A program made the position numbers and the translations under genes. The notes under the pieces were generated by a model. The model was given only the letters and a program-made list of their open reading frames with translations, was not told the DNA's origin and did no database searches. From an uncultured Latescibacterota bacterium (GTDB lineage Bacteria > Latescibacterota > UBA2968), in assembly GCA_958295785.1 (NCBI GenBank), contig OY282377.1, positions 3,598,896-3,662,895 of the forward strand: a DNA stretch of 64,000 bases, written 5' to 3'. The first letter of the stretch is position 1. The number at the start of each line of letters is the position of its first letter. Shown here in pieces: positions 1 through 64,000 of the stretch.

Positions 1-125
1 ATATCTTGAGGCCGTCCAGTCGCTTTTTTATTTTGCTTTAAATTGTGCAAATCAATACTTTGTCACAACCTTGCCATACGCTCAATATAGCGTATCCATA
101 CCCACTTTTCAACGAGGAGTTTCCC

Positions 126-761
126 ATGCGCGTCATCGTTATCGGCACGGAATACACGGGCAAAACCACGCTGGTTCAGGCCATCCAAAAATGGGGCATG
201 GGCCGCGGGATTCGCCATCACATGGACGATCACTTTTCCATCCCCGACCAGCAAACCCTGACCAATCCCGCGGATCAAAAGGCCATGACCGAATTGCCCT
301 CGGCCATCAAAGAGCGTTTTCAGCGTTTCCAAATCGCCTATCACGTCCGCTTGGTCCACAAATACCAGCACGTCTTGCTCACCGGCTTTCACATCGAAGA
401 AATGGTCTATGGGCAACGCTACTACTATCCGGACCTCGCACGCCCGGTCGAAACTCCCCAAACGTGGGAAAAAGACATGCCCTCGGACATGATTTTGGTC
501 CTTCTCACAGCCAGCGCAGAGGTCATCAAACAGCGCATGAAAGACGACCCACACGATTATCCCATTGTGCCCGAATCCGACATCGAAGACGTGCAAGCCG
601 CGTTCCGCGAAGAGTTTCGCAAATCCTTCTTCAAACAAAAATTCCAGATCGACACATCAAACGTGACCACTTACTCCTTGCTCCACGACTTCCTCAAGCA
701 ATCGTTTCCCTACCTCAGCGCCGCGGACCACGCCATTCGCCTGGCAAGCAGCGAGAGGTAA
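126..761 (+). CDS. P-loop NTPase, small-molecule kinase-like
   Basis: A 211-residue protein opens with a Walker A loop, GTEYTGKT, at about residues 8-15, directly after a hydrophobic first strand (MRVIVI). This is the arrangement of nucleoside/adenylate-kinase-like P-loop enzymes. The segment MILVLLTASAEVIKQRM resembles the strand and LID-type helix that follow the core in deoxynucleoside and dephospho-CoA kinase relatives. I chose ATG 126 because an AGGAG Shine-Dalgarno lies 8-12 bases upstream and the P-loop starts immediately after it; the open frame reaches back to 45 without another good start. The substrate is not evident. No operon partner: about 160 bp of repeat-bearing spacer follow before the helicase gene. 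Confidence 0.75.
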   Translation: MRVIVIGTEYTGKTTLVQAIQKWGMGRGIRHHMDDHFSIPDQQTLTNPADQKAMTELPSAIKERFQRFQIAYHVRLVHKYQHVLLTGFHIEEMVYGQRYYYPDLARPVETPQTWEKDMPSDMILVLLTASAEVIKQRMKDDPHDYPIVPESDIEDVQAAFREEFRKSFFKQKFQIDTSNVTTYSLLHDFLKQSFPYLSAADHAIRLASSER

Positions 762-837
762 ATGGCGAGGGCCAGCCTTCAATCCTGAATAACGGCGACT
801 TCATTGTGCGAACTCCCCTCTCACGTCTTGCATCTTT

Positions 838-864
838 GGGCGAGCACGGGGGCTTCGCCCCTAC
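838..864. repeat. Dispersed GC palindrome repeat (first copy)
   Basis: First copy of an intergenic repeat with the pattern GGGCGRGCACGGGGGC then a short spacer and GCCCCTAC, in which GGGGC and GCCCC can pair. Other copies lie near 3618, 12950, 22747 (reverse), 40963, 44853, 49868, 53550, 53611, 54553, 57936 and 59491. Here it is followed by another recurring intergenic word, CTTTTGTGGCTAAACT. Confidence 0.8.
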
Positions 865-920
865 ATACGCTCGCCTTTTGTGGCTAAACTTACATCTCAC
901 CTCTCTTCACTACACCAACC

Positions 921-2324
921 TTGCCCGATCCATCTTCTGACATTCGCCTCGCATTTGACGATGGCACCCTCGTCCTCTTGAACCCGCCGCCGGGCTATGA
1001 ACCGCTGGCCCCTTTTGTGTGGGACAGCCGCGTGGGGCGTTGGCGCGCGCAGGCGCATCGCTATCGCCAAATTGTCGAAGCACTGCGCGTGCAAGACAGG
1101 GGCATCAAAAACATCGCCCCGCGCTACAACCGCCTCGCGCTCACCTTCAAGCGCGAACACGCGCCCCATCCCCATCAAGCCGAAGCCCTCGACGCATGGC
1201 GGTCAAACCAGCGGCGCGGCGTCGTGGTGTTGCCCACGGGCTCGGGCAAATCGCTTCTCGCGCTGATGGGCATTGCCGAAGTCAATCGCAGTACCCTCAT
1301 TGTCGCGCCCACCATCGACCTGATGAACCAGTGGTACGACCTGCTCAAAGACGCTTTCTCCCGCACGGTCGGCATCTTGGGCGGGGGCTATCACGAAATC
1401 GAAGCCCTCACCGTGACCACGTACGACAGCGCGTATATGCACATGGACCGCTACGGCAACCGGTTTGGCTTTCTCGTCTTTGACGAAGTCCACCACCTGC
1501 CCGGAGAATCCTATTCCCACGGCGCAGAGCTTTGCATCGCGCCCTATCGCCTAGGCCTCACGGCCACGCTCGAACGGCCAGATGGCCGCCATCTGATGCT
1601 GCGCGACCTCGTGGGGCCAACCGTTTATGAAAAGGGCATCCGCGACCTGTCGGGCGATTACCTCTCTGACTACAACACGCAGCGCATTGAAGTCGATATG
1701 GTTGCCGAAGAACGCGCCGAATACGAAACCGCGCGGTCGCAATTCAGCGCGTTTCTCGAATCCAAAAATCTGCGCTTGGGCAGCGCGTCGGGCTGGCAAA
1801 ACTTCGTGCGCCTCTCGGCGCGATCCAGCGATGGGCGCCGCGCCATGCTCGCCTATCGCCGGTATCGCAAAATCGCCTTGGGCACCGCCGCCAAATTGCG
1901 CGTGCTCGAAGACCTGCTCAAAAAACACCCGCGCGACCGCATGCTCATCTTCACCAACGACAACGAAACCGTCTATACCATCTCAGAGCAATTTCTCATT
2001 CCGGCCATCACGCACCAGACGCGCACCAAAGAACGTCGGGAAATCCTCAAAGCCTTTAACCGGGGCGACATTCTCGCGCTCGTCACGTCTCGCGTGCTCA
2101 ACGAAGGGGTCAATGTGCCCGAGGCCAATGTCGCCGTGGTGCTCTCTGGCACGGCCACCATCCGCGAACACGTCCAGCGCTTGGGTCGCATTTTGCGCCG
2201 CCGCGAAGGCAAACACGCCATCCTCTATGAAGTCATTTCCCGCAACACCGTTGAAGACCGCATATCCCGCCGCCGCAGACAACACGATGCGTACGACGGC
2301 ACGCAACGCGAGATGCGCGGTTGA
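921..2324 (+). CDS. XPB/Rad25-like superfamily 2 DNA helicase
   Basis: A 467-residue SF2 helicase. Walker A PTGSGKS is at about 105-111, DEVH (motif II) at about 188-191, the motif III-like LTATLERPDG follows at about 212, and the second RecA domain ends with the motif VI segment VQRLGRILRRREGK. The short N-terminal region before the helicase core and the RRREGKH motif fit the XPB branch of repair helicases. In archaea and some bacteria XPB works with the nuclease Bax1 (DUF790), and a DUF790 gene sits at 14317-15549 on the same strand, about 12 kb away. The start is a TTG with no clear Shine-Dalgarno, so the first residues are uncertain. The last 19 codons are copied again at 2853-2940. Confidence 0.88.
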   Translation: MPDPSSDIRLAFDDGTLVLLNPPPGYEPLAPFVWDSRVGRWRAQAHRYRQIVEALRVQDRGIKNIAPRYNRLALTFKREHAPHPHQAEALDAWRSNQRRGVVVLPTGSGKSLLALMGIAEVNRSTLIVAPTIDLMNQWYDLLKDAFSRTVGILGGGYHEIEALTVTTYDSAYMHMDRYGNRFGFLVFDEVHHLPGESYSHGAELCIAPYRLGLTATLERPDGRHLMLRDLVGPTVYEKGIRDLSGDYLSDYNTQRIEVDMVAEERAEYETARSQFSAFLESKNLRLGSASGWQNFVRLSARSSDGRRAMLAYRRYRKIALGTAAKLRVLEDLLKKHPRDRMLIFTNDNETVYTISEQFLIPAITHQTRTKERREILKAFNRGDILALVTSRVLNEGVNVPEANVAVVLSGTATIREHVQRLGRILRRREGKHAILYEVISRNTVEDRISRRRRQHDAYDGTQREMRG

Positions 2325-2356
2325 CAAACCCGCCCTATTGCGGCATTTTTGGGGTG
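2269..2356 (+). repeat. 88-bp direct repeat, copy 1 (helicase 3' end)
   Basis: This stretch covers the last codons and 3' flank of the helicase gene. It recurs at 2853-2940 with three mismatches. The two copies bound an AbrB-type antitoxin gene and the first part of a PIN toxin gene, which suggests that the cassette was inserted with duplication of the recipient sequence. Confidence 0.9.
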
Positions 2357-2386
2357 TGGATAACTGAAAACCACAGGAGAAAAATC

Positions 2387-2755
2387 ATGTATGCGTGCGT
2401 GACATCAAAAGGACAGATCACACTTCCCCGTGAAGTGAGAAATCAACTCAACTTAGCTACGGGATCCATCGTCTCTGTTGTCGTCAAAAATGGGCGCGCT
2501 GAACTCATTCCGGTTGAAGATGATGTTATGGCACTTAGAGGTCGCGTTCCAGCCAATGACCCGCAGGACTTTGACGTGATTGAAGGGGTGTACACCTGCG
2601 ACAGCAGTTCAATTGAAGAAAAAAAACGCATCGCCTCCATAGAAAGCATAGACAAACTTCAGAACTTGCAACAAAGGAAGCACGTCATTAAAGGCGATCC
2701 CGAAGACTTGGTCAATATCACTTGGGACAAGGAGATGAACCTTGATCTACCTTGA
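2387..2755 (+). CDS. AbrB/SpoVT-fold antitoxin-like protein
   Basis: A 122-residue protein starts with CVTSKGQITLPREVRNQL, the signature of the AbrB/MazE swapped-hairpin DNA-binding domain (residues 3-45), followed by a charged C-terminal extension that would normally bind a VapC-type toxin. ATG 2387 is preceded by AGGAGA at a good distance. The gene overlaps the start of a PIN-domain reading frame at 2742 by 14 bases, the usual antitoxin-toxin coupling. Because that toxin is cut short, this antitoxin is now an orphan. It lies between two 88-bp direct repeats. Confidence 0.8.
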   Translation: MYACVTSKGQITLPREVRNQLNLATGSIVSVVVKNGRAELIPVEDDVMALRGRVPANDPQDFDVIEGVYTCDSSSIEEKKRIASIESIDKLQNLQQRKHVIKGDPEDLVNITWDKEMNLDLP

Positions 2756-2852
2756 TACCCATGTTGTTGTGTGGTTGTATGCTGGTCAAATCGAAAAATT
2801 GAGCGAAAAGGCCAAATCGCGTATAAATGAAAATGACATTTATGTCTCTTTA
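2742..2852 (+). pseudogene. Truncated PIN-domain toxin (VapC-like N-terminus)
   Basis: From a TTG at 2742 the frame reads MIYLDTHVVVWLYAGQIEK and on to NENDIYVS. This is the first strand and helix of a PIN ribonuclease, including the first catalytic Asp (LDTHV). After about 37 residues the frame enters the second copy of the helicase-end repeat and homology stops; the remaining three acidic residues of the PIN active site are missing. It is therefore a dead toxin fragment behind a complete antitoxin gene. Confidence 0.8.
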
Positions 2853-2940
2853 GCCGCCGCAGACAACACGCTGCGTACGACGGCACGCAGCGCGAGATGC
2901 GCGGTTGACAAACCCGCCCTGTTGCGGCATTTTTGGGGTG
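2853..2940 (+). repeat. 88-bp direct repeat, copy 2
   Basis: Near-identical copy (85/88) of 2269-2356. It replaces the rest of the PIN toxin and leads directly into the UPF0175 gene, so the pre-insertion order was probably helicase then UPF0175-DUF3368. Confidence 0.9.
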
Positions 2941-2971
2941 GATGCACAAACAAAATTTCACGGAGCGCGCC

Positions 2972-3232
2972 ATGCCTCAAATTACCTTTGAATGCCCAGA
3001 TGATATTCTGCAAACCCTCAGCGAAACGCCCGAACACTTCGCTGAAACAGGACGCATGCTCATCGCCGTCAAGTTGTTTGAACTCGGCCACCTCTCGTCA
3101 GGTCAGGCAGCGCGTTTTGCCGGCATGGAGCGCGTTCTGTTTTTGGATGCCCTAAAGTCCTACCGCGTATCCGCCATCAACCTGTCCGCAGAAGATCTGG
3201 TCATGGATTTCTCCAATGCCAGAAACTTGTAG
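2972..3232 (+). CDS. UPF0175-family antitoxin-like protein
   Basis: An 86-residue protein. The centre, AVKLFELGHLSSGQAARFAG followed by MERVLFLDAL, is the typical UPF0175 helix-turn-helix-like core. UPF0175 genes are commonly paired with DUF3368 PIN-like toxins, and the reading frame of such a toxin starts inside the end of this gene at 3216. The toxin is broken by a composite insertion element. ATG 2972 has GGAGCG upstream and lies just past the second 88-bp repeat. Confidence 0.8.
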   Translation: MPQITFECPDDILQTLSETPEHFAETGRMLIAVKLFELGHLSSGQAARFAGMERVLFLDALKSYRVSAINLSAEDLVMDFSNARNL

Positions 3233-3304
3233 CATTGACACATCCCCCCTGCTTTACTTTTCCCGAATTGATCAATTAACGCTGATTCGCCGCCAATTTG
3301 ATAA

Positions 3305-3416
3305 GAGTCCCTAACAAAAAGCGTTGCCATGGATTTGTGAGAGGCCGCCTTTGAGGCGTTCCTGCGGGTGTTCACTCCTCTGTTTCAGATGCTTGATTTC
3401 TTTTTCTTAGGGCTTC
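3305..3416 (-). mobile_element. 112-bp MITE derived from the neighbouring IS5-family element
   Basis: The left 44 bases match the right end of the IS at 4830-5756 in reverse orientation, including CGTTGCCATGGATTTGTGAG. The remaining part matches the IS left end (AAATCAAG, CTGAAACAG and GGAACGCCTC in reverse). All transposase sequence is missing, so this is an internally deleted, non-autonomous copy. Its inner flank is TTA, also a TNA target. Confidence 0.8.
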
Positions 3417-3419
3417 TTA

Positions 3420-3756
3420 GCACTGGCTTACGGCGTTTTGGCACAGGCTCTGCAACGCCACTGTCTGGATTGCGGATTGTCGCGGATTAGGGGATTGCGC
3501 GGATTACCCTCCACCCTCCTGCCTCCGCTATGTCCTCTCTGTCTGCTTCATTGGCTGTCCTGCGCTTCCCAATGTTTGTCCCTCTAGGGTTGCCTTTCGC
3601 CTTGTATCTTGCCTTTTCGGGCGGGCACGGGGCACCGCCCCTACGTTTTTATTTTTTCATCTTTTAGCCGCGTGAAACAAAGTCTTGTCAAAAATGGCGT
3701 GATTGTATCATTTTTGTTCCCCATTTTTGTTTCTCAATTTTTTCAAGGTGGCGTTT
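3420..3756. other. Gene-free spacer inside the composite element
   Basis: No gene is visible. The spacer holds tandem-like GCGGATTA/GCGGATTG words (about 3466-3505) and one copy of the dispersed GC palindrome (3618-3645). Both also occur elsewhere in the window, so this segment was probably host DNA captured with the Rpn gene. Confidence 0.6.
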
Positions 3757-4830
3757 ATGACCGAATACGATACGATATCCAAACACCTGATTCAAACCTA
3801 CCCGGACGATTTCATCCGCTTCACACTCGGACGCGCTGACATCGAGGTGCTCGAGGTGCTCGAAACCGAGCAACCCACTGTGGAAGCCCGGCGCGCCGAT
3901 AGCCTGATTCTCGTGCGTATTGAGGGTGAGGATGCGTTGATTCATTGCGAATTTCAAACCGCGGACAGCACGGACGTCCCGATGTCGCATCGCATGGCCG
4001 GCTATATTGGTCGCGCCATAGAACGCTATGGTCTGCCGATCTTTTCCTTTGTGATCTACCTGCGTCCCGGTGCTGGACGACGCGATAAGGGATACTACAT
4101 CCAAGAACTGCCCGGCCATGAGGTGCTGGTGAAATACAAGGTGATTCGTCTGAGTGAGATCGACGGTCAAGCGATTATTGCGGGCGGTCATCCTGGCTTG
4201 CTTCCGTTTGCGCCATTGATGAAACCTCCGTCTGGGGTGTCTGCGGATGCGTGGTTGCGTCAATGTCTTCAAGCGACGGAAGCCTTGCCCTTGGATGCTT
4301 CAACCAAGGTTGACATGATGGCGGGTATGGCTATTTTAGGTGGGATATCGTATGAATTGTCCACCGTTAGGCGTATTATTTCTCAGGAGGGTTTTATGGA
4401 TGCGATTATGCGTGAATCATCGTTTGCCTAATACCTTACCCAACAAGGTATTGACCGCGGGATTGAGCAGGGCATTGAGCAGGGCATTGAGCAGGGCATT
4501 GAACAGGGCATTGAACAGGGCATTGAACAGGGCATTGAACAGGGCATTGAACAGGGCATTGAACAGGGCATTGAACAGGGCATTGAACAGGGCATTGAAC
4601 AGGGGATTGAACAGGGGATGCGTCGCGGCAGGGAGGAAGGGATTAGAGAAAGCACCATTGAAGATATTCTCGATGTGTTGGAGGTTCGCTTTGATGCGGA
4701 CGCGCCCGGTCAGTTCGCTGGTCGCATTCGGGCCATTGACGATTTGCAACAACTCAAGCAGTTGCATCGTGCGGCGGTGCAAGTGGACAATCTCGATGCT
4801 TTTCAGCATGCGTTGGACGCAGAGGCTTAG
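3757..4830 (+). pseudogene. Rpn-family PD-(D/E)XK nuclease/transposase-like gene with in-frame stop
   Basis: The product starts MTEYDTISKHLIQTYPDDF and continues with RRADSLILVRIEGEDALIHCEFQT. The D and ExQ pattern there is the catalytic core of the Rpn (recombination-promoting nuclease, PD-(D/E)XK) family, at about residues 48-70. The frame is interrupted by TAA at 4429-4431 and then runs on, in the same frame, through [10 protein letters not shown], 13 IEQG repeats and a C-terminal tail ending at TAG 4828-4830. The C-terminal GIxxG repeats are typical of this family. ATG 3757 follows AAGGTGG. The single nonsense codon probably leaves a 224-residue product without the repeat tail. Confidence 0.8.
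4462..4617 (+). repeat. 13 tandem copies of a 12-bp unit (IEQG codons)
   Basis: Thirteen head-to-tail copies of ATTGARCAGGGS encode (Ile-Glu-Gln-Gly)13. The inner copies are nearly identical, which implies recent slippage expansion and likely length variation between strains. Confidence 0.95.
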
Positions 4831-5756
4831 AAGCCCTAACATAAAGAAATCAAGCGTCTGAAACAGATGAGAGAACAGCCGATGGAGAGGAACGCCTCAT
4901 GGATGTCCGCTCTGCGTTCGTCGCGCACCCGCAGGCTGCGGAACTGACGGAGCCAGGCCAGCGTCCGCTCAACGACCCAGCGGTACACGCCCAACCCGCT
5001 GCCATGCTCTGTACCCCGCCGGGCGATCACCGGCCAGATGTGGCGCGCACGCAGGGCCTTCCGGCATGCCTTCGAGTCATAGGCACGGTCTGCATACAGC
5101 CGTTGGGGTCTGCGGCGCGGACGACCGCGTTTGCCTCTGACCGCAGGCACGGCGTCCACCAAGGGCAACCATTGCGTCACATCTGGCCGGTTCGCCTCGG
5201 TCACAATCGCGACCAGAGGTAGCCCGTTGGCATCGGTGATCCCCTGATGCTTACGCCCGGGCTTGCGGCGGTCTGTGGGATTGGGGCCGGTTTTTTTTTC
5301 CGCCCCCCACCGCACGGCGGGAGGCACTGTCCACACAGGCGCGAGACCCGGCCAGGCTATCGACCGCTCGCAGTTTGGACAACAGCAGATGATGAAGCCG
5401 CTCCCACACGCCGGCGTCATGCCATGCCTTCAGACGACGCCAGCAGGTCATCCCGGAACCCCACCCCATCTCTTGGGGCAACTGCTCCCACGGGATGCCG
5501 CTCTTCAGGACGAATAGAATGCCGGTCAACGCCTTGCGGTCATCAATGCGCTTACGGCCGGGAAAGCGGAACCGTCCAGGCTTGGGAACCGGCAAAAGGG
5601 GTTGGACCTTTTCCCAGAGTTCATCGCTCACGAGTGGTTTGGTCATCTGTTCCTCCTCGCCCGGTTGCAGATGCCGGGCATGGACGTTGTAAGGGTTGGG
5701 CTGAAAAGAAAGTCGGCCTCTCACAAATCCATGGCAACGCTTTATGTTAGGGCTTC
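4830..5756 (-). mobile_element. IS5-family insertion sequence (927 bp)
   Basis: The terminal inverted repeats are GAAGCCCTAACATAAAG at 4830 and its complement ending at 5756. Between them is one transposase read in two overlapping frames. The inner flank is TTA (4827-4829) and the outer flank TAA (5757-5759), both fitting a TNA target. The first base of the IS completes the stop codon of the Rpn-family gene. Confidence 0.88.
4836..5646 (-). CDS. IS5-family transposase, probable programmed frameshift
   Basis: Frame A starts at ATG 5646 behind a strong GAGGAGGAACAG ribosome site and reads MTKPLVSDELWEKVQPLLP, the usual IS5 N-terminus, through the first catalytic Asp (CVDSASRRAVGGGK). A run of nine A residues on the coding strand (5291-5299) lies where the frame must shift to B, which continues KKTGPNPTDRRKPG, the second Asp region (LYADRAYDSKACR) and the Glu region (RWVVERTLAWLRQFR), ending at 4836. 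Homopolymer slippage between orfA and orfB is known for this family, so the enzyme may be functional. A one-base sequencing error in the A9 run is the alternative. Confidence 0.85.
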
Positions 5757-6195
5757 TAAGGTGCTCGTGCCCGAAGCTGTCGTTACAGAATTGGCGATGG
5801 GAAAGGAACGCGGTGTTCGCGTTCCCGATCTGACCCATTATCCTTGGATTGAGATTCGACAAATAGAACGCCGGTCTGTATCAGAGAGCGTGGATTCACT
5901 GGGGGCCGGCGAGCGCGAAGTCATCCTCCTCGCGCTTGATGGTCATGCTGACTGGGTCATTTTGGACGATCTAGACGCCCGACATCAGGCCGAAAAAAGT
6001 GGTCTTCAAGTCATCGGCACAGTTGGCTTGTTGGCTTCTACCAAAAAAAACCTGCTCGCATCAGTGGCTCCCTTTCTCACAGCACTTAAAAATGCCGGGA
6101 GTGGTTGTCCGAAGACCTTAAACGAAGCGTTTTAGAATTGGCCGATGAAGCCTGAACAGCAAAAGCGCGATGGCGACACCCAATCTCCAAAAAGC

Positions 6196-6229
6196 AAAAG
6201 CGTACGTGTTCATAGACACGTACGCTTTT
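6196..6229. terminator. Bidirectional hairpin terminator
   Basis: A perfect 14-bp stem, AAAAGCGTACGTGT, a six-base loop and ACACGTACGCTTTT, followed by TTTATTTT on the + strand. It lies between the convergent DUF3368 and Mod genes. Confidence 0.85.
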
Positions 6230-6254
6230 TTATTTTGGCTTTCACTGTCTGATC

Positions 6255-6421
6255 TTATGCTACCATATCAAGGTCAACCGACCAGACTTCCCGCGATTTG
6301 GACTCGGCATCCCACTCCTCCATTTTGTCGAGTTCAACGAAAAGCGCGTCATCGGTTAAAGGTGAAAAATCTCGTCGCGCTGTCCATCGTATGATCGCAG
6401 AGGCAACCTCGTGCTTTTTTA
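6255..6421 (-). other. Possible small acidic ORF or remnant after mod
   Basis: The minus strand stays open from the end of the Mod gene to TAA at 6255-6257. It encodes a segment ending FSPLTDDALFVELDKMEEW and DAESKSREVWSVDLDMVA. The composition is protein-like and resembles short antitoxins, but there is no ATG before the internal Met (6323) and no recognised motif. It could be a remnant of a downstream antitoxin gene. Confidence 0.25.
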
Positions 6422-9232
6422 CCCGTTCACGCGGTCAATGTCATAGACCTTCAGCACTTCGTCGCCGTAGTGATTGATGACTTTGATGGCGATTTTGCCG
6501 GTTTCGGGCGGGGCAAAGGGGAGGCTTTGCGTGCGGTACAGATCGCCCCAAGCGGCTTCGTCAATTTCCGTGCGGAGGGCGCGTTTGAGGTTGTCGTAGG
6601 GCCGGTCCGAACCGGTGAAATACGCATGGCGAACAAAGAAGCTTTCGCCGCTGTAGGCGGTGTCAATGAACCAGCACGCCACATCGTCCGTTGAAGAACA
6701 GCGCAAATCGCCGGTGGTGGGGTCATAGACATCCACGCCCAAGAGTTCAACCATGAGCATCCCGTCGTCTTGTGGGTGAAGCGCGATATCGGGTTCGCCA
6801 AAAATCATGAACAAATTGCCCGCGCCGGTTTTTTTCAGCAGATCGTCGCCCATAGCGAGATCGGGATTCATGCGCGTTGGCAAAACCGTGAGCCTGCCGT
6901 AGCGTTTGGATTCTTCGCTGACGTGGGGGTCAAAGGCAAATCCGCCGACAACGAGCAAATCAAAGCCCAAGCCCTGCACGGCTTCTTTGGCGGCTTCTTT
7001 GACTTGCTGCGGGCCAACCGTGCCGTGTTCGGGGCCAATGGAGACCGCCACCCGGCGGCTCTGTCTATCGGCGTCTGTGTAATCGCCTTCGGCGTGTACC
7101 CACGCGCCTGGATACGGTTCGAGGCGGTCGAATTCGAGGCGTTCGTTTTTGCGCGTGTTTTGCACGCCGGCTCTGCGGAGGTTCTCGATAATCGTCGTGG
7201 CGAAATCCTGTTGTTTTCGCGCTTCTCGCTCGGATACCGTGCCGTCCATGTTTTCATCGGCGGCGAGAACGCGATGGGGCGAGAGGCTTTCGACCGTGAA
7301 CGGCCCGGTCACGCGCACGCGCTTGGCGTCTTGATAGGGCTGATCGTACAGGGTTTCGGCCTCGGCATGTCGGGCAATGACCGCGTCAATTTCAGCTTGG
7401 CGTGTTTTTTTCATATCCCAATAGGTTGCAAGAGTTGCTTTGAGTGCTTTTGATCCTTTTTCGATAGCGCGGGGAATTTCCCATTCCCGATAGTTTTTCC
7501 CTGCCAGGCCGTTAATGTTTTTTCGCAGTGGTTCGAGTTTCTCCTGCCATCGTGCGTGAATCGCGTCAATGTCCGGGTTGTTGGCGATGAACTTGAGCGT
7601 GATATGCGGCACGCGCGTGTACACAAAGCCCTTTTTAATATCGTTTTCAGTGGGATAATCGGACGGCACTTGCCCCATGAGTTCGGCCTCTTTTTGCACG
7701 CCTTCAGGCGAATCGGCGAGGAGATAATACGGATAGCGCGCAGACATCAAGCGGGTGCGGGCGAGCGCGAAGGCAACGCGAGACGTGTCAATCGCAATCC
7801 ACCGCCGCCCCCATTGCTCGGCAACCACCGCAGTCGTGCCGCTGCCACAGGTGGGGTCGAGCACCAAATCGCCGGGGTCAGTGGTCATGAGGAGACAGCG
7901 TTGGATGACTTTTGTTCCTGTCTGGACGACGTATATTTTTTTGTCCGTAAAGCTACCCGTAGCTGTATCATCCCAAAAATTTGAAAATGGAGTTACGGGA
8001 TAATCATCTATGAAACGACAAAAATTGGGAAATCCGGCAGAAAGTGTAATTCGATCTTGAATTGCAAGACGACGAAGACCTTCGACGGTAGTGGCCCAGT
8101 GAGTTCCGGGACGTGGATAGTAAATTTTTCCTTGAAACTTAAAATCTTGAGGTGTGTTTGTCGTTCCTTGCGAGCATATATCACTCAAGCGAAATAGTTT
8201 TGCATCACTGGGAATTAGTTCCCGATTTTTCTTTTCTCTTGCTGTCAGTTTTCTTCTGGTACCATCTGCAAGTTCTATCCATTGGTAAACATCATAACCT
8301 CGTCCCTCTCTCTTTTTTTTATATTGCTGTCGATACTTTAGCTGATCTCTATTTTTTCCATACCAAACAAGAAAGTCACAGACATTTGATAGGTAATTTG
8401 GCGAAAAACCGCTCGTTTTTGCAAATGGAATCAGGCTGACAAAATTCTCACTGCCAAACACCTCATCCATCAAGCACCGGACGAGATGCACGTTTTCATC
8501 GCCGATTTGCACAAAGATGGAACCGGTTTCGGTGAGGAGTTCGCGGGCCGCGAGCAGGCGGTCGCGCAAATAGGTGAGATAGGAATGGATGCCGAGCCGC
8601 CAAGTGTCGCGGAAGGCGCGGATTTGTTCGGGCTGGCGGGTGAGGTCATCGGCGCGGCCATCGCGCACATTGCGTTTGCGCGTGCTGACCTGCCAGTTGG
8701 AGCCAAATTTGATGCCGTAGGGCGGGTCGATGTAGATCATCTGCACTCGACCTTTGAGGCGTTCTTTTTCTGCCAAACTGGTCATAACGAGGAGCGAGTC
8801 GCCCAAAACCAAGCGGTTGGACCAATGCGGTTGGCTTTCCGCGTCGTGGCTATAGAAATCGAGTTTGCGCTCAAAGTCGTCATCTTCCAAGCCGTTGAAG
8901 TCGTTAAAAAGGTTGAACTGGCGAGCCGGGGTTTCTTCGGCACAAGCGCGTGCAGATCGGCGAAAATTTTCGATAATGGCTTGGGGATGAATTTTTTCCT
9001 GAATGTAGATCGGCACAACCGGCACGGCGAGGTCTTCGGCGTCTTGCTCGTCTTTGCCTTTCCACACCAGTTGCGGGTCGAGCGATGGGTCGCGCGGATA
9101 CAATTTGGCCTCGGTGCTGCGTTCATCATCGGGCACAAAATCGCGCAGTTCTTCTGTTGGGATATTGGCGCGTCGATCAGCGTGTTTAATCGCGTCAATG
9201 GGATTTTCAGGAGAGGACTTTGAGAGGGACAT
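6419..9232 (-). CDS. Type III restriction-modification methyltransferase subunit (Mod)
   Basis: A 937-residue adenine-specific DNA methyltransferase of the beta class: catalytic DPPY at 169-172 and the SAM-binding DPTCGSGT at 459-466. The long N-terminal extension, the central specificity region and the large C-terminal domain (DIDAIHARWQEKLEPLRKNI onward) match Mod proteins that partner large Res subunits. The Mod subunit alone sets recognition and methylates one strand of the asymmetric site. The partner Res is encoded just upstream on the same strand, separated only by the DUF5615 gene. About 7915-8460, covering the specificity domain, is visibly AT-richer than the rest of the gene. Confidence 0.92.
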   Translation of the reverse strand: MSLSKSSPENPIDAIKHADRRANIPTEELRDFVPDDERSTEAKLYPRDPSLDPQLVWKGKDEQDAEDLAVPVVPIYIQEKIHPQAIIENFRRSARACAEETPARQFNLFNDFNGLEDDDFERKLDFYSHDAESQPHWSNRLVLGDSLLVMTSLAEKERLKGRVQMIYIDPPYGIKFGSNWQVSTRKRNVRDGRADDLTRQPEQIRAFRDTWRLGIHSYLTYLRDRLLAARELLTETGSIFVQIGDENVHLVRCLMDEVFGSENFVSLIPFAKTSGFSPNYLSNVCDFLVWYGKNRDQLKYRQQYKKKREGRGYDVYQWIELADGTRRKLTAREKKNRELIPSDAKLFRLSDICSQGTTNTPQDFKFQGKIYYPRPGTHWATTVEGLRRLAIQDRITLSAGFPNFCRFIDDYPVTPFSNFWDDTATGSFTDKKIYVVQTGTKVIQRCLLMTTDPGDLVLDPTCGSGTTAVVAEQWGRRWIAIDTSRVAFALARTRLMSARYPYYLLADSPEGVQKEAELMGQVPSDYPTENDIKKGFVYTRVPHITLKFIANNPDIDAIHARWQEKLEPLRKNINGLAGKNYREWEIPRAIEKGSKALKATLATYWDMKKTRQAEIDAVIARHAEAETLYDQPYQDAKRVRVTGPFTVESLSPHRVLAADENMDGTVSEREARKQQDFATTIIENLRRAGVQNTRKNERLEFDRLEPYPGAWVHAEGDYTDADRQSRRVAVSIGPEHGTVGPQQVKEAAKEAVQGLGFDLLVVGGFAFDPHVSEESKRYGRLTVLPTRMNPDLAMGDDLLKKTGAGNLFMIFGEPDIALHPQDDGMLMVELLGVDVYDPTTGDLRCSSTDDVACWFIDTAYSGESFFVRHAYFTGSDRPYDNLKRALRTEIDEAAWGDLYRTQSLPFAPPETGKIAIKVINHYGDEVLKVYDIDRVNG

Positions 9233-9236
9233 AGGT

Positions 9237-9572
9237 CTAACCTTTGGTTACGCGGATTAACTTTTTAGCCAATGAGTTGTGCATTCGGATTTTCCGGTCA
9301 ATGCGGTCGGCAAGTGCCCGAAAGTCGCGGTCCTCGGTGCAAACCACAATGCCTGTATGGGCATTATTGCCATGGTGAAGTCTGATGAAGTCGGTGCGAT
9401 TGAGTGTGATAACAGCGCGATTTTTCGAGGTGGCAAAGATCAATACCTGCTCATCGGACACGCGCTTGTTTGCGCGACCGGATTCCTGCGACGTGAGCAC
9501 ATTGTGACCGAGGGCGCGAAGGCGTTTGACCGCAGGCAAGGGGAAATTCTCGTTTGCGTATAAATCAGCCAC
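9237..9572 (-). CDS. DUF5615 (Mut7-C/PIN-like) toxin
   Basis: A 111-residue protein starting VADLYANENFPLPAVKRLRA, with the DExL/NEN acidic strand, LRALGHNVLTSQE, AVITLNRTDFIRLH and GIVVCTEDRD blocks typical of DUF5615 proteins, the PIN-like toxins paired with DUF433 antitoxins. I chose GTG 9572 because it overlaps the TGA stop of the upstream res-DUF433 gene by 8 bases, implying translational coupling; the open frame upstream lies inside res. The 3' end is 4 bp from the mod start, so res, toxin and mod form one operon. Confidence 0.82.
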   Translation of the reverse strand: MADLYANENFPLPAVKRLRALGHNVLTSQESGRANKRVSDEQVLIFATSKNRAVITLNRTDFIRLHHGNNAHTGIVVCTEDRDFRALADRIDRKIRMHNSLAKKLIRVTKG

Positions 9573-12500
9573 GGGCCGGGATTTCCTCCTCGTCCTGCTC
9601 TCGAATATCGCGGTCAATTTCTGCGCGGTGCGTCTCGTAGTATTTTTGCACGCGATTCAGGTGATCAGCAGTGAGTGTCGGATAAGCCCGCATCACATCT
9701 GCCTCGGTCGCGCCTTGCTGAAAAAAGCTGATCAGCGTCCAAACGGGAATGCGCGTGTTGCCCACGCATGCTCTGCCGCCGCAGACGCCGGGCGTTTTTT
9801 GAATTTCGAGGGCGACGCGAGAGGACAACGCGGGCATGGCACTGCGAATTTTTGCAAGCTTCAGTTTAACGGCTTCAACGGACATGACGCGAGAGGACAA
9901 CGCGGGTATGGCACTGCGAATCTGGTTTTGCGCGTTCCACGGATCGGTAATTTCGATGAATGCCCACCGTCCAAATCCGCCGTGATTGTCCACAGCGGGT
10001 ATCCACAGGGTTTGGGCGGTTTCAACTTTGATGGCCTTGTCTTTTTTTTGTTCGCCAGTGACTTCAACGACGAGGTTGAGCGGGTTTTCTTTTCCATGTC
10101 CATCGTCAATGTGAACGATAAAGTCGGGATAATAGTGCCTTTCCTCCCCGTTGAGCGTATAGGGAATGCCAAAGCCGAGTTGGTGGTTTTTGACATAGCA
10201 CGCGACCTCGTCCATCTCTTCCAATGCCTGGGCCATTTTTTGTTCCCATGAATGGGTGTCCGCCACAACATGGGAAATATGGCATTTTTCCGGGTGCGTG
10301 GCATAGACCGGGCGCGTGGTATCAAAATCGACATAGCGGGTTGACCCCAGAGCATCGCAAGGGCGAAGAATGGGTTTGACGACAGGATGGCCCGATGGGG
10401 AACGCACAACGGCTTTGTAGATGCGGTCAGCTGCGTCGTGCATCAAATCGCCGATCAGCAAAAGCTGGGGAAACGCATTGTCTTTGCAAAAAACACACTC
10501 GGCCAAATAGCGTTTGGCAATGGCGAGCAACGATGGAAAGAAATAGGGCCGGTCATGGCCTTGATCGTCGCGAAAATATTTTTCCAGCGTCAGCTTTGCC
10601 ACGCGAAATGCCACGTCATTGACGCGCCGCCGCTTGAGGTGGTCGAGCGTGTGGTGGCTGGATTGGCCGACAATGGGCGCGTTTTTGGTGTGGGTGGGAA
10701 TGTCGTAAGTGGAAAGCACCTGTTTGGAAGTTTCGCCAAATGTCGCTGTCAACTGTTCGCCGATCACTTCATAGCGATACCCGAGCAGACGGGGAAATGT
10801 GATTTCGCACCCCGCGCGGTCTGTGAGGGCGCGCACCCGCGTAGGCACGGGGCCGGGTTTGGGATTCGGGCTGGAGCCAGAACAGGGAATAAACGAAAAG
10901 GGAACGCCGTAAACTTCGGCATATTCGGGTTCAAACAAGCCCTCTGCATCGGACGTATAATTCATGCGGCGCAGCGCGCGACCAACGACCTGTTCGCACA
11001 GAAGTTGTGTGCCAAAGGCGCGCACCCCAAGAATGTGCGTGACCGTGTTGGCATCCCAACCTTCGGTCAGCATCGAGACGCTCACCACGCATTTGATGTG
11101 TTCGCCCAGTTTGCCCGGTTTGCCGACTGTGTTCATCACCTCGCGCAACAGATCTTCGTCTGTGAGTTTTTCCGCGTCGCGTCCGGGAAAGCGTTGCCGA
11201 TATTCGGCTTTGAACTCTTCGATTTCACGGGCGGCCAGTTTCTTAAACTCGCCACTTAGGGCCTCGCCCGATTCGAGTTGTTCGCTGTCTATCAAAATGG
11301 TATTGGGGCGGTGCAAATAATTTCCCCGCCCATCGTCGTTTCGGAAAATGGGCAATGCCCCCGCCTGCACGACCGCGTGGTCGCCAATCTGTTTTTCCCA
11401 ACCTGCGATATAATCGAAAACGAGTTTGGACACAGTGGTGTTGCTACAAACCACGATCAATACGGGCGGGGTTGTACCGCGTTCTTTCGCGCTGCGGTTT
11501 TGTTCCCATTGGCGATGGTACTTTTCATAATTTCCGTACAGACTGTGCAACGCGCCTTGAAGTTCTGCCGGAAGTTTGGGGTCGCGGCTGTCGCTGTCTT
11601 TCCCGCGTCCTTTTCTCGGCAGGTTTTCCCGAATGCGCGTCCACAGGTCGCGATAAGTCGGCTGCTCGGCCTGCATGGCATTGTCTTCAACCGGCACGCG
11701 AGGCACTTTGACAATGCCCGATTCAATGGCGTCAATCAATGAAAAATCAGAGACAACCCACGGAAAAAGCGCGGCTTCGGGCCAGCCAGACCCCCGCAAA
11801 AAGAAAGGCGTTGCCGAAAGATCATAGATCGTTTTGACGCCGATTTTCGCCTTGATCGCCTCAATGCCCGAAATCCAAATACGCGCTTCTTTTGCGCGCT
11901 TGGTTGCCTCGCGGCGGTCGTCGCGTGAAAGCCTTTCCCGCTCGCCATCCGGTTTTCTTCGGTAGCAGTGATGCGCTTCGTCATTTATGACAATGATATT
12001 TCTTTTGCTGCCCAGTTCGCGGCAAACGCGGCGCACCATTTCACCGGGGGTTTCGGTGAACGCGCCGTTGGCGAGAACCGTTTTGGTGATTTTGCGCGGT
12101 ATTTTCTCCCGGCGTCTGAATGCGTGAAAATTGGTGATCACAATGCGCGCCTGACCGAGTTGCTCGAGCAGATGTGGCGGCAGAATATCGCGCTGGCGAT
12201 AATAGTTTTCCGGATCATTGGGCAACAAAACGCGCAGGCGGTCGCGGATGGTAATGCCCGGCGTGACGATGAGAAAGGTATTGGAAAACCGCGCATTCCG
12301 CGGGTCGGCCATTTTGTTGAGCACCTGATAGGCGATGAGCATGGCCATCACAACGGTTTTGCCCGCACCTGTCGCCATTTTGAAGGCGATGCGCGGCAGG
12401 CCGGGATTGGACGTATCGTTGGCTTTACGCAACTCGTTTTCAATCCAACTATCGCCGTATTTTCGAGCGGCCTCGGTGATGTAAATGGCGGTTTCCACAG

Positions 12501-12855
12501 CTTCAATTTGGCAAAAAAAGAGCTTGCGTTCGCGGTCTGGATTCGTCCAATAAGCAAGCAAACGGCGCGTGGTGGATGTCGCCCCGGCATAGCCCCCCTG
12601 ACGCCAGATGGCAACGCGCTCTCGAATGCGATTGACCAGCCGGTTTTCTTCAAGGCGATCCCGCGTCCATTCGGTATCAAAAACCATCTGTCGACGGCTT
12701 TTGTTGCGCGGTTGGGCGATGGGTATAAAGTAGGCACTTTTGCGACGGGCCTCGATCACATCGTTGGTAATCCCTTCGTCCGAGAAGCGAAAGTGCCTTT
12801 GCGGTGCGCGATACGGCGAATTGAGAACGGGATTTTCAATGACGACTTGGTTCAT
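9565..12855 (-). CDS. Type III restriction enzyme Res subunit with C-terminal DUF433 antitoxin domain
   Basis: A 1096-residue protein. Residues 1-1000 are a type III Res: Walker A ATGAGKT at 161-167, NDEAHH (DEAH box) at 291-296, LSATPFFLRGSG, the motif VI region LCEQVVGRALRRMNY, and a C-terminal PD-(D/E)XK nuclease with YYPDFIVHIDDG and VVEVTG. It cleaves DNA after ATP-driven communication between two sites bound with Mod. After DPWNAQNQ a DUF433 domain follows (PGVCGGRACVGNTRIPVWTL, then ADVMRAYPTLTADHLNRVQK), normally a separate antitoxin. The next gene is its DUF5615 toxin partner. An in-frame Met at 9885 could also give a free 106-residue antitoxin. A 36-bp repeat marks the junction. Confidence 0.9.
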   Translation of the reverse strand: MNQVVIENPVLNSPYRAPQRHFRFSDEGITNDVIEARRKSAYFIPIAQPRNKSRRQMVFDTEWTRDRLEENRLVNRIRERVAIWRQGGYAGATSTTRRLLAYWTNPDRERKLFFCQIEAVETAIYITEAARKYGDSWIENELRKANDTSNPGLPRIAFKMATGAGKTVVMAMLIAYQVLNKMADPRNARFSNTFLIVTPGITIRDRLRVLLPNDPENYYRQRDILPPHLLEQLGQARIVITNFHAFRRREKIPRKITKTVLANGAFTETPGEMVRRVCRELGSKRNIIVINDEAHHCYRRKPDGERERLSRDDRREATKRAKEARIWISGIEAIKAKIGVKTIYDLSATPFFLRGSGWPEAALFPWVVSDFSLIDAIESGIVKVPRVPVEDNAMQAEQPTYRDLWTRIRENLPRKGRGKDSDSRDPKLPAELQGALHSLYGNYEKYHRQWEQNRSAKERGTTPPVLIVVCSNTTVSKLVFDYIAGWEKQIGDHAVVQAGALPIFRNDDGRGNYLHRPNTILIDSEQLESGEALSGEFKKLAAREIEEFKAEYRQRFPGRDAEKLTDEDLLREVMNTVGKPGKLGEHIKCVVSVSMLTEGWDANTVTHILGVRAFGTQLLCEQVVGRALRRMNYTSDAEGLFEPEYAEVYGVPFSFIPCSGSSPNPKPGPVPTRVRALTDRAGCEITFPRLLGYRYEVIGEQLTATFGETSKQVLSTYDIPTHTKNAPIVGQSSHHTLDHLKRRRVNDVAFRVAKLTLEKYFRDDQGHDRPYFFPSLLAIAKRYLAECVFCKDNAFPQLLLIGDLMHDAADRIYKAVVRSPSGHPVVKPILRPCDALGSTRYVDFDTTRPVYATHPEKCHISHVVADTHSWEQKMAQALEEMDEVACYVKNHQLGFGIPYTLNGEERHYYPDFIVHIDDGHGKENPLNLVVEVTGEQKKDKAIKVETAQTLWIPAVDNHGGFGRWAFIEITDPWNAQNQIRSAIPALSSRVMSVEAVKLKLAKIRSAMPALSSRVALEIQKTPGVCGGRACVGNTRIPVWTLISFFQQGATEADVMRAYPTLTADHLNRVQKYYETHRAEIDRDIREQDEEEIPARG
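9814..9921 (-). repeat. 36-bp direct repeat at the Res-DUF433 junction
   Basis: Two copies, 9814-9849 and 9886-9921, with one mismatch and 72 bp (24 codons) apart. Each encodes IRSAxPALSSRV. The duplication sits exactly where Res homology ends and DUF433 homology starts, and it keeps the frame open through both. Confidence 0.9.
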
Positions 12856-12949
12856 GCTGTTTTCTCATGTCTGAAGGTTTTGTCAGCCTGCGCCCAAAGT
12901 AATGGAATACATCCCCTTGTCAATTCAAATTTCCCTCTCTTGCATCTTT

Positions 12950-12976
12950 GGGCGAGCACGGAGGCATCGGCCCTAC
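12950..12976. repeat. Dispersed GC palindrome repeat
   Basis: Copy with slightly degraded right arm (CATCGGCCCTAC). It sits in the 300-bp divergent spacer between res and the gene at 13161, next to the recurring words GCCTTTTGTGGCTAAACTCG and GTCTTACATCTTG. Confidence 0.7.
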
Positions 12977-13160
12977 GCACACTGATCGCCTTTTGTGCCT
13001 TTCCTTTGAACTGTGTACCCCGCTCGCGCCTTTTGTGGCTAAACTCGCGTCTTACATCTTGCAATTAAGCCCATACAAAGCTATATTCTGTGAGCGAATT
13101 GAGAAAGCCGCACATTGACGGGGCGCGTTTTGTGATCGCATATTCCAGATGAGGCAGACA

Positions 13161-13325
13161 ATGGAGAAAACAGAACTTGTGAACACACTTCGGGCATTGA
13201 AACCCGAGCTCGGCCAACACAAAACCATTACAGAAGAACTCCCAAAAGCCAAACCACGCCTTCAGCAACTTTTAGCCGATGTCACCCACGACAAACCCAA
13301 ACAGAAAGGCACATCATGGACTTGA
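13161..13325 (+). CDS. Small hypothetical protein (54 aa), coupled to DUF5069 gene
   Basis: The frame reads MEKTELVNTLRALKPELGQH and ends PKQKGTSWT. It has GAGG 7-10 bases before the ATG, and its stop overlaps the start of the DUF5069 gene by 10 bases, which indicates coupled translation. It is charged, probably helical, with no recognised domain. The coupling and clean ribosome site argue that it is a real gene. Confidence 0.55.
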   Translation: MEKTELVNTLRALKPELGQHKTITEELPKAKPRLQQLLADVTHDKPKQKGTSWT

Positions 13326-14167
13326 CCAACCAACCGCCGCGCCGCCCGAGCAACATCTCGATGCTCGGCATTGTGTCACTCGCGCGCCTGACCGACAAAG
13401 CGCGGGCGCACTGCGCGGGCACCATTGGCGACCACCTCTATGGCGACAACTCGGGCTTAGACAAAAAGGCGCTCGCATTCCTCGGCCTCTCGCACGACGC
13501 ATTTGCCGACGCGGCCCAGCGCATGAACGACGCCGAACTGTGCGATTGGCTGCGCGAAAACGCGCCCAAAACCGAAAGCGAAATCCAAGCGTACAACAAT
13601 GACCTCCTCACCTGGGAGCCTTTTGACGACGCGAGCCGCCAACGCCTCGCAGATCGCCTTGAACAATTCAATGCGGACCCCGACAAAGTAAAAACCATGC
13701 TCCAATCCATGGAACTCGACGACTGGGGCTGTTTCCGCGATACGGACCTCACCCAACGCCCGCCGCGCCCGCCCTATAACCGCGATGTCGCCGGTCTGTA
13801 CGGCGTGTCGCGCATGGCCGATAAAGCGCGCGCTGCAAGAATCGGCAAACCAAACGGGTACATCTACAACAGCCCCCTCGACAAAGCCATCCTCGACTTC
13901 CTCGGCATATCCGCTGAACAATTCCAAGACGCCGCCTATCACCACGTCAACGATATCGAACTCGGCGAGTGGGTTCTCGAACACACGGATCGCACGGGCG
14001 ATGAAATCGCGCACATGAACGACGTGCTCGTCAACAAAGGCCCCGAAGGCAAACGGCAACTCGAAATTTTCAACACCATGCGGGACCGCATGGCCCCTGA
14101 TCGCACGGACATCAAGACTTGGTTTGACCTTCTCGAACTCGACGACGCACACACCTACAAGAAGTGA
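13316..14167 (+). CDS. Tandem DUF5069-domain protein
   Basis: A 283-residue protein with two copies of one domain, at about 1-140 and 145-283. Each copy starts with DLTNQPPRRP/DLTQRPPRPP and continues with LARLTDKARA/VSRMADKARA, then a conserved Asp plus LxFLG(L/I) block (LDKKALAFLGLS, LDKAILDFLGIS). This is the DUF5069 pattern; single-domain members are about 140-150 residues. Function is unknown. It overlaps the small upstream gene and precedes the Bax1-like nuclease gene by 149 bp. Confidence 0.75.
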   Translation: MDLTNQPPRRPSNISMLGIVSLARLTDKARAHCAGTIGDHLYGDNSGLDKKALAFLGLSHDAFADAAQRMNDAELCDWLRENAPKTESEIQAYNNDLLTWEPFDDASRQRLADRLEQFNADPDKVKTMLQSMELDDWGCFRDTDLTQRPPRPPYNRDVAGLYGVSRMADKARAARIGKPNGYIYNSPLDKAILDFLGISAEQFQDAAYHHVNDIELGEWVLEHTDRTGDEIAHMNDVLVNKGPEGKRQLEIFNTMRDRMAPDRTDIKTWFDLLELDDAHTYKK

Positions 14168-14316
14168 GAAGTGAGAGGCCGCCCAACCCCTCTGAATCAG
14201 GATTAAAGGATGAGAGGCACTGCACTATCTCGCCTTTTGTGTCTTTGAAACGGGTTATCGCCCAGTTGTACCCCACTCGTGTTTTTGTGGAAAAACTCGC
14301 GTCTCGCGTCTTCCCC

Positions 14317-15549
14317 ATGCTCACCTCCGACCTCCTGCTCGTGCGCCGGCGCGGGCCATATCTCGAACCGCGCTATGTGGATGCAACAGCGCCCAACATC
14401 ATCGCTTTGGCCGAGGAAATGATCGCCATCTTTGACGATCACCAGGGCAAATCGCGCGGGGACTTGCACAGCGCGTTGGATGCGCGCGCAGCGGAATCCA
14501 CGGACTATCGCATTCAGCGCGGCCTGGCCAAATTGCTCGAAGACCACCGCTGCGAGTTTCGCATCGACAGCATCGCCGAACCGGAAGAAATTCGCACGCG
14601 GGTTTTTGGCCTCAGCCGGGAGAATCACCCCATCGTGCGCGAACCCGATCTCCTCTATCCGGTCACGCGCGAACACATCCTCGACCAAGTCGCCCTCAAA
14701 TACCAAACCTCTGCCGAAAACATCGCGCACAGCCTGTACGCGGATTTGCCCCTCAATCACCGCCTCGACCACTTTGACGCGCCCGCCCCCGCGTGGTTGC
14801 TCAACCGCTACAATGTCGCACTCGCCCAAGCCATGTTCTATCGCTGCACGCGCATGCGCCTCTCGGTGCATCGCAACTTGCCCGTGCGCTACAAACAACT
14901 CTTCAAATTCATCAAATTTTATCGCCTGATCCACGACATCCGCGGCGATAGAGACGCGGGATATGAGATCGTCCTCGACGGCCCCATCAGCCTGTTCCGC
15001 CTCTCGCAAAAATACGGGATTCAGATGGCGGTCTTCCTGCCCGCTCTGCTCTTGTGTACGCGCTGGAAAATGGAAGCCACAGTCAGGCTCAAAGACGGGC
15101 GAGAGGGCGACTTTGTCCTCGGCGACAACCACGCCTTGTCGTCGCACTACAAAGACCAAACCGCGTACGATTCGCTCCTCGAAGAAACCTTTGCGATGCG
15201 CTTTGAAAAGGCCAAAACCGATTGGCAACTCGAACGCGAAACCGAAATTGTGAACCTCAAACACACGGTCTTTATCCCCGATTTCGCCTTCCGCCACCCC
15301 GACGGGCGCACGGCCCTGCTCGAAATCGTCGGCTTCTGGCATCCCGATTATCTGCGGCGCAAACTCGACAAACTCCGTCGCGCCCAGCGCGAAGACCTCG
15401 TCGTCGCGGTCTCCCGCGATCTCAACGTGGAGGAAAAAGACTTCGAGGATGTGCCCGGGCACGTCTTCTTTTTTAAGACGCGCATCCAGCCCCAAGACGT
15501 CATCCAACGCCTCGATCAAATTCGCCCGGAAAACTGCGTAAACGGTTGA
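14317..15549 (+). CDS. Bax1-like nuclease (DUF790)
   Basis: A 410-residue protein starting MLTSDLLLVRRRGPYLEPRY, the standard start of DUF790/Bax1 proteins. It continues through a winged-helix-like centre to a C-terminal PD-(D/E)XK-type core with VFIPDFAFRHPDGRTALLEI then VGFWHPDYLRRKL, in which the Asp and Glu of the nuclease site are visible. Bax1 binds the XPB helicase and cuts DNA at bubble or 3'-overhang junctions, and the two genes usually adjoin. Here the XPB-like gene is at 921-2324. I chose ATG 14317 because family homology starts there; the longer frame to 14164 covers dispersed-repeat sequence. Confidence 0.88.
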   Translation: MLTSDLLLVRRRGPYLEPRYVDATAPNIIALAEEMIAIFDDHQGKSRGDLHSALDARAAESTDYRIQRGLAKLLEDHRCEFRIDSIAEPEEIRTRVFGLSRENHPIVREPDLLYPVTREHILDQVALKYQTSAENIAHSLYADLPLNHRLDHFDAPAPAWLLNRYNVALAQAMFYRCTRMRLSVHRNLPVRYKQLFKFIKFYRLIHDIRGDRDAGYEIVLDGPISLFRLSQKYGIQMAVFLPALLLCTRWKMEATVRLKDGREGDFVLGDNHALSSHYKDQTAYDSLLEETFAMRFEKAKTDWQLERETEIVNLKHTVFIPDFAFRHPDGRTALLEIVGFWHPDYLRRKLDKLRRAQREDLVVAVSRDLNVEEKDFEDVPGHVFFFKTRIQPQDVIQRLDQIRPENCVNG

Positions 15550-15657
15550 ACATGGGCCATAGACATGGTATATTTGTCGCCCTTCCCGGCTTCGGGAAAA
15601 GGAGGCGTTATCTTTCTCCTTCGCAGGATCCCAAACCCATTTCACAAGGAGTTCGCC

Positions 15658-18555
15658 ATGCGAAAATCATTCGTCCTCTCGCTGTTCGCCCTCTCGCTAC
15701 TCGCTTCGCCCGTCTTTGCCGGGTTCAAGCGCGTCAACGCGCCCAATCCCAATGACCCGATGGATGTTCACATCTACAAACTCGACAACGGCCTCACCGT
15801 CTATCTCACGGAAAACCGCGAAGAACCGCGTTTTTACGCTGAAATTGCCGTGCGTGCGGGCAGCAAACACGACCCCGCCGAATCCACGGGCCTCGCGCAC
15901 TACTTGGAACACATGCTCTTTAAGGGCACGCAAGACATGGGAACGCTGGATTACAAAAAAGAGCGCGTCCATATTGACCGCATCATCGCGCTCTATGAAG
16001 ACCTCTTCCGCGAAACCGATCCGAAAAAACGCGAAGCCATTTACGCCGAGATCAACAAAGCGTCTCAACGGGCCGCCCAATACGCCATCCCCAACGAACT
16101 CGACAAACTCTACAAAGCCATGGGCGAAACCGGCTTGAACGCGCACACATGGCACGAAGAAACCGTGTACAAAGTGGGTCTGCCCAGCAACTACCTCAAG
16201 CACTGGGCAAAAATTGAATCGGAACGCTTTCAAAACCCGGTGTTTCGCCTGTTTCAACCCGAACTCGAAGTCGTCTATGAAGAAAAAAACCGCACCTTGG
16301 ACAACAAGAGCCGCCTCATCAGCGCGGCTGTGAACAAACGCCTGTACAAGCATCACCCCTACGGCCAGCAAACCACCATCGGCGAGGTCGAGCACCTCAA
16401 AAATCCGTCTCTCAAAAACATGTATCAATTCTACGACACCTATTACGTGCCCAACAACATGGCGATCTGCATCTCGGGCGACATCGACCTCGACGCGACC
16501 ATCCAACTCATCGACGAACATTTCTCCGCGTGGAAAGCCAAAGACATTCCCGCGCTCAACACATGGGAAGAGCCGCCCATCCGTGGCGTGGAGCGCGACA
16601 CGGTCAAATTTCAGGGCGAGGAATACGCGCTCCTCGCCTTTCGCACAAACGCCCGCAACCACAAAGACGCCGAAGCCTTGAAGCTCATTGACATGATCCT
16701 CGACAATCGCACGGCGGGCCTCATCAACCTCAATCTCGTGCAACAGCAAAAAGTCAGACGCGCCGGCAGCTATCCCTATTTGTTCAACGACTACGGCGCG
16801 CAATACCTGTGGGGCATTCCCAAAAAGGGTCAAACCCTCGCCGAGGTCGAGCAACTCCTGATAGATCAAATCGCCATGATCAAACGCGGCGAATTTGACG
16901 AAAGCCTGCTCGCGGCCATTGTCACGGATTTCAAAAAAACGCAAAAACGCGGCATGGAATCCAACGCGGGCCGGGTCGGGCAAATGACCCGTGCGTTTTT
17001 GGGATTTGCCGAATGGGATCACGAGATCGCCGAAATTGCCCGCATGGAAACACTCACCCGCGAAGATGTTGTGCGCGTTGCCAATCGCTACTTTGGCGAA
17101 CACTATGTCGCGGGTTATCGCATTGACGAACAACACGAACTGCCCAAAATCGCAAAGCCAAAAATCGACAAAATCGACATTGACCCCACGCGGCAATCCG
17201 ACTTTGCAAAAGAAATTTTGGCCCTGCCCGTAGAGGAACTCTCGCCCGTGTTTGTCGCGGACAAAGACTACACCATCGCCGAAGTGCGCGACGGCGTCAA
17301 ACTCTACTATGTCAAAAATCCGGTCAACGACCTCTTCGCCTTCACCCTCAGCGTGGAAATAGGCGCGTATCAGGACAACCGCCTCGGCACGGGTAGGGCG
17401 CTCATGGACAAATCGGGCGCGGGCAACCTCTCGCCGGACGCGCTGAAAAAAGAGTGGTACAAACTCGGCACGGACTTTGGCATTGGCGTGTCGAACAACG
17501 AGACCAACATCCGCATTTCCGGCCTGGATGAAAATTTTGAAGCCTCCCTCGCGCTGATGGTGAAATACCTCCAAAATCCGACTGCGGATCAAGCCACGCT
17601 CGACGAGCTCGTCAAAATCACCCTCGCGCAACGCGAAGACGAAAAAAAAGACCCCCGATCCCTCCGCAATGCCCTGCGATTCTACAACCGCTACGGCGAC
17701 AATTCCTCGTACAAACGCCGCATCCCTGCCGAGGCCCTGCAAAAACTCACAGTCGCAGACCTGCACGGCCTCATCTCCGGTCTGCCCGCGTACAAACACA
17801 CCTTGATCTACGCGGGGTCCAAATCCATAGATGATGTCCTCGCCGCGGTAAAAAAGCACCTCGCCACCAGCCGCGACCTCAACCCCCCCCCGCCATATCA
17901 ACACCTCATGACGCGCGCGCCCACCCAAACCGAAATTCGATTTTTTCACAAAGAAACCGCGCAATCGCAAGTCTTTGTCGAATTTGGCGATGTCGCATTC
18001 GATGCCGCACTCCGCCCGGCCATCGATCTCTACAACGAATACTTTGCCGGGGGCATGTCCAGCATTGTTTATCAGGAATTGCGCGAAGCCCGCGCCCTCG
18101 CCTACGCCACGTTTGCCCGATATGACCCGGGCAGGCGCAGCAACGATCAAAACCTCATGTGGGGATATATCGGCTGCCAAGCCGACAAAACCCCCGAAGC
18201 CGTGACCGCGCTGACCGAACTGATCGACGACTTGCCCGAATCGCCCGAGCGCTTTGACGAGGCCAAAAAATCGGTGATCAACCGGTATCGCGTCGCCAAA
18301 ATCAAATTCCGCGACCTGCCCGGCGTCCTGCGAACATGGGAACGGCGCAACCAAACGCCCGACCCGCGAAAAGCGCGCTTTGACCACATCCGCCGCGCCG
18401 ACATGCCGCTCGTCCTCAACTTCCACAAACAACACCTCGCCAACCGCCCCAAACTCATCTCCATCATGGGCGATACATCCAAATTTGACATCGACACCCT
18501 CAACGCCCTCGGCGCGGTGACACCCGTCACATTGGACGATCTGTTTGTGCAATGA
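15658..18555 (+). CDS. Secreted M16-family zinc metallopeptidase
   Basis: A 965-residue protein with a signal peptide (MRKSFVLSLFALSLLASPVFA) and two pairs of M16 half-domains. The inverted zinc motif HYLEH is at 81-85, with the downstream Glu of the family in the LEVVYEEKNR region. The C-terminal half (from about 540) is the inactive, clamp-like M16 domain, as in pitrilysin/PqqL-type enzymes. It would degrade peptides in the periplasm. AAGGAG lies just before ATG 15658. A 108-bp gap separates it from the Bax1-like gene. Confidence 0.92.
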   Translation: MRKSFVLSLFALSLLASPVFAGFKRVNAPNPNDPMDVHIYKLDNGLTVYLTENREEPRFYAEIAVRAGSKHDPAESTGLAHYLEHMLFKGTQDMGTLDYKKERVHIDRIIALYEDLFRETDPKKREAIYAEINKASQRAAQYAIPNELDKLYKAMGETGLNAHTWHEETVYKVGLPSNYLKHWAKIESERFQNPVFRLFQPELEVVYEEKNRTLDNKSRLISAAVNKRLYKHHPYGQQTTIGEVEHLKNPSLKNMYQFYDTYYVPNNMAICISGDIDLDATIQLIDEHFSAWKAKDIPALNTWEEPPIRGVERDTVKFQGEEYALLAFRTNARNHKDAEALKLIDMILDNRTAGLINLNLVQQQKVRRAGSYPYLFNDYGAQYLWGIPKKGQTLAEVEQLLIDQIAMIKRGEFDESLLAAIVTDFKKTQKRGMESNAGRVGQMTRAFLGFAEWDHEIAEIARMETLTREDVVRVANRYFGEHYVAGYRIDEQHELPKIAKPKIDKIDIDPTRQSDFAKEILALPVEELSPVFVADKDYTIAEVRDGVKLYYVKNPVNDLFAFTLSVEIGAYQDNRLGTGRALMDKSGAGNLSPDALKKEWYKLGTDFGIGVSNNETNIRISGLDENFEASLALMVKYLQNPTADQATLDELVKITLAQREDEKKDPRSLRNALRFYNRYGDNSSYKRRIPAEALQKLTVADLHGLISGLPAYKHTLIYAGSKSIDDVLAAVKKHLATSRDLNPPPPYQHLMTRAPTQTEIRFFHKETAQSQVFVEFGDVAFDAALRPAIDLYNEYFAGGMSSIVYQELREARALAYATFARYDPGRRSNDQNLMWGYIGCQADKTPEAVTALTELIDDLPESPERFDEAKKSVINRYRVAKIKFRDLPGVLRTWERRNQTPDPRKARFDHIRRADMPLVLNFHKQHLANRPKLISIMGDTSKFDIDTLNALGAVTPVTLDDLFVQ

Positions 18556-18586
18556 TTGGAAAGTCACTTTATTTGAAGACATAGCA

Positions 18587-19540
18587 ATGCGCGAGACGCA
18601 ATCCAAGCAGATGAGAAAACCGATTTTCTCACAGATTGGCGTCCAACTTTATCACGGCGACGCCATGGAAGTTTTAGGCGAAATGCCCGAAGAAAGTGCG
18701 GATATGATTTTCGCAGATCCGCCCTATGGGTTGTCGAATGACGGGATGTCTGTCCACGCGGGCAAGCGCGTTTCAGTGAATAAAGGCGCGTGGGATAGAA
18801 GCCGTGGTGTCGAGGCGGATTTCGCCTTTCACAAAGCGTGGATTTCCGCTTGCCGTCGTGTGTTAAAACCAAATGGTACGCTGTGGGTATCGGGAACCTA
18901 TCACTCCATTTATGCTTGTGGTTTTGCCTTGCAGAGCGGCGGGTGGCATCTGCTAAACGAAATTTGCTGGTACAAGCCCAATGCCGCCCCCCATCTCGCC
19001 TGCCGGATGTTTGCCGCGAGTCACGAAACCCTGATCTGGGCGCGAAAAACCAAATCTGCCAAACACACGTTTCACTACCGGGAAATGCGCCGCGAAAGCG
19101 GCAACTGGGATTTTCTCAAAAAGGCCAATCGCCAAATGCGGAGCGTGTGGGGCATTTCCGAAGAAGAGGATGTTCCCACGACTGCCTGGGCTTTCAACAC
19201 GCCAGGGCGCAGCGAAAAAGTCCACGGCAAGCACCCGACGCAAAAACCACTGAAATTGCTCGAGCGAATCGTCCGCGCCTCCACCGATACCGGCGCTGTG
19301 ATTCTCGACCCGTTTTGCGGGAGCGCGACGACCGGGGTCGCAGCACTTTTGCAAAAAAGAAAATTTGTCGGCATAGACGCCAGCAGAGAATTTTTGGAAA
19401 AACTCGCTATTCCGAGATTGGATGCTGTGTTGTGCGCCAATGCAAAATTTTCTGGCGAACCTTCAAACAATGACCACACATGCGAAAACAGCCAATTAAC
19501 CCTGACGCTACGCACGGACATATCTCAGGGCTCTATTTGA
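18587..19540 (+). CDS. Type II DNA methyltransferase (N4/N6, beta class)
   Basis: The protein (317 residues) has YHGDAMEVLGEMPEESADMI, catalytic DPPYG, then KHPTQKPLKLLERIV and the SAM loop DPFCGSATTGVA near the C-terminus. Catalytic motif before SAM motif is the beta order. It methylates adenine N6 or cytosine N4 in duplex DNA. The upstream neighbour ends at 18555, and the frame is open from a TTG at 18545, so ATG 18587 (or 18611) is a judgement. The next gene reads as its restriction partner. Confidence 0.88.
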   Translation: MRETQSKQMRKPIFSQIGVQLYHGDAMEVLGEMPEESADMIFADPPYGLSNDGMSVHAGKRVSVNKGAWDRSRGVEADFAFHKAWISACRRVLKPNGTLWVSGTYHSIYACGFALQSGGWHLLNEICWYKPNAAPHLACRMFAASHETLIWARKTKSAKHTFHYREMRRESGNWDFLKKANRQMRSVWGISEEEDVPTTAWAFNTPGRSEKVHGKHPTQKPLKLLERIVRASTDTGAVILDPFCGSATTGVAALLQKRKFVGIDASREFLEKLAIPRLDAVLCANAKFSGEPSNNDHTCENSQLTLTLRTDISQGSI

Positions 19541-19606
19541 GGTTTTTATGATAATACGTGACTCCGACTCTGAATCGTCCATTTCACAAAGACCGGTGAA
19601 AAAGAG

Positions 19607-20242
19607 GTGCGAATCCTATGCAAACAGGACACAAGAGAATCGCGTCCGGCGATTTTCCGGGATAAAGGGCTTTTCCTATTGCCGGTGAAAAATGGCGAAT
19701 ACGCGATTATCAAAGGCGAAGGATATGTTGACATACCGCCTATTGAATCATCCCCACTGAAGTATCGAAGCACTTTTTCCTTTTCATTGGAAACGACACA
19801 AGTGGGTGATTCAGAAATGCAACACCTTGATCGCGCCTATGCGGTCAGCTTAATTCGACATTTTACTGAAGACGATTCATTGGTGCTAACTGTTCGCGGG
19901 CGGAAATACACGCCTCCGTTTGGCTTTTATGCGGGCGGTTTTCCAATTTCTGTGCGAAGTGTACAGACTGAAGTTGATGGCGGATATGAGGGCAAAAATC
20001 AGGTTGTTCTAATAGAAGCAAAAAATGCAAATGCTAGCAATACGATCATTCGACAGATCTATTATCCGTTCCGCCTGTGGCAGGAGCACACAGAAAAACC
20101 GGTATCAACGTTCTTCTTTCAAAGAACACATGAAGATGAATACCACATCTGGCAATTTGGTTTTGACGATCAGGAAAATTACAACAGCATCCGCCTGCTG
20201 AAATCAGCGCGATACAAAATCGTTTTCTCTCGTCTCCCATAA
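19607..20242 (+). CDS. Putative type II restriction endonuclease
   Basis: A 211-residue product directly downstream of the methyltransferase. The segment SVRSVQTEVDGGYEGKNQVV then LIEAKNANA has a Glu, Asp-Gly and ExK spacing that fits a PD-(D/E)XK nuclease site. The N-terminal GLFLLPVKNGEYAIIKGEGY fits the specificity half of R-M endonucleases of the DUF6997-like type. The frame opens at GTG 19607, but a stop (about 19571) separates it from an ATG in another frame at 19548 that has a better position after the methyltransferase. A one-base frameshift near 19570 may have trimmed the N-terminus, so the enzyme could be inactive. Confidence 0.6.
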   Translation: MRILCKQDTRESRPAIFRDKGLFLLPVKNGEYAIIKGEGYVDIPPIESSPLKYRSTFSFSLETTQVGDSEMQHLDRAYAVSLIRHFTEDDSLVLTVRGRKYTPPFGFYAGGFPISVRSVQTEVDGGYEGKNQVVLIEAKNANASNTIIRQIYYPFRLWQEHTEKPVSTFFFQRTHEDEYHIWQFGFDDQENYNSIRLLKSARYKIVFSRLP

Positions 20243-20356
20243 CAACGTTTCGTCAAAAACGACGAAAGACAATGAATCCCGAACGCCTATGCGAAAGAGA
20301 AATGGTGGGGGCAAGCCCCCCTCATTTCGGAGGGCATCAACCCAAAGGACACCCCT

Positions 20357-21448
20357 ATGAAAATCACCGATGTAAAAACCCATCGCTTGCGGTATCCATT
20401 GCGGGAAAAGTTCGCAAACTCGCGCGGGTGGTCCACGAGCAGGAGCGCGCAGGTCGTCGAGATCGCCACGGATAATGGCTTTATTGGCTGGGGTGAGGGG
20501 ACTGGCGAGGTCAATCGATCTGCGGTTGAAAACCACATTATCGGGCGCAGTCCATTTAATTATGGCGCGATTTGTCAGGCGTTGTTTGACGATGGGGTCA
20601 GTCCGCGCGCGATCAGCGGCATCGACATCGCGCTGTGGGATTTGATGGGCAAGGCACTCGACATGCCCGTGCATCAATTGTTGGGCGCGAAGGTGAGAGA
20701 CAAAATTCCGGTCTATGCCAGCGGGTTATTTTGCAAAGATCGCCAGGATCTGACGCAGGCACTCGTGGATGAGGCCAAAGAATATGTCGATCTGGGATTT
20801 CCAGCGATAAAAATGAAGATCGGATTTGGCGCGGCTTACGATGTCAAAAACGCAACCGCGATTCGGCGGGCCATTGGCGATCAGGTGTTGTTTGCCGTGG
20901 ATGCCAACTGCGGATACGATGTGGGCACGGCCATTGACGTGGGGCGCAAACTCGCGCACAACGATCTGTTTTGGTATGAAGAGCCGCTGCCAACAGACGA
21001 TGTGCGCGGGTATTTGGAGGTCAAACGCGCGGTGCCCATCCGCATTGCGGGCGCAGAGGGTCTCGCCGGATGTCGGGCGTTCCGCGAATTGATTCAGCAA
21101 CGCGCACTGGATATCGTGCAACCCGATATCAGCATCGCGGGTGGGTTTAGCGAATGCCGCAATATCGCCGCGATGGCGCATGCGAATTACGTGCGCGTGT
21201 TGCCGCACATGTGGGGCGGGCATATCCGCCTGGCCGCCACCGCGCATTGGCAAGCCACCATACCCGACGCGCCCGATGTGCTCCATCCCATTCCATCCCT
21301 GTTTGAATACGACATGACGGAAAATGGCCTGCGTACCGAATTGGCCGTCAATCCCATCCAAGCCGTGGATGGCGCGTTGCCCGTGCCCGACGCGCCGGGA
21401 TTGGGCATTGAAATCGATCGCGATGTGCTAAAAAAATATGCGGTTTGA
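20357..21448 (+). CDS. Mandelate racemase/muconate-lactonizing enzyme family protein
   Basis: A 363-residue enolase-superfamily enzyme. The catalytic Lys pair is KMK at 152-154, metal ligands are D182 (VDANCGYD), E208 (YEEP) and E234 (AGAEG), and the base on the other side is H284 with D257 (QPDISI, LPHMWGG). These residues abstract the proton alpha to a carboxylate of a sugar acid or similar substrate. The exact substrate cannot be read from sequence. The start follows AAAGGA, and the product overlaps nothing. A hairpin GGGGGCAAGCCCCC lies 40 bp upstream (about 20306). Confidence 0.9.
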   Translation: MKITDVKTHRLRYPLREKFANSRGWSTSRSAQVVEIATDNGFIGWGEGTGEVNRSAVENHIIGRSPFNYGAICQALFDDGVSPRAISGIDIALWDLMGKALDMPVHQLLGAKVRDKIPVYASGLFCKDRQDLTQALVDEAKEYVDLGFPAIKMKIGFGAAYDVKNATAIRRAIGDQVLFAVDANCGYDVGTAIDVGRKLAHNDLFWYEEPLPTDDVRGYLEVKRAVPIRIAGAEGLAGCRAFRELIQQRALDIVQPDISIAGGFSECRNIAAMAHANYVRVLPHMWGGHIRLAATAHWQATIPDAPDVLHPIPSLFEYDMTENGLRTELAVNPIQAVDGALPVPDAPGLGIEIDRDVLKKYAV

Positions 21449-21467
21449 CCCCGAAAAGGAGCCAACG

Positions 21468-22634
21468 ATGAAAATTCACGAATACCAAGCCAAGGAAATC
21501 CTCAAATCCTTTGGCGTGCCCGTGCCCGAGGGCGGGGTTGCCCGCACGCCCGAAGACGCCGAAGCCATCGCCAAAACCCTCGGCGGGCATGTGGTCGTCA
21601 AGGCGCAGATCCACGCTGGCGGTCGCGGCAAAGGCGGCGGCATCAAACTGGCAGCCGACCCATCCGAAGCCAAACGGGTGGCGTCTGAAATTTTGGGCAT
21701 GCACCTCGTCACGCCGCAAACCGGGTCCGAGGGGCAAAAAGTGCAATCCGTTTGGGTGGAACAGGCCACGGACATCGACCGCGAATTGTACTTGGGCATC
21801 GTGCTCGACCGCGCACAATCGCGCCTCGTCGTGATGGCGTCTCGCGCCGGCGGCATGGACATCGAAGAGGTGGCGGCGACCGCGCCGGAACAAATCCTCA
21901 AAGAAGTGGTTCACCCCGGCGTGGGCCTCCAGCCCTTTCAGGCCCGGCGTCTCGCGCTTGGCCTCGGGCTTGCAGGCGAGCAACTCAAACAGGGCGTTGC
22001 ATTTATCACCGCCCTCTACAAAGCCTACGAGGAAACCGATTGCTCGCTCGCGGAAATCAATCCCCTCGTCGTGTCCAAAACCGGCGACGTCTCGGCCTTA
22101 GACGCCAAGATGAATTTCGACGACAACGCCCTGTATCGCCACCCCGATATCCAAGCCCTGCGCGACTTGGACGAAGAAGATCCCCTCGAGGTCGAAGCCT
22201 CGCAATTCGCCCTCAACTACATCAAACTCGACGGCGAAGTCGGCTGCATGGTCAACGGCGCGGGCCTGGCGATGGCGACGATGGACATCGTCAAATACGC
22301 GGGATCATCGCCGGCCAATTTTCTCGACGTGGGCGGCGGCACCAATGTCGCGCGCGTCAAAAACGCCATGCGAATTCTCACGTCCGACACCGACGTCAAA
22401 GCCGTGCTCATCAACATTTTCGGCGGCATCGTGCGCTGCGACCGCGTGGCCGAGGGCGTTGTCGAGGCCCTCAAAGATATTGAAATCGACGTGCCCCTCG
22501 TCATTCGCCTGCAAGGCACCAACGCCGAAGAAGGCGCGCAAATTCTCGAAAACTCGGGCCTCGAATTTGCCGTTGCCCGCAAACTCAAAGAAGCCGCCGA
22601 GGCCATCGTCGCCGCGGTGCAACGCGCTGCGTGA
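21468..22634 (+). CDS. sucC: Succinyl-CoA ligase (ADP/GDP-forming) beta subunit
   Basis: A 388-residue protein starting [20 protein letters not shown], with the ATP-grasp core [18 protein letters not shown], the nucleotide/metal region [13 protein letters not shown] and the C-terminal CoA-ligase flavodoxin-like domain with [10 protein letters not shown] and [13 protein letters not shown]. It forms the synthetase with SucD in the TCA cycle, making ATP or GTP from succinyl-CoA. AAAAGGAG precedes ATG 21468, 19 bases after the previous stop. sucD is not next to it; a terminator and toxin-antitoxin debris follow. Confidence 0.95.
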
Positions 22635-22746
22635 TGTGATCCACGAAGGGACGCGAAGGGGTATGAACGTCATTCCGGTGGAAGCCGGTGTCCAAGTATG
22701 TGCTAAAGTGGTGTTATTCAGAATCAGAACGTGAAATGCGAGAGCC

Positions 22747-22772
22747 GTAGGGGCGTGGCCCCTGTGCCCGCC
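22747..22772. repeat. Dispersed GC palindrome repeat (reverse orientation)
   Basis: Reads GTAGGGGCGTGGCCCCTGTG then CCCGCC, the complement of the family seen elsewhere. Located downstream of sucC. Confidence 0.75.
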
Positions 22773-22806
22773 TGAAGATACAAGATGTCCACGCCGAAAA
22801 CAAAAC

Positions 22807-22836
22807 GGGCCGCATTGTGACAGTGCGGCCCATTTT
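22807..22836 (+). terminator. Rho-independent terminator after sucC
   Basis: An 8-bp stem GGGCCGCA/TGCGGCCC around a nine-base loop, followed by ATTTTT. Confidence 0.75.
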
Positions 22837-23008
22837 TCGCGCCAGCCATTGACAATGTGGCGAAAATCCAGCCAATCTGACAAACCGACCAAAATCCCAA
22901 AAATCTCAATCTGAAAATAAACCACTGTTCTATATCAAATTGCAAATTTTCAGGTTCATTGGTCCGTATATTGCTTAATAGATAGTTCGTTACCGTCACA
23001 TCACCCTT

Positions 23009-23185
23009 ATGAACGGGGCTTTGGTTTTCGCGGGTACTCGCGTTCCCGTTGAAAGTTTGATTCAGCACCTCGTCGCAGGGGATTCACTCGACAAATTCCT
23101 TGCCGATTTCCCAACTGTATCTCGCAAGCAAGCCATCGCCTTTCTCAATATGACGCTGGAGATCATTGATGCGCGTGCTGCTTGA
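23009..23185 (+). CDS. DUF433-family antitoxin
   Basis: The frame reads MNGALVFAGTRVPVESLIQH and LVAGDSLDKFLADFPTVSRK, then QAIAFLN. This is the DUF433 core (normally GGKPCIRGTRI, here NGALVFAGTRV, and the D-x-FPxLxxxxI helix). The 58-residue product is at the short end for the family; the frame also stays open upstream to a TAG near 22978 with VRYRHITL, so the natural start may lie before ATG 23009. The last codons overlap the start of a DUF5615 toxin, which is cut short after 12 residues. Confidence 0.7.
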   Translation: MNGALVFAGTRVPVESLIQHLVAGDSLDKFLADFPTVSRKQAIAFLNMTLEIIDARAA

Positions 23186-23234
23186 TGAGAATTTACCGCC
23201 CTCCCATCACCCCAACACAGAGGATTTGTTATGA
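23169..23234 (+). pseudogene. DUF5615 toxin, 5' fragment only
   Basis: ATG 23169 gives MRVLLDENLPPS, the exact start of DUF5615 PIN-like toxins with its DEN acidic motif. It then runs into HHPNTEDLL and a stop, which is the 29-bp direct repeat upstream of the RavA-like gene. The rest of the toxin is missing. It overlaps the DUF433 gene by 17 bases as in intact pairs. Confidence 0.75.
23205..23233 (+). repeat. 29-bp direct repeat, copy 1 (before RavA-like gene)
   Basis: Identical to 26514-26542. Both copies end in GAGGATTTGTTATG, so each supplies the ribosome site and start codon of the gene that follows (RavA-like here, FmdB-like at the other end). Confidence 0.92.
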
Positions 23235-24832
23235 CAACCAAAGCGCGAATGACCAGAATCATTGGACACTTGAATAAAGGCATCCATGAAAGAGAAGAGA
23301 CCATCGCGGTTGCGTTTTTGGCTACTTTAGCCGATCAAAATGTTTTCTTGTTTGGCCCGCCGGGAACGGCAAAAAGCCTAATCGCTCGCCGCTTGTCCCA
23401 TGCCTTTGAAACAAATGGTTATTTCGAATATTTGATGCACCGGTTCAGCACGCCAGAAGATGTATTCGGACCGGTCTCGATTACGGAACTGAAAAGAGAT
23501 AACTTTCTCCGAAAGACCGAAGGCTTTTTGCCCCAAGCCGATTTTGCGTTTTTAGACGAAATTTGGAAATCGAGCCCCGCCATCCTGAACACGCTACTCA
23601 CAATCATCAATGAGAAATTATTTCGCAACGGCACAGAGGTCGAATCCGCGCCGCTAAAGGCATTGATCGCCGCATCCAACGAAACGCCACCACCAGGGCA
23701 AGGGCTAGACGCCTTATACGACCGTTTTCTCGTCCGGTTGCATGTCCCGCCAATGGAACAAAAGGAAAATTTTGAACGCTTGCTAAACGCGCAACCAACC
23801 CGTGCAGAACTCAATCTCCCCGATGGCTTGGCGATCAAACATGCGGAATGGGAAAAGTGGTGCGAGAAAATGCACGCGGTTAAACTTTCGGAAGAAACCC
23901 GAAACATCATCCACGATATTCGGCTGTCCTTTGAGGAAAAAGGCGAAGAACTCGATGTCTATGTTTCTGACCGCCGTTGGCAAAAATCGTCAATTTTGCT
24001 CAAAGCCGCAGCGTTCTTTTGCAACAGAACAGAAACCAACTTGGTCGATACCTTGTTGTTGCGCCACTGTTTGTGGACCACAAAGGAGAATTGCCCGGAG
24101 GTGCAAAAAATTGTTGAGAATGCTGTGAGGAATTGCGGCTTTGAAACGGGCATCAGCATCCGGGGGATTGAAGATAAAAAAAACGACTTAGAAAAGGAGA
24201 TCAACGAGGAGCTTTTCCATAGCGAAGATGTTTATGAGACTGAAAAACTGCGCGGTGATGAATATTTCAAATGTGATAGAAGATATGGAAATGCTGGGTA
24301 TGGTCAAAAACAACAGAAAACCTTTTATATTTTAAAAAGCAAAATGAAAAGTACGGACGAGTTCCACCCAACAGATCAGCAAGGAAATGAACTTGCATGG
24401 ATCAAGTGTTGCTTTGAAGGTCAAGGAACTTGTTCAATCGAAATGCACCGAAATGGTGAAAATGCAGATCTATCTTATCATTCGCGGGCCTCCCTTTGGG
24501 AGGAAGCAGAACCCTTCACTCCCGAAGTCTTATTTTTCAAAGGAAACAAAAAAGAGAACGTCAACCAAAGGCTCATTGGCTTATTGCAGGAAGCCGTGCA
24601 GGAATTAGCTGAGGAAATTGAGAAAATCACCAATCAAATTGAATCCAAGCTCTCTCAATTCAAGCAAGAATTGGAGTCCCCCTTTGTTCCTAAAGCCATA
24701 CGGCGCATTGCTTTGGAAAGTGTAGAAAATCAGTTACGGGACATGAAGGTGAGACGTCAGGACTGCAACCGATTGGAAAAGTTGATACCCAAAATGACCG
24801 CTACGACCCGAGCGCGTGCGAAAAAGCCCTAA
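23231..24832 (+). CDS. RavA-like MoxR AAA+ ATPase
   Basis: A 533-residue MoxR-type AAA+ protein. Walker A GPPGTAKS is at 42-49, Walker B FLDE at 107-110, and sensor 1 AASNETPPPG at about 147, followed by the MoxR lid and an extended C-terminal region with predicted coiled coil (LLQEAVQELAEEIEKITNQI). The C-terminal part corresponds in position to the LARA domain of RavA. RavA-type ATPases work with a VWA partner, ViaA, which is encoded 131 bp downstream. The gene is visibly less G+C-rich than the flanking core genes. It is flanked, with its partner, by 29-bp direct repeats and was probably acquired as a cassette. Confidence 0.82.
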   Translation: MTTKARMTRIIGHLNKGIHEREETIAVAFLATLADQNVFLFGPPGTAKSLIARRLSHAFETNGYFEYLMHRFSTPEDVFGPVSITELKRDNFLRKTEGFLPQADFAFLDEIWKSSPAILNTLLTIINEKLFRNGTEVESAPLKALIAASNETPPPGQGLDALYDRFLVRLHVPPMEQKENFERLLNAQPTRAELNLPDGLAIKHAEWEKWCEKMHAVKLSEETRNIIHDIRLSFEEKGEELDVYVSDRRWQKSSILLKAAAFFCNRTETNLVDTLLLRHCLWTTKENCPEVQKIVENAVRNCGFETGISIRGIEDKKNDLEKEINEELFHSEDVYETEKLRGDEYFKCDRRYGNAGYGQKQQKTFYILKSKMKSTDEFHPTDQQGNELAWIKCCFEGQGTCSIEMHRNGENADLSYHSRASLWEEAEPFTPEVLFFKGNKKENVNQRLIGLLQEAVQELAEEIEKITNQIESKLSQFKQELESPFVPKAIRRIALESVENQLRDMKVRRQDCNRLEKLIPKMTATTRARAKKP

Positions 24833-24963
24833 AAGAAACCAGCAAAAAAGCGTGCGACCCGAGCGCGGCGAACTAAGTAGGCCAACCCATCCTGGCTGAT
24901 AGGATAAGTTGGCTCAACGCCTGGCACCGTTTTTGAAAACGCCCTCCGAAAGATGGATAGCGC

Positions 24964-26502
24964 ATGAACCAAAAAGCAATAGAAAATGAAATACAAGCCA
25001 TATTGAACGAACTCTCTCAAGCGTTCTCGGTTGCAAAAGAGCCGGATGTTAGAGAACAGCTATCGTCAGAAATTGAAACGGAACAATTTAGGATTGACAA
25101 GCGGTTAAGGCGGGACAATCCATTTCGGGAGAGCCAATCTGCCCTGCAACGTGCGGAGAACGAGTTAGCGGAAAACATCGCCACAATAGATCGGTTGGAG
25201 CGCGACTTTCAATACTTCCAAGCCTTGGCAAAACAAACAAACTCTCGGATTGATGAAGCGTATTGGTTGGCGGAGTTCAAAAAACTCAAAGAGAATCAAA
25301 CAGATAATCAGAATTTTACTAACCTTGTCCTCAGAGAACTATTTCAAACACCCACAATAGCAGAAAAAGTGCTGAAACAGAAAATTCACGAGGAACAATT
25401 CATTTGTCGGACACTTTTATTGCAACAATGGCGAAAATTATTAGACGAACAATTTGCCAAATGGGAAATAGAGACCATCCAAAAGTATCGGCGAAAACTA
25501 TTGGACAGACTGCGGGAATGGCTCGAAAAACTCCAACTGCTCGCAGACACGTTGGACGAGTTATCTATCGAACCCGGTTTGTTATTCGATTTGTCAAAGG
25601 ACAACCTAACCCTGTCGGATATTGAACAACTGAAAAAGTGGGTCTCGTACATCTCACGAGATGAAGGGGTCAAAGCGTTGTGCGACCTGATGGGTCGTCT
25701 CCGTCGCGCCGAGCAAACCAAGCGACAAGAACTCGTCAAGACCGTATCCACCGTTGCGGAATACGTGCCAGACATCAACTCGAGAGAAGAAATCATAGGC
25801 ATCTACTTGGGGAAAGACATTGAACACGCGCTCCCACAGGAAATCGCCTTATTGTCGGACGATGAGACCGCGATATTATTCGACATGAAATTCGTGGAAG
25901 GCCGGTTGATGTGTTTTGAAATGGAAGGGATGCAGGCGCGTTCTTATGACGTTGAAGAAGAAATCGTGATTGAGGTTGAAGAGGAAGAAAAGTTAGGCCC
26001 TATCATCATCTGCGTTGACACCAGCGGTTCTATGCACGGCATGCCTGAAACCATAGCTAAAGCCGTCACCTTATTTATGGCAACGCGCGCCATCTCTCAA
26101 AAGCGCAATTGTTTCTTGATCAATTTTTCTACTGGGATAGAAACATTGGATTTGTCGGGACAAATTGGGATGGGCGAGGTAATTGCGTTTTTGCAGCGTT
26201 CTTTCCACGGCGGCACCGATGTCGGCCCTGCACTGACCCATGCCCTCCAAATGATGACCGATAAAAACTATGAACAGTCCGACCTGCTCATCATTTCGGA
26301 TTTTATCCTGGCTTCGTTGCCCGAATCCTTGTATGAACAAATCTCAAATGCCAAAGCGAATAAAAACCGATTTTATTCTTTGTCTATCGGGGACTTGTTC
26401 TTGAGCAAGCGGTTGCGAGAGGTCTTTGACGATGAATGGGTTTACAACCCGAGCACTTCCAGCATCCGCTCGATTCAAAATGTCGCAAGTGCGATTTCGT
26501 AG
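24964..26502 (+). CDS. ViaA-like VWA-domain protein
   Basis: A 512-residue protein whose N-terminal two thirds are helical (coiled-coil stretches such as LQRAENELAENIATIDRLER) and whose C-terminus is a von Willebrand A domain. The MIDAS motif DTSGSMHG is at about 350-357, with the later ligands in FHGGTDVGPAL and IISDFIL. This is the architecture of ViaA/CoxE partners of MoxR ATPases. With the upstream RavA-like ATPase it would form a chaperone-like complex acting on membrane or redox proteins, or a defence-related remodelling pair. The target is unknown. Confidence 0.85.
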   Translation: MNQKAIENEIQAILNELSQAFSVAKEPDVREQLSSEIETEQFRIDKRLRRDNPFRESQSALQRAENELAENIATIDRLERDFQYFQALAKQTNSRIDEAYWLAEFKKLKENQTDNQNFTNLVLRELFQTPTIAEKVLKQKIHEEQFICRTLLLQQWRKLLDEQFAKWEIETIQKYRRKLLDRLREWLEKLQLLADTLDELSIEPGLLFDLSKDNLTLSDIEQLKKWVSYISRDEGVKALCDLMGRLRRAEQTKRQELVKTVSTVAEYVPDINSREEIIGIYLGKDIEHALPQEIALLSDDETAILFDMKFVEGRLMCFEMEGMQARSYDVEEEIVIEVEEEEKLGPIIICVDTSGSMHGMPETIAKAVTLFMATRAISQKRNCFLINFSTGIETLDLSGQIGMGEVIAFLQRSFHGGTDVGPALTHALQMMTDKNYEQSDLLIISDFILASLPESLYEQISNAKANKNRFYSLSIGDLFLSKRLREVFDDEWVYNPSTSSIRSIQNVASAIS

Positions 26503-26513
26503 TCTCCGTTCAC

Positions 26514-26542
26514 CATCACCCCAACACAGAGGATTTGTTATG
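26514..26542 (+). repeat. 29-bp direct repeat, copy 2 (before fmdB-like gene)
   Basis: Exact copy of 23205-23233, containing the ribosome site and start codon of the FmdB-like gene. This copy is likely the ancestral one, with the RavA/ViaA cassette inserted upstream. Confidence 0.9.
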
Positions 26543-26845
26543 CCGACGTATGAATATGCGTGTACCGCATGCGAGTATGAATTTGAAGCCTTTCACGCCA
26601 TCACCGCGGACCCCATTCGCCAGTGTCCCGAATGCGGGGAGCGCGAAGTTGAACGCCTCATCAGCGGCGGCGCAGGTCTCATCTTTAAGGGATCGGGTTT
26701 TTACATCACCGACTACCGCAGCGACGGATACAAAGAAGCGGCAAAAAAAGACAAGGAAGCAGAGCGCGGCAAAAAATCGGACGACAAAAAATCGAAGTCC
26801 AAAAAGACATCCGACGCCAAAAGTTCAGACACCAAAGCCGCGTAA
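26540..26845 (+). CDS. FmdB-family zinc-ribbon protein
   Basis: A 101-residue protein starting MPTYEYACTACEYEFE, with the CxxC...CPxCG zinc ribbon (C8, C11 and CPECGE at about 34-37) and the following RLISGGAGLIFKGSGFYITD, the conserved core of the FmdB/CxxC_CxxC_SSSS family of putative regulators. The tail is very rich in Lys, Asp and Ser (KKSDDKKSKSKKTSDAKS). AGAGGA precedes ATG 26540 within the 29-bp repeat. Confidence 0.88.
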   Translation: MPTYEYACTACEYEFEAFHAITADPIRQCPECGEREVERLISGGAGLIFKGSGFYITDYRSDGYKEAAKKDKEAERGKKSDDKKSKSKKTSDAKSSDTKAA

Positions 26846-27080
26846 GCATTAAAAGCAAAAAATGAGCAACGGTAGGGCCTTACCCCCTTCGACAAACTCG
26901 AGGCGTGCAGGATCTAAGTGCGGCACTCGTTGGGCTGGTTGCTGAACTGGGCGGAGCAATCGAAACGGGTCGAGCGAGGAAGCAACGATCATCTGTATCT
27001 GGAGAATCAAATCCGGAACACAAATTTGCCCGCAACACCGCTACAATCGGGGAGGCCGTTGCCCATGAGAGGACGATGGG
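26846..27080. other. Spacer before the split methyltransferase gene
   Basis: No convincing gene. Two short open frames (26905 and 26918) have no motif and conflict with each other. The end (GAGGA at about 27066) is the ribosome site of the methyltransferase gene. Confidence 0.5.
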
Positions 27081-27597
27081 ATGGATTTTGTAAATCAAAT
27101 TATTTGCGGCAATTGCGAAGACGTATTGAAAAATTTGCCCGATAACGCCGTCGATCTCATCTTCACGTCTCCCCCGTATGCGGATCGCAGAGCAATGACT
27201 TATGGTGGCGTCAAGCCGGGGGACTATGTCAATTGGTTTCTCCCCAAAGCCGAACAATTCTTGCGCGTCTTAAAACCCACCGGAACCTTTGTTCTCAATA
27301 TCAAAGAACGGACTGTCAACGGTGAACGCCATACGTATGTCATAGAATTGATTTTGAAGATGCGAGAACAAGGGTGGTTGTGGACAGAAGAATTTATGTG
27401 GCACAAGAAAAATTCCTATCCGGGAAAATGGCCCAATCGCTTTCGAGATTCATGGGAAAGACTCTTGCAGTTTAACAAACACCGAAAATTTCGGATGTGC
27501 CAAGAAGCCGTTATGGTGCCAGTCGGGAACTGGGCAAAGAAGCGGTTGAACAATTTGAGCGAAACCGATAAAAAAAGGGAATTATATACTTGACAAC

Positions 27598-27825
27598 CTA
27601 AATTTTCTTGTTTCGGATCGCCCGTTCCCGTTCACTGTCAAGCGTCCACCTATCACAAAACGCCTCAACCTGCTCGGGAAGTGGTCGCCCTGTTTCATCC
27701 TTGTAAATCGCGTGGTAAGCCCTATTGGAATTGAACGGAGGATCAAGGGAGATAAGATCAACGCTTGATGCCCTCATTTCCTGTTGCATGATGGTCATAC
27801 AATCGCCAGAATAAAGTTTGTTCAT
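27598..27825 (-). pseudogene. Passenger DNA methyltransferase fragment inside the IS1595 element
   Basis: A 75-residue product, MNKLYSGDCMTIMQQEMRAS followed by SVDLISLDPPFNSNRAYHAI, is the N-terminus of a beta-class methyltransferase with catalytic DPPF, ending 20 bp before the IS end. The SAM-binding half is absent. Its ATG overlaps the transposase stop (ATGA), so it was translated with it. Some IS1595 elements carry passenger methyltransferases; this one has been truncated. Confidence 0.8.
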
Positions 27826-28763
27826 GCAACCGCCTCACTTGCTACAAGTTGCTTGTAAGTCAACCGTGCGCCCATCGCCATATTCAACATATCATCAACC
27901 CGACTTAAGGTATCACCCTTTTTTCGATTGATGCGAAACACGCAAGCATTCAGGTCCTTTTGCATGTGTTTGTCTGACCAGTGGTGATGAATACCCATAT
28001 AGACACGCTTAACCAGTGCCCACAAACTCTCAATGGAGTTCGTATGGACCCCATCGCGTTCATATTCGTCGGCAGAATGATTGATTTGTTCCACTTCGTA
28101 ATCATCCCTCAATGCGCCGTATGCGCTGTTCTCGTCTGCATGAATAGTTGCGCCCGTCAAGACCCGGTTCAACATCTTCTCGTGTAATGTTGCCCCTTTT
28201 GCGTCCTGCACATGAACCGCCATTACCTCACCATCTTCCCCTTTTTCCCGCATTCCGAAAGCAACCGATTTACCTACTGTTCCGCGACCAGCATTCAACT
28301 TTTTGGATTTATGTTTGTTCTTTTCTTTCCCACCGATGTAGGTTTCATCAATTTCAACGATACCAGACAGAAAATCATCATCATCATCTTTGTTGCCAAA
28401 AGCGTTTCGTATTCTTTGAAGCATAAACCAAGCGGTCTTTTGCGTTGTACCGATCATTTTTGCCAACTGAACGCTTGAAATACCTTTTGAGTGGTTCGTT
28501 TCAATCCATATTGCGGCGAACCATTTAGGCAACATCTTGATTTTAGACTTGCCAAACATCGTTCCGTAAATCATATGAAAATTACGCCCACAATCCGAGC
28601 ACCTATACGCCAAATCAGAACGACGATAGATTTTTCCCATACTACCACAATGCGGACAAGACTCGCCATCCTTAAAGCGGATCTTTTCAAGGTGCAAAAT
28701 ACACGCTTCAGGCGTGGCAAACTTCTGTGTGAACGCGACGAAACTAAGCTGCTTTGCCATCAT
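27822..28763 (-). CDS. IS1595-family (ISXO2-like) transposase
   Basis: A 313-residue protein with an N-terminal zinc ribbon (CPHCGSMGKIYRRSDLAYRC then SDCGRNFH), a helix-turn-helix, and the ISXO2-like DDE/DDN-type catalytic domain: EIDETYIGGKEKNKHK, then TIHADENSAYGAL, then GVHTNSIESLWALVKR. These hold the acidic and Asn residues of the family. It appears intact. It cuts and pastes the element by recognising the AT-rich inverted ends. Confidence 0.93.
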   Translation of the reverse strand: MMAKQLSFVAFTQKFATPEACILHLEKIRFKDGESCPHCGSMGKIYRRSDLAYRCSDCGRNFHMIYGTMFGKSKIKMLPKWFAAIWIETNHSKGISSVQLAKMIGTTQKTAWFMLQRIRNAFGNKDDDDDFLSGIVEIDETYIGGKEKNKHKSKKLNAGRGTVGKSVAFGMREKGEDGEVMAVHVQDAKGATLHEKMLNRVLTGATIHADENSAYGALRDDYEVEQINHSADEYERDGVHTNSIESLWALVKRVYMGIHHHWSDKHMQKDLNACVFRINRKKGDTLSRVDDMLNMAMGARLTYKQLVASEAVA

Positions 28764-29332
28764 AACCCCCTTGTTAATTCGTAACTTGTAACTTGTATAA
28801 ATATAACAAGAAAGTTTAGGTTGTCAAGTATATAATTCCCTAAAAAAAGGGATGAATCGAAAGCCGAGAGTGGATTTGGCAAAAATGTGTCCAATTGGGT
28901 GGGCAGAGACAAAGTGTATCCCACAAACGTCATCCATCTCGCAACGGAATGTTCCAATCGCAATCACAGCGCGGCCTTTCCCGAAGATTTGCCGGCGTGG
29001 TTCATCAAACTCTTTACGCAGGCAGATGATATGGTATTGGATCCATTTATCGGTTCGGGAACAACCGCCGTGGCCGCCAAACAATTAAAACGCAACTACA
29101 TCGGCATCGATACCAACGAAGAATATTGTCGGCAAGCGAGAAAGAGAATCCTGAAAGTTCAGCCTCGTTTATTTGATTGACGAGTCATGCAACCTTCAAC
29201 GCAGAGATCAGCCATGAAACCGTTGTCCTTCAATGCAGTAAACCAATTCGTAAAATCTGGAGGTGGCAAAGCCACTCCTACCCCTTTGAATTGATCACAC
29301 CACCATTTCACCCAACAGGAGATTCTCACACA

Positions 29333-31252
29333 ATGGGCAAAGTCATTGGCATTGACTTGGGAACCACCAACTCGTGTGTCGCCGTGATGGAAGGCGGCGA
29401 TCCCGTGGTCATCCCAAATTCCGAAGGGGGGCGCACCACGCCCTCAATTGTCGCATTCGTGCAAGACGGAGAACGCCTCGTCGGTCAGGTTGCCAAACGC
29501 CAGGCCGTGACCAACCCGGGCAAAACCATTTATTCCATCAAGCGGTTTATGGGCCGCCGCCGCGACGAGGTGAGCACGGAAATTTCCGAAGTGCCCTACG
29601 CGGTCGTGGGCGACGCCAATGGGTTGGCGTCTGTGCAACTCGACGATAATACGTACACGCCGCCCGAGATCTCGGCGATGGTGCTTCAAAAAATGAAGCA
29701 AACCGCCGAAGACTATCTCGGCGAATCCGTCACAGAGGCCGTCATTACCGTGCCCGCCTATTTCAACGACGCACAGCGGCAGGCCACCAAAGACGCGGGC
29801 AAAATTGCGGGCCTCGGGGTGTCGCGCATTGTCAACGAACCCACCGCTGCCTCCCTCGCGTATGGCTTGGACAAAAAGAGCGAGGAAAAAATCGCGGTGT
29901 ACGACTTGGGCGGCGGCACATTTGACGTATCCATCCTCGAACTCGGCGATGGCGTCTTTGAAGTCAAATCCACCCATGGCGACACGCATTTGGGCGGCGA
30001 TGACTTTGATCAGCGCGTCATTGACCACCTGGCCGAGGAATTTTTAAAAGAAAACAGCGTGGATTTGCGCCAAGACCCCATGGCCTTGCAACGCTTAAAA
30101 GAAGCCGCGGAAAAAGCCAAGTGCGAACTGTCGAGCTCCGCATCCACGGATATCAACCTGCCATTTATCACCGCCGATGCGTCCGGGCCAAAGCACCTCA
30201 ACGTCACCTTGTCGCGCGCCCGGTTTGAGCAACTCGTGGACGACCTCGTTCAGCGCACCAAACAGCCCTGCATCCAAGCCATTCAAGACGCCGGGCTTTC
30301 GGCTTCGGATATCGACGAAGTGATCCTCGTGGGCGGCTCCACGCGCATTCCCAAAGTGCAAGAAGTCGTGGCAGAAGTTTTCGGCAAAGAGCCGAACAAG
30401 GGCGTCAATCCCGATGAAGTCGTCGCCATTGGCGCGGCCATTCAAGCGGGCGTGCTCTCGGGCGATGTGACCGATGTGCTCCTGCTCGACGTGACCCCAC
30501 TCTCGCTGGGCATTGAAACCCTCGGCGGCGTGATGACGCGCCTCATCAACCGCAACACCACCATTCCCACGAACAAGAACGAAGTGTTTTCAACCGCGGC
30601 CGACAGCCAGCCCTCGGTGGAAATCCACGTCTTGCAGGGCGAACGCGATATGGCGCTGGACAACCGCACCATTGGTCGCTTCCACCTGGATGGCATTCCA
30701 CCTGCGCCGCGCGGCGTGCCGCAAATTGAAGTGACGTTTGACATCGACGCCAATGGCATTCTCAATGTCTCGGCCAAAGACAAGGGCACGGGCAAAGAGC
30801 AGAACATCCGCATTGAAGCCTCGTCTGGGCTGTCCGACGCGGAAATTGACAAAATGGTCAAAGACGCCCAAACCAATGCGGCCGAAGACAAGAAGAAGCG
30901 CGAAGGCGTGGAAACCAAAAACACAGCCGAGCAGCAGGTGCATCAAACCGAGAAACAGATGGAAGAAATGGGCGACAAAGTCAGCGACGCCTCAAAAGCC
31001 AAAGTGACCGAAGCCGTCGACAAAGTCAAAGAAGCCCTCAAGGGCGACAATGTCGATGCGATCAAATCGGCCAATGACAACCTCACCCAAGTGTGGCATC
31101 AAGTTGCGAGTGAACTCTATCAACAAGCCTCGGCAGAAGGCGCGCCCCAAAGTCCACCTGGCGGCGAACCGGGTGGAACAGAAGGCCAAAAGCAAAGCGA
31201 TGACGGGGTCGTGGATGCGGATTTTGAAGTGGTCGATGACAAGAAGAAGTAA
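29333..31252 (+). CDS. dnaK: Chaperone DnaK (Hsp70)
   Basis: A 639-residue Hsp70. It starts [20 protein letters not shown] (phosphate 1), has [19 protein letters not shown] (phosphate 2), [14 protein letters not shown] (adenosine) and the substrate-binding domain with [14 protein letters not shown] and NRNTTIPT, ending in an acidic lid tail, [14 protein letters not shown]. It refolds proteins with DnaJ and GrpE, neither of which is in the window. AGGAGA lies 10 bases before ATG 29333. A hairpin terminator follows directly. No CIRCE element is evident upstream. Confidence 0.97.
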
Positions 31253-31278
31253 GCAACCGCCAAATCCCATCACAAAAT

Positions 31279-31306
31279 GCCGAGGGCAAAAGCTCTCGGC
31301 GTTTTT
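31279..31306 (+). terminator. dnaK terminator (repeat copy T1)
   Basis: The stem GCCGAGGGC/GCTCTCGGC around AAAA is followed by GTTTTTG. The same hairpin with flanks recurs at 31924 and 34323, marking the borders of the rearranged block. Confidence 0.85.
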
Positions 31307-31312
31307 GGTCGT

Positions 31313-31513
31313 GTGGGCATCGGAATACAAGACCTATGGGAAGTTCGTTGCAAACTCAGCGACAGGCGTATTGTGCGAATTTTGTTTAGCGTAGAAGGTG
31401 GCGATATGGTACTATTGCACGGCTTTTTCAAGAAGACTCGAAGAACACCGCGTTCTGCTTTGAAGTTGGCACAAGACCGAAAAAATCTATGGCAAAAGGG
31501 GAGAAAAGCATGA
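31313..31513 (+). pseudogene. Truncated HigB-like (phage Gp49/RelE-type) toxin, copy 1
   Basis: The frame GIQDLWEVRCKLSDRRIVRI, LFSVEGG then LLHGFFKKTRRTPRSALKLA is the C-terminal two thirds of phage-derived Gp49-like HigB toxins. About 45 N-terminal residues are missing: homology starts right after the dnaK terminator. Copy 2 is at 34357. It overlaps the antitoxin fragment start by ATGA. Confidence 0.8.
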
Positions 31514-31737
31514 ATAAGTATCGCGGCAGCAATTTTGATGATTTTTTACAAGAAGAAGGCATGCTTGAGGAAGTATCAGCACATGCACAAAAGCGGTTGG
31601 AGGCATTACAAGTTGAAGACATGCCCACTGACCCTAGCAACAGATTTTTACGCTGGCTTCAGCAATCTGCCAATCGCCTTTCTATGTTGATCGCTACGCT
31701 TTCTCGATGGTCACGCGGATGGCGCCCAAGGGTCTGA
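31510..31737 (+). pseudogene. HigA-like antitoxin remnant, copy 1
   Basis: MNKYRGSNFDDFLQEEGMLE and EVSAHAQKRLEAL are the standard N-terminus of XRE-type HigA antitoxins. The helix-turn-helix that should follow is absent: the frame jumps to DPSNRFLRWLQQSANRLSM, which looks like the very C-terminus, and then reads antisense into the end of the SH3 lipoprotein fragment. The module is dead. Copy 2 at 38301-38528 is nearly identical. Confidence 0.7.
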
Positions 31738-31905
31738 TGAACAAAAACCTGACGGATTTACCCCGTGCGTCAAACCCGCCTTTGCCCGCATCGCGGCTCG
31801 ACAATTCCCGCATAAAATTTGCAATCCACGTCGCGTCTCGTTTCCATTGCGGCACGGCATTGCGGACAAATGTTCGCACCCATGCCGCATTGCGATTCAC
31901 GTCCG
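31694..31905 (-). pseudogene. 3' fragment of the SH3 lipoprotein gene (duplicate)
   Basis: It encodes DVNRNAAWVRTFVRNAVPQW and on to LGAIRVTIEKA, almost identical to the C-terminus of the complete gene at 38485-39273. It ends where a second copy of the dnaK terminator begins, so it is a by-product of the block duplication and has no start. Confidence 0.9.
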
Positions 31906-31923
31906 CCAAATCCCATCACAAAA

Positions 31924-31951
31924 CGCCGAGGGCAAAAGCTCTCGGCGTTTT
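31924..31951 (+). terminator. Terminator hairpin, repeat copy T2
   Basis: CGCCGAGGGC AAAA GCTCTCGGCG then TTTTTG, with the same CAAATCCCATCACAAAA leader as T1. It now stands between the lipoprotein fragment and an AT-rich spacer. Confidence 0.8.
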
Positions 31952-32061
31952 TGCGTTCGAAATTATGTACTTGACAAAAAAGAAAAAAAATCATTTATAT
32001 GTTTATATATTTATATATCTGATATATAAATGACAATATGTTGCGGTACCGACTTGTATGA

Positions 32062-32067
32062 TATAAT
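32062..32067 (+). promoter_or_regulatory. Candidate -10 box of the SDH protease gene, cut off by an IS
   Basis: TATAAT lies 17 bases before ATGAT (32084-32088) with GGTGAAG between, in a very AT-rich spacer (31960-32080). ATGAT is the duplicated target of the IS at 32089-33180, and the protease gene resumes beyond the IS. So this looks like the original promoter and ribosome site, now 1.1 kb away. No clear -35 box. Confidence 0.5.
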
Positions 32068-32088
32068 AGACTGGTGAAGTAAAATGAT

Positions 32089-33180
32089 TAGGACTTACGC
32101 AATCACCATTGGAATATGAGGTGCTTTGAGTTGTTGTCTCAAGAAGTCAGCCACCCCCCGGTATTTGACTTGATAAATGGTTTGTCCTGTTTGATAGGCC
32201 ACCTGCGCGAGTCTTATCCAAACGAACATCGCACACCCAATATGATTTCGTACCATGCGTGCCAACCGACATGGACCCTTTTCAAGCCCGGTTACCTGTT
32301 TGACTTCGCGGTGAAATGGCTCAATTTTCCATCTTTGGTGACACACCTGTTGTACCACTGAAGAATCGTTTTGAGCATGGTCGTTAGTCACGACATACGC
32401 CGTGCGTCTGGCAGCAGACGCCACCCGGAATAATTTCACTTTGTGGTCTTTGGGGAACCCTCTGATTTTAATTGACTTGCCTTGTTTGCGTTGCGCTTTC
32501 GTCCAAGTTAAGCTATCTACGCGCTGGTAGGGGATTGTGCCTGCCTACTCGTCCACGCGCCGGTTCGTCTTGAGGGGACAATAATAGGTTTTTTGCATCT
32601 GCTCTATGTGTCGCATGACCGTTTTGGTCGCATACCAACTGTCCATCAAGACCCCGGTAAAAGGGAGGCGCTTCTGATAGACCAACCCAGAGAGCATGTC
32701 CTTGAGATGATCCAATTTGGTTTTGCCATCGCCTTGCGGGTCATAAATCCGATAGTCAATCAGCCAGAACCGATCCTGTTGCGGATTGACATAGACACAT
32801 GTGACCACCCCAATGCCATTGATGACGCCTTGGGCGTTGCCGCTATATTGACGACGCACTCACGCGATCTTGCGCGCGTGTCGCTTGTCTAAAACCGTGT
32901 CATCAAAGATCACATAGCCTTTAGGCGTCAGCGCGATGTGGTCTTTGACGTGTTCCCACACCAAGCGGGGTGGGATACGATCACCGGCGAGATAGCGGTT
33001 GATCATATCATGACTGAACCCTTCGCTATGGTCGGCGAAATGGGTCAGCGTATCGTTGAGGGGACTGCTAAGCAGATACTGACAGTAATCCAAACGCGTC
33101 GGGTGGCGCATTGACACCTCCTCAAAGTGATAAATTTTACGGAATTGCACCCTTTTTTAACTCAGCATGCGTAAGTCCTA
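32089..33180 (-). mobile_element. 1092-bp DDE-type IS (IS4/IS701-like), copy 1
   Basis: The ends are TAGGACTTACGCA and TGCGTAAGTCCTA. The flanks show a 5-bp duplication ATGAT (32084-32088 and 33181-33185), so the insertion fell exactly on the start codon of the downstream protease gene and the duplication rebuilt it. Copies 2 and 3 at 34559 and 37209 have the same length. Confidence 0.9.
32095..33111 (-). pseudogene. IS4/IS701-like transposase, copy 1, two in-frame stops
   Basis: One continuous 339-codon frame from ATG 33111 (after GAGGAGGTGTCA). It carries the DDE parts FDDTVLDKRHARKI, GVLMDSWYATKT and HQRWKIEPFHREVKQVTG. It is broken only by TGA at 32860-32862 and TAG at 32545-32547. No frameshifts are present, so inactivation by stops appears recent or suppressed. 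Confidence 0.85.
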
Positions 33181-34047
33181 ATGATTCCAATGTTAGACAA
33201 TACCATAAAAAATGAACTTACCAACCAGCTAACAAAAATTGAGCAACATTTTGATGGCAAGGTCGCATTTTATTATGGTGCGATTGAACCTGGGATTATA
33301 AAAATATTTCGGGATTTCATTGAAAAAATGGCTGAGTATGAAAAAAAGAAAGAGCTATTGATTTTTTTTCTCAACACACCCGGCGGCAGTGCAGAATCAG
33401 CCGAAAAGATGGTCGAGATTATCCGGTTTCATTTTTCTGAAGTTTACTTTGTTGTACCAGATTTTGCTCTATCGGCGGGAACGATATTGTGCATGTCTGG
33501 AGATCGAATTTATATGGACTACTCATCCTCATTAGGCCCCATTGATCCTCAAGTCCACAATGGAAAGGAGTGGGTGCCAGCTTTAGGATATTTGGATAAA
33601 GTGGCTGAGATGCTGGAAAAGGCAAAGGATGACAAATTAACGGAAGCTGAATTTTTGATTTTGCAGAATCAAGATTTGGCAGTTCTTAGCCGATATGAAC
33701 AAGCAAGGGATCTGACGGTTACTTTGCTAAAAAAATGGCTCGTTGAGTATAAATTCAATAATTGGACTGTCCATGAAACCAGCAAGAAAGGTCAACCCGT
33801 CACTAAAGAGGAGAAGCAACAGCGTGCGGAAGAAATTGCCAAGACGCTCGGAGATAACAAACGTTGGCATTCTCATGGTCGAATGATCGGGCCAGACACG
33901 CTTCAGAGTGTTCTCAGGTTGAAGATCGATGATTATTCAACAGATGGTGAGTTGCGACAACTCATCAGAAACTACAACGATCTCCTCACCCAATATATAG
34001 CCAGAGAGGGCTATCCATACTTTCTGCATTGCAGAGACTATTTTTGA
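33181..34047 (+). CDS. SDH-type serine protease (ClpP/crotonase fold)
   Basis: A 288-residue protein of the serine dehydrogenase proteinase family (ClpP-like fold). LLIFFLNTPGGSAESAEKMV supplies the oxyanion loop (65-70), and DFALSAGTILCMSGDRIYMD the nucleophile Ser98. The SSLGPIDPQ segment follows as in SppA/SDH proteins. No signal peptide or membrane helix, so it acts in the cytosol. Its promoter has been separated by the IS upstream, yet ATG 33181 was rebuilt by the target duplication; expression now depends on the IS end or readthrough. The gene is AT-rich compared with its surroundings. Confidence 0.85.
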   Translation: MIPMLDNTIKNELTNQLTKIEQHFDGKVAFYYGAIEPGIIKIFRDFIEKMAEYEKKKELLIFFLNTPGGSAESAEKMVEIIRFHFSEVYFVVPDFALSAGTILCMSGDRIYMDYSSSLGPIDPQVHNGKEWVPALGYLDKVAEMLEKAKDDKLTEAEFLILQNQDLAVLSRYEQARDLTVTLLKKWLVEYKFNNWTVHETSKKGQPVTKEEKQQRAEEIAKTLGDNKRWHSHGRMIGPDTLQSVLRLKIDDYSTDGELRQLIRNYNDLLTQYIAREGYPYFLHCRDYF

Positions 34048-34061
34048 GCGGGAGAGACGCT

Positions 34062-34268
34062 ATGAACTTAACAAGTCAAATTGAGAAACTGCGAGAAGAG
34101 TTTCCACCGCTGTCACCAAACTCTCAAGCAGGTACCGGCATTTTAGCAACGAATCACAAACGCCTCAGTGAGTTTTATGAATACATGAAGGCGAAAGGAT
34201 TGGTGAAATCTCCAACTTATGATTTGCCGCAAACCGATACCATTGGTCGAAATTTGGTGTGGCGTTAG
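34062..34268 (+). CDS. Small hypothetical protein downstream of SDH protease
   Basis: A 68-residue product, MNLTSQIEKLREEFPPLSPN to GRNLVWR. GGGAGAG lies 6-12 bases before ATG 34062, and the gap to the protease stop is 14 bp, so the two form an operon. No recognised domain; it could be a partner or regulator of the protease. Confidence 0.6.
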   Translation: MNLTSQIEKLREEFPPLSPNSQAGTGILATNHKRLSEFYEYMKAKGLVKSPTYDLPQTDTIGRNLVWR

Positions 34269-34322
34269 GTTTTTGTAGTGGTCAAAAAAAAAAGAAGTAG
34301 ACGCGGTCTGCAAAAATAAAAA

Positions 34323-34351
34323 CGCCGAGGGCAAAGCTCTCGGCGTTTTTG
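34323..34351 (+). terminator. Terminator hairpin, repeat copy T3
   Basis: CGCCGAGGGC AAA GCTCTCGGCG then TTTTTGGTCG. It serves the protease operon now and leads straight into the second HigB fragment, exactly as T1 does after dnaK. Confidence 0.8.
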
Positions 34352-34356
34352 GTCGT

Positions 34357-34557
34357 GTGGGCATCGGAATGCAAGACCTATGGGAAGTTCGTTGCAAACT
34401 CAGCGACAGGCGTATTGTGCGAATTTTGTTTAGCGTAGAAGGTGGCGATATGGTACTATTGCACGGCTTTTTCAAGAAGACTCGAAGAACACCGCGTTCT
34501 GCTTTGAAGTTGGCACAAGACCGAAAAAATCTATGGCAAAAGGGGAGAAAAGCATGA
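34357..34557 (+). pseudogene. Truncated HigB-like toxin, copy 2
   Basis: Nearly identical to 31313-31513 (GMQDLWEVRCKLSDRRIVRI). Same missing N-terminus. Its antitoxin continuation is displaced by 3.7 kb because a composite element is inserted in the antitoxin start codon. Confidence 0.8.
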
Positions 34558-34558
34558 A

Positions 34559-35650
34559 TAGGACTTACGCAATCCCCATTGGAATATGAGGTGCTTTGAG
34601 TTGTTGTCTCAAGAAGTCAGCCAGCCCCCGGTATTTGACTTGATAAATGGTTTGTCCTGTTTGATAGGCCACCTGCTCGAGTCTTATCCAAACGAACATC
34701 GCACACCCAATATGATTTCGTACAATGCGTGCCAACCGGCATTGACACTTTTCAAGCCCGGTCACTTGTTTGACTTCGCGGTGAAATGGCTCAATTTTCC
34801 ATCTTTGGTGACACACCTGTTGTACCCCTGAAGAATCGTTTTGAGCATGGTCGTTAGTCACGACATACGCCGTGCGTCTGGCAGCAGACGCCACCCGGAA
34901 TAATTTCACTTTGTGGTCTTTGGGGAACCCTCTGATTTTAATTGACTTGCCTTGTTTGCGTTGCGCTTTCGTCCAAGTTAAGCTATCTACGCGCTGGTAG
35001 GGGATTGTGCCTGCCTACTCGTCCACGCGCCGGTTCGTCTTGAGGGGACAATAATAGGTTTTTTGCATCTGCTCTCTGTGTCGCATGACCGTTTTAGTCG
35101 CATACCCACTGTCCATCAAGACCCCGGTAAAAGGGAGGCCCTTCTGATAGACCAACCCAGAGAGCATGTCCTTGAGATGATCCAATTTGGTTTTGCCATC
35201 GCCTTGCGGGTCATAAATCCGATAGTCAATCAGCCAGAACCGATCCTGTTGCGGATTGACATAGACACATGTGACCACCCCAATGCCGTTGATGACGCCT
35301 TGGGCGTTGCCGCTCTATTGACGGCGCACTCACGCGATCTTGCGTGCGTGTCGCTTGTCTAAAACCGTGTCATCAAAGATCACATCGCCTTTGGGCGTCA
35401 ACGCGATGTGGTCTTTGACGTGTTCCCACACCAAGCGGGGCGGGATACGATCACCGGCGAGATAGCGGTTGATCATATCATGACTGAACCCTTCGCTATG
35501 GTCGGCGAAAGGGGTCAGGGTATCGTTGAGGGGACTGCTAAGCAGATACTGACAGTAATCCAAACGCGTCGGTCGGTCCATTGACACCTCCTCAAAGTGA
35601 TAAATTTTACGGAATTGCACCCTTTTTTAACTCAGCATGCGTAAGTCCTA
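34559..35650 (-). mobile_element. 1092-bp DDE-type IS, copy 2
   Basis: Same ends and length as copy 1. It is the left arm of the composite element. Confidence 0.9.
34565..35581 (-). pseudogene. IS4/IS701-like transposase, copy 2, three in-frame stops
   Basis: Same frame as copy 1, with TGA at 35330-35332, TAG at 35315-35317 and TAG at 35015-35017. The first and last stops are shared with copies 1 and 3, the middle one with copy 3 only. The second catalytic region reads GVLMDSGYATKT. Confidence 0.85.
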
Positions 35651-35751
35651 TGAATGACAGATGGCCTGTTGTGTTTGGCGTTTTCTTTTGGGTGCTCTTA
35701 TTGACGCCTGACGTTTGTGCTCAAAGTCAAAAAGAGCCCGTCGCTAGCTGA
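35650..35751 (+). CDS. Short secreted-peptide ORF at IS border
   Basis: MNDRWPVVFGVFFWVLLLTP then DVCAQSQKEPVAS and a stop. It looks like a signal peptide (cleavage after VCA) with only nine more residues. The A of its ATG is the last base of the IS. It may be the start of a gene that was cut off, because the next bases hold only a terminator. Confidence 0.35.
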   Translation: MNDRWPVVFGVFFWVLLLTPDVCAQSQKEPVAS

Positions 35752-35802
35752 CCTCATTCCCGCATTTGCAATTCATTGAATTTTATCTACCCAAAAAATA
35801 AA

Positions 35803-35837
35803 AACGCCCGGTCATTGTGCGACTGGGCGTTATTTTG
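35803..35837. terminator. Bidirectional terminator in the cargo
   Basis: The stem AACGCCCGGTC/GACTGGGCGTT with a seven-base loop has TATTTT on one side and a T-rich run on the other strand. It ends the minus-strand frame at 35852 and the short frame at 35650. Confidence 0.75.
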
Positions 35838-35851
35838 CTCGAATTGCGTGA

Positions 35852-36168
35852 TCACTCGGTGCTTGGCTCGGTGTGTGTCAATGATGCGGTTGTTGGGGCG
35901 TTTGAGGGTTTGGCGAAAAAGTCGGGGATGGCAACAACGGGTTCTCCGAGGGACAGACGCATGAGCGCGTCCTGCATGCAGAATGCGGGTTCGTCGGCGC
36001 AGGGCGCGGTGCGATTGTTTGAAGCACGAAGAAAATGGGATGGCAGATTTGGTTTGGCTCTTGTAAGAGTCGGAACAGACCTTATTTTCCGTCCCGTCCC
36101 ACTCGGCACAACTATATCGCCCTGCAAAACATAGACATCATGAGCAATATCAGGAGCATGACCCTCAT
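35852..36168 (-). pseudogene. Frameshifted secreted protein in the composite cargo
   Basis: ATG 36168 gives MRVMLLILLMMSMFCRA, a signal-peptide-like start, and then stops. A neighbouring frame continues with DIVVPSGTGRKIRSVPTLTR and ends LTHTEPSTE, just before a terminator. A single frameshift near 36115 would join them into a secreted protein of about 100 residues. No family recognised. Confidence 0.4.
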
Positions 36169-36293
36169 TCAATACCCTCTGAAAACCCCCTCATAACGCG
36201 CCACAGAAGCCGGCACCCTATGAGGTGGATTTGTCTCAAGCGACTCATAGACTTGCCAACCTTATGTTTCAAATCCGCTATCATATCCGCCAT
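36165..36293 (-). CDS. Small hypothetical protein (42 aa) in the composite cargo
   Basis: MADMIADLKHKVGKSMSRLR to SEGIE. AAGGAGATC lies 7-12 bases before ATG 36293, and its stop overlaps the next start (ATGA), indicating coupled translation. Basic and helical, with no recognised domain. Confidence 0.45.
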   Translation of the reverse strand: MADMIADLKHKVGKSMSRLRQIHLIGCRLLWRVMRGFSEGIE

Positions 36294-36338
36294 TATAGAT
36301 CTCCTTTCTATTCACCAATCACCATCTCATAAACAAGA

Positions 36339-36743
36339 TCAGATCCCATCATAAATAGACTTCTCGCCCCCATCCGTCAACTTATCCCACAATATCAAAA
36401 TCTTCCAAGCATCATCCCTCTCATGTCCTAAATCCATCAATCCCTTGACCAAACGCTTCCGCCAATACAAACTTTCCCTCTTCTCTCCATTTTTCTTTGT
36501 TACAAATATCCGCTTTCCATCCCACACTGCAAGCACTTTTCTCTGCAAAAGCAACTCTCTAATACGTCCATCCTCATTTCCCTTTTTTCCTTTCACCACC
36601 AAATCTAAAACCCGTGACAACAACCACCCCTTCATCATCCCCTGCATCCCTCCCAACATCCCCCGCCGCTCGTCCTTATCGCCTCCATCTGACGCCTCAA
36701 CAACACCCCATGTCTGTCTCACAATGCACCGCCATTTTCTCAT
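36339..36743 (-). CDS. Hypothetical protein in the composite cargo
   Basis: A 134-residue basic protein, MRKWRCIVRQTWGVVEASDG through LLLQRKVLAVWDGKRIFVTK to EKSIYDGI. No recognised domain, no signal peptide, no membrane segment. It is on the same strand as the small genes downstream and could form an operon with them. Base use is AT-rich compared with the core genes. Confidence 0.45.
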   Translation of the reverse strand: MRKWRCIVRQTWGVVEASDGGDKDERRGMLGGMQGMMKGWLLSRVLDLVVKGKKGNEDGRIRELLLQRKVLAVWDGKRIFVTKKNGEKRESLYWRKRLVKGLMDLGHERDDAWKILILWDKLTDGGEKSIYDGI

Positions 36744-36961
36744 ACGACAAAAGGCAATAGACTACTATCGCTTTTTCACAAAATTTTCAAATTTTTATCA
36801 CCAGCACATCTCCACCCCGGGTCGCTTCCTTCTATATACTAGTGAAAAAACGACCGAAAAATCGAAATTATACAGACTTTACTGCTTATTTTTTTCTGAC
36901 AGGCACCTCCCGATCATGCCCATCAGAAAATCCCGATCATGCCCGTCAAAAAATCCAAATT

Positions 36962-37222
36962 TCAATGAATCTGACACCTACCATGATACCCAGAATAACA
37001 AATATATCGCCGTTCACCTTCAACAACAGACAGATAACATTTTTGCTTTTTGCATCTCTCGATGAGACAGGGCCTATCTTTGAGACAGGGCCTATCTTTG
37101 ACGGGTTTGACCGGCGTCAATGGCCGAGGAAATGCACAAGAAAACAAGCTCGACATCATCACTAAAACGCCCAACCAACCCAATCTCAAACACAATCCTT
37201 TACCCCAATAGGACTTACGCAT
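36962..37222 (-). CDS. Small putative lipoprotein abutting IS copy 3
   Basis: LGWLGVLVMMSSLFSCAFPR shows a hydrophobic segment and lipobox LFSC, followed by Pro-rich sequence with the repeated KDRPCL (an 18-bp tandem repeat at about 37060-37095) and a Cys-containing C-terminus. The first ATG (37222) lies inside the IS end; a natural start may have been TTG at about 37192 or lost. It might be expressed as an IS fusion. Confidence 0.4.
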   Translation of the reverse strand: MRKSYWGKGLCLRLGWLGVLVMMSSLFSCAFPRPLTPVKPVKDRPCLKDRPCLIERCKKQKCYLSVVEGERRYICYSGYHGRCQIH

Positions 37223-38300
37223 GCTGAGTTAAAAAAGGGTGCAATTCCGTAAAATTTATCACTTTGAGGAGGTGTCAATGCGCCAACCGACGCGTTTGGA
37301 TTCCTGTCAGTATCTGCTTAGCCGTCCCCTCAACGATACCCTGACCCCTTTCGCCGACCATAGCGAAGGGTTCAGTCATGATATGATCAACCGCTATCTC
37401 GCCGGTGATCGTATCCCGCCCCGCTTGGTGTGGGAACACGTCAAAGACCACATCGCGTTGACGCCCAAAGGCGATGTGATCTTTGATGACACGGTTTTAG
37501 ACAAGCGACACGCACGCAAGATCGCGTGAGTGCGCCGTCAATAGAGCGGCAACGCCCAAGGCGTCATCAACGGCATCGGGGTGGTCACATGTGTCTATGT
37601 CAATCCGCAAGAGGATCGGTTCTGGCTGATTGACTATCGGATTTATGACCCGCAAGGCGATGGCAAAACCAAATTGGATCATCTCAAGGACATGCTCTCT
37701 GGGTTGGTCTATCAGAAGCGCCTTCCTTTTACCGGGGTCTTGATGGACAGTGGGTATGCGACCAAAACGGTCATGCGACACATAGAGCAGATGCAAAAAA
37801 CCTATTCTTGTCCCCTCAAGACGAACCGGCGCGTGGACGAGTAGGCAGGCACAATCCCCTACCAGCGCGTAGATAGCTTAACTTGGACGAAAGCGCAACG
37901 CAAACAAGGCAAGTCAATTAAAATCAGAGGGTTTCCCAAAGACCACAAAGTGAAATTATTCCGGGTGGCGTCTGCTGCCAGACGCACGGCGTATGTCGTA
38001 ACGAACGACCATGCTCAAAACGATTCTTCAGGGGTACAACAGGTGTGTCACCAAAGATGGAAAATTGAGCCATTTCACCGCGAAGTCAAACAGGTGACCG
38101 GGCTTGAAAAGTGTCCATGTCGATTGGCACGCATTGTACGAAATCATATTGGGTGTGCGATGTTAGTTTGGATTCGACTTGAGCAGGTGGCCTATCAAAC
38201 AGGACAAACCATTTATCAAGTCAAATACCGGGGGCTGGCTGACTTCTTGAGACAACAACTCAAAGCACCTGATATTCCAATGGAGATTGCGTAAGTCCTA
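37209..38300 (+). mobile_element. 1092-bp DDE-type IS, copy 3
   Basis: Same ends and length as copies 1 and 2, inverted relative to them. It is the right arm of the composite element. The base after it starts ATGAATAAG, the rebuilt start of the HigA remnant. Confidence 0.9.
37278..38294 (+). pseudogene. IS4/IS701-like transposase, copy 3, three in-frame stops
   Basis: ATG 37278 after GAGGAGGTGTCA, with TGA 37527-37529, TAG 37542-37544 and TAG 37842-37844. The DDE blocks are otherwise complete. Shared stops show that all three copies descend from an already inactivated element. Confidence 0.85.
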
Positions 38301-38528
38301 ATGAATAAGTATCGCGGCAGCAATTTTGATGATTTTTTACAAGAAGAAGGCATGCTTGAGGAAGTATCAGCACATGCACAAAAGCGGTTGGAGGCATTAC
38401 AAGTTGAAGACATGCCCACTGACCCTAGCAACAGATTTTTACGCTGGCTTCAGCAATCTGCCAATCGCCTTTCCATGTTGATCGCTACGCTTTCTCGATG
38501 GTCACGCGGATGGCGCCCAAGGGTTTGA
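38301..38528 (+). pseudogene. HigA-like antitoxin remnant, copy 2
   Basis: Identical in layout to 31510-31737: MNKYRGSNFDDFLQEEGMLE start, helix-turn-helix missing, and a 3' end that overlaps the convergent SH3 lipoprotein gene. Its HigB partner is on the far side of the composite element. Confidence 0.7.
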
Positions 38529-39273
38529 TGAACAGAAAGCGCACGGATTTGCCGCGTGCGTCAAACCCGCCTTTGCCCGCATCGCGGCTCGACAATTCCC
38601 GCATAAAATTTGCAATCCACGTCGCGTCTCGTTTCCATTGCGGCACGGCATTGCGGACAAATGTTCGCACCCAGGCCGCATTGCGATTCACGTCCGCATC
38701 GGATACACCGAGCACTGTCACCATAATCTCAGACCGCAACAAATCGGTCTCTGGCCCCCAGAACTCCAGCACCACTTGCCCATCGCCCGTCGCGCCGATA
38801 TGCCTCGGCTGTCCCTCGAGGGGATCCATTTCCTCCAATATCAAATCATCGGGCATCCCCGCGATCATGCCATCGATAGACAGGGCATCGGCAGACTTTC
38901 GCGGCGTTGGGGTTGCGGGTTGCGGCGGGCGCGTCACAGGCCGTTTTTTTTTCGCGCTTGAACGACTCGCGAGGTCTTTTTGCAATGCGGCACGCACGGC
39001 GGCGGCGTCCCCTACATAATGGCCGTGTACCCACCCCTCGGTCTCATCCACGCGCACGCGCAACCACGGGTCGGCCCGTTCGACGATCTCCAACTCGCGG
39101 CCGCGTTGCAACCGCCCCACCACACGCGACTTTGTCGTCGGCTTTTCCCGCAAATTCAACACCACAGCCGCGACATAGCCCTTTTCTTTCGGCGCGAGAT
39201 ACCCACACCCACCCAAACTCGCAATCAAAAGAAAAAAAAGGCCGACAAAAAATCGACCAGACAAAAACACCAT
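38485..39273 (-). CDS. SH3-domain lipoprotein
   Basis: A 262-residue protein with signal peptide and lipobox (LLIASLGGCGYLAPKEKG, lipidated Cys at about 23). A bacterial SH3 domain spans 33-90 (VVLNLREKPTTKSRVVGRLQ, WLRVRVDETEGWVHGHYV), then a Pro/Lys linker and a C-terminal domain of about 130 residues with no assigned family. Anchored in the envelope, it may bind peptidoglycan. AGGATG precedes ATG 39273. The last 70 residues are duplicated at 31694-31905. Confidence 0.85.
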   Translation of the reverse strand: MVFLSGRFFVGLFFLLIASLGGCGYLAPKEKGYVAAVVLNLREKPTTKSRVVGRLQRGRELEIVERADPWLRVRVDETEGWVHGHYVGDAAAVRAALQKDLASRSSAKKKRPVTRPPQPATPTPRKSADALSIDGMIAGMPDDLILEEMDPLEGQPRHIGATGDGQVVLEFWGPETDLLRSEIMVTVLGVSDADVNRNAAWVRTFVRNAVPQWKRDATWIANFMRELSSRDAGKGGFDARGKSVRFLFIKPLGAIRVTIEKA

Positions 39274-39289
39274 CGATCATCCTTTCGCC

Positions 39290-40050
39290 ATTCTGCATTA
39301 TCCAATGATATACGCCATGTAAGGGGATGCCCTTGGCCTCCCGCTCTTGAAAGAAGGCCAAAACTTCTCGGCGCAGTTCCGCCTGCGTCGCGATGCGCCT
39401 ATTCAAACATCCTCGCGCCAGAGCCGAAAACTCAATCTCGATCATGTTGAGCCAACTCGCCGACTTGGGAGTAAAGAAGAACTCAAACTTCTGCGCGAGG
39501 GCAAACGCCTCATCGGCCGGCAAGGAACGATAGAAGGCATGGCGGGTATGCGTGTTGAGATTGTCTTGCACCAAGCGGATTTTCTCCGCTTGTGGCCAAT
39601 GCTGTGTCAGCGCCTGACAAAAGTGGGTGTCTTCCTTCATCGTGCGCCGAGGATAGATTTCGGCAAGCCGTTTGCCGCTTAAAGGCTCAATGGCGGCCAA
39701 CAGCGCACGCGAGCCGTGTTTGGTATAGGCATCATGTTCTTTGGTCACTTGGCCTGTTGTTAGGGGCAAGGGATCCAGGACTTGTCCGATGAGAAAACAA
39801 GGACGTTCATCAAAGCAGACCCCAGGAACATTGGGATCATGAGGGTGGTCATACAGCCAAAGCAAGGCTTCCATGCGCGCGAGAAAGGACGCATCCACTT
39901 TGCGGATGCACCAGGTTTTCTTCAAGTGGGGCTTCAATTCGTTTTTTTAGAATCGTTTTAACATGCGTGTGTGAGAGATGCTCACAAGAGCCTAATGCCA
40001 CAGGACTTGACCGACTGACAGTGTCGCAATCAAGTGGTTCGTTGTCGAAA
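39290..40050 (-). pseudogene. IS630-family transposase remnant
   Basis: Catalytic parts are visible: VCFDERPCFLIGQVLDPLPL (first Asp), KIRLVQDNLNTHTRHAFYRS (second Asp) and FTPKSASWLNMIEIEFSALA (Glu). The N-terminal helix-turn-helix is represented only by SPVALGSCEHLSHTHVKTIL in another frame, joined by a frameshift near 39930. The natural end is missing, and the frame runs into the SH3 gene upstream region. No terminal repeats found. Confidence 0.8.
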
Positions 40051-40051
40051 C

Positions 40052-40921
40052 TCATTCCCCTCGAGCGCACCGAAACCCGATCTGGGCAAATATCTGATGC
40101 GTGCCCGCATCGTCTGATTGCTCTTCCATAATTAGCACCGAACTCCGCACAAACACGCGGACATTGTGTTGCGCCGAAAACCAACCCCCGCCGCGAAGCG
40201 TGCGATCCGGGCCATCTTCCATGCCCGCATTTTTCAAATTGACCGGATTGTGAACCGGGCTGTTTGCGTAATACGTATGCTGGTATTCATCCAGCGTCCA
40301 CTCCCACACATTGCCCGCCATATCCAACGCGCCAAAAGGACTCGCCCCCTCTGGATAGCTGCCCACGGGCGTTGGGCCGGAACTAAAATTGAAATTGCCG
40401 AGCGACTCATCTGCTGGCGCGTTGCCCCACGGAAACACGCGCCCATCCGTGCCCGCAGCGGTCAATTCCCACTGCGCTTCACTCGGCAACTGCAAACCCG
40501 CCCACTGGCAATAATCCCGCGCCTGATTCCACACCAAACCCACCACCGGTTGATCGGGTTGATTAAAACCCTCCTCCCGAATAAACTGCGGGCGTTCACT
40601 GCCCGTTGCCTCAACATAACCCAAATACTGCGCGTTGGTCACTTCGTATTTGTCGATGTAAAATGCGTCGAGCATCACCTCGTGCGCTGGGCGCGCATTG
40701 GACGGGCCATCGCTCAAACCCATTGTAAATGTGCTGGCCGGAACAAACACCTGCACATGCTCTGTGCCCGCAGGCGTGGTGACAATGGATTCTTCAATCA
40801 CAAATTCCGGCTCGACCACCTTGCCGCAGGCCACCGGCAACACAACGGCCAAAACGCCGAACAAACGCACGGGCAACGCGCCGACAATGCAGCGCAGAAA
40901 ATCAATCGCTTTTGGCATCAT
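40052..40921 (-). CDS. FGE/SUMF1-like (sulfatase-modifying factor) domain lipoprotein
   Basis: About 289 residues. A hydrophobic N-terminus ending in PVACGK suggests a lipoprotein, followed by the formylglycine-generating-enzyme-like domain: FTMGLSDGPSNARPAHEVML, FYIDKYEVTNAQYLGYV, RDYCQWAGLQLPSEAQWE, GALDMAGNVWEWTLDEYQ, TLRGGGWF and IGFRCARGE. The cysteines of true FGE are not apparent, so it is more likely a C-type-lectin-fold binding or modification domain. ATG 40921 follows GAGGATC. It lies downstream of the TPR-YcaO pair on the same strand. Confidence 0.85.
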   Translation of the reverse strand: MMPKAIDFLRCIVGALPVRLFGVLAVVLPVACGKVVEPEFVIEESIVTTPAGTEHVQVFVPASTFTMGLSDGPSNARPAHEVMLDAFYIDKYEVTNAQYLGYVEATGSERPQFIREEGFNQPDQPVVGLVWNQARDYCQWAGLQLPSEAQWELTAAGTDGRVFPWGNAPADESLGNFNFSSGPTPVGSYPEGASPFGALDMAGNVWEWTLDEYQHTYYANSPVHNPVNLKNAGMEDGPDRTLRGGGWFSAQHNVRVFVRSSVLIMEEQSDDAGTHQIFAQIGFRCARGE

Positions 40922-40962
40922 AGTTTCGATCCTCGTCCCTGCGTTTCGCCTCTCGTTGATTC

Positions 40963-40989
40963 GGGCGGGCACGGGGGCCGCGCCCCTAC
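40963..40989. repeat. Dispersed GC palindrome repeat
   Basis: Copy in the 126-bp gap between the YcaO and FGE-like genes. Its hairpin could attenuate transcription between them. Confidence 0.8.
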
Positions 40990-41047
40990 ATTTTTACGTC
41001 CTCAATTTCGAGGGTGGCTGAGTTGGGACTGACCACCGACCACGGCA

Positions 41048-42058
41048 TCATCCTCCCCCCCACATCATATAATCCCCCGAATCCACCATAATGCGATGGA
41101 CATACGTCTCGATCATCGCTTGGTCGCGCTTTGTGGTCTTTAAGCCAAAGGGCCGCAACACGGGAATTTGCATCTCGGGGTGCGTCCAATCTTGCACGTA
41201 AACCGGCGCTTTCATGCCGCGCAAGACCACCTGAATATCGGTTATCAAATCGTCTGTAAAATGATTGGGCAAATCCCACAGTGCAACCTCCGGGGCAAAG
41301 GTGTGCAAATCGGAAACAAACCGGGTTTTGTGACTTTGCACGGTCTCATTAAACGCCCGTTGCAACGCCACGCGCCCATCCAAATGCGCGCATGTGCGAA
41401 CCAGAGGCCCCAGGTCTTTGGGACACACAACCGCGTGAACCGTCGTCACCTTTTCATTTTCCCCCGGCGCGGCCACGGCCAGCATCTTCTCGGCAACGCA
41501 CGGGGGGAAGCCCGTCAGCATGGGATCGATAAATTGCCGGTGTTTCAAGCCCGGCCAGTAAAAGTGCATCCCCACATCCATGTGCTCGTGCATCTCCAAC
41601 AAGCCGTGAAACACGCACTCCAGCGCCGTATTGCCCGCCGACACGCCATTGGCCGAATCATTCAAATGCGGCACCTCAGACGCCTTCATGTCGGTCGGCA
41701 CGAGCTCGACATTCGGCGTCAATTCGCAAATCGGGGTTTCGCGCCCGCTTGCCAGCGCGTCAAAAAACGAAATCCGCTCGACCGCCTCGGCCATGGCCCC
41801 GGCCAGCACTTGCGCTTTGGAAAGCCCCTTGCCCATGGTCCGCAGGGCAATGCCCTCCATCAGCGGCCCTTCGTATTTGCGAAACAGAGCCGACTGCACG
41901 TAATCCGTATAACAATCCGCGATCCACACGGTCTTGTAAAACCGCCGCGCCCGCGTCTGAAATCGACACATCTTGGACAATGCCTCGCCAAACCGGGCAA
42001 TGGTTTCTTCAAACGCAACCGTGCGATCCGCAACGACAATGTGATGCGACGCGCTCAT
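41048..42058 (-). CDS. YcaO-family ATP-dependent cyclodehydratase-like protein
   Basis: A 336-residue YcaO protein. The ATP/Mg motifs are visible: GAMAEAVERISF at 88-98 (AExxER) and NDSANGVSAGNTALECVFHG with LLEMHE at 133-157 (the SNGxAxGxxxxEAxxHGLxE motif). YcaO enzymes activate peptide-bond oxygens with ATP to make azolines, thioamides or amidines, or act with RimO. The C-terminus is YMMWGGG, without the Pro-rich tail of azoline-forming members. Its ATG overlaps the stop of the upstream TPR gene (ATGA), so the two are co-translated. No precursor peptide was found next to it. Confidence 0.88.
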   Translation of the reverse strand: MSASHHIVVADRTVAFEETIARFGEALSKMCRFQTRARRFYKTVWIADCYTDYVQSALFRKYEGPLMEGIALRTMGKGLSKAQVLAGAMAEAVERISFFDALASGRETPICELTPNVELVPTDMKASEVPHLNDSANGVSAGNTALECVFHGLLEMHEHMDVGMHFYWPGLKHRQFIDPMLTGFPPCVAEKMLAVAAPGENEKVTTVHAVVCPKDLGPLVRTCAHLDGRVALQRAFNETVQSHKTRFVSDLHTFAPEVALWDLPNHFTDDLITDIQVVLRGMKAPVYVQDWTHPEMQIPVLRPFGLKTTKRDQAMIETYVHRIMVDSGDYMMWGGG

Positions 42059-43188
42059 CCCGCCCTTGCTCTGTTCAGATCTTCAACAGCTTCCACAAAT
42101 CGACCCAATTGCCGAAACGCCTCTGCGCGCCGTTCCCGCGCCCATCCGTTTTCCGGATCGAGATCCAACGCGCGCGTAAAGTCCGCAACCGCTTCTTCGC
42201 ATTGCCCGAGCATCCGCCGGGTTTCGCCGCGCTGCGCCCAGATCCGCGAATCCCCATGCGCGATCCGCACGGCCCGATCAAAATCCGCGAGCGACGCCTC
42301 GAGATCATTTTCCATTCGCCGCGCAACGCCGCGCCCCAACAGTGCCCACAGATGATCGGGCACAATATCCAACGCCTGGGTAAAATCGCGGATCGCCTCG
42401 GCGCTACGCCCCATCTGTTGCAATATGTCTGCCCGCCCGACCAACAAATCCGGATCATCCGGCGCGAGAACGAGCGCGTGGTCAAAATCCGCGAGCGCGG
42501 CTGTCCATTGCCCGCTCGCCCGCAGCACCTCGCCCCGGCCGATCAACGCGCCCAAATGGTTGGGCATCGCCTTTAGAGCCTGATCAAACATCGCCATTGC
42601 GCCCTCGGCACTCCCGCCCCGCCGATAGACCTCTGCCCGCCCGACAAACGCATCGGGATGCCCATTGCCCACGGCTATCGCCCGATCAAAATCGCCCGCC
42701 GCCGCGTCGCATTGTCCCATCGCCAGCCACACATGCCCTCGGCTGATCAACGCGCCAAAATAATCTGCATCCCGTTTCAAAACCCGATTGAGATCCCCCA
42801 GCGCCGCGTCAAACCGCCCCATCTCGCGCAGGGTTTCCCCGCGGCTGGCAAGCGTCTGCGTATTGTTTGGATCGAGCGCGATAGCTTTTCCAAAGCTGTC
42901 GATAGCCGCGTCAAATTGCCCCATCAACCCGCAGGCTATCGCCCGATTCGCCCACACCCATGGATCATCGGGCGCGAGGGTGATCGCGCGGTCAAAATCC
43001 GCAATGGCCGCGTCAAATTGCCCCAGTTGCCCATTTGCGATCCCGCGATGCACATAAGCCGCCGGGTCGCTATTGCGGATCGCGATTGCCGCATCAAACC
43101 CCGCTATCGCCGCTTCCAAATCGCCGGCATCGCGGCGGGCTATCGCGTGCTGAAGCGCGGCGTCAAAGTCATTTGAAGATAGAGACAT
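42055..43188 (-). CDS. TPR-repeat protein coupled to YcaO
   Basis: About 377 residues made of about ten tetratricopeptide repeats with a strong consensus (AAIADFDRAITLAPDDPWVW, AAIDSFGKAIALDPNNTQTL and so on). I favour ATG 43188 (MSLSSNDFDAALQHAIARRD), where the first repeat starts; a GTG at 43245 would add a hydrophobic stretch (HVLAVLGFPFFA) that might be a signal peptide. Neither has a good ribosome site. It overlaps YcaO by 4 bases. E. coli YcaO has a C-terminal TPR-like domain, so this may be the same function split in two genes. Confidence 0.85.
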   Translation of the reverse strand: MSLSSNDFDAALQHAIARRDAGDLEAAIAGFDAAIAIRNSDPAAYVHRGIANGQLGQFDAAIADFDRAITLAPDDPWVWANRAIACGLMGQFDAAIDSFGKAIALDPNNTQTLASRGETLREMGRFDAALGDLNRVLKRDADYFGALISRGHVWLAMGQCDAAAGDFDRAIAVGNGHPDAFVGRAEVYRRGGSAEGAMAMFDQALKAMPNHLGALIGRGEVLRASGQWTAALADFDHALVLAPDDPDLLVGRADILQQMGRSAEAIRDFTQALDIVPDHLWALLGRGVARRMENDLEASLADFDRAVRIAHGDSRIWAQRGETRRMLGQCEEAVADFTRALDLDPENGWARERRAEAFRQLGRFVEAVEDLNRARAG

Positions 43189-43445
43189 AGCAAAAAAGGG
43201 GAACCCCAAAACCGCCAAAACGTGAACACAATGTAGAAAAGCCACTCCCCAAAATCAAGCGCAAACCCCGATACATTTTTTTTCCACATGCGAATGCGAT
43301 TTGCTATATTATCAGCCGTGCCTTGCGATTGCCTATCATCCGCGTCATCTGTTTAATCCGTGATCCGCCTTTAACCCCTAACCACTGCTTCTATGATTGC
43401 TTTTCACCTCTCTCGTCTCATCCCCTTTATCCAATGGAGGAACCC

Positions 43446-44735
43446 ATGAAATACCGTCTCTTCTTTCTCGCCCTGTTTCTGTCTCTGTGTACAACCGCTT
43501 TCGCCCAAAGGGTGGGTGAAAAAATGCCCGGATTTCAACTTAGGGCCACCGATGGCAAATCGTACAGCGTCAATGATTCGAGCAACACGGTCTCCGTCCT
43601 CTTTTTTGTCGGCTTCAACTGAGGGACATGCATAGGGGCGGGTCCCGCCTTTGAAGCTAATATTCACCAACCCAACCGCAACAAACCCGGCGTCCAAGTC
43701 CTCACGCTCGACAGGTACAACGGCAATTCCGGGCAGGCAGAATCCTTTCTGACACGAGCCAGGGTAACGACGCCTATGCTCATGAATGCGGGCACCATCT
43801 CCGGAACTTATGGCGCCAGAAACGAAGATATCCTCGTCATTGACCAAGCGGGCATCCTGCGCCTTAAGACCACTGCCCTCGGCACCGGCAATCTTGCCTC
43901 AGTCAACCAGAGGGTTGACGCCCTCATCAACCAATCGCCGGTTATTTCCCTGTCCGTGCGACAGCTTTACTTTGGCAGAACGCTCGAAGTGGGGCAATCC
44001 AAAACCGTCGATCTCACCATCAACAACACGGGCGCGGGGCCGCTCGAAATCACCGGATACTCGGCACCCGATGGCATCACCATGACGCCCTCCTCCCTGA
44101 CCATCAACCCCGGCGAAACTCAAACCGTTCAAATCACCCTCACGCCAACGCAACCCGGCACATTTTCAGGTAGCATCACACTCCAACACGGCGACCAAAG
44201 CGTCGGCACCCTGCAAGTACCGGTGCTCAATCTCACCATCGAAATGGCCCCATTGCCGAGCATTGCACTCATGCAAGAAAGTTTGAGTTTGGGTGAAATT
44301 AAGGTGGGCAACAGCATCACAAAAACAGTCACCATCACCAACAGCGGCACAGGCCCGCTCACCGTCACGGACATTCGATCCGACATCGCGGGCATCGCGT
44401 TTTCAGAAACCCAATTCACCGTGCCCGCCGGTTCATCTCACGACATCACCGTGACGTTCAACCCACAAGCCGAGGGGCCGATCACAGGCACCATTGACAT
44501 CCTCTCAGACGACCCGCAAAACGCCTCGATCAACCTGACCATCACCGGCTCAATCACCGGTCCACGCACGCGCTCCGATTTCGATGGTTCGGGCGAGATT
44601 GACTTTTCAGACTTCCGCTTGTTTGTAGCAGCCTTTAACACGGTCAATCCAACCTTTGATCTCGACAACTCGGGCCGCGTGGATTTTCTCGATTTTCTCA
44701 TCTTTGCCGCAGACTTTGAAAAACCGGTAAATTAA
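43446..44735 (+). CDS. Secreted thioredoxin-fold protein with UxxC (candidate selenoprotein), Ig-like and dockerin-type modules
   Basis: One frame of 429 residues interrupted only by TGA at 43620-43622 (residue 59). Layout: signal peptide MKYRLFFLALFLSLCTTAFA, redoxin/TlpA-like domain (22-160), two ASPM-SPD2-Hydin-like beta-sandwich repeats (SIALMQESLSLGEIKVGNSI and the one before), and a dockerin type I-like calcium-binding pair (DFDGSGEIDFSDFRLFVAAF, DLDNSGRVDFLDFLIFAADF). The TGA falls in VLFFVGFN-TGA-GTC, exactly the first Cys of the CxxC redox site, with C62 kept. Downstream sequence is still thioredoxin-like (cis-Pro in VTTPML). I therefore read it as selenocysteine. GGAGG precedes ATG 43446. 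If TGA were a true stop, only 58 residues would be made. Confidence 0.8.
43637..43649 (+). promoter_or_regulatory. Candidate bacterial SECIS hairpin
   Basis: GGCGG-GTC-CCGCC forms a five-base-pair stem with a three-base loop starting with G, 19 bases after the in-frame TGA. This agrees with the bacterial SECIS model (apical loop about 16-37 bases after UGA, G among its first bases). The sequence partly resembles the dispersed GC palindrome, so coincidence is possible. Confidence 0.55.
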
Positions 44736-44965
44736 AAGACAGTCCCCCGGCCCCTCCCACATCCCAAGTGATCAGTGATCAGTGGCCAGTCCCAACCGCC
44801 CGACCCCGCCTTGGGATGATGGTGCGGAGACCGACCACTGACCACTGATTTTCGGGCACAGGGGCATCCCCCTACGATTGCCTCTCATCCGCGCAATCCG
44901 CGTCATCCGTTTAATCCGCGATCCGCCTCTTGTGCCTTTTGTGGCTCATCGCCTTTCACGCCTTT
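44736..44965. other. Repeat-rich spacer
   Basis: No gene. It holds an inverted word pair (GTGATCAGTGATCAGTGGCC at about 44769 and GACCACTGACCACTGA at about 44833), one GC palindrome (44853-44877), then octamer-like ATCCGCG words (44887-44933) and the CTTTTGTGGCT word. The same words occur at 3466, 43323, 49074 and 59521. Confidence 0.7.
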
Positions 44966-45688
44966 ATGTCCTGCCGTCAACCCCTCATCGCCGCATTCAA
45001 ACGCATCCTCGAAATCGCGGATCACGGTCATCTCTCTCTGCCCTTTCAGCGCGACAGCGCGTTGCGGGCAAAATATTTTCCCGGCGCAGGGGCTAAAATC
45101 GGTCGAAAAAAATTGATCGACGCGTACAACCGCGAATTTGGCAACGCGAATCCCGACGAAAAATTGCTCCAACACGCCACCTATCCCTGGATTCACGGAT
45201 ACGACGCCAGCCTCACGCACATCCTCCACGACCTCAAAACGCACCAAAAACAAGCCCCAGCCGAACTTCCGCTCGACCGCAAGCGCGCACTCGAAAAGCA
45301 ATTCACTCGCACGGGCGCGGAGGAAATCGCGGCATTTTGGACCGTCTATGCGGGTGCGGACAACGCCTACCGCAAAAGCGTCATCGCCATGCTCGCCCAA
45401 GTCAAACCGCCCGAAGCGGTCAAGTCCAAGACAGCACCTCCCACAATCCAGCCGACACAACCCCAGCGCAACCCAAGCGCGTCAAATCCCCAACCCGAAC
45501 CGGCCGCACAGTCGATATACGCCCTCTTGGGCGCGCTCATCTTCTTCGTTCCCGCGCTGATGTTTGCGGGGATACAATACTATCGCCTGCCGAATGAGAG
45601 CCACTACATCGCCCTCTCCGTCGCCGGATTCTTCGGCCTCATCGCGCTCGTCTTCCTCATCGACTATCTGCGGAAGCGCAATCCCTAA
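44966..45688 (+). CDS. Hypothetical membrane-anchored protein
   Basis: A 240-residue protein. The N-terminal 150 residues are soluble and helical, with MSCRQPLIAAFKRILEIADH at the start. A Pro/Gln-rich linker follows (APPTIQPTQPQRNPSASNPQ), then two membrane helices (YALLGALIFFVPALMFAGIQ and YIALSVAGFFGLIALVFLID). No family recognised. It ends one base before the next gene, so the two are co-expressed. The start has no clear ribosome site; the open frame begins at 44930 in repeat sequence. Confidence 0.6.
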   Translation: MSCRQPLIAAFKRILEIADHGHLSLPFQRDSALRAKYFPGAGAKIGRKKLIDAYNREFGNANPDEKLLQHATYPWIHGYDASLTHILHDLKTHQKQAPAELPLDRKRALEKQFTRTGAEEIAAFWTVYAGADNAYRKSVIAMLAQVKPPEAVKSKTAPPTIQPTQPQRNPSASNPQPEPAAQSIYALLGALIFFVPALMFAGIQYYRLPNESHYIALSVAGFFGLIALVFLIDYLRKRNP

Positions 45689-45689
45689 T

Positions 45690-47465
45690 ATGAAACGTCT
45701 CCTCGCCATCGCGCTCTTCCTCGCCTTGCCGCGCCACGCATGCGCCGAACCCCTCGGCCTTGGCGACCCCCTCGCCGATTTTGCCCTCGCGGACCTCAAT
45801 GGCGCGCCCGTCGCGCTTGGCGATTTATTCAGTGACCGCGCCCTCGTCATCGTCTTCAGTTCCATCGTCTGCCCGGCGTCGCTCAAATACGACATCCACC
45901 GCGCGCAAATTCACGATCAGTACGCGCCCAAAGGCATCCGCCTGATTTCCGTGAATGCCAACTTCAACGAAACCGACCGAGACATCCGCGGCCACTACGC
46001 CCAAAATCCCGTGCCCTTTATGGTCTTCCGCGACCCGCAAAACAAACTCGCGGACCACTTGGGCGCGACGCACACCCCCCAAGCCTTCCTCTTTGACGCA
46101 CAACGCCGCCTGCGCTACAAAGGCGAAATCGACAACGGTTGGGGCATAGCCGAAGATACCACCTCGCACGGTTTGTGGGACGCCCTCGACGCCCTGCTCG
46201 CCAACCGGGAAATCGCCAATCCCATCCTACCCAGCTTTGGTTGCGAAATCAGACGCCTGCCCCGCGTGACTACTGCCGCGCAGGCGTCCGCCCCAACATT
46301 TTACCGCGACATCTTGCCCCTGCTTCAAAACCGCTGCCAAACCTGCCATCGCCCGGGCGGCATGGGCCGCGTGCCCTTTTTTGACTACACCGAAGTCCTC
46401 GCCTGGGCCTATCAGATGCGCGACTCCATCGAAGCCCGCATCATGCCGCCGTGGAAAGCCCGCCCCGAATACGGCGACTTCAAAAACTCTCGCAGGCTCA
46501 CAGACGACGAAATCCACACCTTCGCACAATGGGTTGACCGCGGCATGCCCGAAGGCGATCCCGCAGACCGACCCGAACTCCGTGCATTTCCCACTGGCTG
46601 GACCTTGGGCAAGCCCGACTTGATCCTCCAACCCGAAGCCCCGTATCCACTCAAAGCCGTGGGGCGCGACGAATATCGCTGCTTTGTTTTGCCCACCCAA
46701 CAGGACAAAGACAATGACGTATCGGCCATTGAAGTCCTGCCCGGCGACCGCGAAGTCGTCCACCACGTCAGCGCGTACATCGACGTCTCGGGCAAAGCGC
46801 GCCTGCAAGAGAAAAACGCACCGGGGCAAGGCTATCCGTGTTTCGGCGGCATTGGCGTACCCATCTACGAATCCCTGGGCGGCTGGGCACCCGGCAACAC
46901 CCCGTTCATTCTCCCCGATGGCACGGCTCGGCATTTGCCCCCCAACAGCGACATCATTCTCCAAATCCACTACCACAAAATCGGCCGCGCCGCAACCGAT
47001 CACTCTCGGCTCGGCATTTACTTTGCCAAAAAACCCGTTGAAAAACGCCTCCGAGAAGAAGTCATCACCAGCCGCTTGCTCTTCATTCCGCCCAATGTCA
47101 AACGCCACCGGGTCACGGGATCGATCACCATCCCCTACGACCAGCACCTGCTCGGCATCTTGCCCCACATGCACTTGCTCGGTATGGAAATGAAACTCAC
47201 CGCCACCTATCCCGATGGCACGCAAAACCCTCTAATATGGGTCAAACCCTGGGACTTCAACTGGCAGGAAACCTACGTGTACAAAACCCCGGTCGCGCTC
47301 CCGCGCGGCACGCGCATCGCCCTTGAAGCCCATTACGACAATTCTGCCGACAACCCCCGAAACCCCAACAACCCGCCCCGCTTGGTGCGCTGGGGCGAAA
47401 ACTCAACCGACGAAATGTGTACGGCATTTCTCTACGTCACGCGCGATGATGAAAACCTGAGGTAA
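45690..47465 (+). CDS. Redoxin - cytochrome c - copper monooxygenase-like fusion protein
   Basis: A 591-residue exported protein. A signal peptide (MKRLLAIALFLALPRHACAE) is followed by a redoxin domain (25-180) with only one Cys at the active loop (VFSSIVCPASLK), a heme-binding CQTCH at about 215-219 in FYRDILPLLQNRCQTCHRPG, and a C-terminal PHM-type copper type II ascorbate-dependent monooxygenase fold with HHVSAYID (about 356) and LPHMHLLGMEM (about 492). This three-part architecture is known from Planctomycetes and related bacteria. It probably oxidises an organic substrate in the periplasm. It is in an operon with the genes before and after it (3-bp gap). Confidence 0.85.
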   Translation: MKRLLAIALFLALPRHACAEPLGLGDPLADFALADLNGAPVALGDLFSDRALVIVFSSIVCPASLKYDIHRAQIHDQYAPKGIRLISVNANFNETDRDIRGHYAQNPVPFMVFRDPQNKLADHLGATHTPQAFLFDAQRRLRYKGEIDNGWGIAEDTTSHGLWDALDALLANREIANPILPSFGCEIRRLPRVTTAAQASAPTFYRDILPLLQNRCQTCHRPGGMGRVPFFDYTEVLAWAYQMRDSIEARIMPPWKARPEYGDFKNSRRLTDDEIHTFAQWVDRGMPEGDPADRPELRAFPTGWTLGKPDLILQPEAPYPLKAVGRDEYRCFVLPTQQDKDNDVSAIEVLPGDREVVHHVSAYIDVSGKARLQEKNAPGQGYPCFGGIGVPIYESLGGWAPGNTPFILPDGTARHLPPNSDIILQIHYHKIGRAATDHSRLGIYFAKKPVEKRLREEVITSRLLFIPPNVKRHRVTGSITIPYDQHLLGILPHMHLLGMEMKLTATYPDGTQNPLIWVKPWDFNWQETYVYKTPVALPRGTRIALEAHYDNSADNPRNPNNPPRLVRWGENSTDEMCTAFLYVTRDDENLR

Positions 47466-47468
47466 AAC

Positions 47469-49064
47469 GTGAAAAAACTCCTCCAACTCTGCATCCTCAT
47501 CATCTTGATCCACGCGCCCATCGACGCGCAGTGGCACATCGCCGTATTGCCCCATGAAAACATCAGTGGCGACCCGAAGTGGAACCATCTCTCGTTGGGC
47601 ATTGCCGAAGGGTATGTCAACGCCTATTATCCCGTCCCCAAAATCTATGCGGTTGACGAAGAATACGTGCGCCACAAACTCGGGGAAACGCGCGTCAGCA
47701 CGTCTGATCTTGCAGAAAAATTGAACATCCACCTGATATTGCGCGGGCAATACCACATCGCGGGATCGCGCATCCATCTCAAAACCGCTGTGCTTCAGGC
47801 AACCACGGGCGAAGTCATCGAAACCTTTGCGGGCCAGGCGTCTGCCTCTGCGCCCTTGGACGCGATCTTGCCCGTGCTCTACGCCCTTGCAGATCACTTC
47901 AAAGTGACCCTCACGCCCGAGGAAAAAACCCGCATGCAACGCCCCCTGTTTCACAATGCAGAAAGCCTCCGCATCGCAACCGAAAGCCTGATGGCCCTGC
48001 ATCGCGCACTGCGGCAATCGCCCATCGACAACGCCCTGCTAACACAGGCCGAAAGCGGCCTAAAACGCGCGGCCCAACGCGATCCCAAAAGCGCGATGCC
48101 CCACTATTATCTCGGGCGCATCTACGAAACGCGCAATCAAATCGCAGAAGCGGAAAGGGCCTATCGCAACGCCCTCCAAATCAATTTTGAACACGTTGCC
48201 GCGCGCTATCGCCTCGGCCTCAGCCTCAAAAATCGCGGGCGCGTAGACGAGGCCATGAGCGAACTTGAACAAGCCATCCGGCTATCGCCCTTAGACGCCG
48301 ACATCCAAGCCGCGCTGTCCGGCATGTTTTTCAACCAATACGCCCAGACCTTTGAAACCATCACCGCGCAACTGCGGGAAGCCATCCGCGCCAACCCAGA
48401 CGATCCCATGGCCTTTTATGAATTGGGCAATGCGTATAACGAACTCGACCGCATCGACGAAGCCACAGAGTACTATCATCGAGCCTTGGAACGCGATTCC
48501 ACACTGGCCGACGCGCATTTCAAACTCGGCCTGATCATGCACCGCAAAGGTGATCACGAAAAAGCCGTTGACCACCTGCAAAAAGCCGCAGCACACAACA
48601 CCCAATTCACCCGCGTCTATTTTCGCTTGGGCAGCGTCCTCTACCTGATCGAACGCTACAACGCGGCGATTGAAGCCTTTGCAAACGCCATTGACGCAGA
48701 ACCCAATTACGCCATGCCGCGCTATCACCTCGGCCTTAGCTGTCTTGCGACCGCGCAGACAGACAGGGCGTATGACGCCTTTCAACAATACGCCGAACTC
48801 GTCTCGGACGACCACCGCCCGCATTTTCAAATGGCCGAAATCGCCCGCCAAAACGACGACTATGAACGCGCGGTTGGCAGTTATATGCGCGCCATTGCCA
48901 TCAGCCCGGTTCACATCCCATCGCATCTCCGCTTGGGCTATCTCTACGCCGAACACCAGCACTTTGACCTCGCCATCCGGCAGTTGCAAACCGCGTTGCG
49001 CCTCCAACCCGATCACCCAGACGCCGAAAAAATCCGCGCCGACATTCAAAAATGGGCGCGGTGA
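47469..49064 (+). CDS. Exported TPR protein with FlgO/CsgG-like N-terminal domain
   Basis: A 531-residue protein with a GTG start 3 bp after the previous stop. Signal peptide (MKKLLQLCILIILIHAPIDA), then an alpha/beta domain (WHIAVLPHENISGDPKWNHL, LHLILRGQYHIAGSRIHLKT) of the kind used by FlgO/TolB-N-like proteins, then about ten TPRs from residue 195 (PHYYLGRIYETRNQIAEAER, AFYELGNAYNELDRIDEATE). It likely scaffolds a periplasmic complex with the copper/heme protein encoded upstream. A strong bidirectional terminator follows. Confidence 0.82.
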   Translation: MKKLLQLCILIILIHAPIDAQWHIAVLPHENISGDPKWNHLSLGIAEGYVNAYYPVPKIYAVDEEYVRHKLGETRVSTSDLAEKLNIHLILRGQYHIAGSRIHLKTAVLQATTGEVIETFAGQASASAPLDAILPVLYALADHFKVTLTPEEKTRMQRPLFHNAESLRIATESLMALHRALRQSPIDNALLTQAESGLKRAAQRDPKSAMPHYYLGRIYETRNQIAEAERAYRNALQINFEHVAARYRLGLSLKNRGRVDEAMSELEQAIRLSPLDADIQAALSGMFFNQYAQTFETITAQLREAIRANPDDPMAFYELGNAYNELDRIDEATEYYHRALERDSTLADAHFKLGLIMHRKGDHEKAVDHLQKAAAHNTQFTRVYFRLGSVLYLIERYNAAIEAFANAIDAEPNYAMPRYHLGLSCLATAQTDRAYDAFQQYAELVSDDHRPHFQMAEIARQNDDYERAVGSYMRAIAISPVHIPSHLRLGYLYAEHQHFDLAIRQLQTALRLQPDHPDAEKIRADIQKWAR

Positions 49065-49223
49065 AGCAGTGGTCAGTCCGCACACCCCCTCAGCATGATT
49101 TGCAGATAGGGCAAAAGGTGGCTATCCACAGCCCCAAATGAGTTGGTCGCTCTATCGGATCACCCCGCCCCGTAGGGACAGGCCCCCGTGCCTGTCCTCG
49201 TAGCCAACGTCTAAAATAAACAC

Positions 49224-49257
49224 AAAAAAGCGGCGATCCGAAGATCGCCGCTTTTTT
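49224..49257. terminator. Bidirectional terminator
   Basis: A perfect 15-bp stem AAAAAAGCGGCGATC, loop CGAA, GATCGCCGCTTTTTT, between convergent genes (TPR protein and coiled-coil protein). Confidence 0.92.
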
Positions 49258-49280
49258 GTGTTTTGGCGGATACGGGGTCA

Positions 49281-49757
49281 TTAACTGCCGGTCGCTTGCT
49301 TTGCCGACTCCTGATCGCTGATCGTTTGGGGGCTTGGGCTGTTCCTCAATCGCCTGTACGTGTCAAAGCCAAGGGTAATGGCAATGGGCGCGACAAGAGC
49401 CGAAATAATGCCCATAAACCAATAGAACATAGTGTCCATCCGATTGTGCAACTGTTCAAACTTGGCGTCCATCCGTTCAAACTTGGCGTCTATCCGTTCA
49501 AACTTGGCGTCCATTTTTTTCTCTAGCGCGTCTTGTCTATTTTCAATGCGATCAAGTCTATTTTCCATTCGTTCAAGCCGTTTGTCCATTTGTTCAACTA
49601 TGCCGATCAACTTGCCAAGTTCGGTTTGGTTTTGCAATGCGCTTGTGTTTGGTGCCGGTTTTGGTTTTTGACTAGCCTGCTGTTGTGCGTCAATCGGTGC
49701 GGCGAGCATCAAGCCCAATGGAAGGCAAACGATCCATAAAATGTTTTTCATGTTCAT
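49281..49757 (-). CDS. Small coiled-coil membrane protein
   Basis: A 158-residue protein: signal peptide (MNMKNILWIVCLPLGLMLAA), Gln/Pro-rich stretch, then a long heptad coiled coil (MDKRLERMENRLDRIENRQD, repeated AKFERMD units) and one membrane helix near the C-terminus (FMGIISALVAPIAITLGF). Similar to small DUF1640/phage-like coiled-coil proteins, with no assigned function. AAAGGG precedes the ATG pair at 49757 and 49751. The heptad-coding DNA contains near-exact 21-bp repeats (about 49455-49515). Confidence 0.7.
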   Translation of the reverse strand: MNMKNILWIVCLPLGLMLAAPIDAQQQASQKPKPAPNTSALQNQTELGKLIGIVEQMDKRLERMENRLDRIENRQDALEKKMDAKFERIDAKFERMDAKFEQLHNRMDTMFYWFMGIISALVAPIAITLGFDTYRRLRNSPSPQTISDQESAKQATGS

Positions 49758-49867
49758 GCCCTTTCAAAAGTGGCATCTGAATTTGCGTCTTACAAATATA
49801 CGCCCTTTTTGACAGATGTCAACTTTCGCCCGGCCCCATCTGCGATCCGCCTTGTATCTTGCCTTTT

Positions 49868-49895
49868 CGGCCGGGCACGGAGGCACCGTCCCTGA
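49868..49895. repeat. Dispersed GC palindrome repeat
   Basis: Degenerate copy in the spacer between the coiled-coil gene and the PmoA-like gene, with an ATCCGCG-type word just after it (about 49903-49930). Nothing else is visible in 49758-49946. Confidence 0.6.
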
Positions 49896-49946
49896 GTTTC
49901 TATCCGCGCATCTTGCATCCGCGTTCATCCGTGGTTGCTTTGCCTC

Positions 49947-51035
49947 TCATTCCCACGTCGCACGCGGCCCATCTACATAATCCAAAAAGCGATTCGCAAC
50001 ATCCGCCTGCGCCGTATCTCCCGTATGCACGGTCACGCGCCAGCGAAACGTCATGGACGCGCCAGCGGGCAAATGGTGATCCGGCTGAAACATCCAGCAG
50101 TTGGGCGCGAACAAGCCATAGCCGCGCACATGCCAAGTGGTGGGATAGCGGAAATTCTGCGGATGGTCAAAAATCGCAAAACCAGCCGTTTCTTCGCCCA
50201 CGGGGCCGTAATAATCCATCCAGTGCGCCGGCAGTGACCAGCACCCGGCCTCATCGGTCGCGCCATACGCATTGCACATCTGCCCATCCGCATTGGCATT
50301 CATGGACGGATTCACGCGAATGCACAAAAAGCCGCCCTCTTTGGTATCGCCTATCGCCACCGCGCCATAAGCCGCCTTGAGCACCAGCGCGATATCCAAA
50401 ACCACAGTCGCTCGCCCGGAATCGAACAACCGATACCATCGGCTGTCGGTCATCAGGGGCCGGTCGCCTTCATACCACGTATTTTCGGACGCGATCACCA
50501 GTGACAACGGATGGTGCGAAATTGAAATCGCATCTTGTGCCGTGCGCCCATATCCCGGCAGATTGGGCCGCTCGTTCCAGCAATCCACCCCGTTGATGGC
50601 GCCCTGCATCAGCGTCAACCCGCGCTGCCATGGATGTTCGCCCTCGCCCCATGCGGGCATGGGCTCGCGCAACATATTCGCGCCATTCGGCGTTAAAATC
50701 GGATTGATCACCGGCTTGGGATAATCCGTCGCGTGGTGGAACGTCATAAACCGCGATCCAGCCAGCGAAACATCCAATTTCCCATCGGCATTGCGATGCG
50801 AAATCCCCGATGCCGCATCTGCACTGTCCAACGCCAGTACCTCAAAACTCACTTCTTTATCCGCATCCAGCGCGGGCAGATTGACGTGATAAACAGGGGA
50901 TACCGGATCGCGCTCGGCAATCAGGGTCTCCCCTTTGCCCTTCAGTTGCAACAACGGCGCGTCACATCCTTCCGGCGCGGGCAACCCCGCCAAATGCGCC
51001 GCGCGAGAACGCGGAATTGAAAGCGTCAATTTCAT
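49947..51035 (-). CDS. PmoA-family (DUF6807) protein
   Basis: A 362-residue protein of the PmoA/DUF6807 family. The core contains SRFMTFHHATDYPKPVINPI then LTPNGANMLRE, HPWQRGLTLMQGAINGVDCW and HPQNFRYPTTWHVRGYGLFA. The family occurs next to sugar-acid and polysaccharide genes; its biochemical role is not settled. No signal peptide, so cytosolic. It starts 3 bp after the penicillin-acylase-like stop on the same strand, so the two form an operon. Confidence 0.8.
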   Translation of the reverse strand: MKLTLSIPRSRAAHLAGLPAPEGCDAPLLQLKGKGETLIAERDPVSPVYHVNLPALDADKEVSFEVLALDSADAASGISHRNADGKLDVSLAGSRFMTFHHATDYPKPVINPILTPNGANMLREPMPAWGEGEHPWQRGLTLMQGAINGVDCWNERPNLPGYGRTAQDAISISHHPLSLVIASENTWYEGDRPLMTDSRWYRLFDSGRATVVLDIALVLKAAYGAVAIGDTKEGGFLCIRVNPSMNANADGQMCNAYGATDEAGCWSLPAHWMDYYGPVGEETAGFAIFDHPQNFRYPTTWHVRGYGLFAPNCWMFQPDHHLPAGASMTFRWRVTVHTGDTAQADVANRFLDYVDGPRATWE

Positions 51036-51038
51036 GGG

Positions 51039-53399
51039 TCAAAACTCCTTTCTGTTTTGTGGATTTAATTCCAACCTGCTTTGCAAATTTGCTTCAATAT
51101 CTGCCCGATCCATCAGCAGGGGGTGATACGCGTCGGCGGCCCACAATTCGGATTGCGTGCGGTAATTTGGGTTGCCCGGATGCCCCGACTGTCCGCCGGC
51201 CGCGGTTGCCATGCTATGGGCGGGGTCGTCCATATCCACCACCATCCGATAGGTCGAAAGCGCGGTCACCTCAAATGGCTTGCCAAAATTGTAACCCGTC
51301 GCCCGCACCGTGCCCGCGCTTCCAGACGACTCAAAAGGCCCCACGTCAAACACCTTTGACAAAGCCCCGCCATCGCTCAAGGGATGCCGAAATGTAACCG
51401 CGTGCAAACGCCCCCAACGCCACTGCGACTTGCGCGTGCCCACGCGCTGGCGCAACCAATCGCGTGCGTCAATCAATGCCGCGCAAACCTCGCGCTCGAC
51501 ATCCCACCCCTCGGGCGTCCATTCTCGCGCATCGCCCGTCAACACGCGCCGCGCCACACTCCCACCGCGTGCTGCCACCAACTGAACCATGTGGTCGGGA
51601 AACCGCGCCCGCATCACCCGCCGCACCCAGTGCTCCCAAAATGCCGTGAACAAGGTCGCGGCCACTGAATCGACCGAATACGCGCCATCCCAATCGCGCA
51701 ACAACGCGCCCCAATCGCGCACGCCCTTGTCCCGCGCTTTCAGGGCGATCTCTGCGACCATAGGCGCGAGGTCTTGCCCGCGACCGTGGATGACATCCGC
51801 GTGGATTGCCCCCACGCTCGCCTGCGTATGCGTTTCCAAGGCTTCAATGCGCGCCTTGATTCTGCGAAACCGATACCCCTCTGACCATCCGCCCAAACTC
51901 AGATACGACCCCTTGCCACCCCAAGGGGGATTATTCGCCGTCGCCACCCAGTTGCATTCGGGGTCCACCAGATTCGGCAACTCGTCAAACGCATGCGGCG
52001 CGCCCCACTCGTGCGCGGGGTCATTTGCCGCGCGAAATCCAAAATTCACCGCCGCGCGCCTCGGCACATGCCCAACCGCGTGATAGCCGAGGCGTCCGTT
52101 GGAATCGGCAAACACAAAATTCAAAATGGGCATCGGCCACTTTGCCAGCGCGTCCAAAACCTGCGCGACATTTTTCGACTTCATCAGCGCGAGCATCGCT
52201 TCAAACCCCGTGGTCGCCTCGGCCCCCACCCAGCGCAGCGACAGCACGGATTGCGCGCCATCATCCACCGCAGGCACAAACGCACTGACAATCGGCCCGC
52301 GCCGGGTTTTGCGAATCGCCAACTCATCCGCTGTTGCACCGCGCACGGGAATCGCTTGTCGCTCGACCTCAAATGGCCGCCACGCATCGCTATCGCGGTA
52401 CAACTGCCCATCCTGCGACACCTCTTCCACGTACAAATCGCGCACCGAAGCCGTGTGATTGGTCACACCCCACGCGGTATGGCGCGTATGCCCCAGATAA
52501 ATGCCCGGCGTGCCCGTGAAAAACGCGCCCACCGCATCCATGCCCGGCGCCCGCACCTGCGCCTGGTACCACTGCCTGCACAACCCCACCTCGTTGTGCG
52601 GGTCCGTTGCCAGCACGGGTTTGCCATTCGCCGTGCGTTTACCCCCAACCACCCAGTTGTTGCTGCCCATCCCCGTATCGTATCCCCCGATGCCAGCGGG
52701 TTCGTCAGATGGCACAATGGTCTCCTCTGCGGCCTCGGTCGTCAAAAACAAGTCGAACAAATCCGCGGGCAGGTGGCGTTTGGCCGCCTCATTCACCGCG
52801 ATCAGATCCAACCGCCCGGTCAGCATCCACCACCGCCATTTCCAGATCGCTATCGAATCCACAACAGTCCACGGCGCGGGGTCGTACTCCAAAATGTCAA
52901 ACTCCACGCACCGCCGCTCGCCCATAGTATCCATCCACGCATTGATCCCATCGGTCAAAGACCGCAACACCATCGCCACCTCATCTGGCATCGCCGAAGC
53001 CGCGTTTTGTGCTGCATACGTCAGGCCAATAGTGCGATGCAACCGATCTCGCGCCAGATACTCCGCACCCAAAATTTCCGCCAACTGCCCGTGTGCCAAC
53101 CGCCGCATATAATCCATCTGCCACAACCGATCCTGCGCCATTGCATAGCCCAGTGCCACAAAACAATCGGCCATAGACGCGGCCTCAATATGCGCCACGC
53201 CCCACTGGTCGCGCAACACTGTCACCGGTTGATCCACCGGCACGCGCACCACCTCCCGCGCTTTGGGCAACCGCTGCCGCAAAAACCGCTGCTGCATATC
53301 CCGAACCCCTCGGCGCGAAACCCCCAATTCACTGGCCGCCTGCTCAACTGTCACGTCCCCGCGCAACAGTTGTATGATGATTGCCTTTCGATCTGCCAT
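51039..53399 (-). CDS. Penicillin acylase-family Ntn hydrolase with N-terminal HTH
   Basis: A 786-residue protein. Residues 1-45 (ADRKAIIIQLLRGDVTVEQA then ASELGVSRRGVRDMQQRFL) are a helix-turn-helix of the transposase/Fis type. The rest is a penicillin amidase-type Ntn hydrolase: PVTVLRDQWGVAHIEAASMA, GYAMAQDRLWQMDYMRR, and GYDTGMGSNNWVVGGKRTAN, where the Ser after Gly becomes the N-terminal nucleophile after self-cleavage (about residue 240). Normal relatives have a signal peptide instead, so this one is likely cytoplasmic. ATG 53399 follows GGGAGA. It hydrolyses amide bonds of acylated amines or lactones. Confidence 0.85.
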   Translation of the reverse strand: MADRKAIIIQLLRGDVTVEQAASELGVSRRGVRDMQQRFLRQRLPKAREVVRVPVDQPVTVLRDQWGVAHIEAASMADCFVALGYAMAQDRLWQMDYMRRLAHGQLAEILGAEYLARDRLHRTIGLTYAAQNAASAMPDEVAMVLRSLTDGINAWMDTMGERRCVEFDILEYDPAPWTVVDSIAIWKWRWWMLTGRLDLIAVNEAAKRHLPADLFDLFLTTEAAEETIVPSDEPAGIGGYDTGMGSNNWVVGGKRTANGKPVLATDPHNEVGLCRQWYQAQVRAPGMDAVGAFFTGTPGIYLGHTRHTAWGVTNHTASVRDLYVEEVSQDGQLYRDSDAWRPFEVERQAIPVRGATADELAIRKTRRGPIVSAFVPAVDDGAQSVLSLRWVGAEATTGFEAMLALMKSKNVAQVLDALAKWPMPILNFVFADSNGRLGYHAVGHVPRRAAVNFGFRAANDPAHEWGAPHAFDELPNLVDPECNWVATANNPPWGGKGSYLSLGGWSEGYRFRRIKARIEALETHTQASVGAIHADVIHGRGQDLAPMVAEIALKARDKGVRDWGALLRDWDGAYSVDSVAATLFTAFWEHWVRRVMRARFPDHMVQLVAARGGSVARRVLTGDAREWTPEGWDVEREVCAALIDARDWLRQRVGTRKSQWRWGRLHAVTFRHPLSDGGALSKVFDVGPFESSGSAGTVRATGYNFGKPFEVTALSTYRMVVDMDDPAHSMATAAGGQSGHPGNPNYRTQSELWAADAYHPLLMDRADIEANLQSRLELNPQNRKEF

Positions 53400-53641
53400 T
53401 TTCTCTCCCAATATTTTGTTCGGGTGGGCACAGGGACACTGCGAAACACGCGAAAGTATCTCGCATCTTCGGGCAGTCGCACGAGGGCATCGCCCCTGCA
53501 TTTTCACGCCTTCCTGACCGAATCCCTAACGACTGCCTCTTGTATTTTCGGGCGAGCACGAGGGCATCGCCCCTACACACTGCGTGCCTTTTGCGGCAAA
53601 TTGTATTTTCGGGCGAGCACGGGGGCATCGCCCCTACGTTT
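53400..53641. other. Spacer with three GC palindrome copies
   Basis: Two clear copies (53550-53576 and 53611-53637) and degenerate ones near 53416 and 53478 stand in tandem between the rhodanese stop and the acylase start. No gene is visible. Confidence 0.8.
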
Positions 53642-54475
53642 CTATTCTGCGGATACTTCCGGCATCTCGACCGGCAAATCCAGCCGGTCACCCCACTCTT
53701 TCCACGATCCGATGTAATTTCGCACCTTTTCGTAACCCAGCAATCGCAACGCCAGATACGTGTGGGAAGAGCGGTATCCGCCCTGTCAGTAAGGCACAAT
53801 TTCCTTGTCGGGCGCAATCCCCGCGTCCTCGTACATCGCGCGCAATTCACCTGCCGGCTTGAACGCGCCCGCCTCGTCCAGATTGTTCACATACTCGATA
53901 TGCACAGCCCCCGGAATCGCACCCCCGCGCGCCGCACGCACATTGCGCCCGAAATACTCATCGCTGCTGCGCGTATCCAGCGGCACGACATCATCGCGTC
54001 CCAAAAGGCCATATAACGCATCTGCCCCCATGTGACGACCCGGCACCGTCTCTGCGACAAATGGCGCCTGTTCGACCTCCGCGCAATCCGTGGTCCATTC
54101 ATAACCCAGAGCCTGCCATGCCCTGAATCCGCCATTGAGCACGCGCACGTCGGGATGGCCCAGATATTCGCAGATCCAAAAACCGCGCGCCGCGCGCATC
54201 CCGGAATCCTCTTCGTACCACACCACTGGTTTATCCGTGCCAATCCCTCGGCTGCCCAACAAATAACCGAGCATCCACATAAACGCCTCGAACGCCTGCT
54301 CCCGCGTGTCGTTCAAACTGATCCCGTACAGATCCAAGGGAATCGCTCCCGGAATATGCCCGGCAATGTATGCATGCGTCGGGCGCGTATCGACAATGCA
54401 AACATCGGCGCGGTTCACATACAAATCCCGCGGCGAAATCAACAACTTGGGATTCTCATACCCCTTATCGCTCAT
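53642..54475 (-). CDS. Two-domain rhodanese (sulfurtransferase) with TGA at the catalytic Cys: candidate selenoprotein
   Basis: A 277-residue frame from ATG 54475 (strong GGAGGTGAT) to TAG 53642, interrupted only by TGA at 53786-53788 (residue 230). Domain 1 (about 10-130) has [20 protein letters not shown] and an inactive loop ([14 protein letters not shown]). Domain 2 (about 145-277) has [16 protein letters not shown] and the active loop [24 protein letters not shown] then [18 protein letters not shown]. In homologues the residue after Y is the persulfide-forming Cys (CQxGxRS). The homology continues for 47 residues past TGA, so a stop is unlikely. Selenocysteine-containing rhodaneses have been reported in bacteria. 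Confidence 0.8.
53768..53784 (-). promoter_or_regulatory. Hairpin just after the rhodanese TGA
   Basis: AGGGCGG-ATA-CCGCTCT forms a seven-pair stem with one G-T pair, but its loop lies only eight bases after TGA, closer than usual for a bacterial SECIS. It may be part of a larger fold. I found no better hairpin at the usual distance. Confidence 0.3.
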
Positions 54476-54661
54476 AATCACCTCCAAAAGCCGAACCGAA
54501 GCCCGATTCATGTGTTATATTGTGAAACGCAAAAACAAACGGTTCATCAGTGGCAGGGCACGGAGGCACCGCCTCTACGATTCGTTGTAAAGCCTACCCT
54601 GGAATGCTGTAATCCAGTGCTACAAGTGTGCGTCTATTCGTCTATTCGCAAGGAGACATAC

Positions 54662-55528
54662 ATGAAAGGCATCTTACTCGCGGGTGGGTCTGGCACGCGG
54701 CTCTATCCGATCACGCGCGTGGTCAGCAAACAGCTTCAACCCGTCTATGACAAACCCATGATCTACTATCCCCTGTCCGTCCTCATGCTGGCCGGCATCC
54801 GCGATATATTGATCATCTCCACGCCGCACGACCTGCCGCTCTATCGCCACCTGCTCGGCGACGGCTCATGGATCGGCCTCAACATCGCCTATGCCGAACA
54901 ACCCCGTCCCGAAGGCATTGCCCAGTCCTTTGTGATCGGGCGCGAATTTATAGGCCGCGACCCCGTGAGTCTCATTTTTGGGGACAACATCTTTTACGGG
55001 CACGGCCTCGTCGAAGTTCTACAACGCGCCGTGCAACTCACCCAAGGCGGCCTCATCTTTGGCTATCCCGTAACCGACCCACAGCGATACGGCGTCATCG
55101 AATTTGACGGCGAAGGCCATGTCGTCGGCATTGAGGAAAAACCCGAGTATCCCAAATCGCGCTACGCCGTTCCCGGCCTGTATTTTTACGACCCCCATGT
55201 GGTTGACATCGCGATGAACCTGACGCCCTCGGCGCGCGGCGAGTACGAAATCACCGATGTGAACGGCGAATATCTCAAGCGCGGGCAACTCAAGGTCGAA
55301 TTGCTCGGCCGCGGATATTGCTGGCTCGACACGGGCACGTTTGAATCGCTCCACCAAGCAGCGGGTTTTGTTCAGGCGATTCAGGAACGCCAGGGCCTCA
55401 AAATTGCGTGCATCGAAGAAATCGCCTATCGCAGGGGATACATCGACGCGGCACAACTCGAACAACTCGCGCAAACCATGGCGCAAAACAGCTACGGTCA
55501 ATTCCTCTTATCGATTCTCGACGAATAG
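54662..55528 (+). CDS. rfbA: Glucose-1-phosphate thymidylyltransferase
   Basis: A 288-residue protein starting [20 protein letters not shown], with the nucleotide-binding GGSGTRL loop, [30 protein letters not shown] and [20 protein letters not shown], all diagnostic of RmlA/RfbA. It makes dTDP-glucose from dTTP and glucose 1-phosphate, the first step to dTDP-rhamnose and other dTDP-sugars. AAGGAG precedes ATG 54662. rfbB, rfbC and rfbD are not in the window. Confidence 0.96.
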
Positions 55529-55722
55529 GCGACCCCGCCCGAAAAGCAAAAAGCAACCACATAAGAACGCAGATAAACGCAGAGGGGAGGGAGATGTTCT
55601 ATCCCCTTTTCTTGAAGGGAGATCTCGATTCCCCCTTCCTTGTAGGCACAGGCGAAGCCTACAATGAGCGGAGCGAATAACGGGATTAGGGGGGTAGGTC
55701 CCGATAATTTTAAGACAACTTC
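55529..55722. other. Spacer, no gene
   Basis: Contains an intergenic word AAGAACGCAGATAAACGCAG and a short inverted pair (GTAGGCACAGGCGAAGCCTAC at about 55640), also seen at 59331 in a variant. It separates the convergent rfbA and BNR genes. Confidence 0.5.
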
Positions 55723-56982
55723 TTAGGCCATCAACGATCTAGCCCGACCACCGCGCTGGGCGATCTCGTCCAAAAACACATGCCGAATTTCCGTGTCGAT
55801 ATCCGGGCTGCATCCCTCTCCTATCTCGCCGTGTGTGTACAAAAGTTGCGGAATTTCAATCTTATTATCGGCTGTGGCGCAACGCTCTAAACTCGGCAAC
55901 CAGTCCGATACCGTCTGATCTTCTGGCGAAACCCGGTGCGCTTGCCATGTATCGCCCCCATCACGCGAAATAAACAACACAATCGCATTTGTCGGATCGG
56001 CCCAGTGCCCGCCGCGCTGGCACACCACGCCCGCCGCGTACAGCGCGCCATCCTTTGCCGCGCTCAACACACACCGGTCAGACATCGCACACGGGCCAAA
56101 AACACTCTCAGCCAGCGGCATAAAAGACACGGCCTCCCATTTTTCCCCTCGCCAGCGATACAAAAACGTCTCGTCAACCTCGGCCTCTCGCCGATTCAGC
56201 GAAAAAAACACCGCATCGCGCGCGGCCACCACATTGCCAATGCGAACATCGTTCCCATCGTCGTATTCGATCACACACGGAGATTCGGGCGTCGCGGGCA
56301 ACTCGAGCGCCTCGCCTGCGACCGTCTCCCAAGTCTCGCCCCCATCGCGCGACCGCATAATCCCAAACCCGCGGCCCTTTGTATCTGCGGGATTATCCAC
56401 CGTGCCCCGCGAGAGGTGAAAAGACAGGTACAGCACCTCGCCCGCAATGTGGATACCATTCTCAACGTGTACATACGCAGGCGGCCCTTGGGGATCGACC
56501 AGTTTCACCGGCACAGTCCAATCGCCATCCACCGCGCGCCTTTGATAAAACACGCCCCATGGCCGCTCGCGCTCATAAGCCCCGCGATAACAGGCGTGCA
56601 ACACATCGCCCGCATCGCAGACCAGACTCGGGTAGGTCGCATTCACCCCGCCGAATGGGGCGAGCACGCGCCACTCGGACGCATCGTTGGGATTCGCGCT
56701 TACCGCGTGTTGCATCGGATTGTGATGCGGCCCGAACGCGAGATAGAGATACCCCTTGGAATCCATCGTCATTGCCGCGCCCGCGTGATTGTCGTCGCCA
56801 TCGCCCACAAACACCGCATTGCCCCACGTTTTCGCTTTGTGATCGTACGTCGCCAGATAGGTTTTGTGAATCTGATCCAGCCACACCACATGCGTTTTGC
56901 CCGCGTGCGCGACAATTTTGTTGCTCATCCCATACGCCGTGCCCCGCGTTGACCCCGTTTTTGATAACACTGTGTATTGCAT
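55723..56982 (-). CDS. BNR_4 sialidase-like beta-propeller protein
   Basis: A 419-residue beta-propeller protein with Asp-box-like turns (SRDGGETWETV, SRDGGDTWQAH) and the BNR_4 pattern KTHVVWLDQIHKTYLATYDH, DDNHAGAAMTMDSKGYLYLA and FGPHHNPMQHAVS. No signal peptide. Such proteins are found with polysaccharide lyases and sulfatases, so carbohydrate binding or cleavage is likely. Not a proven sialidase: the Arg triad cannot be assigned with confidence. Confidence 0.8.
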   Translation of the reverse strand: MQYTVLSKTGSTRGTAYGMSNKIVAHAGKTHVVWLDQIHKTYLATYDHKAKTWGNAVFVGDGDDNHAGAAMTMDSKGYLYLAFGPHHNPMQHAVSANPNDASEWRVLAPFGGVNATYPSLVCDAGDVLHACYRGAYERERPWGVFYQRRAVDGDWTVPVKLVDPQGPPAYVHVENGIHIAGEVLYLSFHLSRGTVDNPADTKGRGFGIMRSRDGGETWETVAGEALELPATPESPCVIEYDDGNDVRIGNVVAARDAVFFSLNRREAEVDETFLYRWRGEKWEAVSFMPLAESVFGPCAMSDRCVLSAAKDGALYAAGVVCQRGGHWADPTNAIVLFISRDGGDTWQAHRVSPEDQTVSDWLPSLERCATADNKIEIPQLLYTHGEIGEGCSPDIDTEIRHVFLDEIAQRGGRARSLMA

Positions 56983-57094
56983 AAAAAAATCCTTTCTGAT
57001 GTAAAGGGCGCCGCCGCGCTGTTGCGTTTCGCGCTTGCGTCTGCTATAATAGGCGTCCGCAATGTCCTAGTTGTTTCACTTGAATGGGAGGATT

Positions 57095-57922
57095 ATGCCC
57101 AATCTCACAAACAAAGTCGCCCTCGTGACCGGCGCGGGTGGGGAACGCGGCATTGGTCGTGCAATTGCGATGCGTTTTGCCCGCGAAGGCGCGGATGTCG
57201 TCATCAACGATTTGACCGCCAATGCCCGCGGCGATTGGGCGGGCTTGCCCGCGGTTGCCGCAGAGATCAAAGCCATGGGGCAACGGGTTCTAACGATAGA
57301 AGCCGACGTGACCCGCGCAGACCAAGTCGATCAGATGGTGCAAAACGCGCTCCATTGCTTTGGCAAAATCGACATTTTAGTCAACAACGCAGGCGCGCCC
57401 GCAGGCCCTGACCGCGTGCCCGTCGCCGAATTGGAAGAAGATGTTTTTGATCGGGTTCAAAGCGTGAATGTCAAAGGCACGTTTTTGTGTTCCCGCGCTG
57501 TCGTGCGGCTTATGATCGAACGCGGCAATGGCGGCAAAATTATCAACATCGCCTCAACCTCGGGCTTGCGCGGCATCCCTCGGTTCGCGGCCTATTGCGC
57601 GTCCAAATTTGCAGTCGTGGGATTCACGCAATCCCTCGCCCATGAAATGGGTGCATATCGGGTTCAAGTCAATGCGATTTGCCCGGACCTCATTGAAACC
57701 GAACGCCTGTACGGCATGGCCAGCGGAATGAAACCCGAAGGCACCTCGACCGAGGAATACAGAGCGCGAATGATCGAGCGATCCGTCCAAAACACGCCCC
57801 TCGGCCGCATTGGACAGCCAGAAGACGTGGCAAATGTGGCGGCCTTCTTGGCGTCTTCCGATGGCGATTACATCACCGGCCAGGCGATCAGCGTATCGGG
57901 CGGATCGATCATGGTGCATTAA
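57095..57922 (+). CDS. Short-chain dehydrogenase/reductase
   Basis: A 275-residue classical SDR: nucleotide loop TGAGGERGIGRAIA at 12-25, NNAG at 98-101, catalytic Ser in IASTSGLRG, and YCASK (Tyr-x-x-x-Lys) at about 168-172, ending in the usual GQAISVSGGSIM. It oxidises or reduces a secondary alcohol with NAD(P). GGGAGGAT precedes ATG 57095. Substrate unknown. Confidence 0.92.
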   Translation: MPNLTNKVALVTGAGGERGIGRAIAMRFAREGADVVINDLTANARGDWAGLPAVAAEIKAMGQRVLTIEADVTRADQVDQMVQNALHCFGKIDILVNNAGAPAGPDRVPVAELEEDVFDRVQSVNVKGTFLCSRAVVRLMIERGNGGKIINIASTSGLRGIPRFAAYCASKFAVVGFTQSLAHEMGAYRVQVNAICPDLIETERLYGMASGMKPEGTSTEEYRARMIERSVQNTPLGRIGQPEDVANVAAFLASSDGDYITGQAISVSGGSIMVH

Positions 57923-57935
57923 AATTCGTCTATTC

Positions 57936-57963
57936 GAGCGGGCACGGGGACATCGCCCCTACG
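57936..57963. repeat. Dispersed GC palindrome repeat
   Basis: Copy right after the SDR stop, in the spacer before the convergent decarboxylase-like gene. Confidence 0.8.
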
Positions 57964-58051
57964 GTCTCACGTCTCGATTTTTGGGTGTCTGTTGAATGGG
58001 ATTACTCCGCTTCGTTGCGTTGTAGGCTACGCCTGTGCGTCTATTCGCCAA

Positions 58052-58882
58052 TTAGTACAGAATGCGCTGATCGCTCAAGTCCTTGCCCCCTATCGTGCGC
58101 GTGAGCGACCCACCCAAATATTCCACGACCTCCAAATCCGCGAGCGCGTTGACGATATTGTACATCGTGGGCAGGTCTTCCCATCGCGCGCGGTGCCATG
58201 CGATGCGCCCATCGCCGGTCAGGTGTTCTTCAACTTTTCGATGCCCCCCCGCGGCTGGCGTAATCACCGGATACGCGATGTCCTCTGTGCCCCATTCGCC
58301 CGTTCGGGGCATGTATTTGTAGTGGAGCGTGCCATCGGCTTTCGCGCCTGTTGCCGAGGCGGGTTTTCCGGATGGCGGCGCGAGATTTGTCACCGAAATG
58401 TCCAAAAAATTGAACCCCAACCAACCGGCCACGCCTTGTGCTTCGCCGCGCGTAATGCGGGGTTCGGGCAGTTCGCAATAGATTTTCGAGAATCCCAATT
58501 CCTCGCGGCCCGTGATGATGGGGTCGCAAAGATTTTCCCACAGCACAGAGAGAAAAGGCCCGCGCACACAGTCTTTTTTTCCCTTAAAAACCGCGGGAAA
58601 CGTCACGCCCAAAATATTGTAACCGCGCCCCGCCAACCATTCAATTTCCTTCATATAAGTGGCATACACCGTGACGACGGGCCTGTCGCCGAGTTCAAAA
58701 CAATCGGGCAACAGGGCCTCGAGTTGTGCCGCATTCGAGAGAAACGACACCGAGATTGAGGTGTTTTTGGGGTTGTCTTCGCATTCAAATTTGCAGCCAT
58801 CCGGCCCTTGGCGCGGCCCCATCAAAGGGCCAAAGTGCGTGGGCATGCGATACATTTTATCGCGTTGAAATGCGTAAGCCAT
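58052..58882 (-). CDS. Acetoacetate decarboxylase-like protein
   Basis: A 276-residue protein of the ADC-like superfamily: VSFLSNAAQLEALLPDCFEL, VTVYATYMKEIEWLAGRGYN and GREELGFSKIYCELPEPRIT, the typical strand order. The catalytic Lys of true acetoacetate decarboxylase is usually in an ELxxxPKxxA motif; here the site reads EELGFSKIYCELP, keeping a Lys. Function could be decarboxylation or aldol-type chemistry. ATG 58882 follows AGGAG. Confidence 0.8.
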   Translation of the reverse strand: MAYAFQRDKMYRMPTHFGPLMGPRQGPDGCKFECEDNPKNTSISVSFLSNAAQLEALLPDCFELGDRPVVTVYATYMKEIEWLAGRGYNILGVTFPAVFKGKKDCVRGPFLSVLWENLCDPIITGREELGFSKIYCELPEPRITRGEAQGVAGWLGFNFLDISVTNLAPPSGKPASATGAKADGTLHYKYMPRTGEWGTEDIAYPVITPAAGGHRKVEEHLTGDGRIAWHRARWEDLPTMYNIVNALADLEVVEYLGGSLTRTIGGKDLSDQRILY

Positions 58883-59007
58883 AAAACGCTCCTGTGTTTT
58901 GAGTCTATGTGCGAATCGGCGAATAGACGGAACGGGGTACAACTGCGATAGTCGATCATCGAAGTGCATAGGGTTTTGAGGCCGTTGGGATGGCCTTCTC
59001 ACGTCTT

Positions 59008-59474
59008 ATACCAAATTGAATAGCTGTTGTCCTCATGTAATGCGCTATGTTGCCAGCAAGCGATCCCCTTGCCGTTCCGCAGTCATTCAGAGAAGCCATC
59101 GCAAAAATGCGATCACAAAATACCGTCACACAAAGCCATCACGCACAGCGCGCAAGGCCGTCTCGCAACCAACCTCCCTCTTGCAACTTCCTTCGCAGGC
59201 CAGCGCATGTTGTCCCATTACAAAAGCGATTTGCGCTGTGCAGAGCACCCCTCGGCGTTTGAGAGCGGCATTTTTTGCTTCCTTTTTTTGCTGTTGAAAA
59301 AAAGGAAGTCGCCGCACGCCGTAGGCACAGGCGTAGCCAACGCATCACAGGCAACAAACGACGCTTGAGAACCAAACGCTTGAGACAAGCAACCCATGAT
59401 CTCTACGGAACGCCTATTCCTCATTCCTCCCTGATAGGAGGCAGGATACGGACACATAAAAAGCAAATTGGTAT
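59008..59474. other. Possible decayed mobile element (467 bp) in a gene-free region
   Basis: Bounded by ATACCAAATTG (59008-59018) and its inverted near-match CAAATTGGTAT (59464-59474). Inside is a perfect 12-bp stem CTTCCTTTTTTT/AAAAAAAGGAAG (59278-59308) and no credible gene on either strand. It lies in the longest gene-free stretch (58883-59598). It may be a MITE or IS remnant of a family not otherwise seen here. Confidence 0.4.
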
Positions 59475-59490
59475 TGCTTGTTGTATCTAT

Positions 59491-59548
59491 GGGCGGGCAC
59501 GGGGGCCACGCCCCTACGATTGCCTTTCATCCGCGTTTATCCGCATTC
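59491..59548. repeat. GC palindrome plus ATCCGCG-type word
   Basis: GC palindrome (59491-59517) followed by TTTCATCCGCGTTTATCCGC, the same pair of repeats found at 44853-44933. The CTTTTGTGGCTAAT word follows at about 59588. Confidence 0.75.
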
Positions 59549-59598
59549 TTATGTGGGGGGTTGCCTCTCGCCTTTTGTGCTCTTTGTGCCTTTTGTGG

Positions 59599-60408
59599 CT
59601 AATCATTCAAATTATCCACCACCGCCAAGGGCGTTGCCGCAAAAAGGCCGGCATCAACGGGAATGACCACGCCCGATATCCAGCGCGATTCGTCGCTGCC
59701 CAAAAACACGGCTGTCCATGCAATATCCCAGGCATTGCCCTCTGTGCCGAGCGGCGCGATTTTGCGGCGGCGTTCCCGCGTTTCTTCGGGGAGTTGGGCC
59801 ACAAAGGTCGTGTGGATATGCCCGGGCGCAATGCAGTTGACGCGCACGTTTTCCCTCCCGTGGTGGACGGCTGTATGCCGCGTCAGGGTGATGATGCCGC
59901 CTTTGGCAACACTGTAGGGAATATTGCGGGAATAGCCCGCCCGCATGCCGTCAATCGACGAGATATTGATGACAGAACCCCCGCCCGATGCCGCCATTTT
60001 GGGAATGGCGTATTTGCACAAAAAAGCCATGCTTTTAAGCCCCACATCCATCATGCGATCCCAGCTTCCTTCCTCGATTTCAGTGACCAGGCCAGCGCCA
60101 TAAGCCCCCACATTGTTGAAGAGAATATCCAACTTCCCGTAGTGTTCAACTGCGGCCTCCACAATGGCCCGACATTGAGCAGGCTCTGAAACATCGGCGA
60201 TGACGATCTCGGCCGCGCCGCCCTCCTCCCGAATAGTCCTGCGGGTTCTCTCGGCATTTTCCCTGTCGATATCCGCCAAGATGAGCTTCGCGCCTTCGCG
60301 GGCAAAAAGCACAGCCGTTGCACTGCCCGTGCCGCGCAATGCCTTGTCCTCCACGTCGCGCGTGCCCGCCCCCGTGACAATGGCGATTTTGTCTTTTAAG
60401 CGATTCAT
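59599..60408 (-). CDS. Short-chain dehydrogenase/reductase
   Basis: A 269-residue SDR: MNRLKDKIAIVTGAGTRDVE then GTGSATAVLF (nucleotide loop), ILADIDRENAERTRRTIREE, NNVGAYGAG, catalytic ISSIDGMRAGYSRNIPYSVA with Tyr-Ser-Val-Ala-Lys, and a normal C-terminus. The loop (TGAGTRDVEDKALRGTGSA) is longer than the usual TGxxxGxG, as in a subset of 3-oxoacyl reductase-like SDRs. It is 20 bp downstream of the type ISP-like R-M gene. Confidence 0.9.
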   Translation of the reverse strand: MNRLKDKIAIVTGAGTRDVEDKALRGTGSATAVLFAREGAKLILADIDRENAERTRRTIREEGGAAEIVIADVSEPAQCRAIVEAAVEHYGKLDILFNNVGAYGAGLVTEIEEGSWDRMMDVGLKSMAFLCKYAIPKMAASGGGSVINISSIDGMRAGYSRNIPYSVAKGGIITLTRHTAVHHGRENVRVNCIAPGHIHTTFVAQLPEETRERRRKIAPLGTEGNAWDIAWTAVFLGSDESRWISGVVIPVDAGLFAATPLAVVDNLND

Positions 60409-60428
60409 AAATAGTCCTTTGAAGTAGG

Positions 60429-63400
60429 TCAGCCATCAAACAGATCGCCGGTTCGCACCTTCGGCGGCTTGTACAGGGCGTCTGGGACGGTCGGCAACTC
60501 GGCGGCGCAGAAACAGTCACCCGCGACGACCGCCTCGAGCAGGCTTTCTTGTTCGGGATAGCGGGCGACAGTCGCCTCTAGCACCCAAAGCAACTCGAGC
60601 AACTCGGTCGTGAACGGGCTGCGCCAACGCATGGGGCGGATGTGGTCCAGCGGCGACGACTTCCTGCCGGCGCCATTCTTCATGCGGTACTTGAGCCAAG
60701 ACTGCACCCCCTTCAATCCAGAAACCTCAAACTCATACACCTCGGGCGCGACCGGCGCGAATTCGCCTTCGCCAACGCGCAACGTTTGGGTCGAGTCATT
60801 GTAAGCGAACGTTTCGGGGTAACCATCAACGTCACCGGGAACGGCTTTGGTACATCGCGCCGCGCCATTCGGCACAACGCCTCGTCCCATGCCCCCGGGA
60901 ACGAATCGCTGGCCGTACGTGTGCAGATAGAGCAACCGCGCCCCCGCCTTGCGGACCTCCTCAAATAGTCTCGCGTCCTTTGTGATCGGCACGCGCACTT
61001 GCCGCGCCTCCAACTCGCGCTCGAAACGCGCAGTAAAGGCCGGTTGCGCCAACGCGCCATAGATGTATGCCGCGAAATCTTCCGGCGTCACCGGGCGTCC
61101 GTACTCCTCGCTTAAGAGATCGAGCAGGCCGGGCGGGATATTCGCCTCTGAAGCATCGGCGGTGCGGTAAAGTGGAATGACATCTTTTGCTCCGCGTGCA
61201 GAAAAATGGTGAAGATCGGGAACCAACGCACAAGCAGTAAATGCTGGACCCCGACCGAGAAACTGCGTCAGCAGACTCGTCAAATATACCTGCCGGTCGC
61301 TGTGGGCGTGCCAAAGATCGGGGCGCGGGCGAGACATCAAGCGACCATCTGCGATGAGGTATTGGCGGTCAAAAGAGCGATAAGCGTATCTTTGCACTTG
61401 GGGGACAGAAGCGTCGCTTGGCAGTTCGGCAATTGGCGTCGGGTCATCGTTTCCCGTCAAGGCGACGCGATGCGTACCATCAACCGTGCGATCTTGGGTT
61501 TCTCGAAATGCCTCGGACCGATCGGTGGCATGTAGAAGTTCGCGCCAGCGGCGTTCTAGCGTTTCCGAATCGGGGGCGATAGGCCAAGTTCGTTTCAACT
61601 GAATGCCCGAATGTTGCCACGGCATTAGGTCAGTCAGCATGGGCCAAGCAAAATAATCGCCCTCGCCCGCCGGGCGAAACGGCGCGTGCCAATCGTCTGG
61701 GCAATCCCGCCATGCCACTGCCTCGAAATTGTCAATGCCGTCGAGCGCGGCGAGTTTTTGTTCGCGCGTTCCTTCAATGCGGGTATAGCAGACTTTTGCG
61801 GGGGCGTCTTTTTTTGCCTTTTTCGTCCGCAAAGCCACGGCAATGGCCACGGGCGTCTGAATCGCAAAGACATTATCGCTCCTGCGCGTGCCGCGTCCCT
61901 CGCCGCCGAGGTCGAGAATCCAAATTTCATCGCACTGCCGGCGCATATACTCGCGCATTCCACAAAAAGCATCGCCATGGAGATAACTCGACGCGGTAAT
62001 AAAACTGACCACGCCGCCCGACGGGTCGTGCTCAAAGACCTTCCACAATGCCCACCGCCAAAAATAAACATAGAGATTGTAGAGATTTTTGACATGCACC
62101 CCGTGCCCTGCGGCAATGGCGGGATCGAGAAAATCGCGGAAAATCGCATCTGCCCCCTTGCCATTGTCGCCCCAGCGGACCCATGATCCCGTGCGATCTC
62201 CATTGTCCGGGCGGGCGGCCTCGTGCCGGTCATAAGGCGGATTGCCCAAACACACGAGCACCGGAACCGCGCTCTTGACCTCAAGTGCCTTGGTGCGCTG
62301 CTCTGCGATGGGCTGAAAAAACAGCGGCAGTTGCATGGGCTCTGCGGGCGGGCTTTCGAGCGTATCGGTCAAATACACATGCGTGCCGTCTTGGGGCAGG
62401 TGTGCGCCGCGGTCGCGCAGGGCGCGGCTCACGCGCAGTTCGCTCACCGCGTAGGGGCCGATCATCCGCTCAAAGCCATACAAGTTTTCAGCCAGCGTAG
62501 CAGCTTGGCCCGCAACAGCCCCCGCGCCCTGCGCTGCTTCAACGCGGCCTAGGATGTGTTCGATAACGCCGAGCAAATAGGTCCCTGTTCCGGTTGCGGG
62601 ATCGAGCGTAATGACATCGGAATCGGCAAAACTCAGGGGTTTGCCGAGGCGGTGAACGAGCAACTCGTCAATCAAACGCACTTGGGCGCGGACCACCTCG
62701 ACCGGGGTGTAATAAGCACCGGCGTCCTTGCGGAGATTGGGATCGTAAACAGCGAGGAAATCTTCGTAAAAATAGAGCCAGGGATCTTCGGGGCCAGCGA
62801 GCGTGTCGGGCGGCACCACAGCGAGCACGCGCACGAGCACATCGAGGGAAGCGGTCATGTCGGCGCGCGCATTGGGATCCGTCAAAACGCGCAATGCGCG
62901 CGACAGCAAGTTGTGCTGTACATCGAGGGCCTCTACTGCGCTTTCAATGGTGAGCGGGTCGGCTCCCTCGCTGCGGCCTAACAGGAGGGCGAAAGCGACC
63001 GTCTGGGCATAAGCGTCTGCAAATTGCGCGTCCGTGGCGTCTGGAAAGAGCAATTGCCGCCAGTCTCCCGCGAGTTGCACGAGGGGCGAAGCCGAATTTT
63101 TAAGCGCGTCTGTCACATCTTCGCGCAACATGCGACACAGCGGCGCCAGCAGCGCGGCAAAGCCTTTGAGATCGATTTTGCCCTTGCGACCCGTGGGGAT
63201 AAAAGGCTCCCACGAGAGAAAATCGCGCAAGAGGTGTTCAATGGCGCGGGCGTCCCGAGGCGCGGCGGCCACATCGCCCGACAGGCGGACGACCTCATCC
63301 ACCAATTTGCCGTCGCGGTAGAGTGCCCACTCATTGCCGTCGGTATAGAGGATATTCGGCACAACCGAAAAGCGTTTGAACTGATCGCGATTGTGGCCCC

Positions 63401-63689
63401 GAAACCGGATGGCGGTCGCGCCGACGCCGGGGGCTTTGAGTTCGACATATCCGGCGAGCAACTGATCGCGGTGAACCGCGTAATCCGGACAACCGATCTG
63501 ATCGGGCAAGGGCGTTTCGCCCGTGCAGACCACATTCCAACCGAGCGCACGCGCCGCCTCGGCCATAAAAGTCTCAAATGGCCCGCGCACTTGGTCTTCT
63601 GCCTCGCCCAGGGTGACTTGCGTCATCTTGGCGGTCACCGCAGCGGCAAAGTTTTGCAATGCCTCGTGGATTGGCATACTCCGATTCAT
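60429..63689 (-). CDS. Single-chain restriction-modification enzyme (type ISP-like)
   Basis: A 1086-residue protein. An N-terminal PD-(D/E)XK nuclease (CPDYAVHRDQLLAGYVELKA at about 68-87) is followed by a helical linker, a gamma-class N6-adenine methyltransferase (DAGAYYTPVEVVRAQVRLID, DPATGTGTYLLG, catalytic NPPY at about 483) and a C-terminal target-recognition domain of type ISP type. LlaBIII/LlaGI-type ISP enzymes also have a helicase between nuclease and methylase; none is visible here and the length is shorter, so this is a type IIG-like relative. It would methylate host DNA and cut unmodified DNA. ATG 63689 is 3 bp after the HEPN-type gene. Confidence 0.87.
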   Translation of the reverse strand: MNRSMPIHEALQNFAAAVTAKMTQVTLGEAEDQVRGPFETFMAEAARALGWNVVCTGETPLPDQIGCPDYAVHRDQLLAGYVELKAPGVGATAIRFRGHNRDQFKRFSVVPNILYTDGNEWALYRDGKLVDEVVRLSGDVAAAPRDARAIEHLLRDFLSWEPFIPTGRKGKIDLKGFAALLAPLCRMLREDVTDALKNSASPLVQLAGDWRQLLFPDATDAQFADAYAQTVAFALLLGRSEGADPLTIESAVEALDVQHNLLSRALRVLTDPNARADMTASLDVLVRVLAVVPPDTLAGPEDPWLYFYEDFLAVYDPNLRKDAGAYYTPVEVVRAQVRLIDELLVHRLGKPLSFADSDVITLDPATGTGTYLLGVIEHILGRVEAAQGAGAVAGQAATLAENLYGFERMIGPYAVSELRVSRALRDRGAHLPQDGTHVYLTDTLESPPAEPMQLPLFFQPIAEQRTKALEVKSAVPVLVCLGNPPYDRHEAARPDNGDRTGSWVRWGDNGKGADAIFRDFLDPAIAAGHGVHVKNLYNLYVYFWRWALWKVFEHDPSGGVVSFITASSYLHGDAFCGMREYMRRQCDEIWILDLGGEGRGTRRSDNVFAIQTPVAIAVALRTKKAKKDAPAKVCYTRIEGTREQKLAALDGIDNFEAVAWRDCPDDWHAPFRPAGEGDYFAWPMLTDLMPWQHSGIQLKRTWPIAPDSETLERRWRELLHATDRSEAFRETQDRTVDGTHRVALTGNDDPTPIAELPSDASVPQVQRYAYRSFDRQYLIADGRLMSRPRPDLWHAHSDRQVYLTSLLTQFLGRGPAFTACALVPDLHHFSARGAKDVIPLYRTADASEANIPPGLLDLLSEEYGRPVTPEDFAAYIYGALAQPAFTARFERELEARQVRVPITKDARLFEEVRKAGARLLYLHTYGQRFVPGGMGRGVVPNGAARCTKAVPGDVDGYPETFAYNDSTQTLRVGEGEFAPVAPEVYEFEVSGLKGVQSWLKYRMKNGAGRKSSPLDHIRPMRWRSPFTTELLELLWVLEATVARYPEQESLLEAVVAGDCFCAAELPTVPDALYKPPKVRTGDLFDG

Positions 63690-63692
63690 TTT

Positions 63693-64000
63693 TTATCTCG
63701 TTTCAAATGGATCGGGAACAACCGGCATCGCACGAACCCGACCATGTGCATACCAATTCCGAAACCCGAAGTACCCCTTGGTCACCGAGCAGACCCTTTG
63801 AAACTCCTCATCAATGCCGCTGAAACAGGCCCTCAATTTGTCGAATATCCGATAGAGGGGCATCCGCCTACACGCCTGAGACGCCCGCTTGGCAACTTGA
63901 CGAGTCTCGCGGCGATATGCCATACACAAATCGCGATACGCCTTGCTTACTGCATCTCGTCTTTTTCTTCTCAAAGATACGAGAAAATCTCGTCGGATAT
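63693..64000 (-). CDS. HEPN-domain protein (partial, runs off window)
   Basis: The frame is open from the window edge to TAA 63693-63695. The C-terminus GYFGFRNWYAHGRVRAMPVV then PDPFETR has RNWYAH, an RxxxxH ribonuclease motif of HEPN proteins. It is followed at 3 bp by the single-chain R-M gene, so the two are probably co-transcribed; HEPN nucleases often accompany R-M systems as back-up toxins. A TTG at 63974 is a possible internal start, but the gene probably extends beyond the window. Confidence 0.55.
   Translation of the reverse strand, partial: IRRDFLVSLRRKRRDAVSKAYRDLCMAYRRETRQVAKRASQACRRMPLYRIFDKLRACFSGIDEEFQRVCSVTKGYFGFRNWYAHGRVRAMPVVPDPFETR

Follow-up and report, generated by a model that had tools for sequence, protein, structure and literature searches.

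Within a window of 64,000 nucleotides from an uncultured Latescibacterota bacterium lies a gene whose single in-frame UGA, at positions 43620-43622, is very probably read as selenocysteine (Sec), judging from its sequence and that of its relatives. The gene would then encode a selenoprotein, predicted to be exported, with a thioredoxin-fold domain, a pair of Ig-like repeats and, at the C-terminus, an EF-hand/dockerin-like tail (Table 1). The frame opens with the ATG at 43446, ends with the TAA at 44733-44735 and comprises 430 codons including the stop; the UGA is its only internal stop and stands in the context FFVGFN-U-GTC-IGAG. Reading and translation bear out the preliminary description of this DNA, which had proposed one 430-codon frame interrupted by this TGA alone and a UGTC context with the second redox Cys kept. 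The predicted signal peptide is convincing by eye and conserved among the relatives.

Table 1. Features of the selenoprotein gene and its product (window positions)
Feature	Position	Strand	Description	Basis
Selenoprotein gene	43446..44735	+	429 residues, UGA = Sec at residue 59	Translation with TGA = U; orthologues
Ribosome-binding site GGAGG	43436..43440	+	5 nt before ATG	Read directly from sequence
Predicted signal peptide	43446..43505	+	MKYRLFFLALFLSLCTTAFA, followed by Q	Sequence reading; hydrophobic N-terminal helix in model
AhpC/TSA (PF00578), ResA/DsbE-like thioredoxin-fold domain	43512..43862	+	Residues 23-139	Pfam 3e-9; Foldseek
In-frame UGA, Sec59 (putative)	43620..43622	+	First position of UxxC redox motif	57 non-redundant homologous sites all TGA
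Cys62 codon	43629..43631	+	Resolving Cys of Sec59-Gly-Thr-Cys62	Invariant column
bSECIS-like hairpin	43633..43653	+	9-pair stem, loop GUC closed by G-C (G-GUC-C)	Folding; covariation in relatives
Pro110 codon (TTP)	43773..43775	+	Putative thioredoxin-fold cis-Pro	Invariant column; position
First Ig-like repeat (ASH/HYDIN, choice-of-anchor D)	43935..44240	+	Approximate bounds	Pfam, NCBIfam, model
Second Ig-like repeat (ASH/HYDIN, choice-of-anchor D)	44253..44555	+		PF15780 6e-26 for whole protein; NCBIfam; model
Paired EF-hand / dockerin-like C-terminal module	44571..44729	+	DFDGSGEIDFSDF ... DLDNSGRVDFLDF	Near-hits; model helices

Conservation of the in-frame UGA

Orthologues with TGA at the same codon were found in all ten congeneric genomes (64-68% identity), and the complete ones share the architecture of the window protein. 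A genus-level alignment was used, the alignment of the broad family being too divergent. The single window protein did not retrieve relatives as a query in the contig search; the census of 64 genomes of the phylum was performed with a 17-row profile of the redox domain. The profile scores were sharply two-peaked, with 55 matches of at least 101 bits and the next match at 81 bits. One TGA is carried by 54 of these 55 top matches, and the remaining one, from genome G012, contains no TGA; it has a Cys at the Sec position and, two codons ahead of it, a TAA. The matches of 81 bits or less are mostly uninterrupted Cys-type TlpA/ResA proteins. All 57 distinct sites read TGA-N6-TGY, i.e. UxxC; TAA or TAG was never found at the Sec codon in these sites or in the census, and Trp was not seen in that column among the homologues.

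Homologues with Cys at residue 59 had been named in the preliminary description as a check on the Sec reading. The homologues have either TGA or Cys at this position, the latter in TlpA/ResA-type relatives with the motif WATWCxPC (L098, L099, L103 and L104) and in the interrupted G012 copy (L050). A search for close, intact Cys orthologues of the same architecture yielded only this one broken copy. L050 (G012:C34:80447-83812) has its TAA around position 1570 (FFG-stop-DCTGC) and may be the relic of a Cys form or a pseudogene.

Decay does occur in the family, as seen in L050 and in the truncated copies L092 and L107, and the TGA might accordingly be a nonsense mutation or a sequencing error in a normal Cys enzyme. 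Such a reading is hardly conceivable, as the identical TGA in the ten congeners and in the 57 distinct sites, the constant absence of TAA and TAG from the codon and a protein similarity of 64-68% on both sides of the TGA all speak against it. Chance or a base error is excluded because the same TGA stands in all ten congeneric genomes.

UGA paralogues were seen as tandem pairs in several relatives (L071, L073, L075, L049 and L070), which suggests a local duplication of the selenoprotein gene. In other phyla, more distant exported TlpA-like proteins (L094, L095 and L096) carry the motifs WUGGC, WUPSC and TUGSC with strong hairpins after the TGA; judged from these sequences, Sec in a TlpA-like fold apparently extends beyond one phylum. 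Elsewhere within the 64-kb window, 11 motif matches with an in-frame TGA beside a Cys motif were found, all of which resemble non-coding frames by their context.

Selenium machinery of the host genome

The host genome consists of one contig of 5.66 Mb and is 99% complete. All four components that the preliminary description had listed for verification are present in it: selA (324032-325117, + strand, 486 bits), selB directly after it (325399-327282, + strand, 386 bits), a tRNA-Sec with anticodon UCA, TCA in the DNA (2160613-2160706, 70 bits), and selD, which adjoins the tRNA gene (2160823-2161746). The selD gene is itself a UGA selenoprotein gene. As its UGA lies at the known Sec site of SelD (SCGG-U-ASK) and is followed by CCAGC-GGT-GCTGG, it serves as an internal positive control. 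Across the phylum, the UGA family occurs in 34 of the 64 genomes, and SelA, above threshold or as a fragment, was detected in 33 of these 34 versus 13 of the 30 others (Fisher p ~2e-6, a value that overstates independence because the genomes are related). In genome G005, the assembly of which is 91% complete in 430 contigs, the UGA gene is present and SelA was not found.

Reassignments of UGA are known in other lineages, and the codon could in principle be read as Trp, Gly or Cys, either under an altered genetic code or by a near-cognate tRNA. This is extremely unlikely, since UGA terminates same-genus orthologues where the window gene has TAA, the genome possesses tRNA-Sec(UCA) together with SelA, SelB and SelD, and in the alignment the codon stands opposite the catalytic Cys of TlpA/ResA proteins and not opposite a Trp.

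A SECIS-like hairpin after the UGA

Five G-C/C-G pairs (43637-43641/43645-43649), extendable to nine (43633-43641/43645-43653), form a hairpin after the UGA. The preliminary description had reported a five-pair hairpin with loop GTC, lying 19 nt after the TGA; the pairs and the loop were found as described, whereas the 19 nt apply to the start of the loop, the stem beginning earlier and being extendable. In the published bSECIS model the loop has 3-9 nt with a G within its first two nucleotides, the stem has 4-16 bp and the loop lies 16-37 nt after the UGA (PMC13188914). The window hairpin, with its loop G-GUC-C, 5-9 bp and distance of 19 nt, falls within all these limits.

Against dinucleotide shuffles of the single window sequence, the fold of the hairpin was unremarkable (z -0.64), and synonymous recoding and covariation were therefore applied. 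When the window gene was recoded synonymously with the protein kept, z was -3.1 (p 0.003); over 57 genes the mean z was -2.08, whereas 267 control stretches from these genes averaged -0.07 (sd 0.99). In several paralogues the hairpin is weak, with z above -1. In the f4-type set, a 7-pair stem has 89.5% of its cells paired, with compensatory GC/UA exchange, and in the f1/f2 paralogue set the stem exchanges GC/CG and GC/GU/AU; in either set none of 500 shuffles reached the covariation score. The covariation stems were picked after viewing the sequences and are shifted by a few bases from group to group, which makes the recoding test the cleaner evidence. The hairpin folds significantly beyond what coding explains. 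The insertion of Sec, as proposed in the preliminary description, is thus strongly supported at the sequence level by the machinery, the conserved TGA, the UxxC motif and the hairpin together.

Fold and probable activity of the redox domain

The AhpC/TSA model PF00578 matches the redox domain with 37.3 bits (cut-off 26). AlphaFold2, run with 26 family members, gave a model with a pLDDT of 86 and a pTM of 0.48, which makes the folds of the domains reliable, but not their relative placement. With the redox domain as query, Foldseek returned a putative disulfide isomerase of B. thetaiotaomicron (2ls5), DsbE (3gl3) and ResA (1su9), with TM-scores by target of 0.78-0.81, in agreement with the sequence search. 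The best Foldseek matches (cilia, CEP192, transglutaminase) were set aside, as they concern the Ig repeats alone. In the model, the first long helix starts at Sec59; the columns of Cys62 and Pro110 do not vary. The modelled layout is that of a thiol-disulfide oxidoreductase rather than of a TxxC peroxiredoxin.

A disulfide reductase or isomerase activity seems fairly likely from the sequence. The selenoprotein could instead be a peroxiredoxin-like peroxidase, as the Pfam match is AhpC/TSA, the published family name is Prx-like and Cys62 corresponds by motif position to the peroxidatic Cys of peroxiredoxins. This is an unlikely assignment, given that the motif is UxxC and not TxxC/U and that no peroxiredoxin is among the solved structures matched (ResA, DsbE and a putative disulfide isomerase).

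Without decoding of the UGA, the longest callable ORF is the 319-codon ORF from 43776 to 44735, and this is what gene callers would report. The UGA might in that case be a true stop with partial readthrough, the main product being either a short peptide or an independent Ig/EF-hand protein of 319 residues that starts at the ATG at 43776. We regard this as very unlikely, because the redox domain is conserved before as well as after the UGA and translation from Met111 would begin within the thioredoxin fold. Sec insertion is usually inefficient, and both the full-length and the shorter product may therefore exist.

Repeats, tail and predicted export

The two Ig-like repeats of the preliminary description were recovered by Pfam as ASH/HYDIN repeats, whereas the matches to its dockerin-like module remained below the cut-offs. 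The window tail has two EF-hand-like loops, with a weak Pfam EF-hand match at residues 378-396 (22.9 bits, cut-off 25.4) and 20.7 bits for the NCBIfam dockerin_GC model (cut-off 29); Dockerin type I (PF00404) was not found above its cut-off in the window protein. A relative, L051, passes PF00404 with 35.3 bits. A match of the NCBIfam model OS_HP2 (seleno)protein was discounted: it is below the cut-off and is no evidence for Sec, as it lies on the Ig repeats, away from the Sec residue.

The tails vary by lineage: f1 and f2 combine Ig repeats with an EF-hand/dockerin-like tail, f4 has sorting domains of the FlgD/T9SS type, and G121, which belongs to another phylum, carries a directly attached dockerin. 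Since export or anchoring tails are recurrently paired with the redox domain, the enzyme would act outside the cytoplasm. Docking to the surface through the tail has, from sequence, about an even chance of being correct. In the organism's own genome, some 45 further matches are confined to the EF-hand/dockerin-like C-terminal tail, on many large ORFs. A cellulosome-like system is not implied, because only one cohesin domain in the whole genome passes its cut-off (604085-604444).

Genomic neighbourhood

The position of the gene is kept within the genus, according to the neighbourhood comparison. On the minus strand, divergent from the selenoprotein gene, lies a conserved three-gene block (40052-43245) coding for an FGE/sulfatase-modifying-type, a YcaO-domain and a TPR protein. 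Downstream on the same strand follow an unannotated protein, a redoxin with a copper type II monooxygenase C-terminal domain, and a TPR protein. The second of these (45690-47465, + strand) is an exported AhpC/TSA-redoxin fused to the C-terminal domain of a copper type II ascorbate-dependent monooxygenase; it adjoins the selenoprotein gene throughout the genus and is a possible functional partner. Elsewhere in the window are a DDE_3 (IS630-type) transposase ORF (39044-39937, minus strand) beside a lipoprotein-like ORF and, also on the minus strand, restriction-modification genes, with an N6/N4 methylase and a type III res subunit at 6419-12855 and a type ISP enzyme at 60429-63689.

Relation to known proteins

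The lists of predicted selenoprotein families include the Prx-like thiol:disulfide oxidoreductases (PF00578, UxxC/UxxU; PMC9312934, PMC13188914), and PF00578 selenoproteins in which a thioredoxin-like UXXC motif replaces TXXU were reported for the Sargasso Sea data (PMC1088965). The window gene agrees with the definition of this family by its PF00578 match and by UGTC in place of TxxC/U, and it shares with it the AhpC/TSA domain with UxxC, the downstream bSECIS and the exchange of Cys and Sec in the wider family. It differs in that the domain is predicted to be exported and precedes Ig-like repeats with an EF-hand/dockerin-like tail, and in that Sec is nearly invariant in its subfamily. The claim of a new selenoprotein is therefore to be narrowed, as the UxxC type of PF00578 selenoprotein is already known (PMC9312934, PMC13188914); what appears to be new, and undescribed, is the exported, tail-bearing architecture together with the fixation of Sec across a candidate phylum. 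In keeping with the earlier view of the architecture as unusual, no such exported Ig-plus-EF-hand selenoprotein was found in the open-access papers searched, nor do these describe any Sec protein of Latescibacterota or any that bears a dockerin-type tail, an absence that is weak evidence.

The ResA-like WAxxUGC selenoprotein (NCBIfam NF041054) likewise has a ResA-like Sec domain, but its motif is UGC and not UxxC; the window protein had no match to this model, and the relatives scored 17-23 bits (cut-off 300). None of the NCBIfam selenoprotein models fits the window redox domain. With the ResA/DsbE/TlpA oxidoreductases (1su9, 3gl3, 2ls5) the protein has in common the fold, the catalytic pair at the start of a helix, a Pro in the cis-Pro position and the predicted extracytoplasmic location, but these lack Ig or EF-hand modules, are ~20% identical and have Cys where the window protein has Sec. 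Exported Dockerin type I and choice-of-anchor D proteins also have a C-terminal pair of EF-hand-like calcium loops, along with Ig repeats of the anchor type, whereas the window tail is below the Dockerin cut-offs.

Proposed mechanism and implications

From the frame, the machinery, the UGA conservation, the hairpin and the fold, all of them read from the sequence, we infer how the product may be made, exported, placed at the surface and put to work as a reductase on its substrate. SelB and Sec-tRNA(UCA) would decode the UGA, directed by the hairpin, and the Sec signal peptide would export the chain. In the mature protein, the ResA/DsbE-like domain would hold the catalytic pair Sec59-Gly-Thr-Cys62 facing Pro110, the two Ig-like repeats would form a stalk and the tail, presumably calcium-binding, would dock the protein onto the cell surface or a second secreted protein. 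With its low-pKa Sec, it may act as an extracytoplasmic thiol-disulfide reductase/isomerase, or as a related enzyme that reduces peroxide.

Bacterial selenoproteins are mostly considered as enzymes that work inside the cell or in the periplasm, and Cys forms usually take their place readily. Here, three families within a candidate phylum appear to have fixed Sec, in a protein predicted to be exported whose surface or secretion tails are interchangeable. We tentatively suggest, at slightly less than an even chance, that the cell surface of Latescibacterota carries Sec thioredoxins on Ig stalks, attached by EF-hand/dockerin-like (f1, f2) or T9SS/FlgD-type (f4) tails, extracellular Sec chemistry being a fixed trait and not an occasional substitute for Cys. 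Ordinary annotation, which treats the UGA as a stop, loses the active site and leaves the 319-residue remnant. If the Sec reading is true, extracytoplasmic Sec chemistry, and the survival of Sec against oxidation outside the cytoplasm, would become directly testable.
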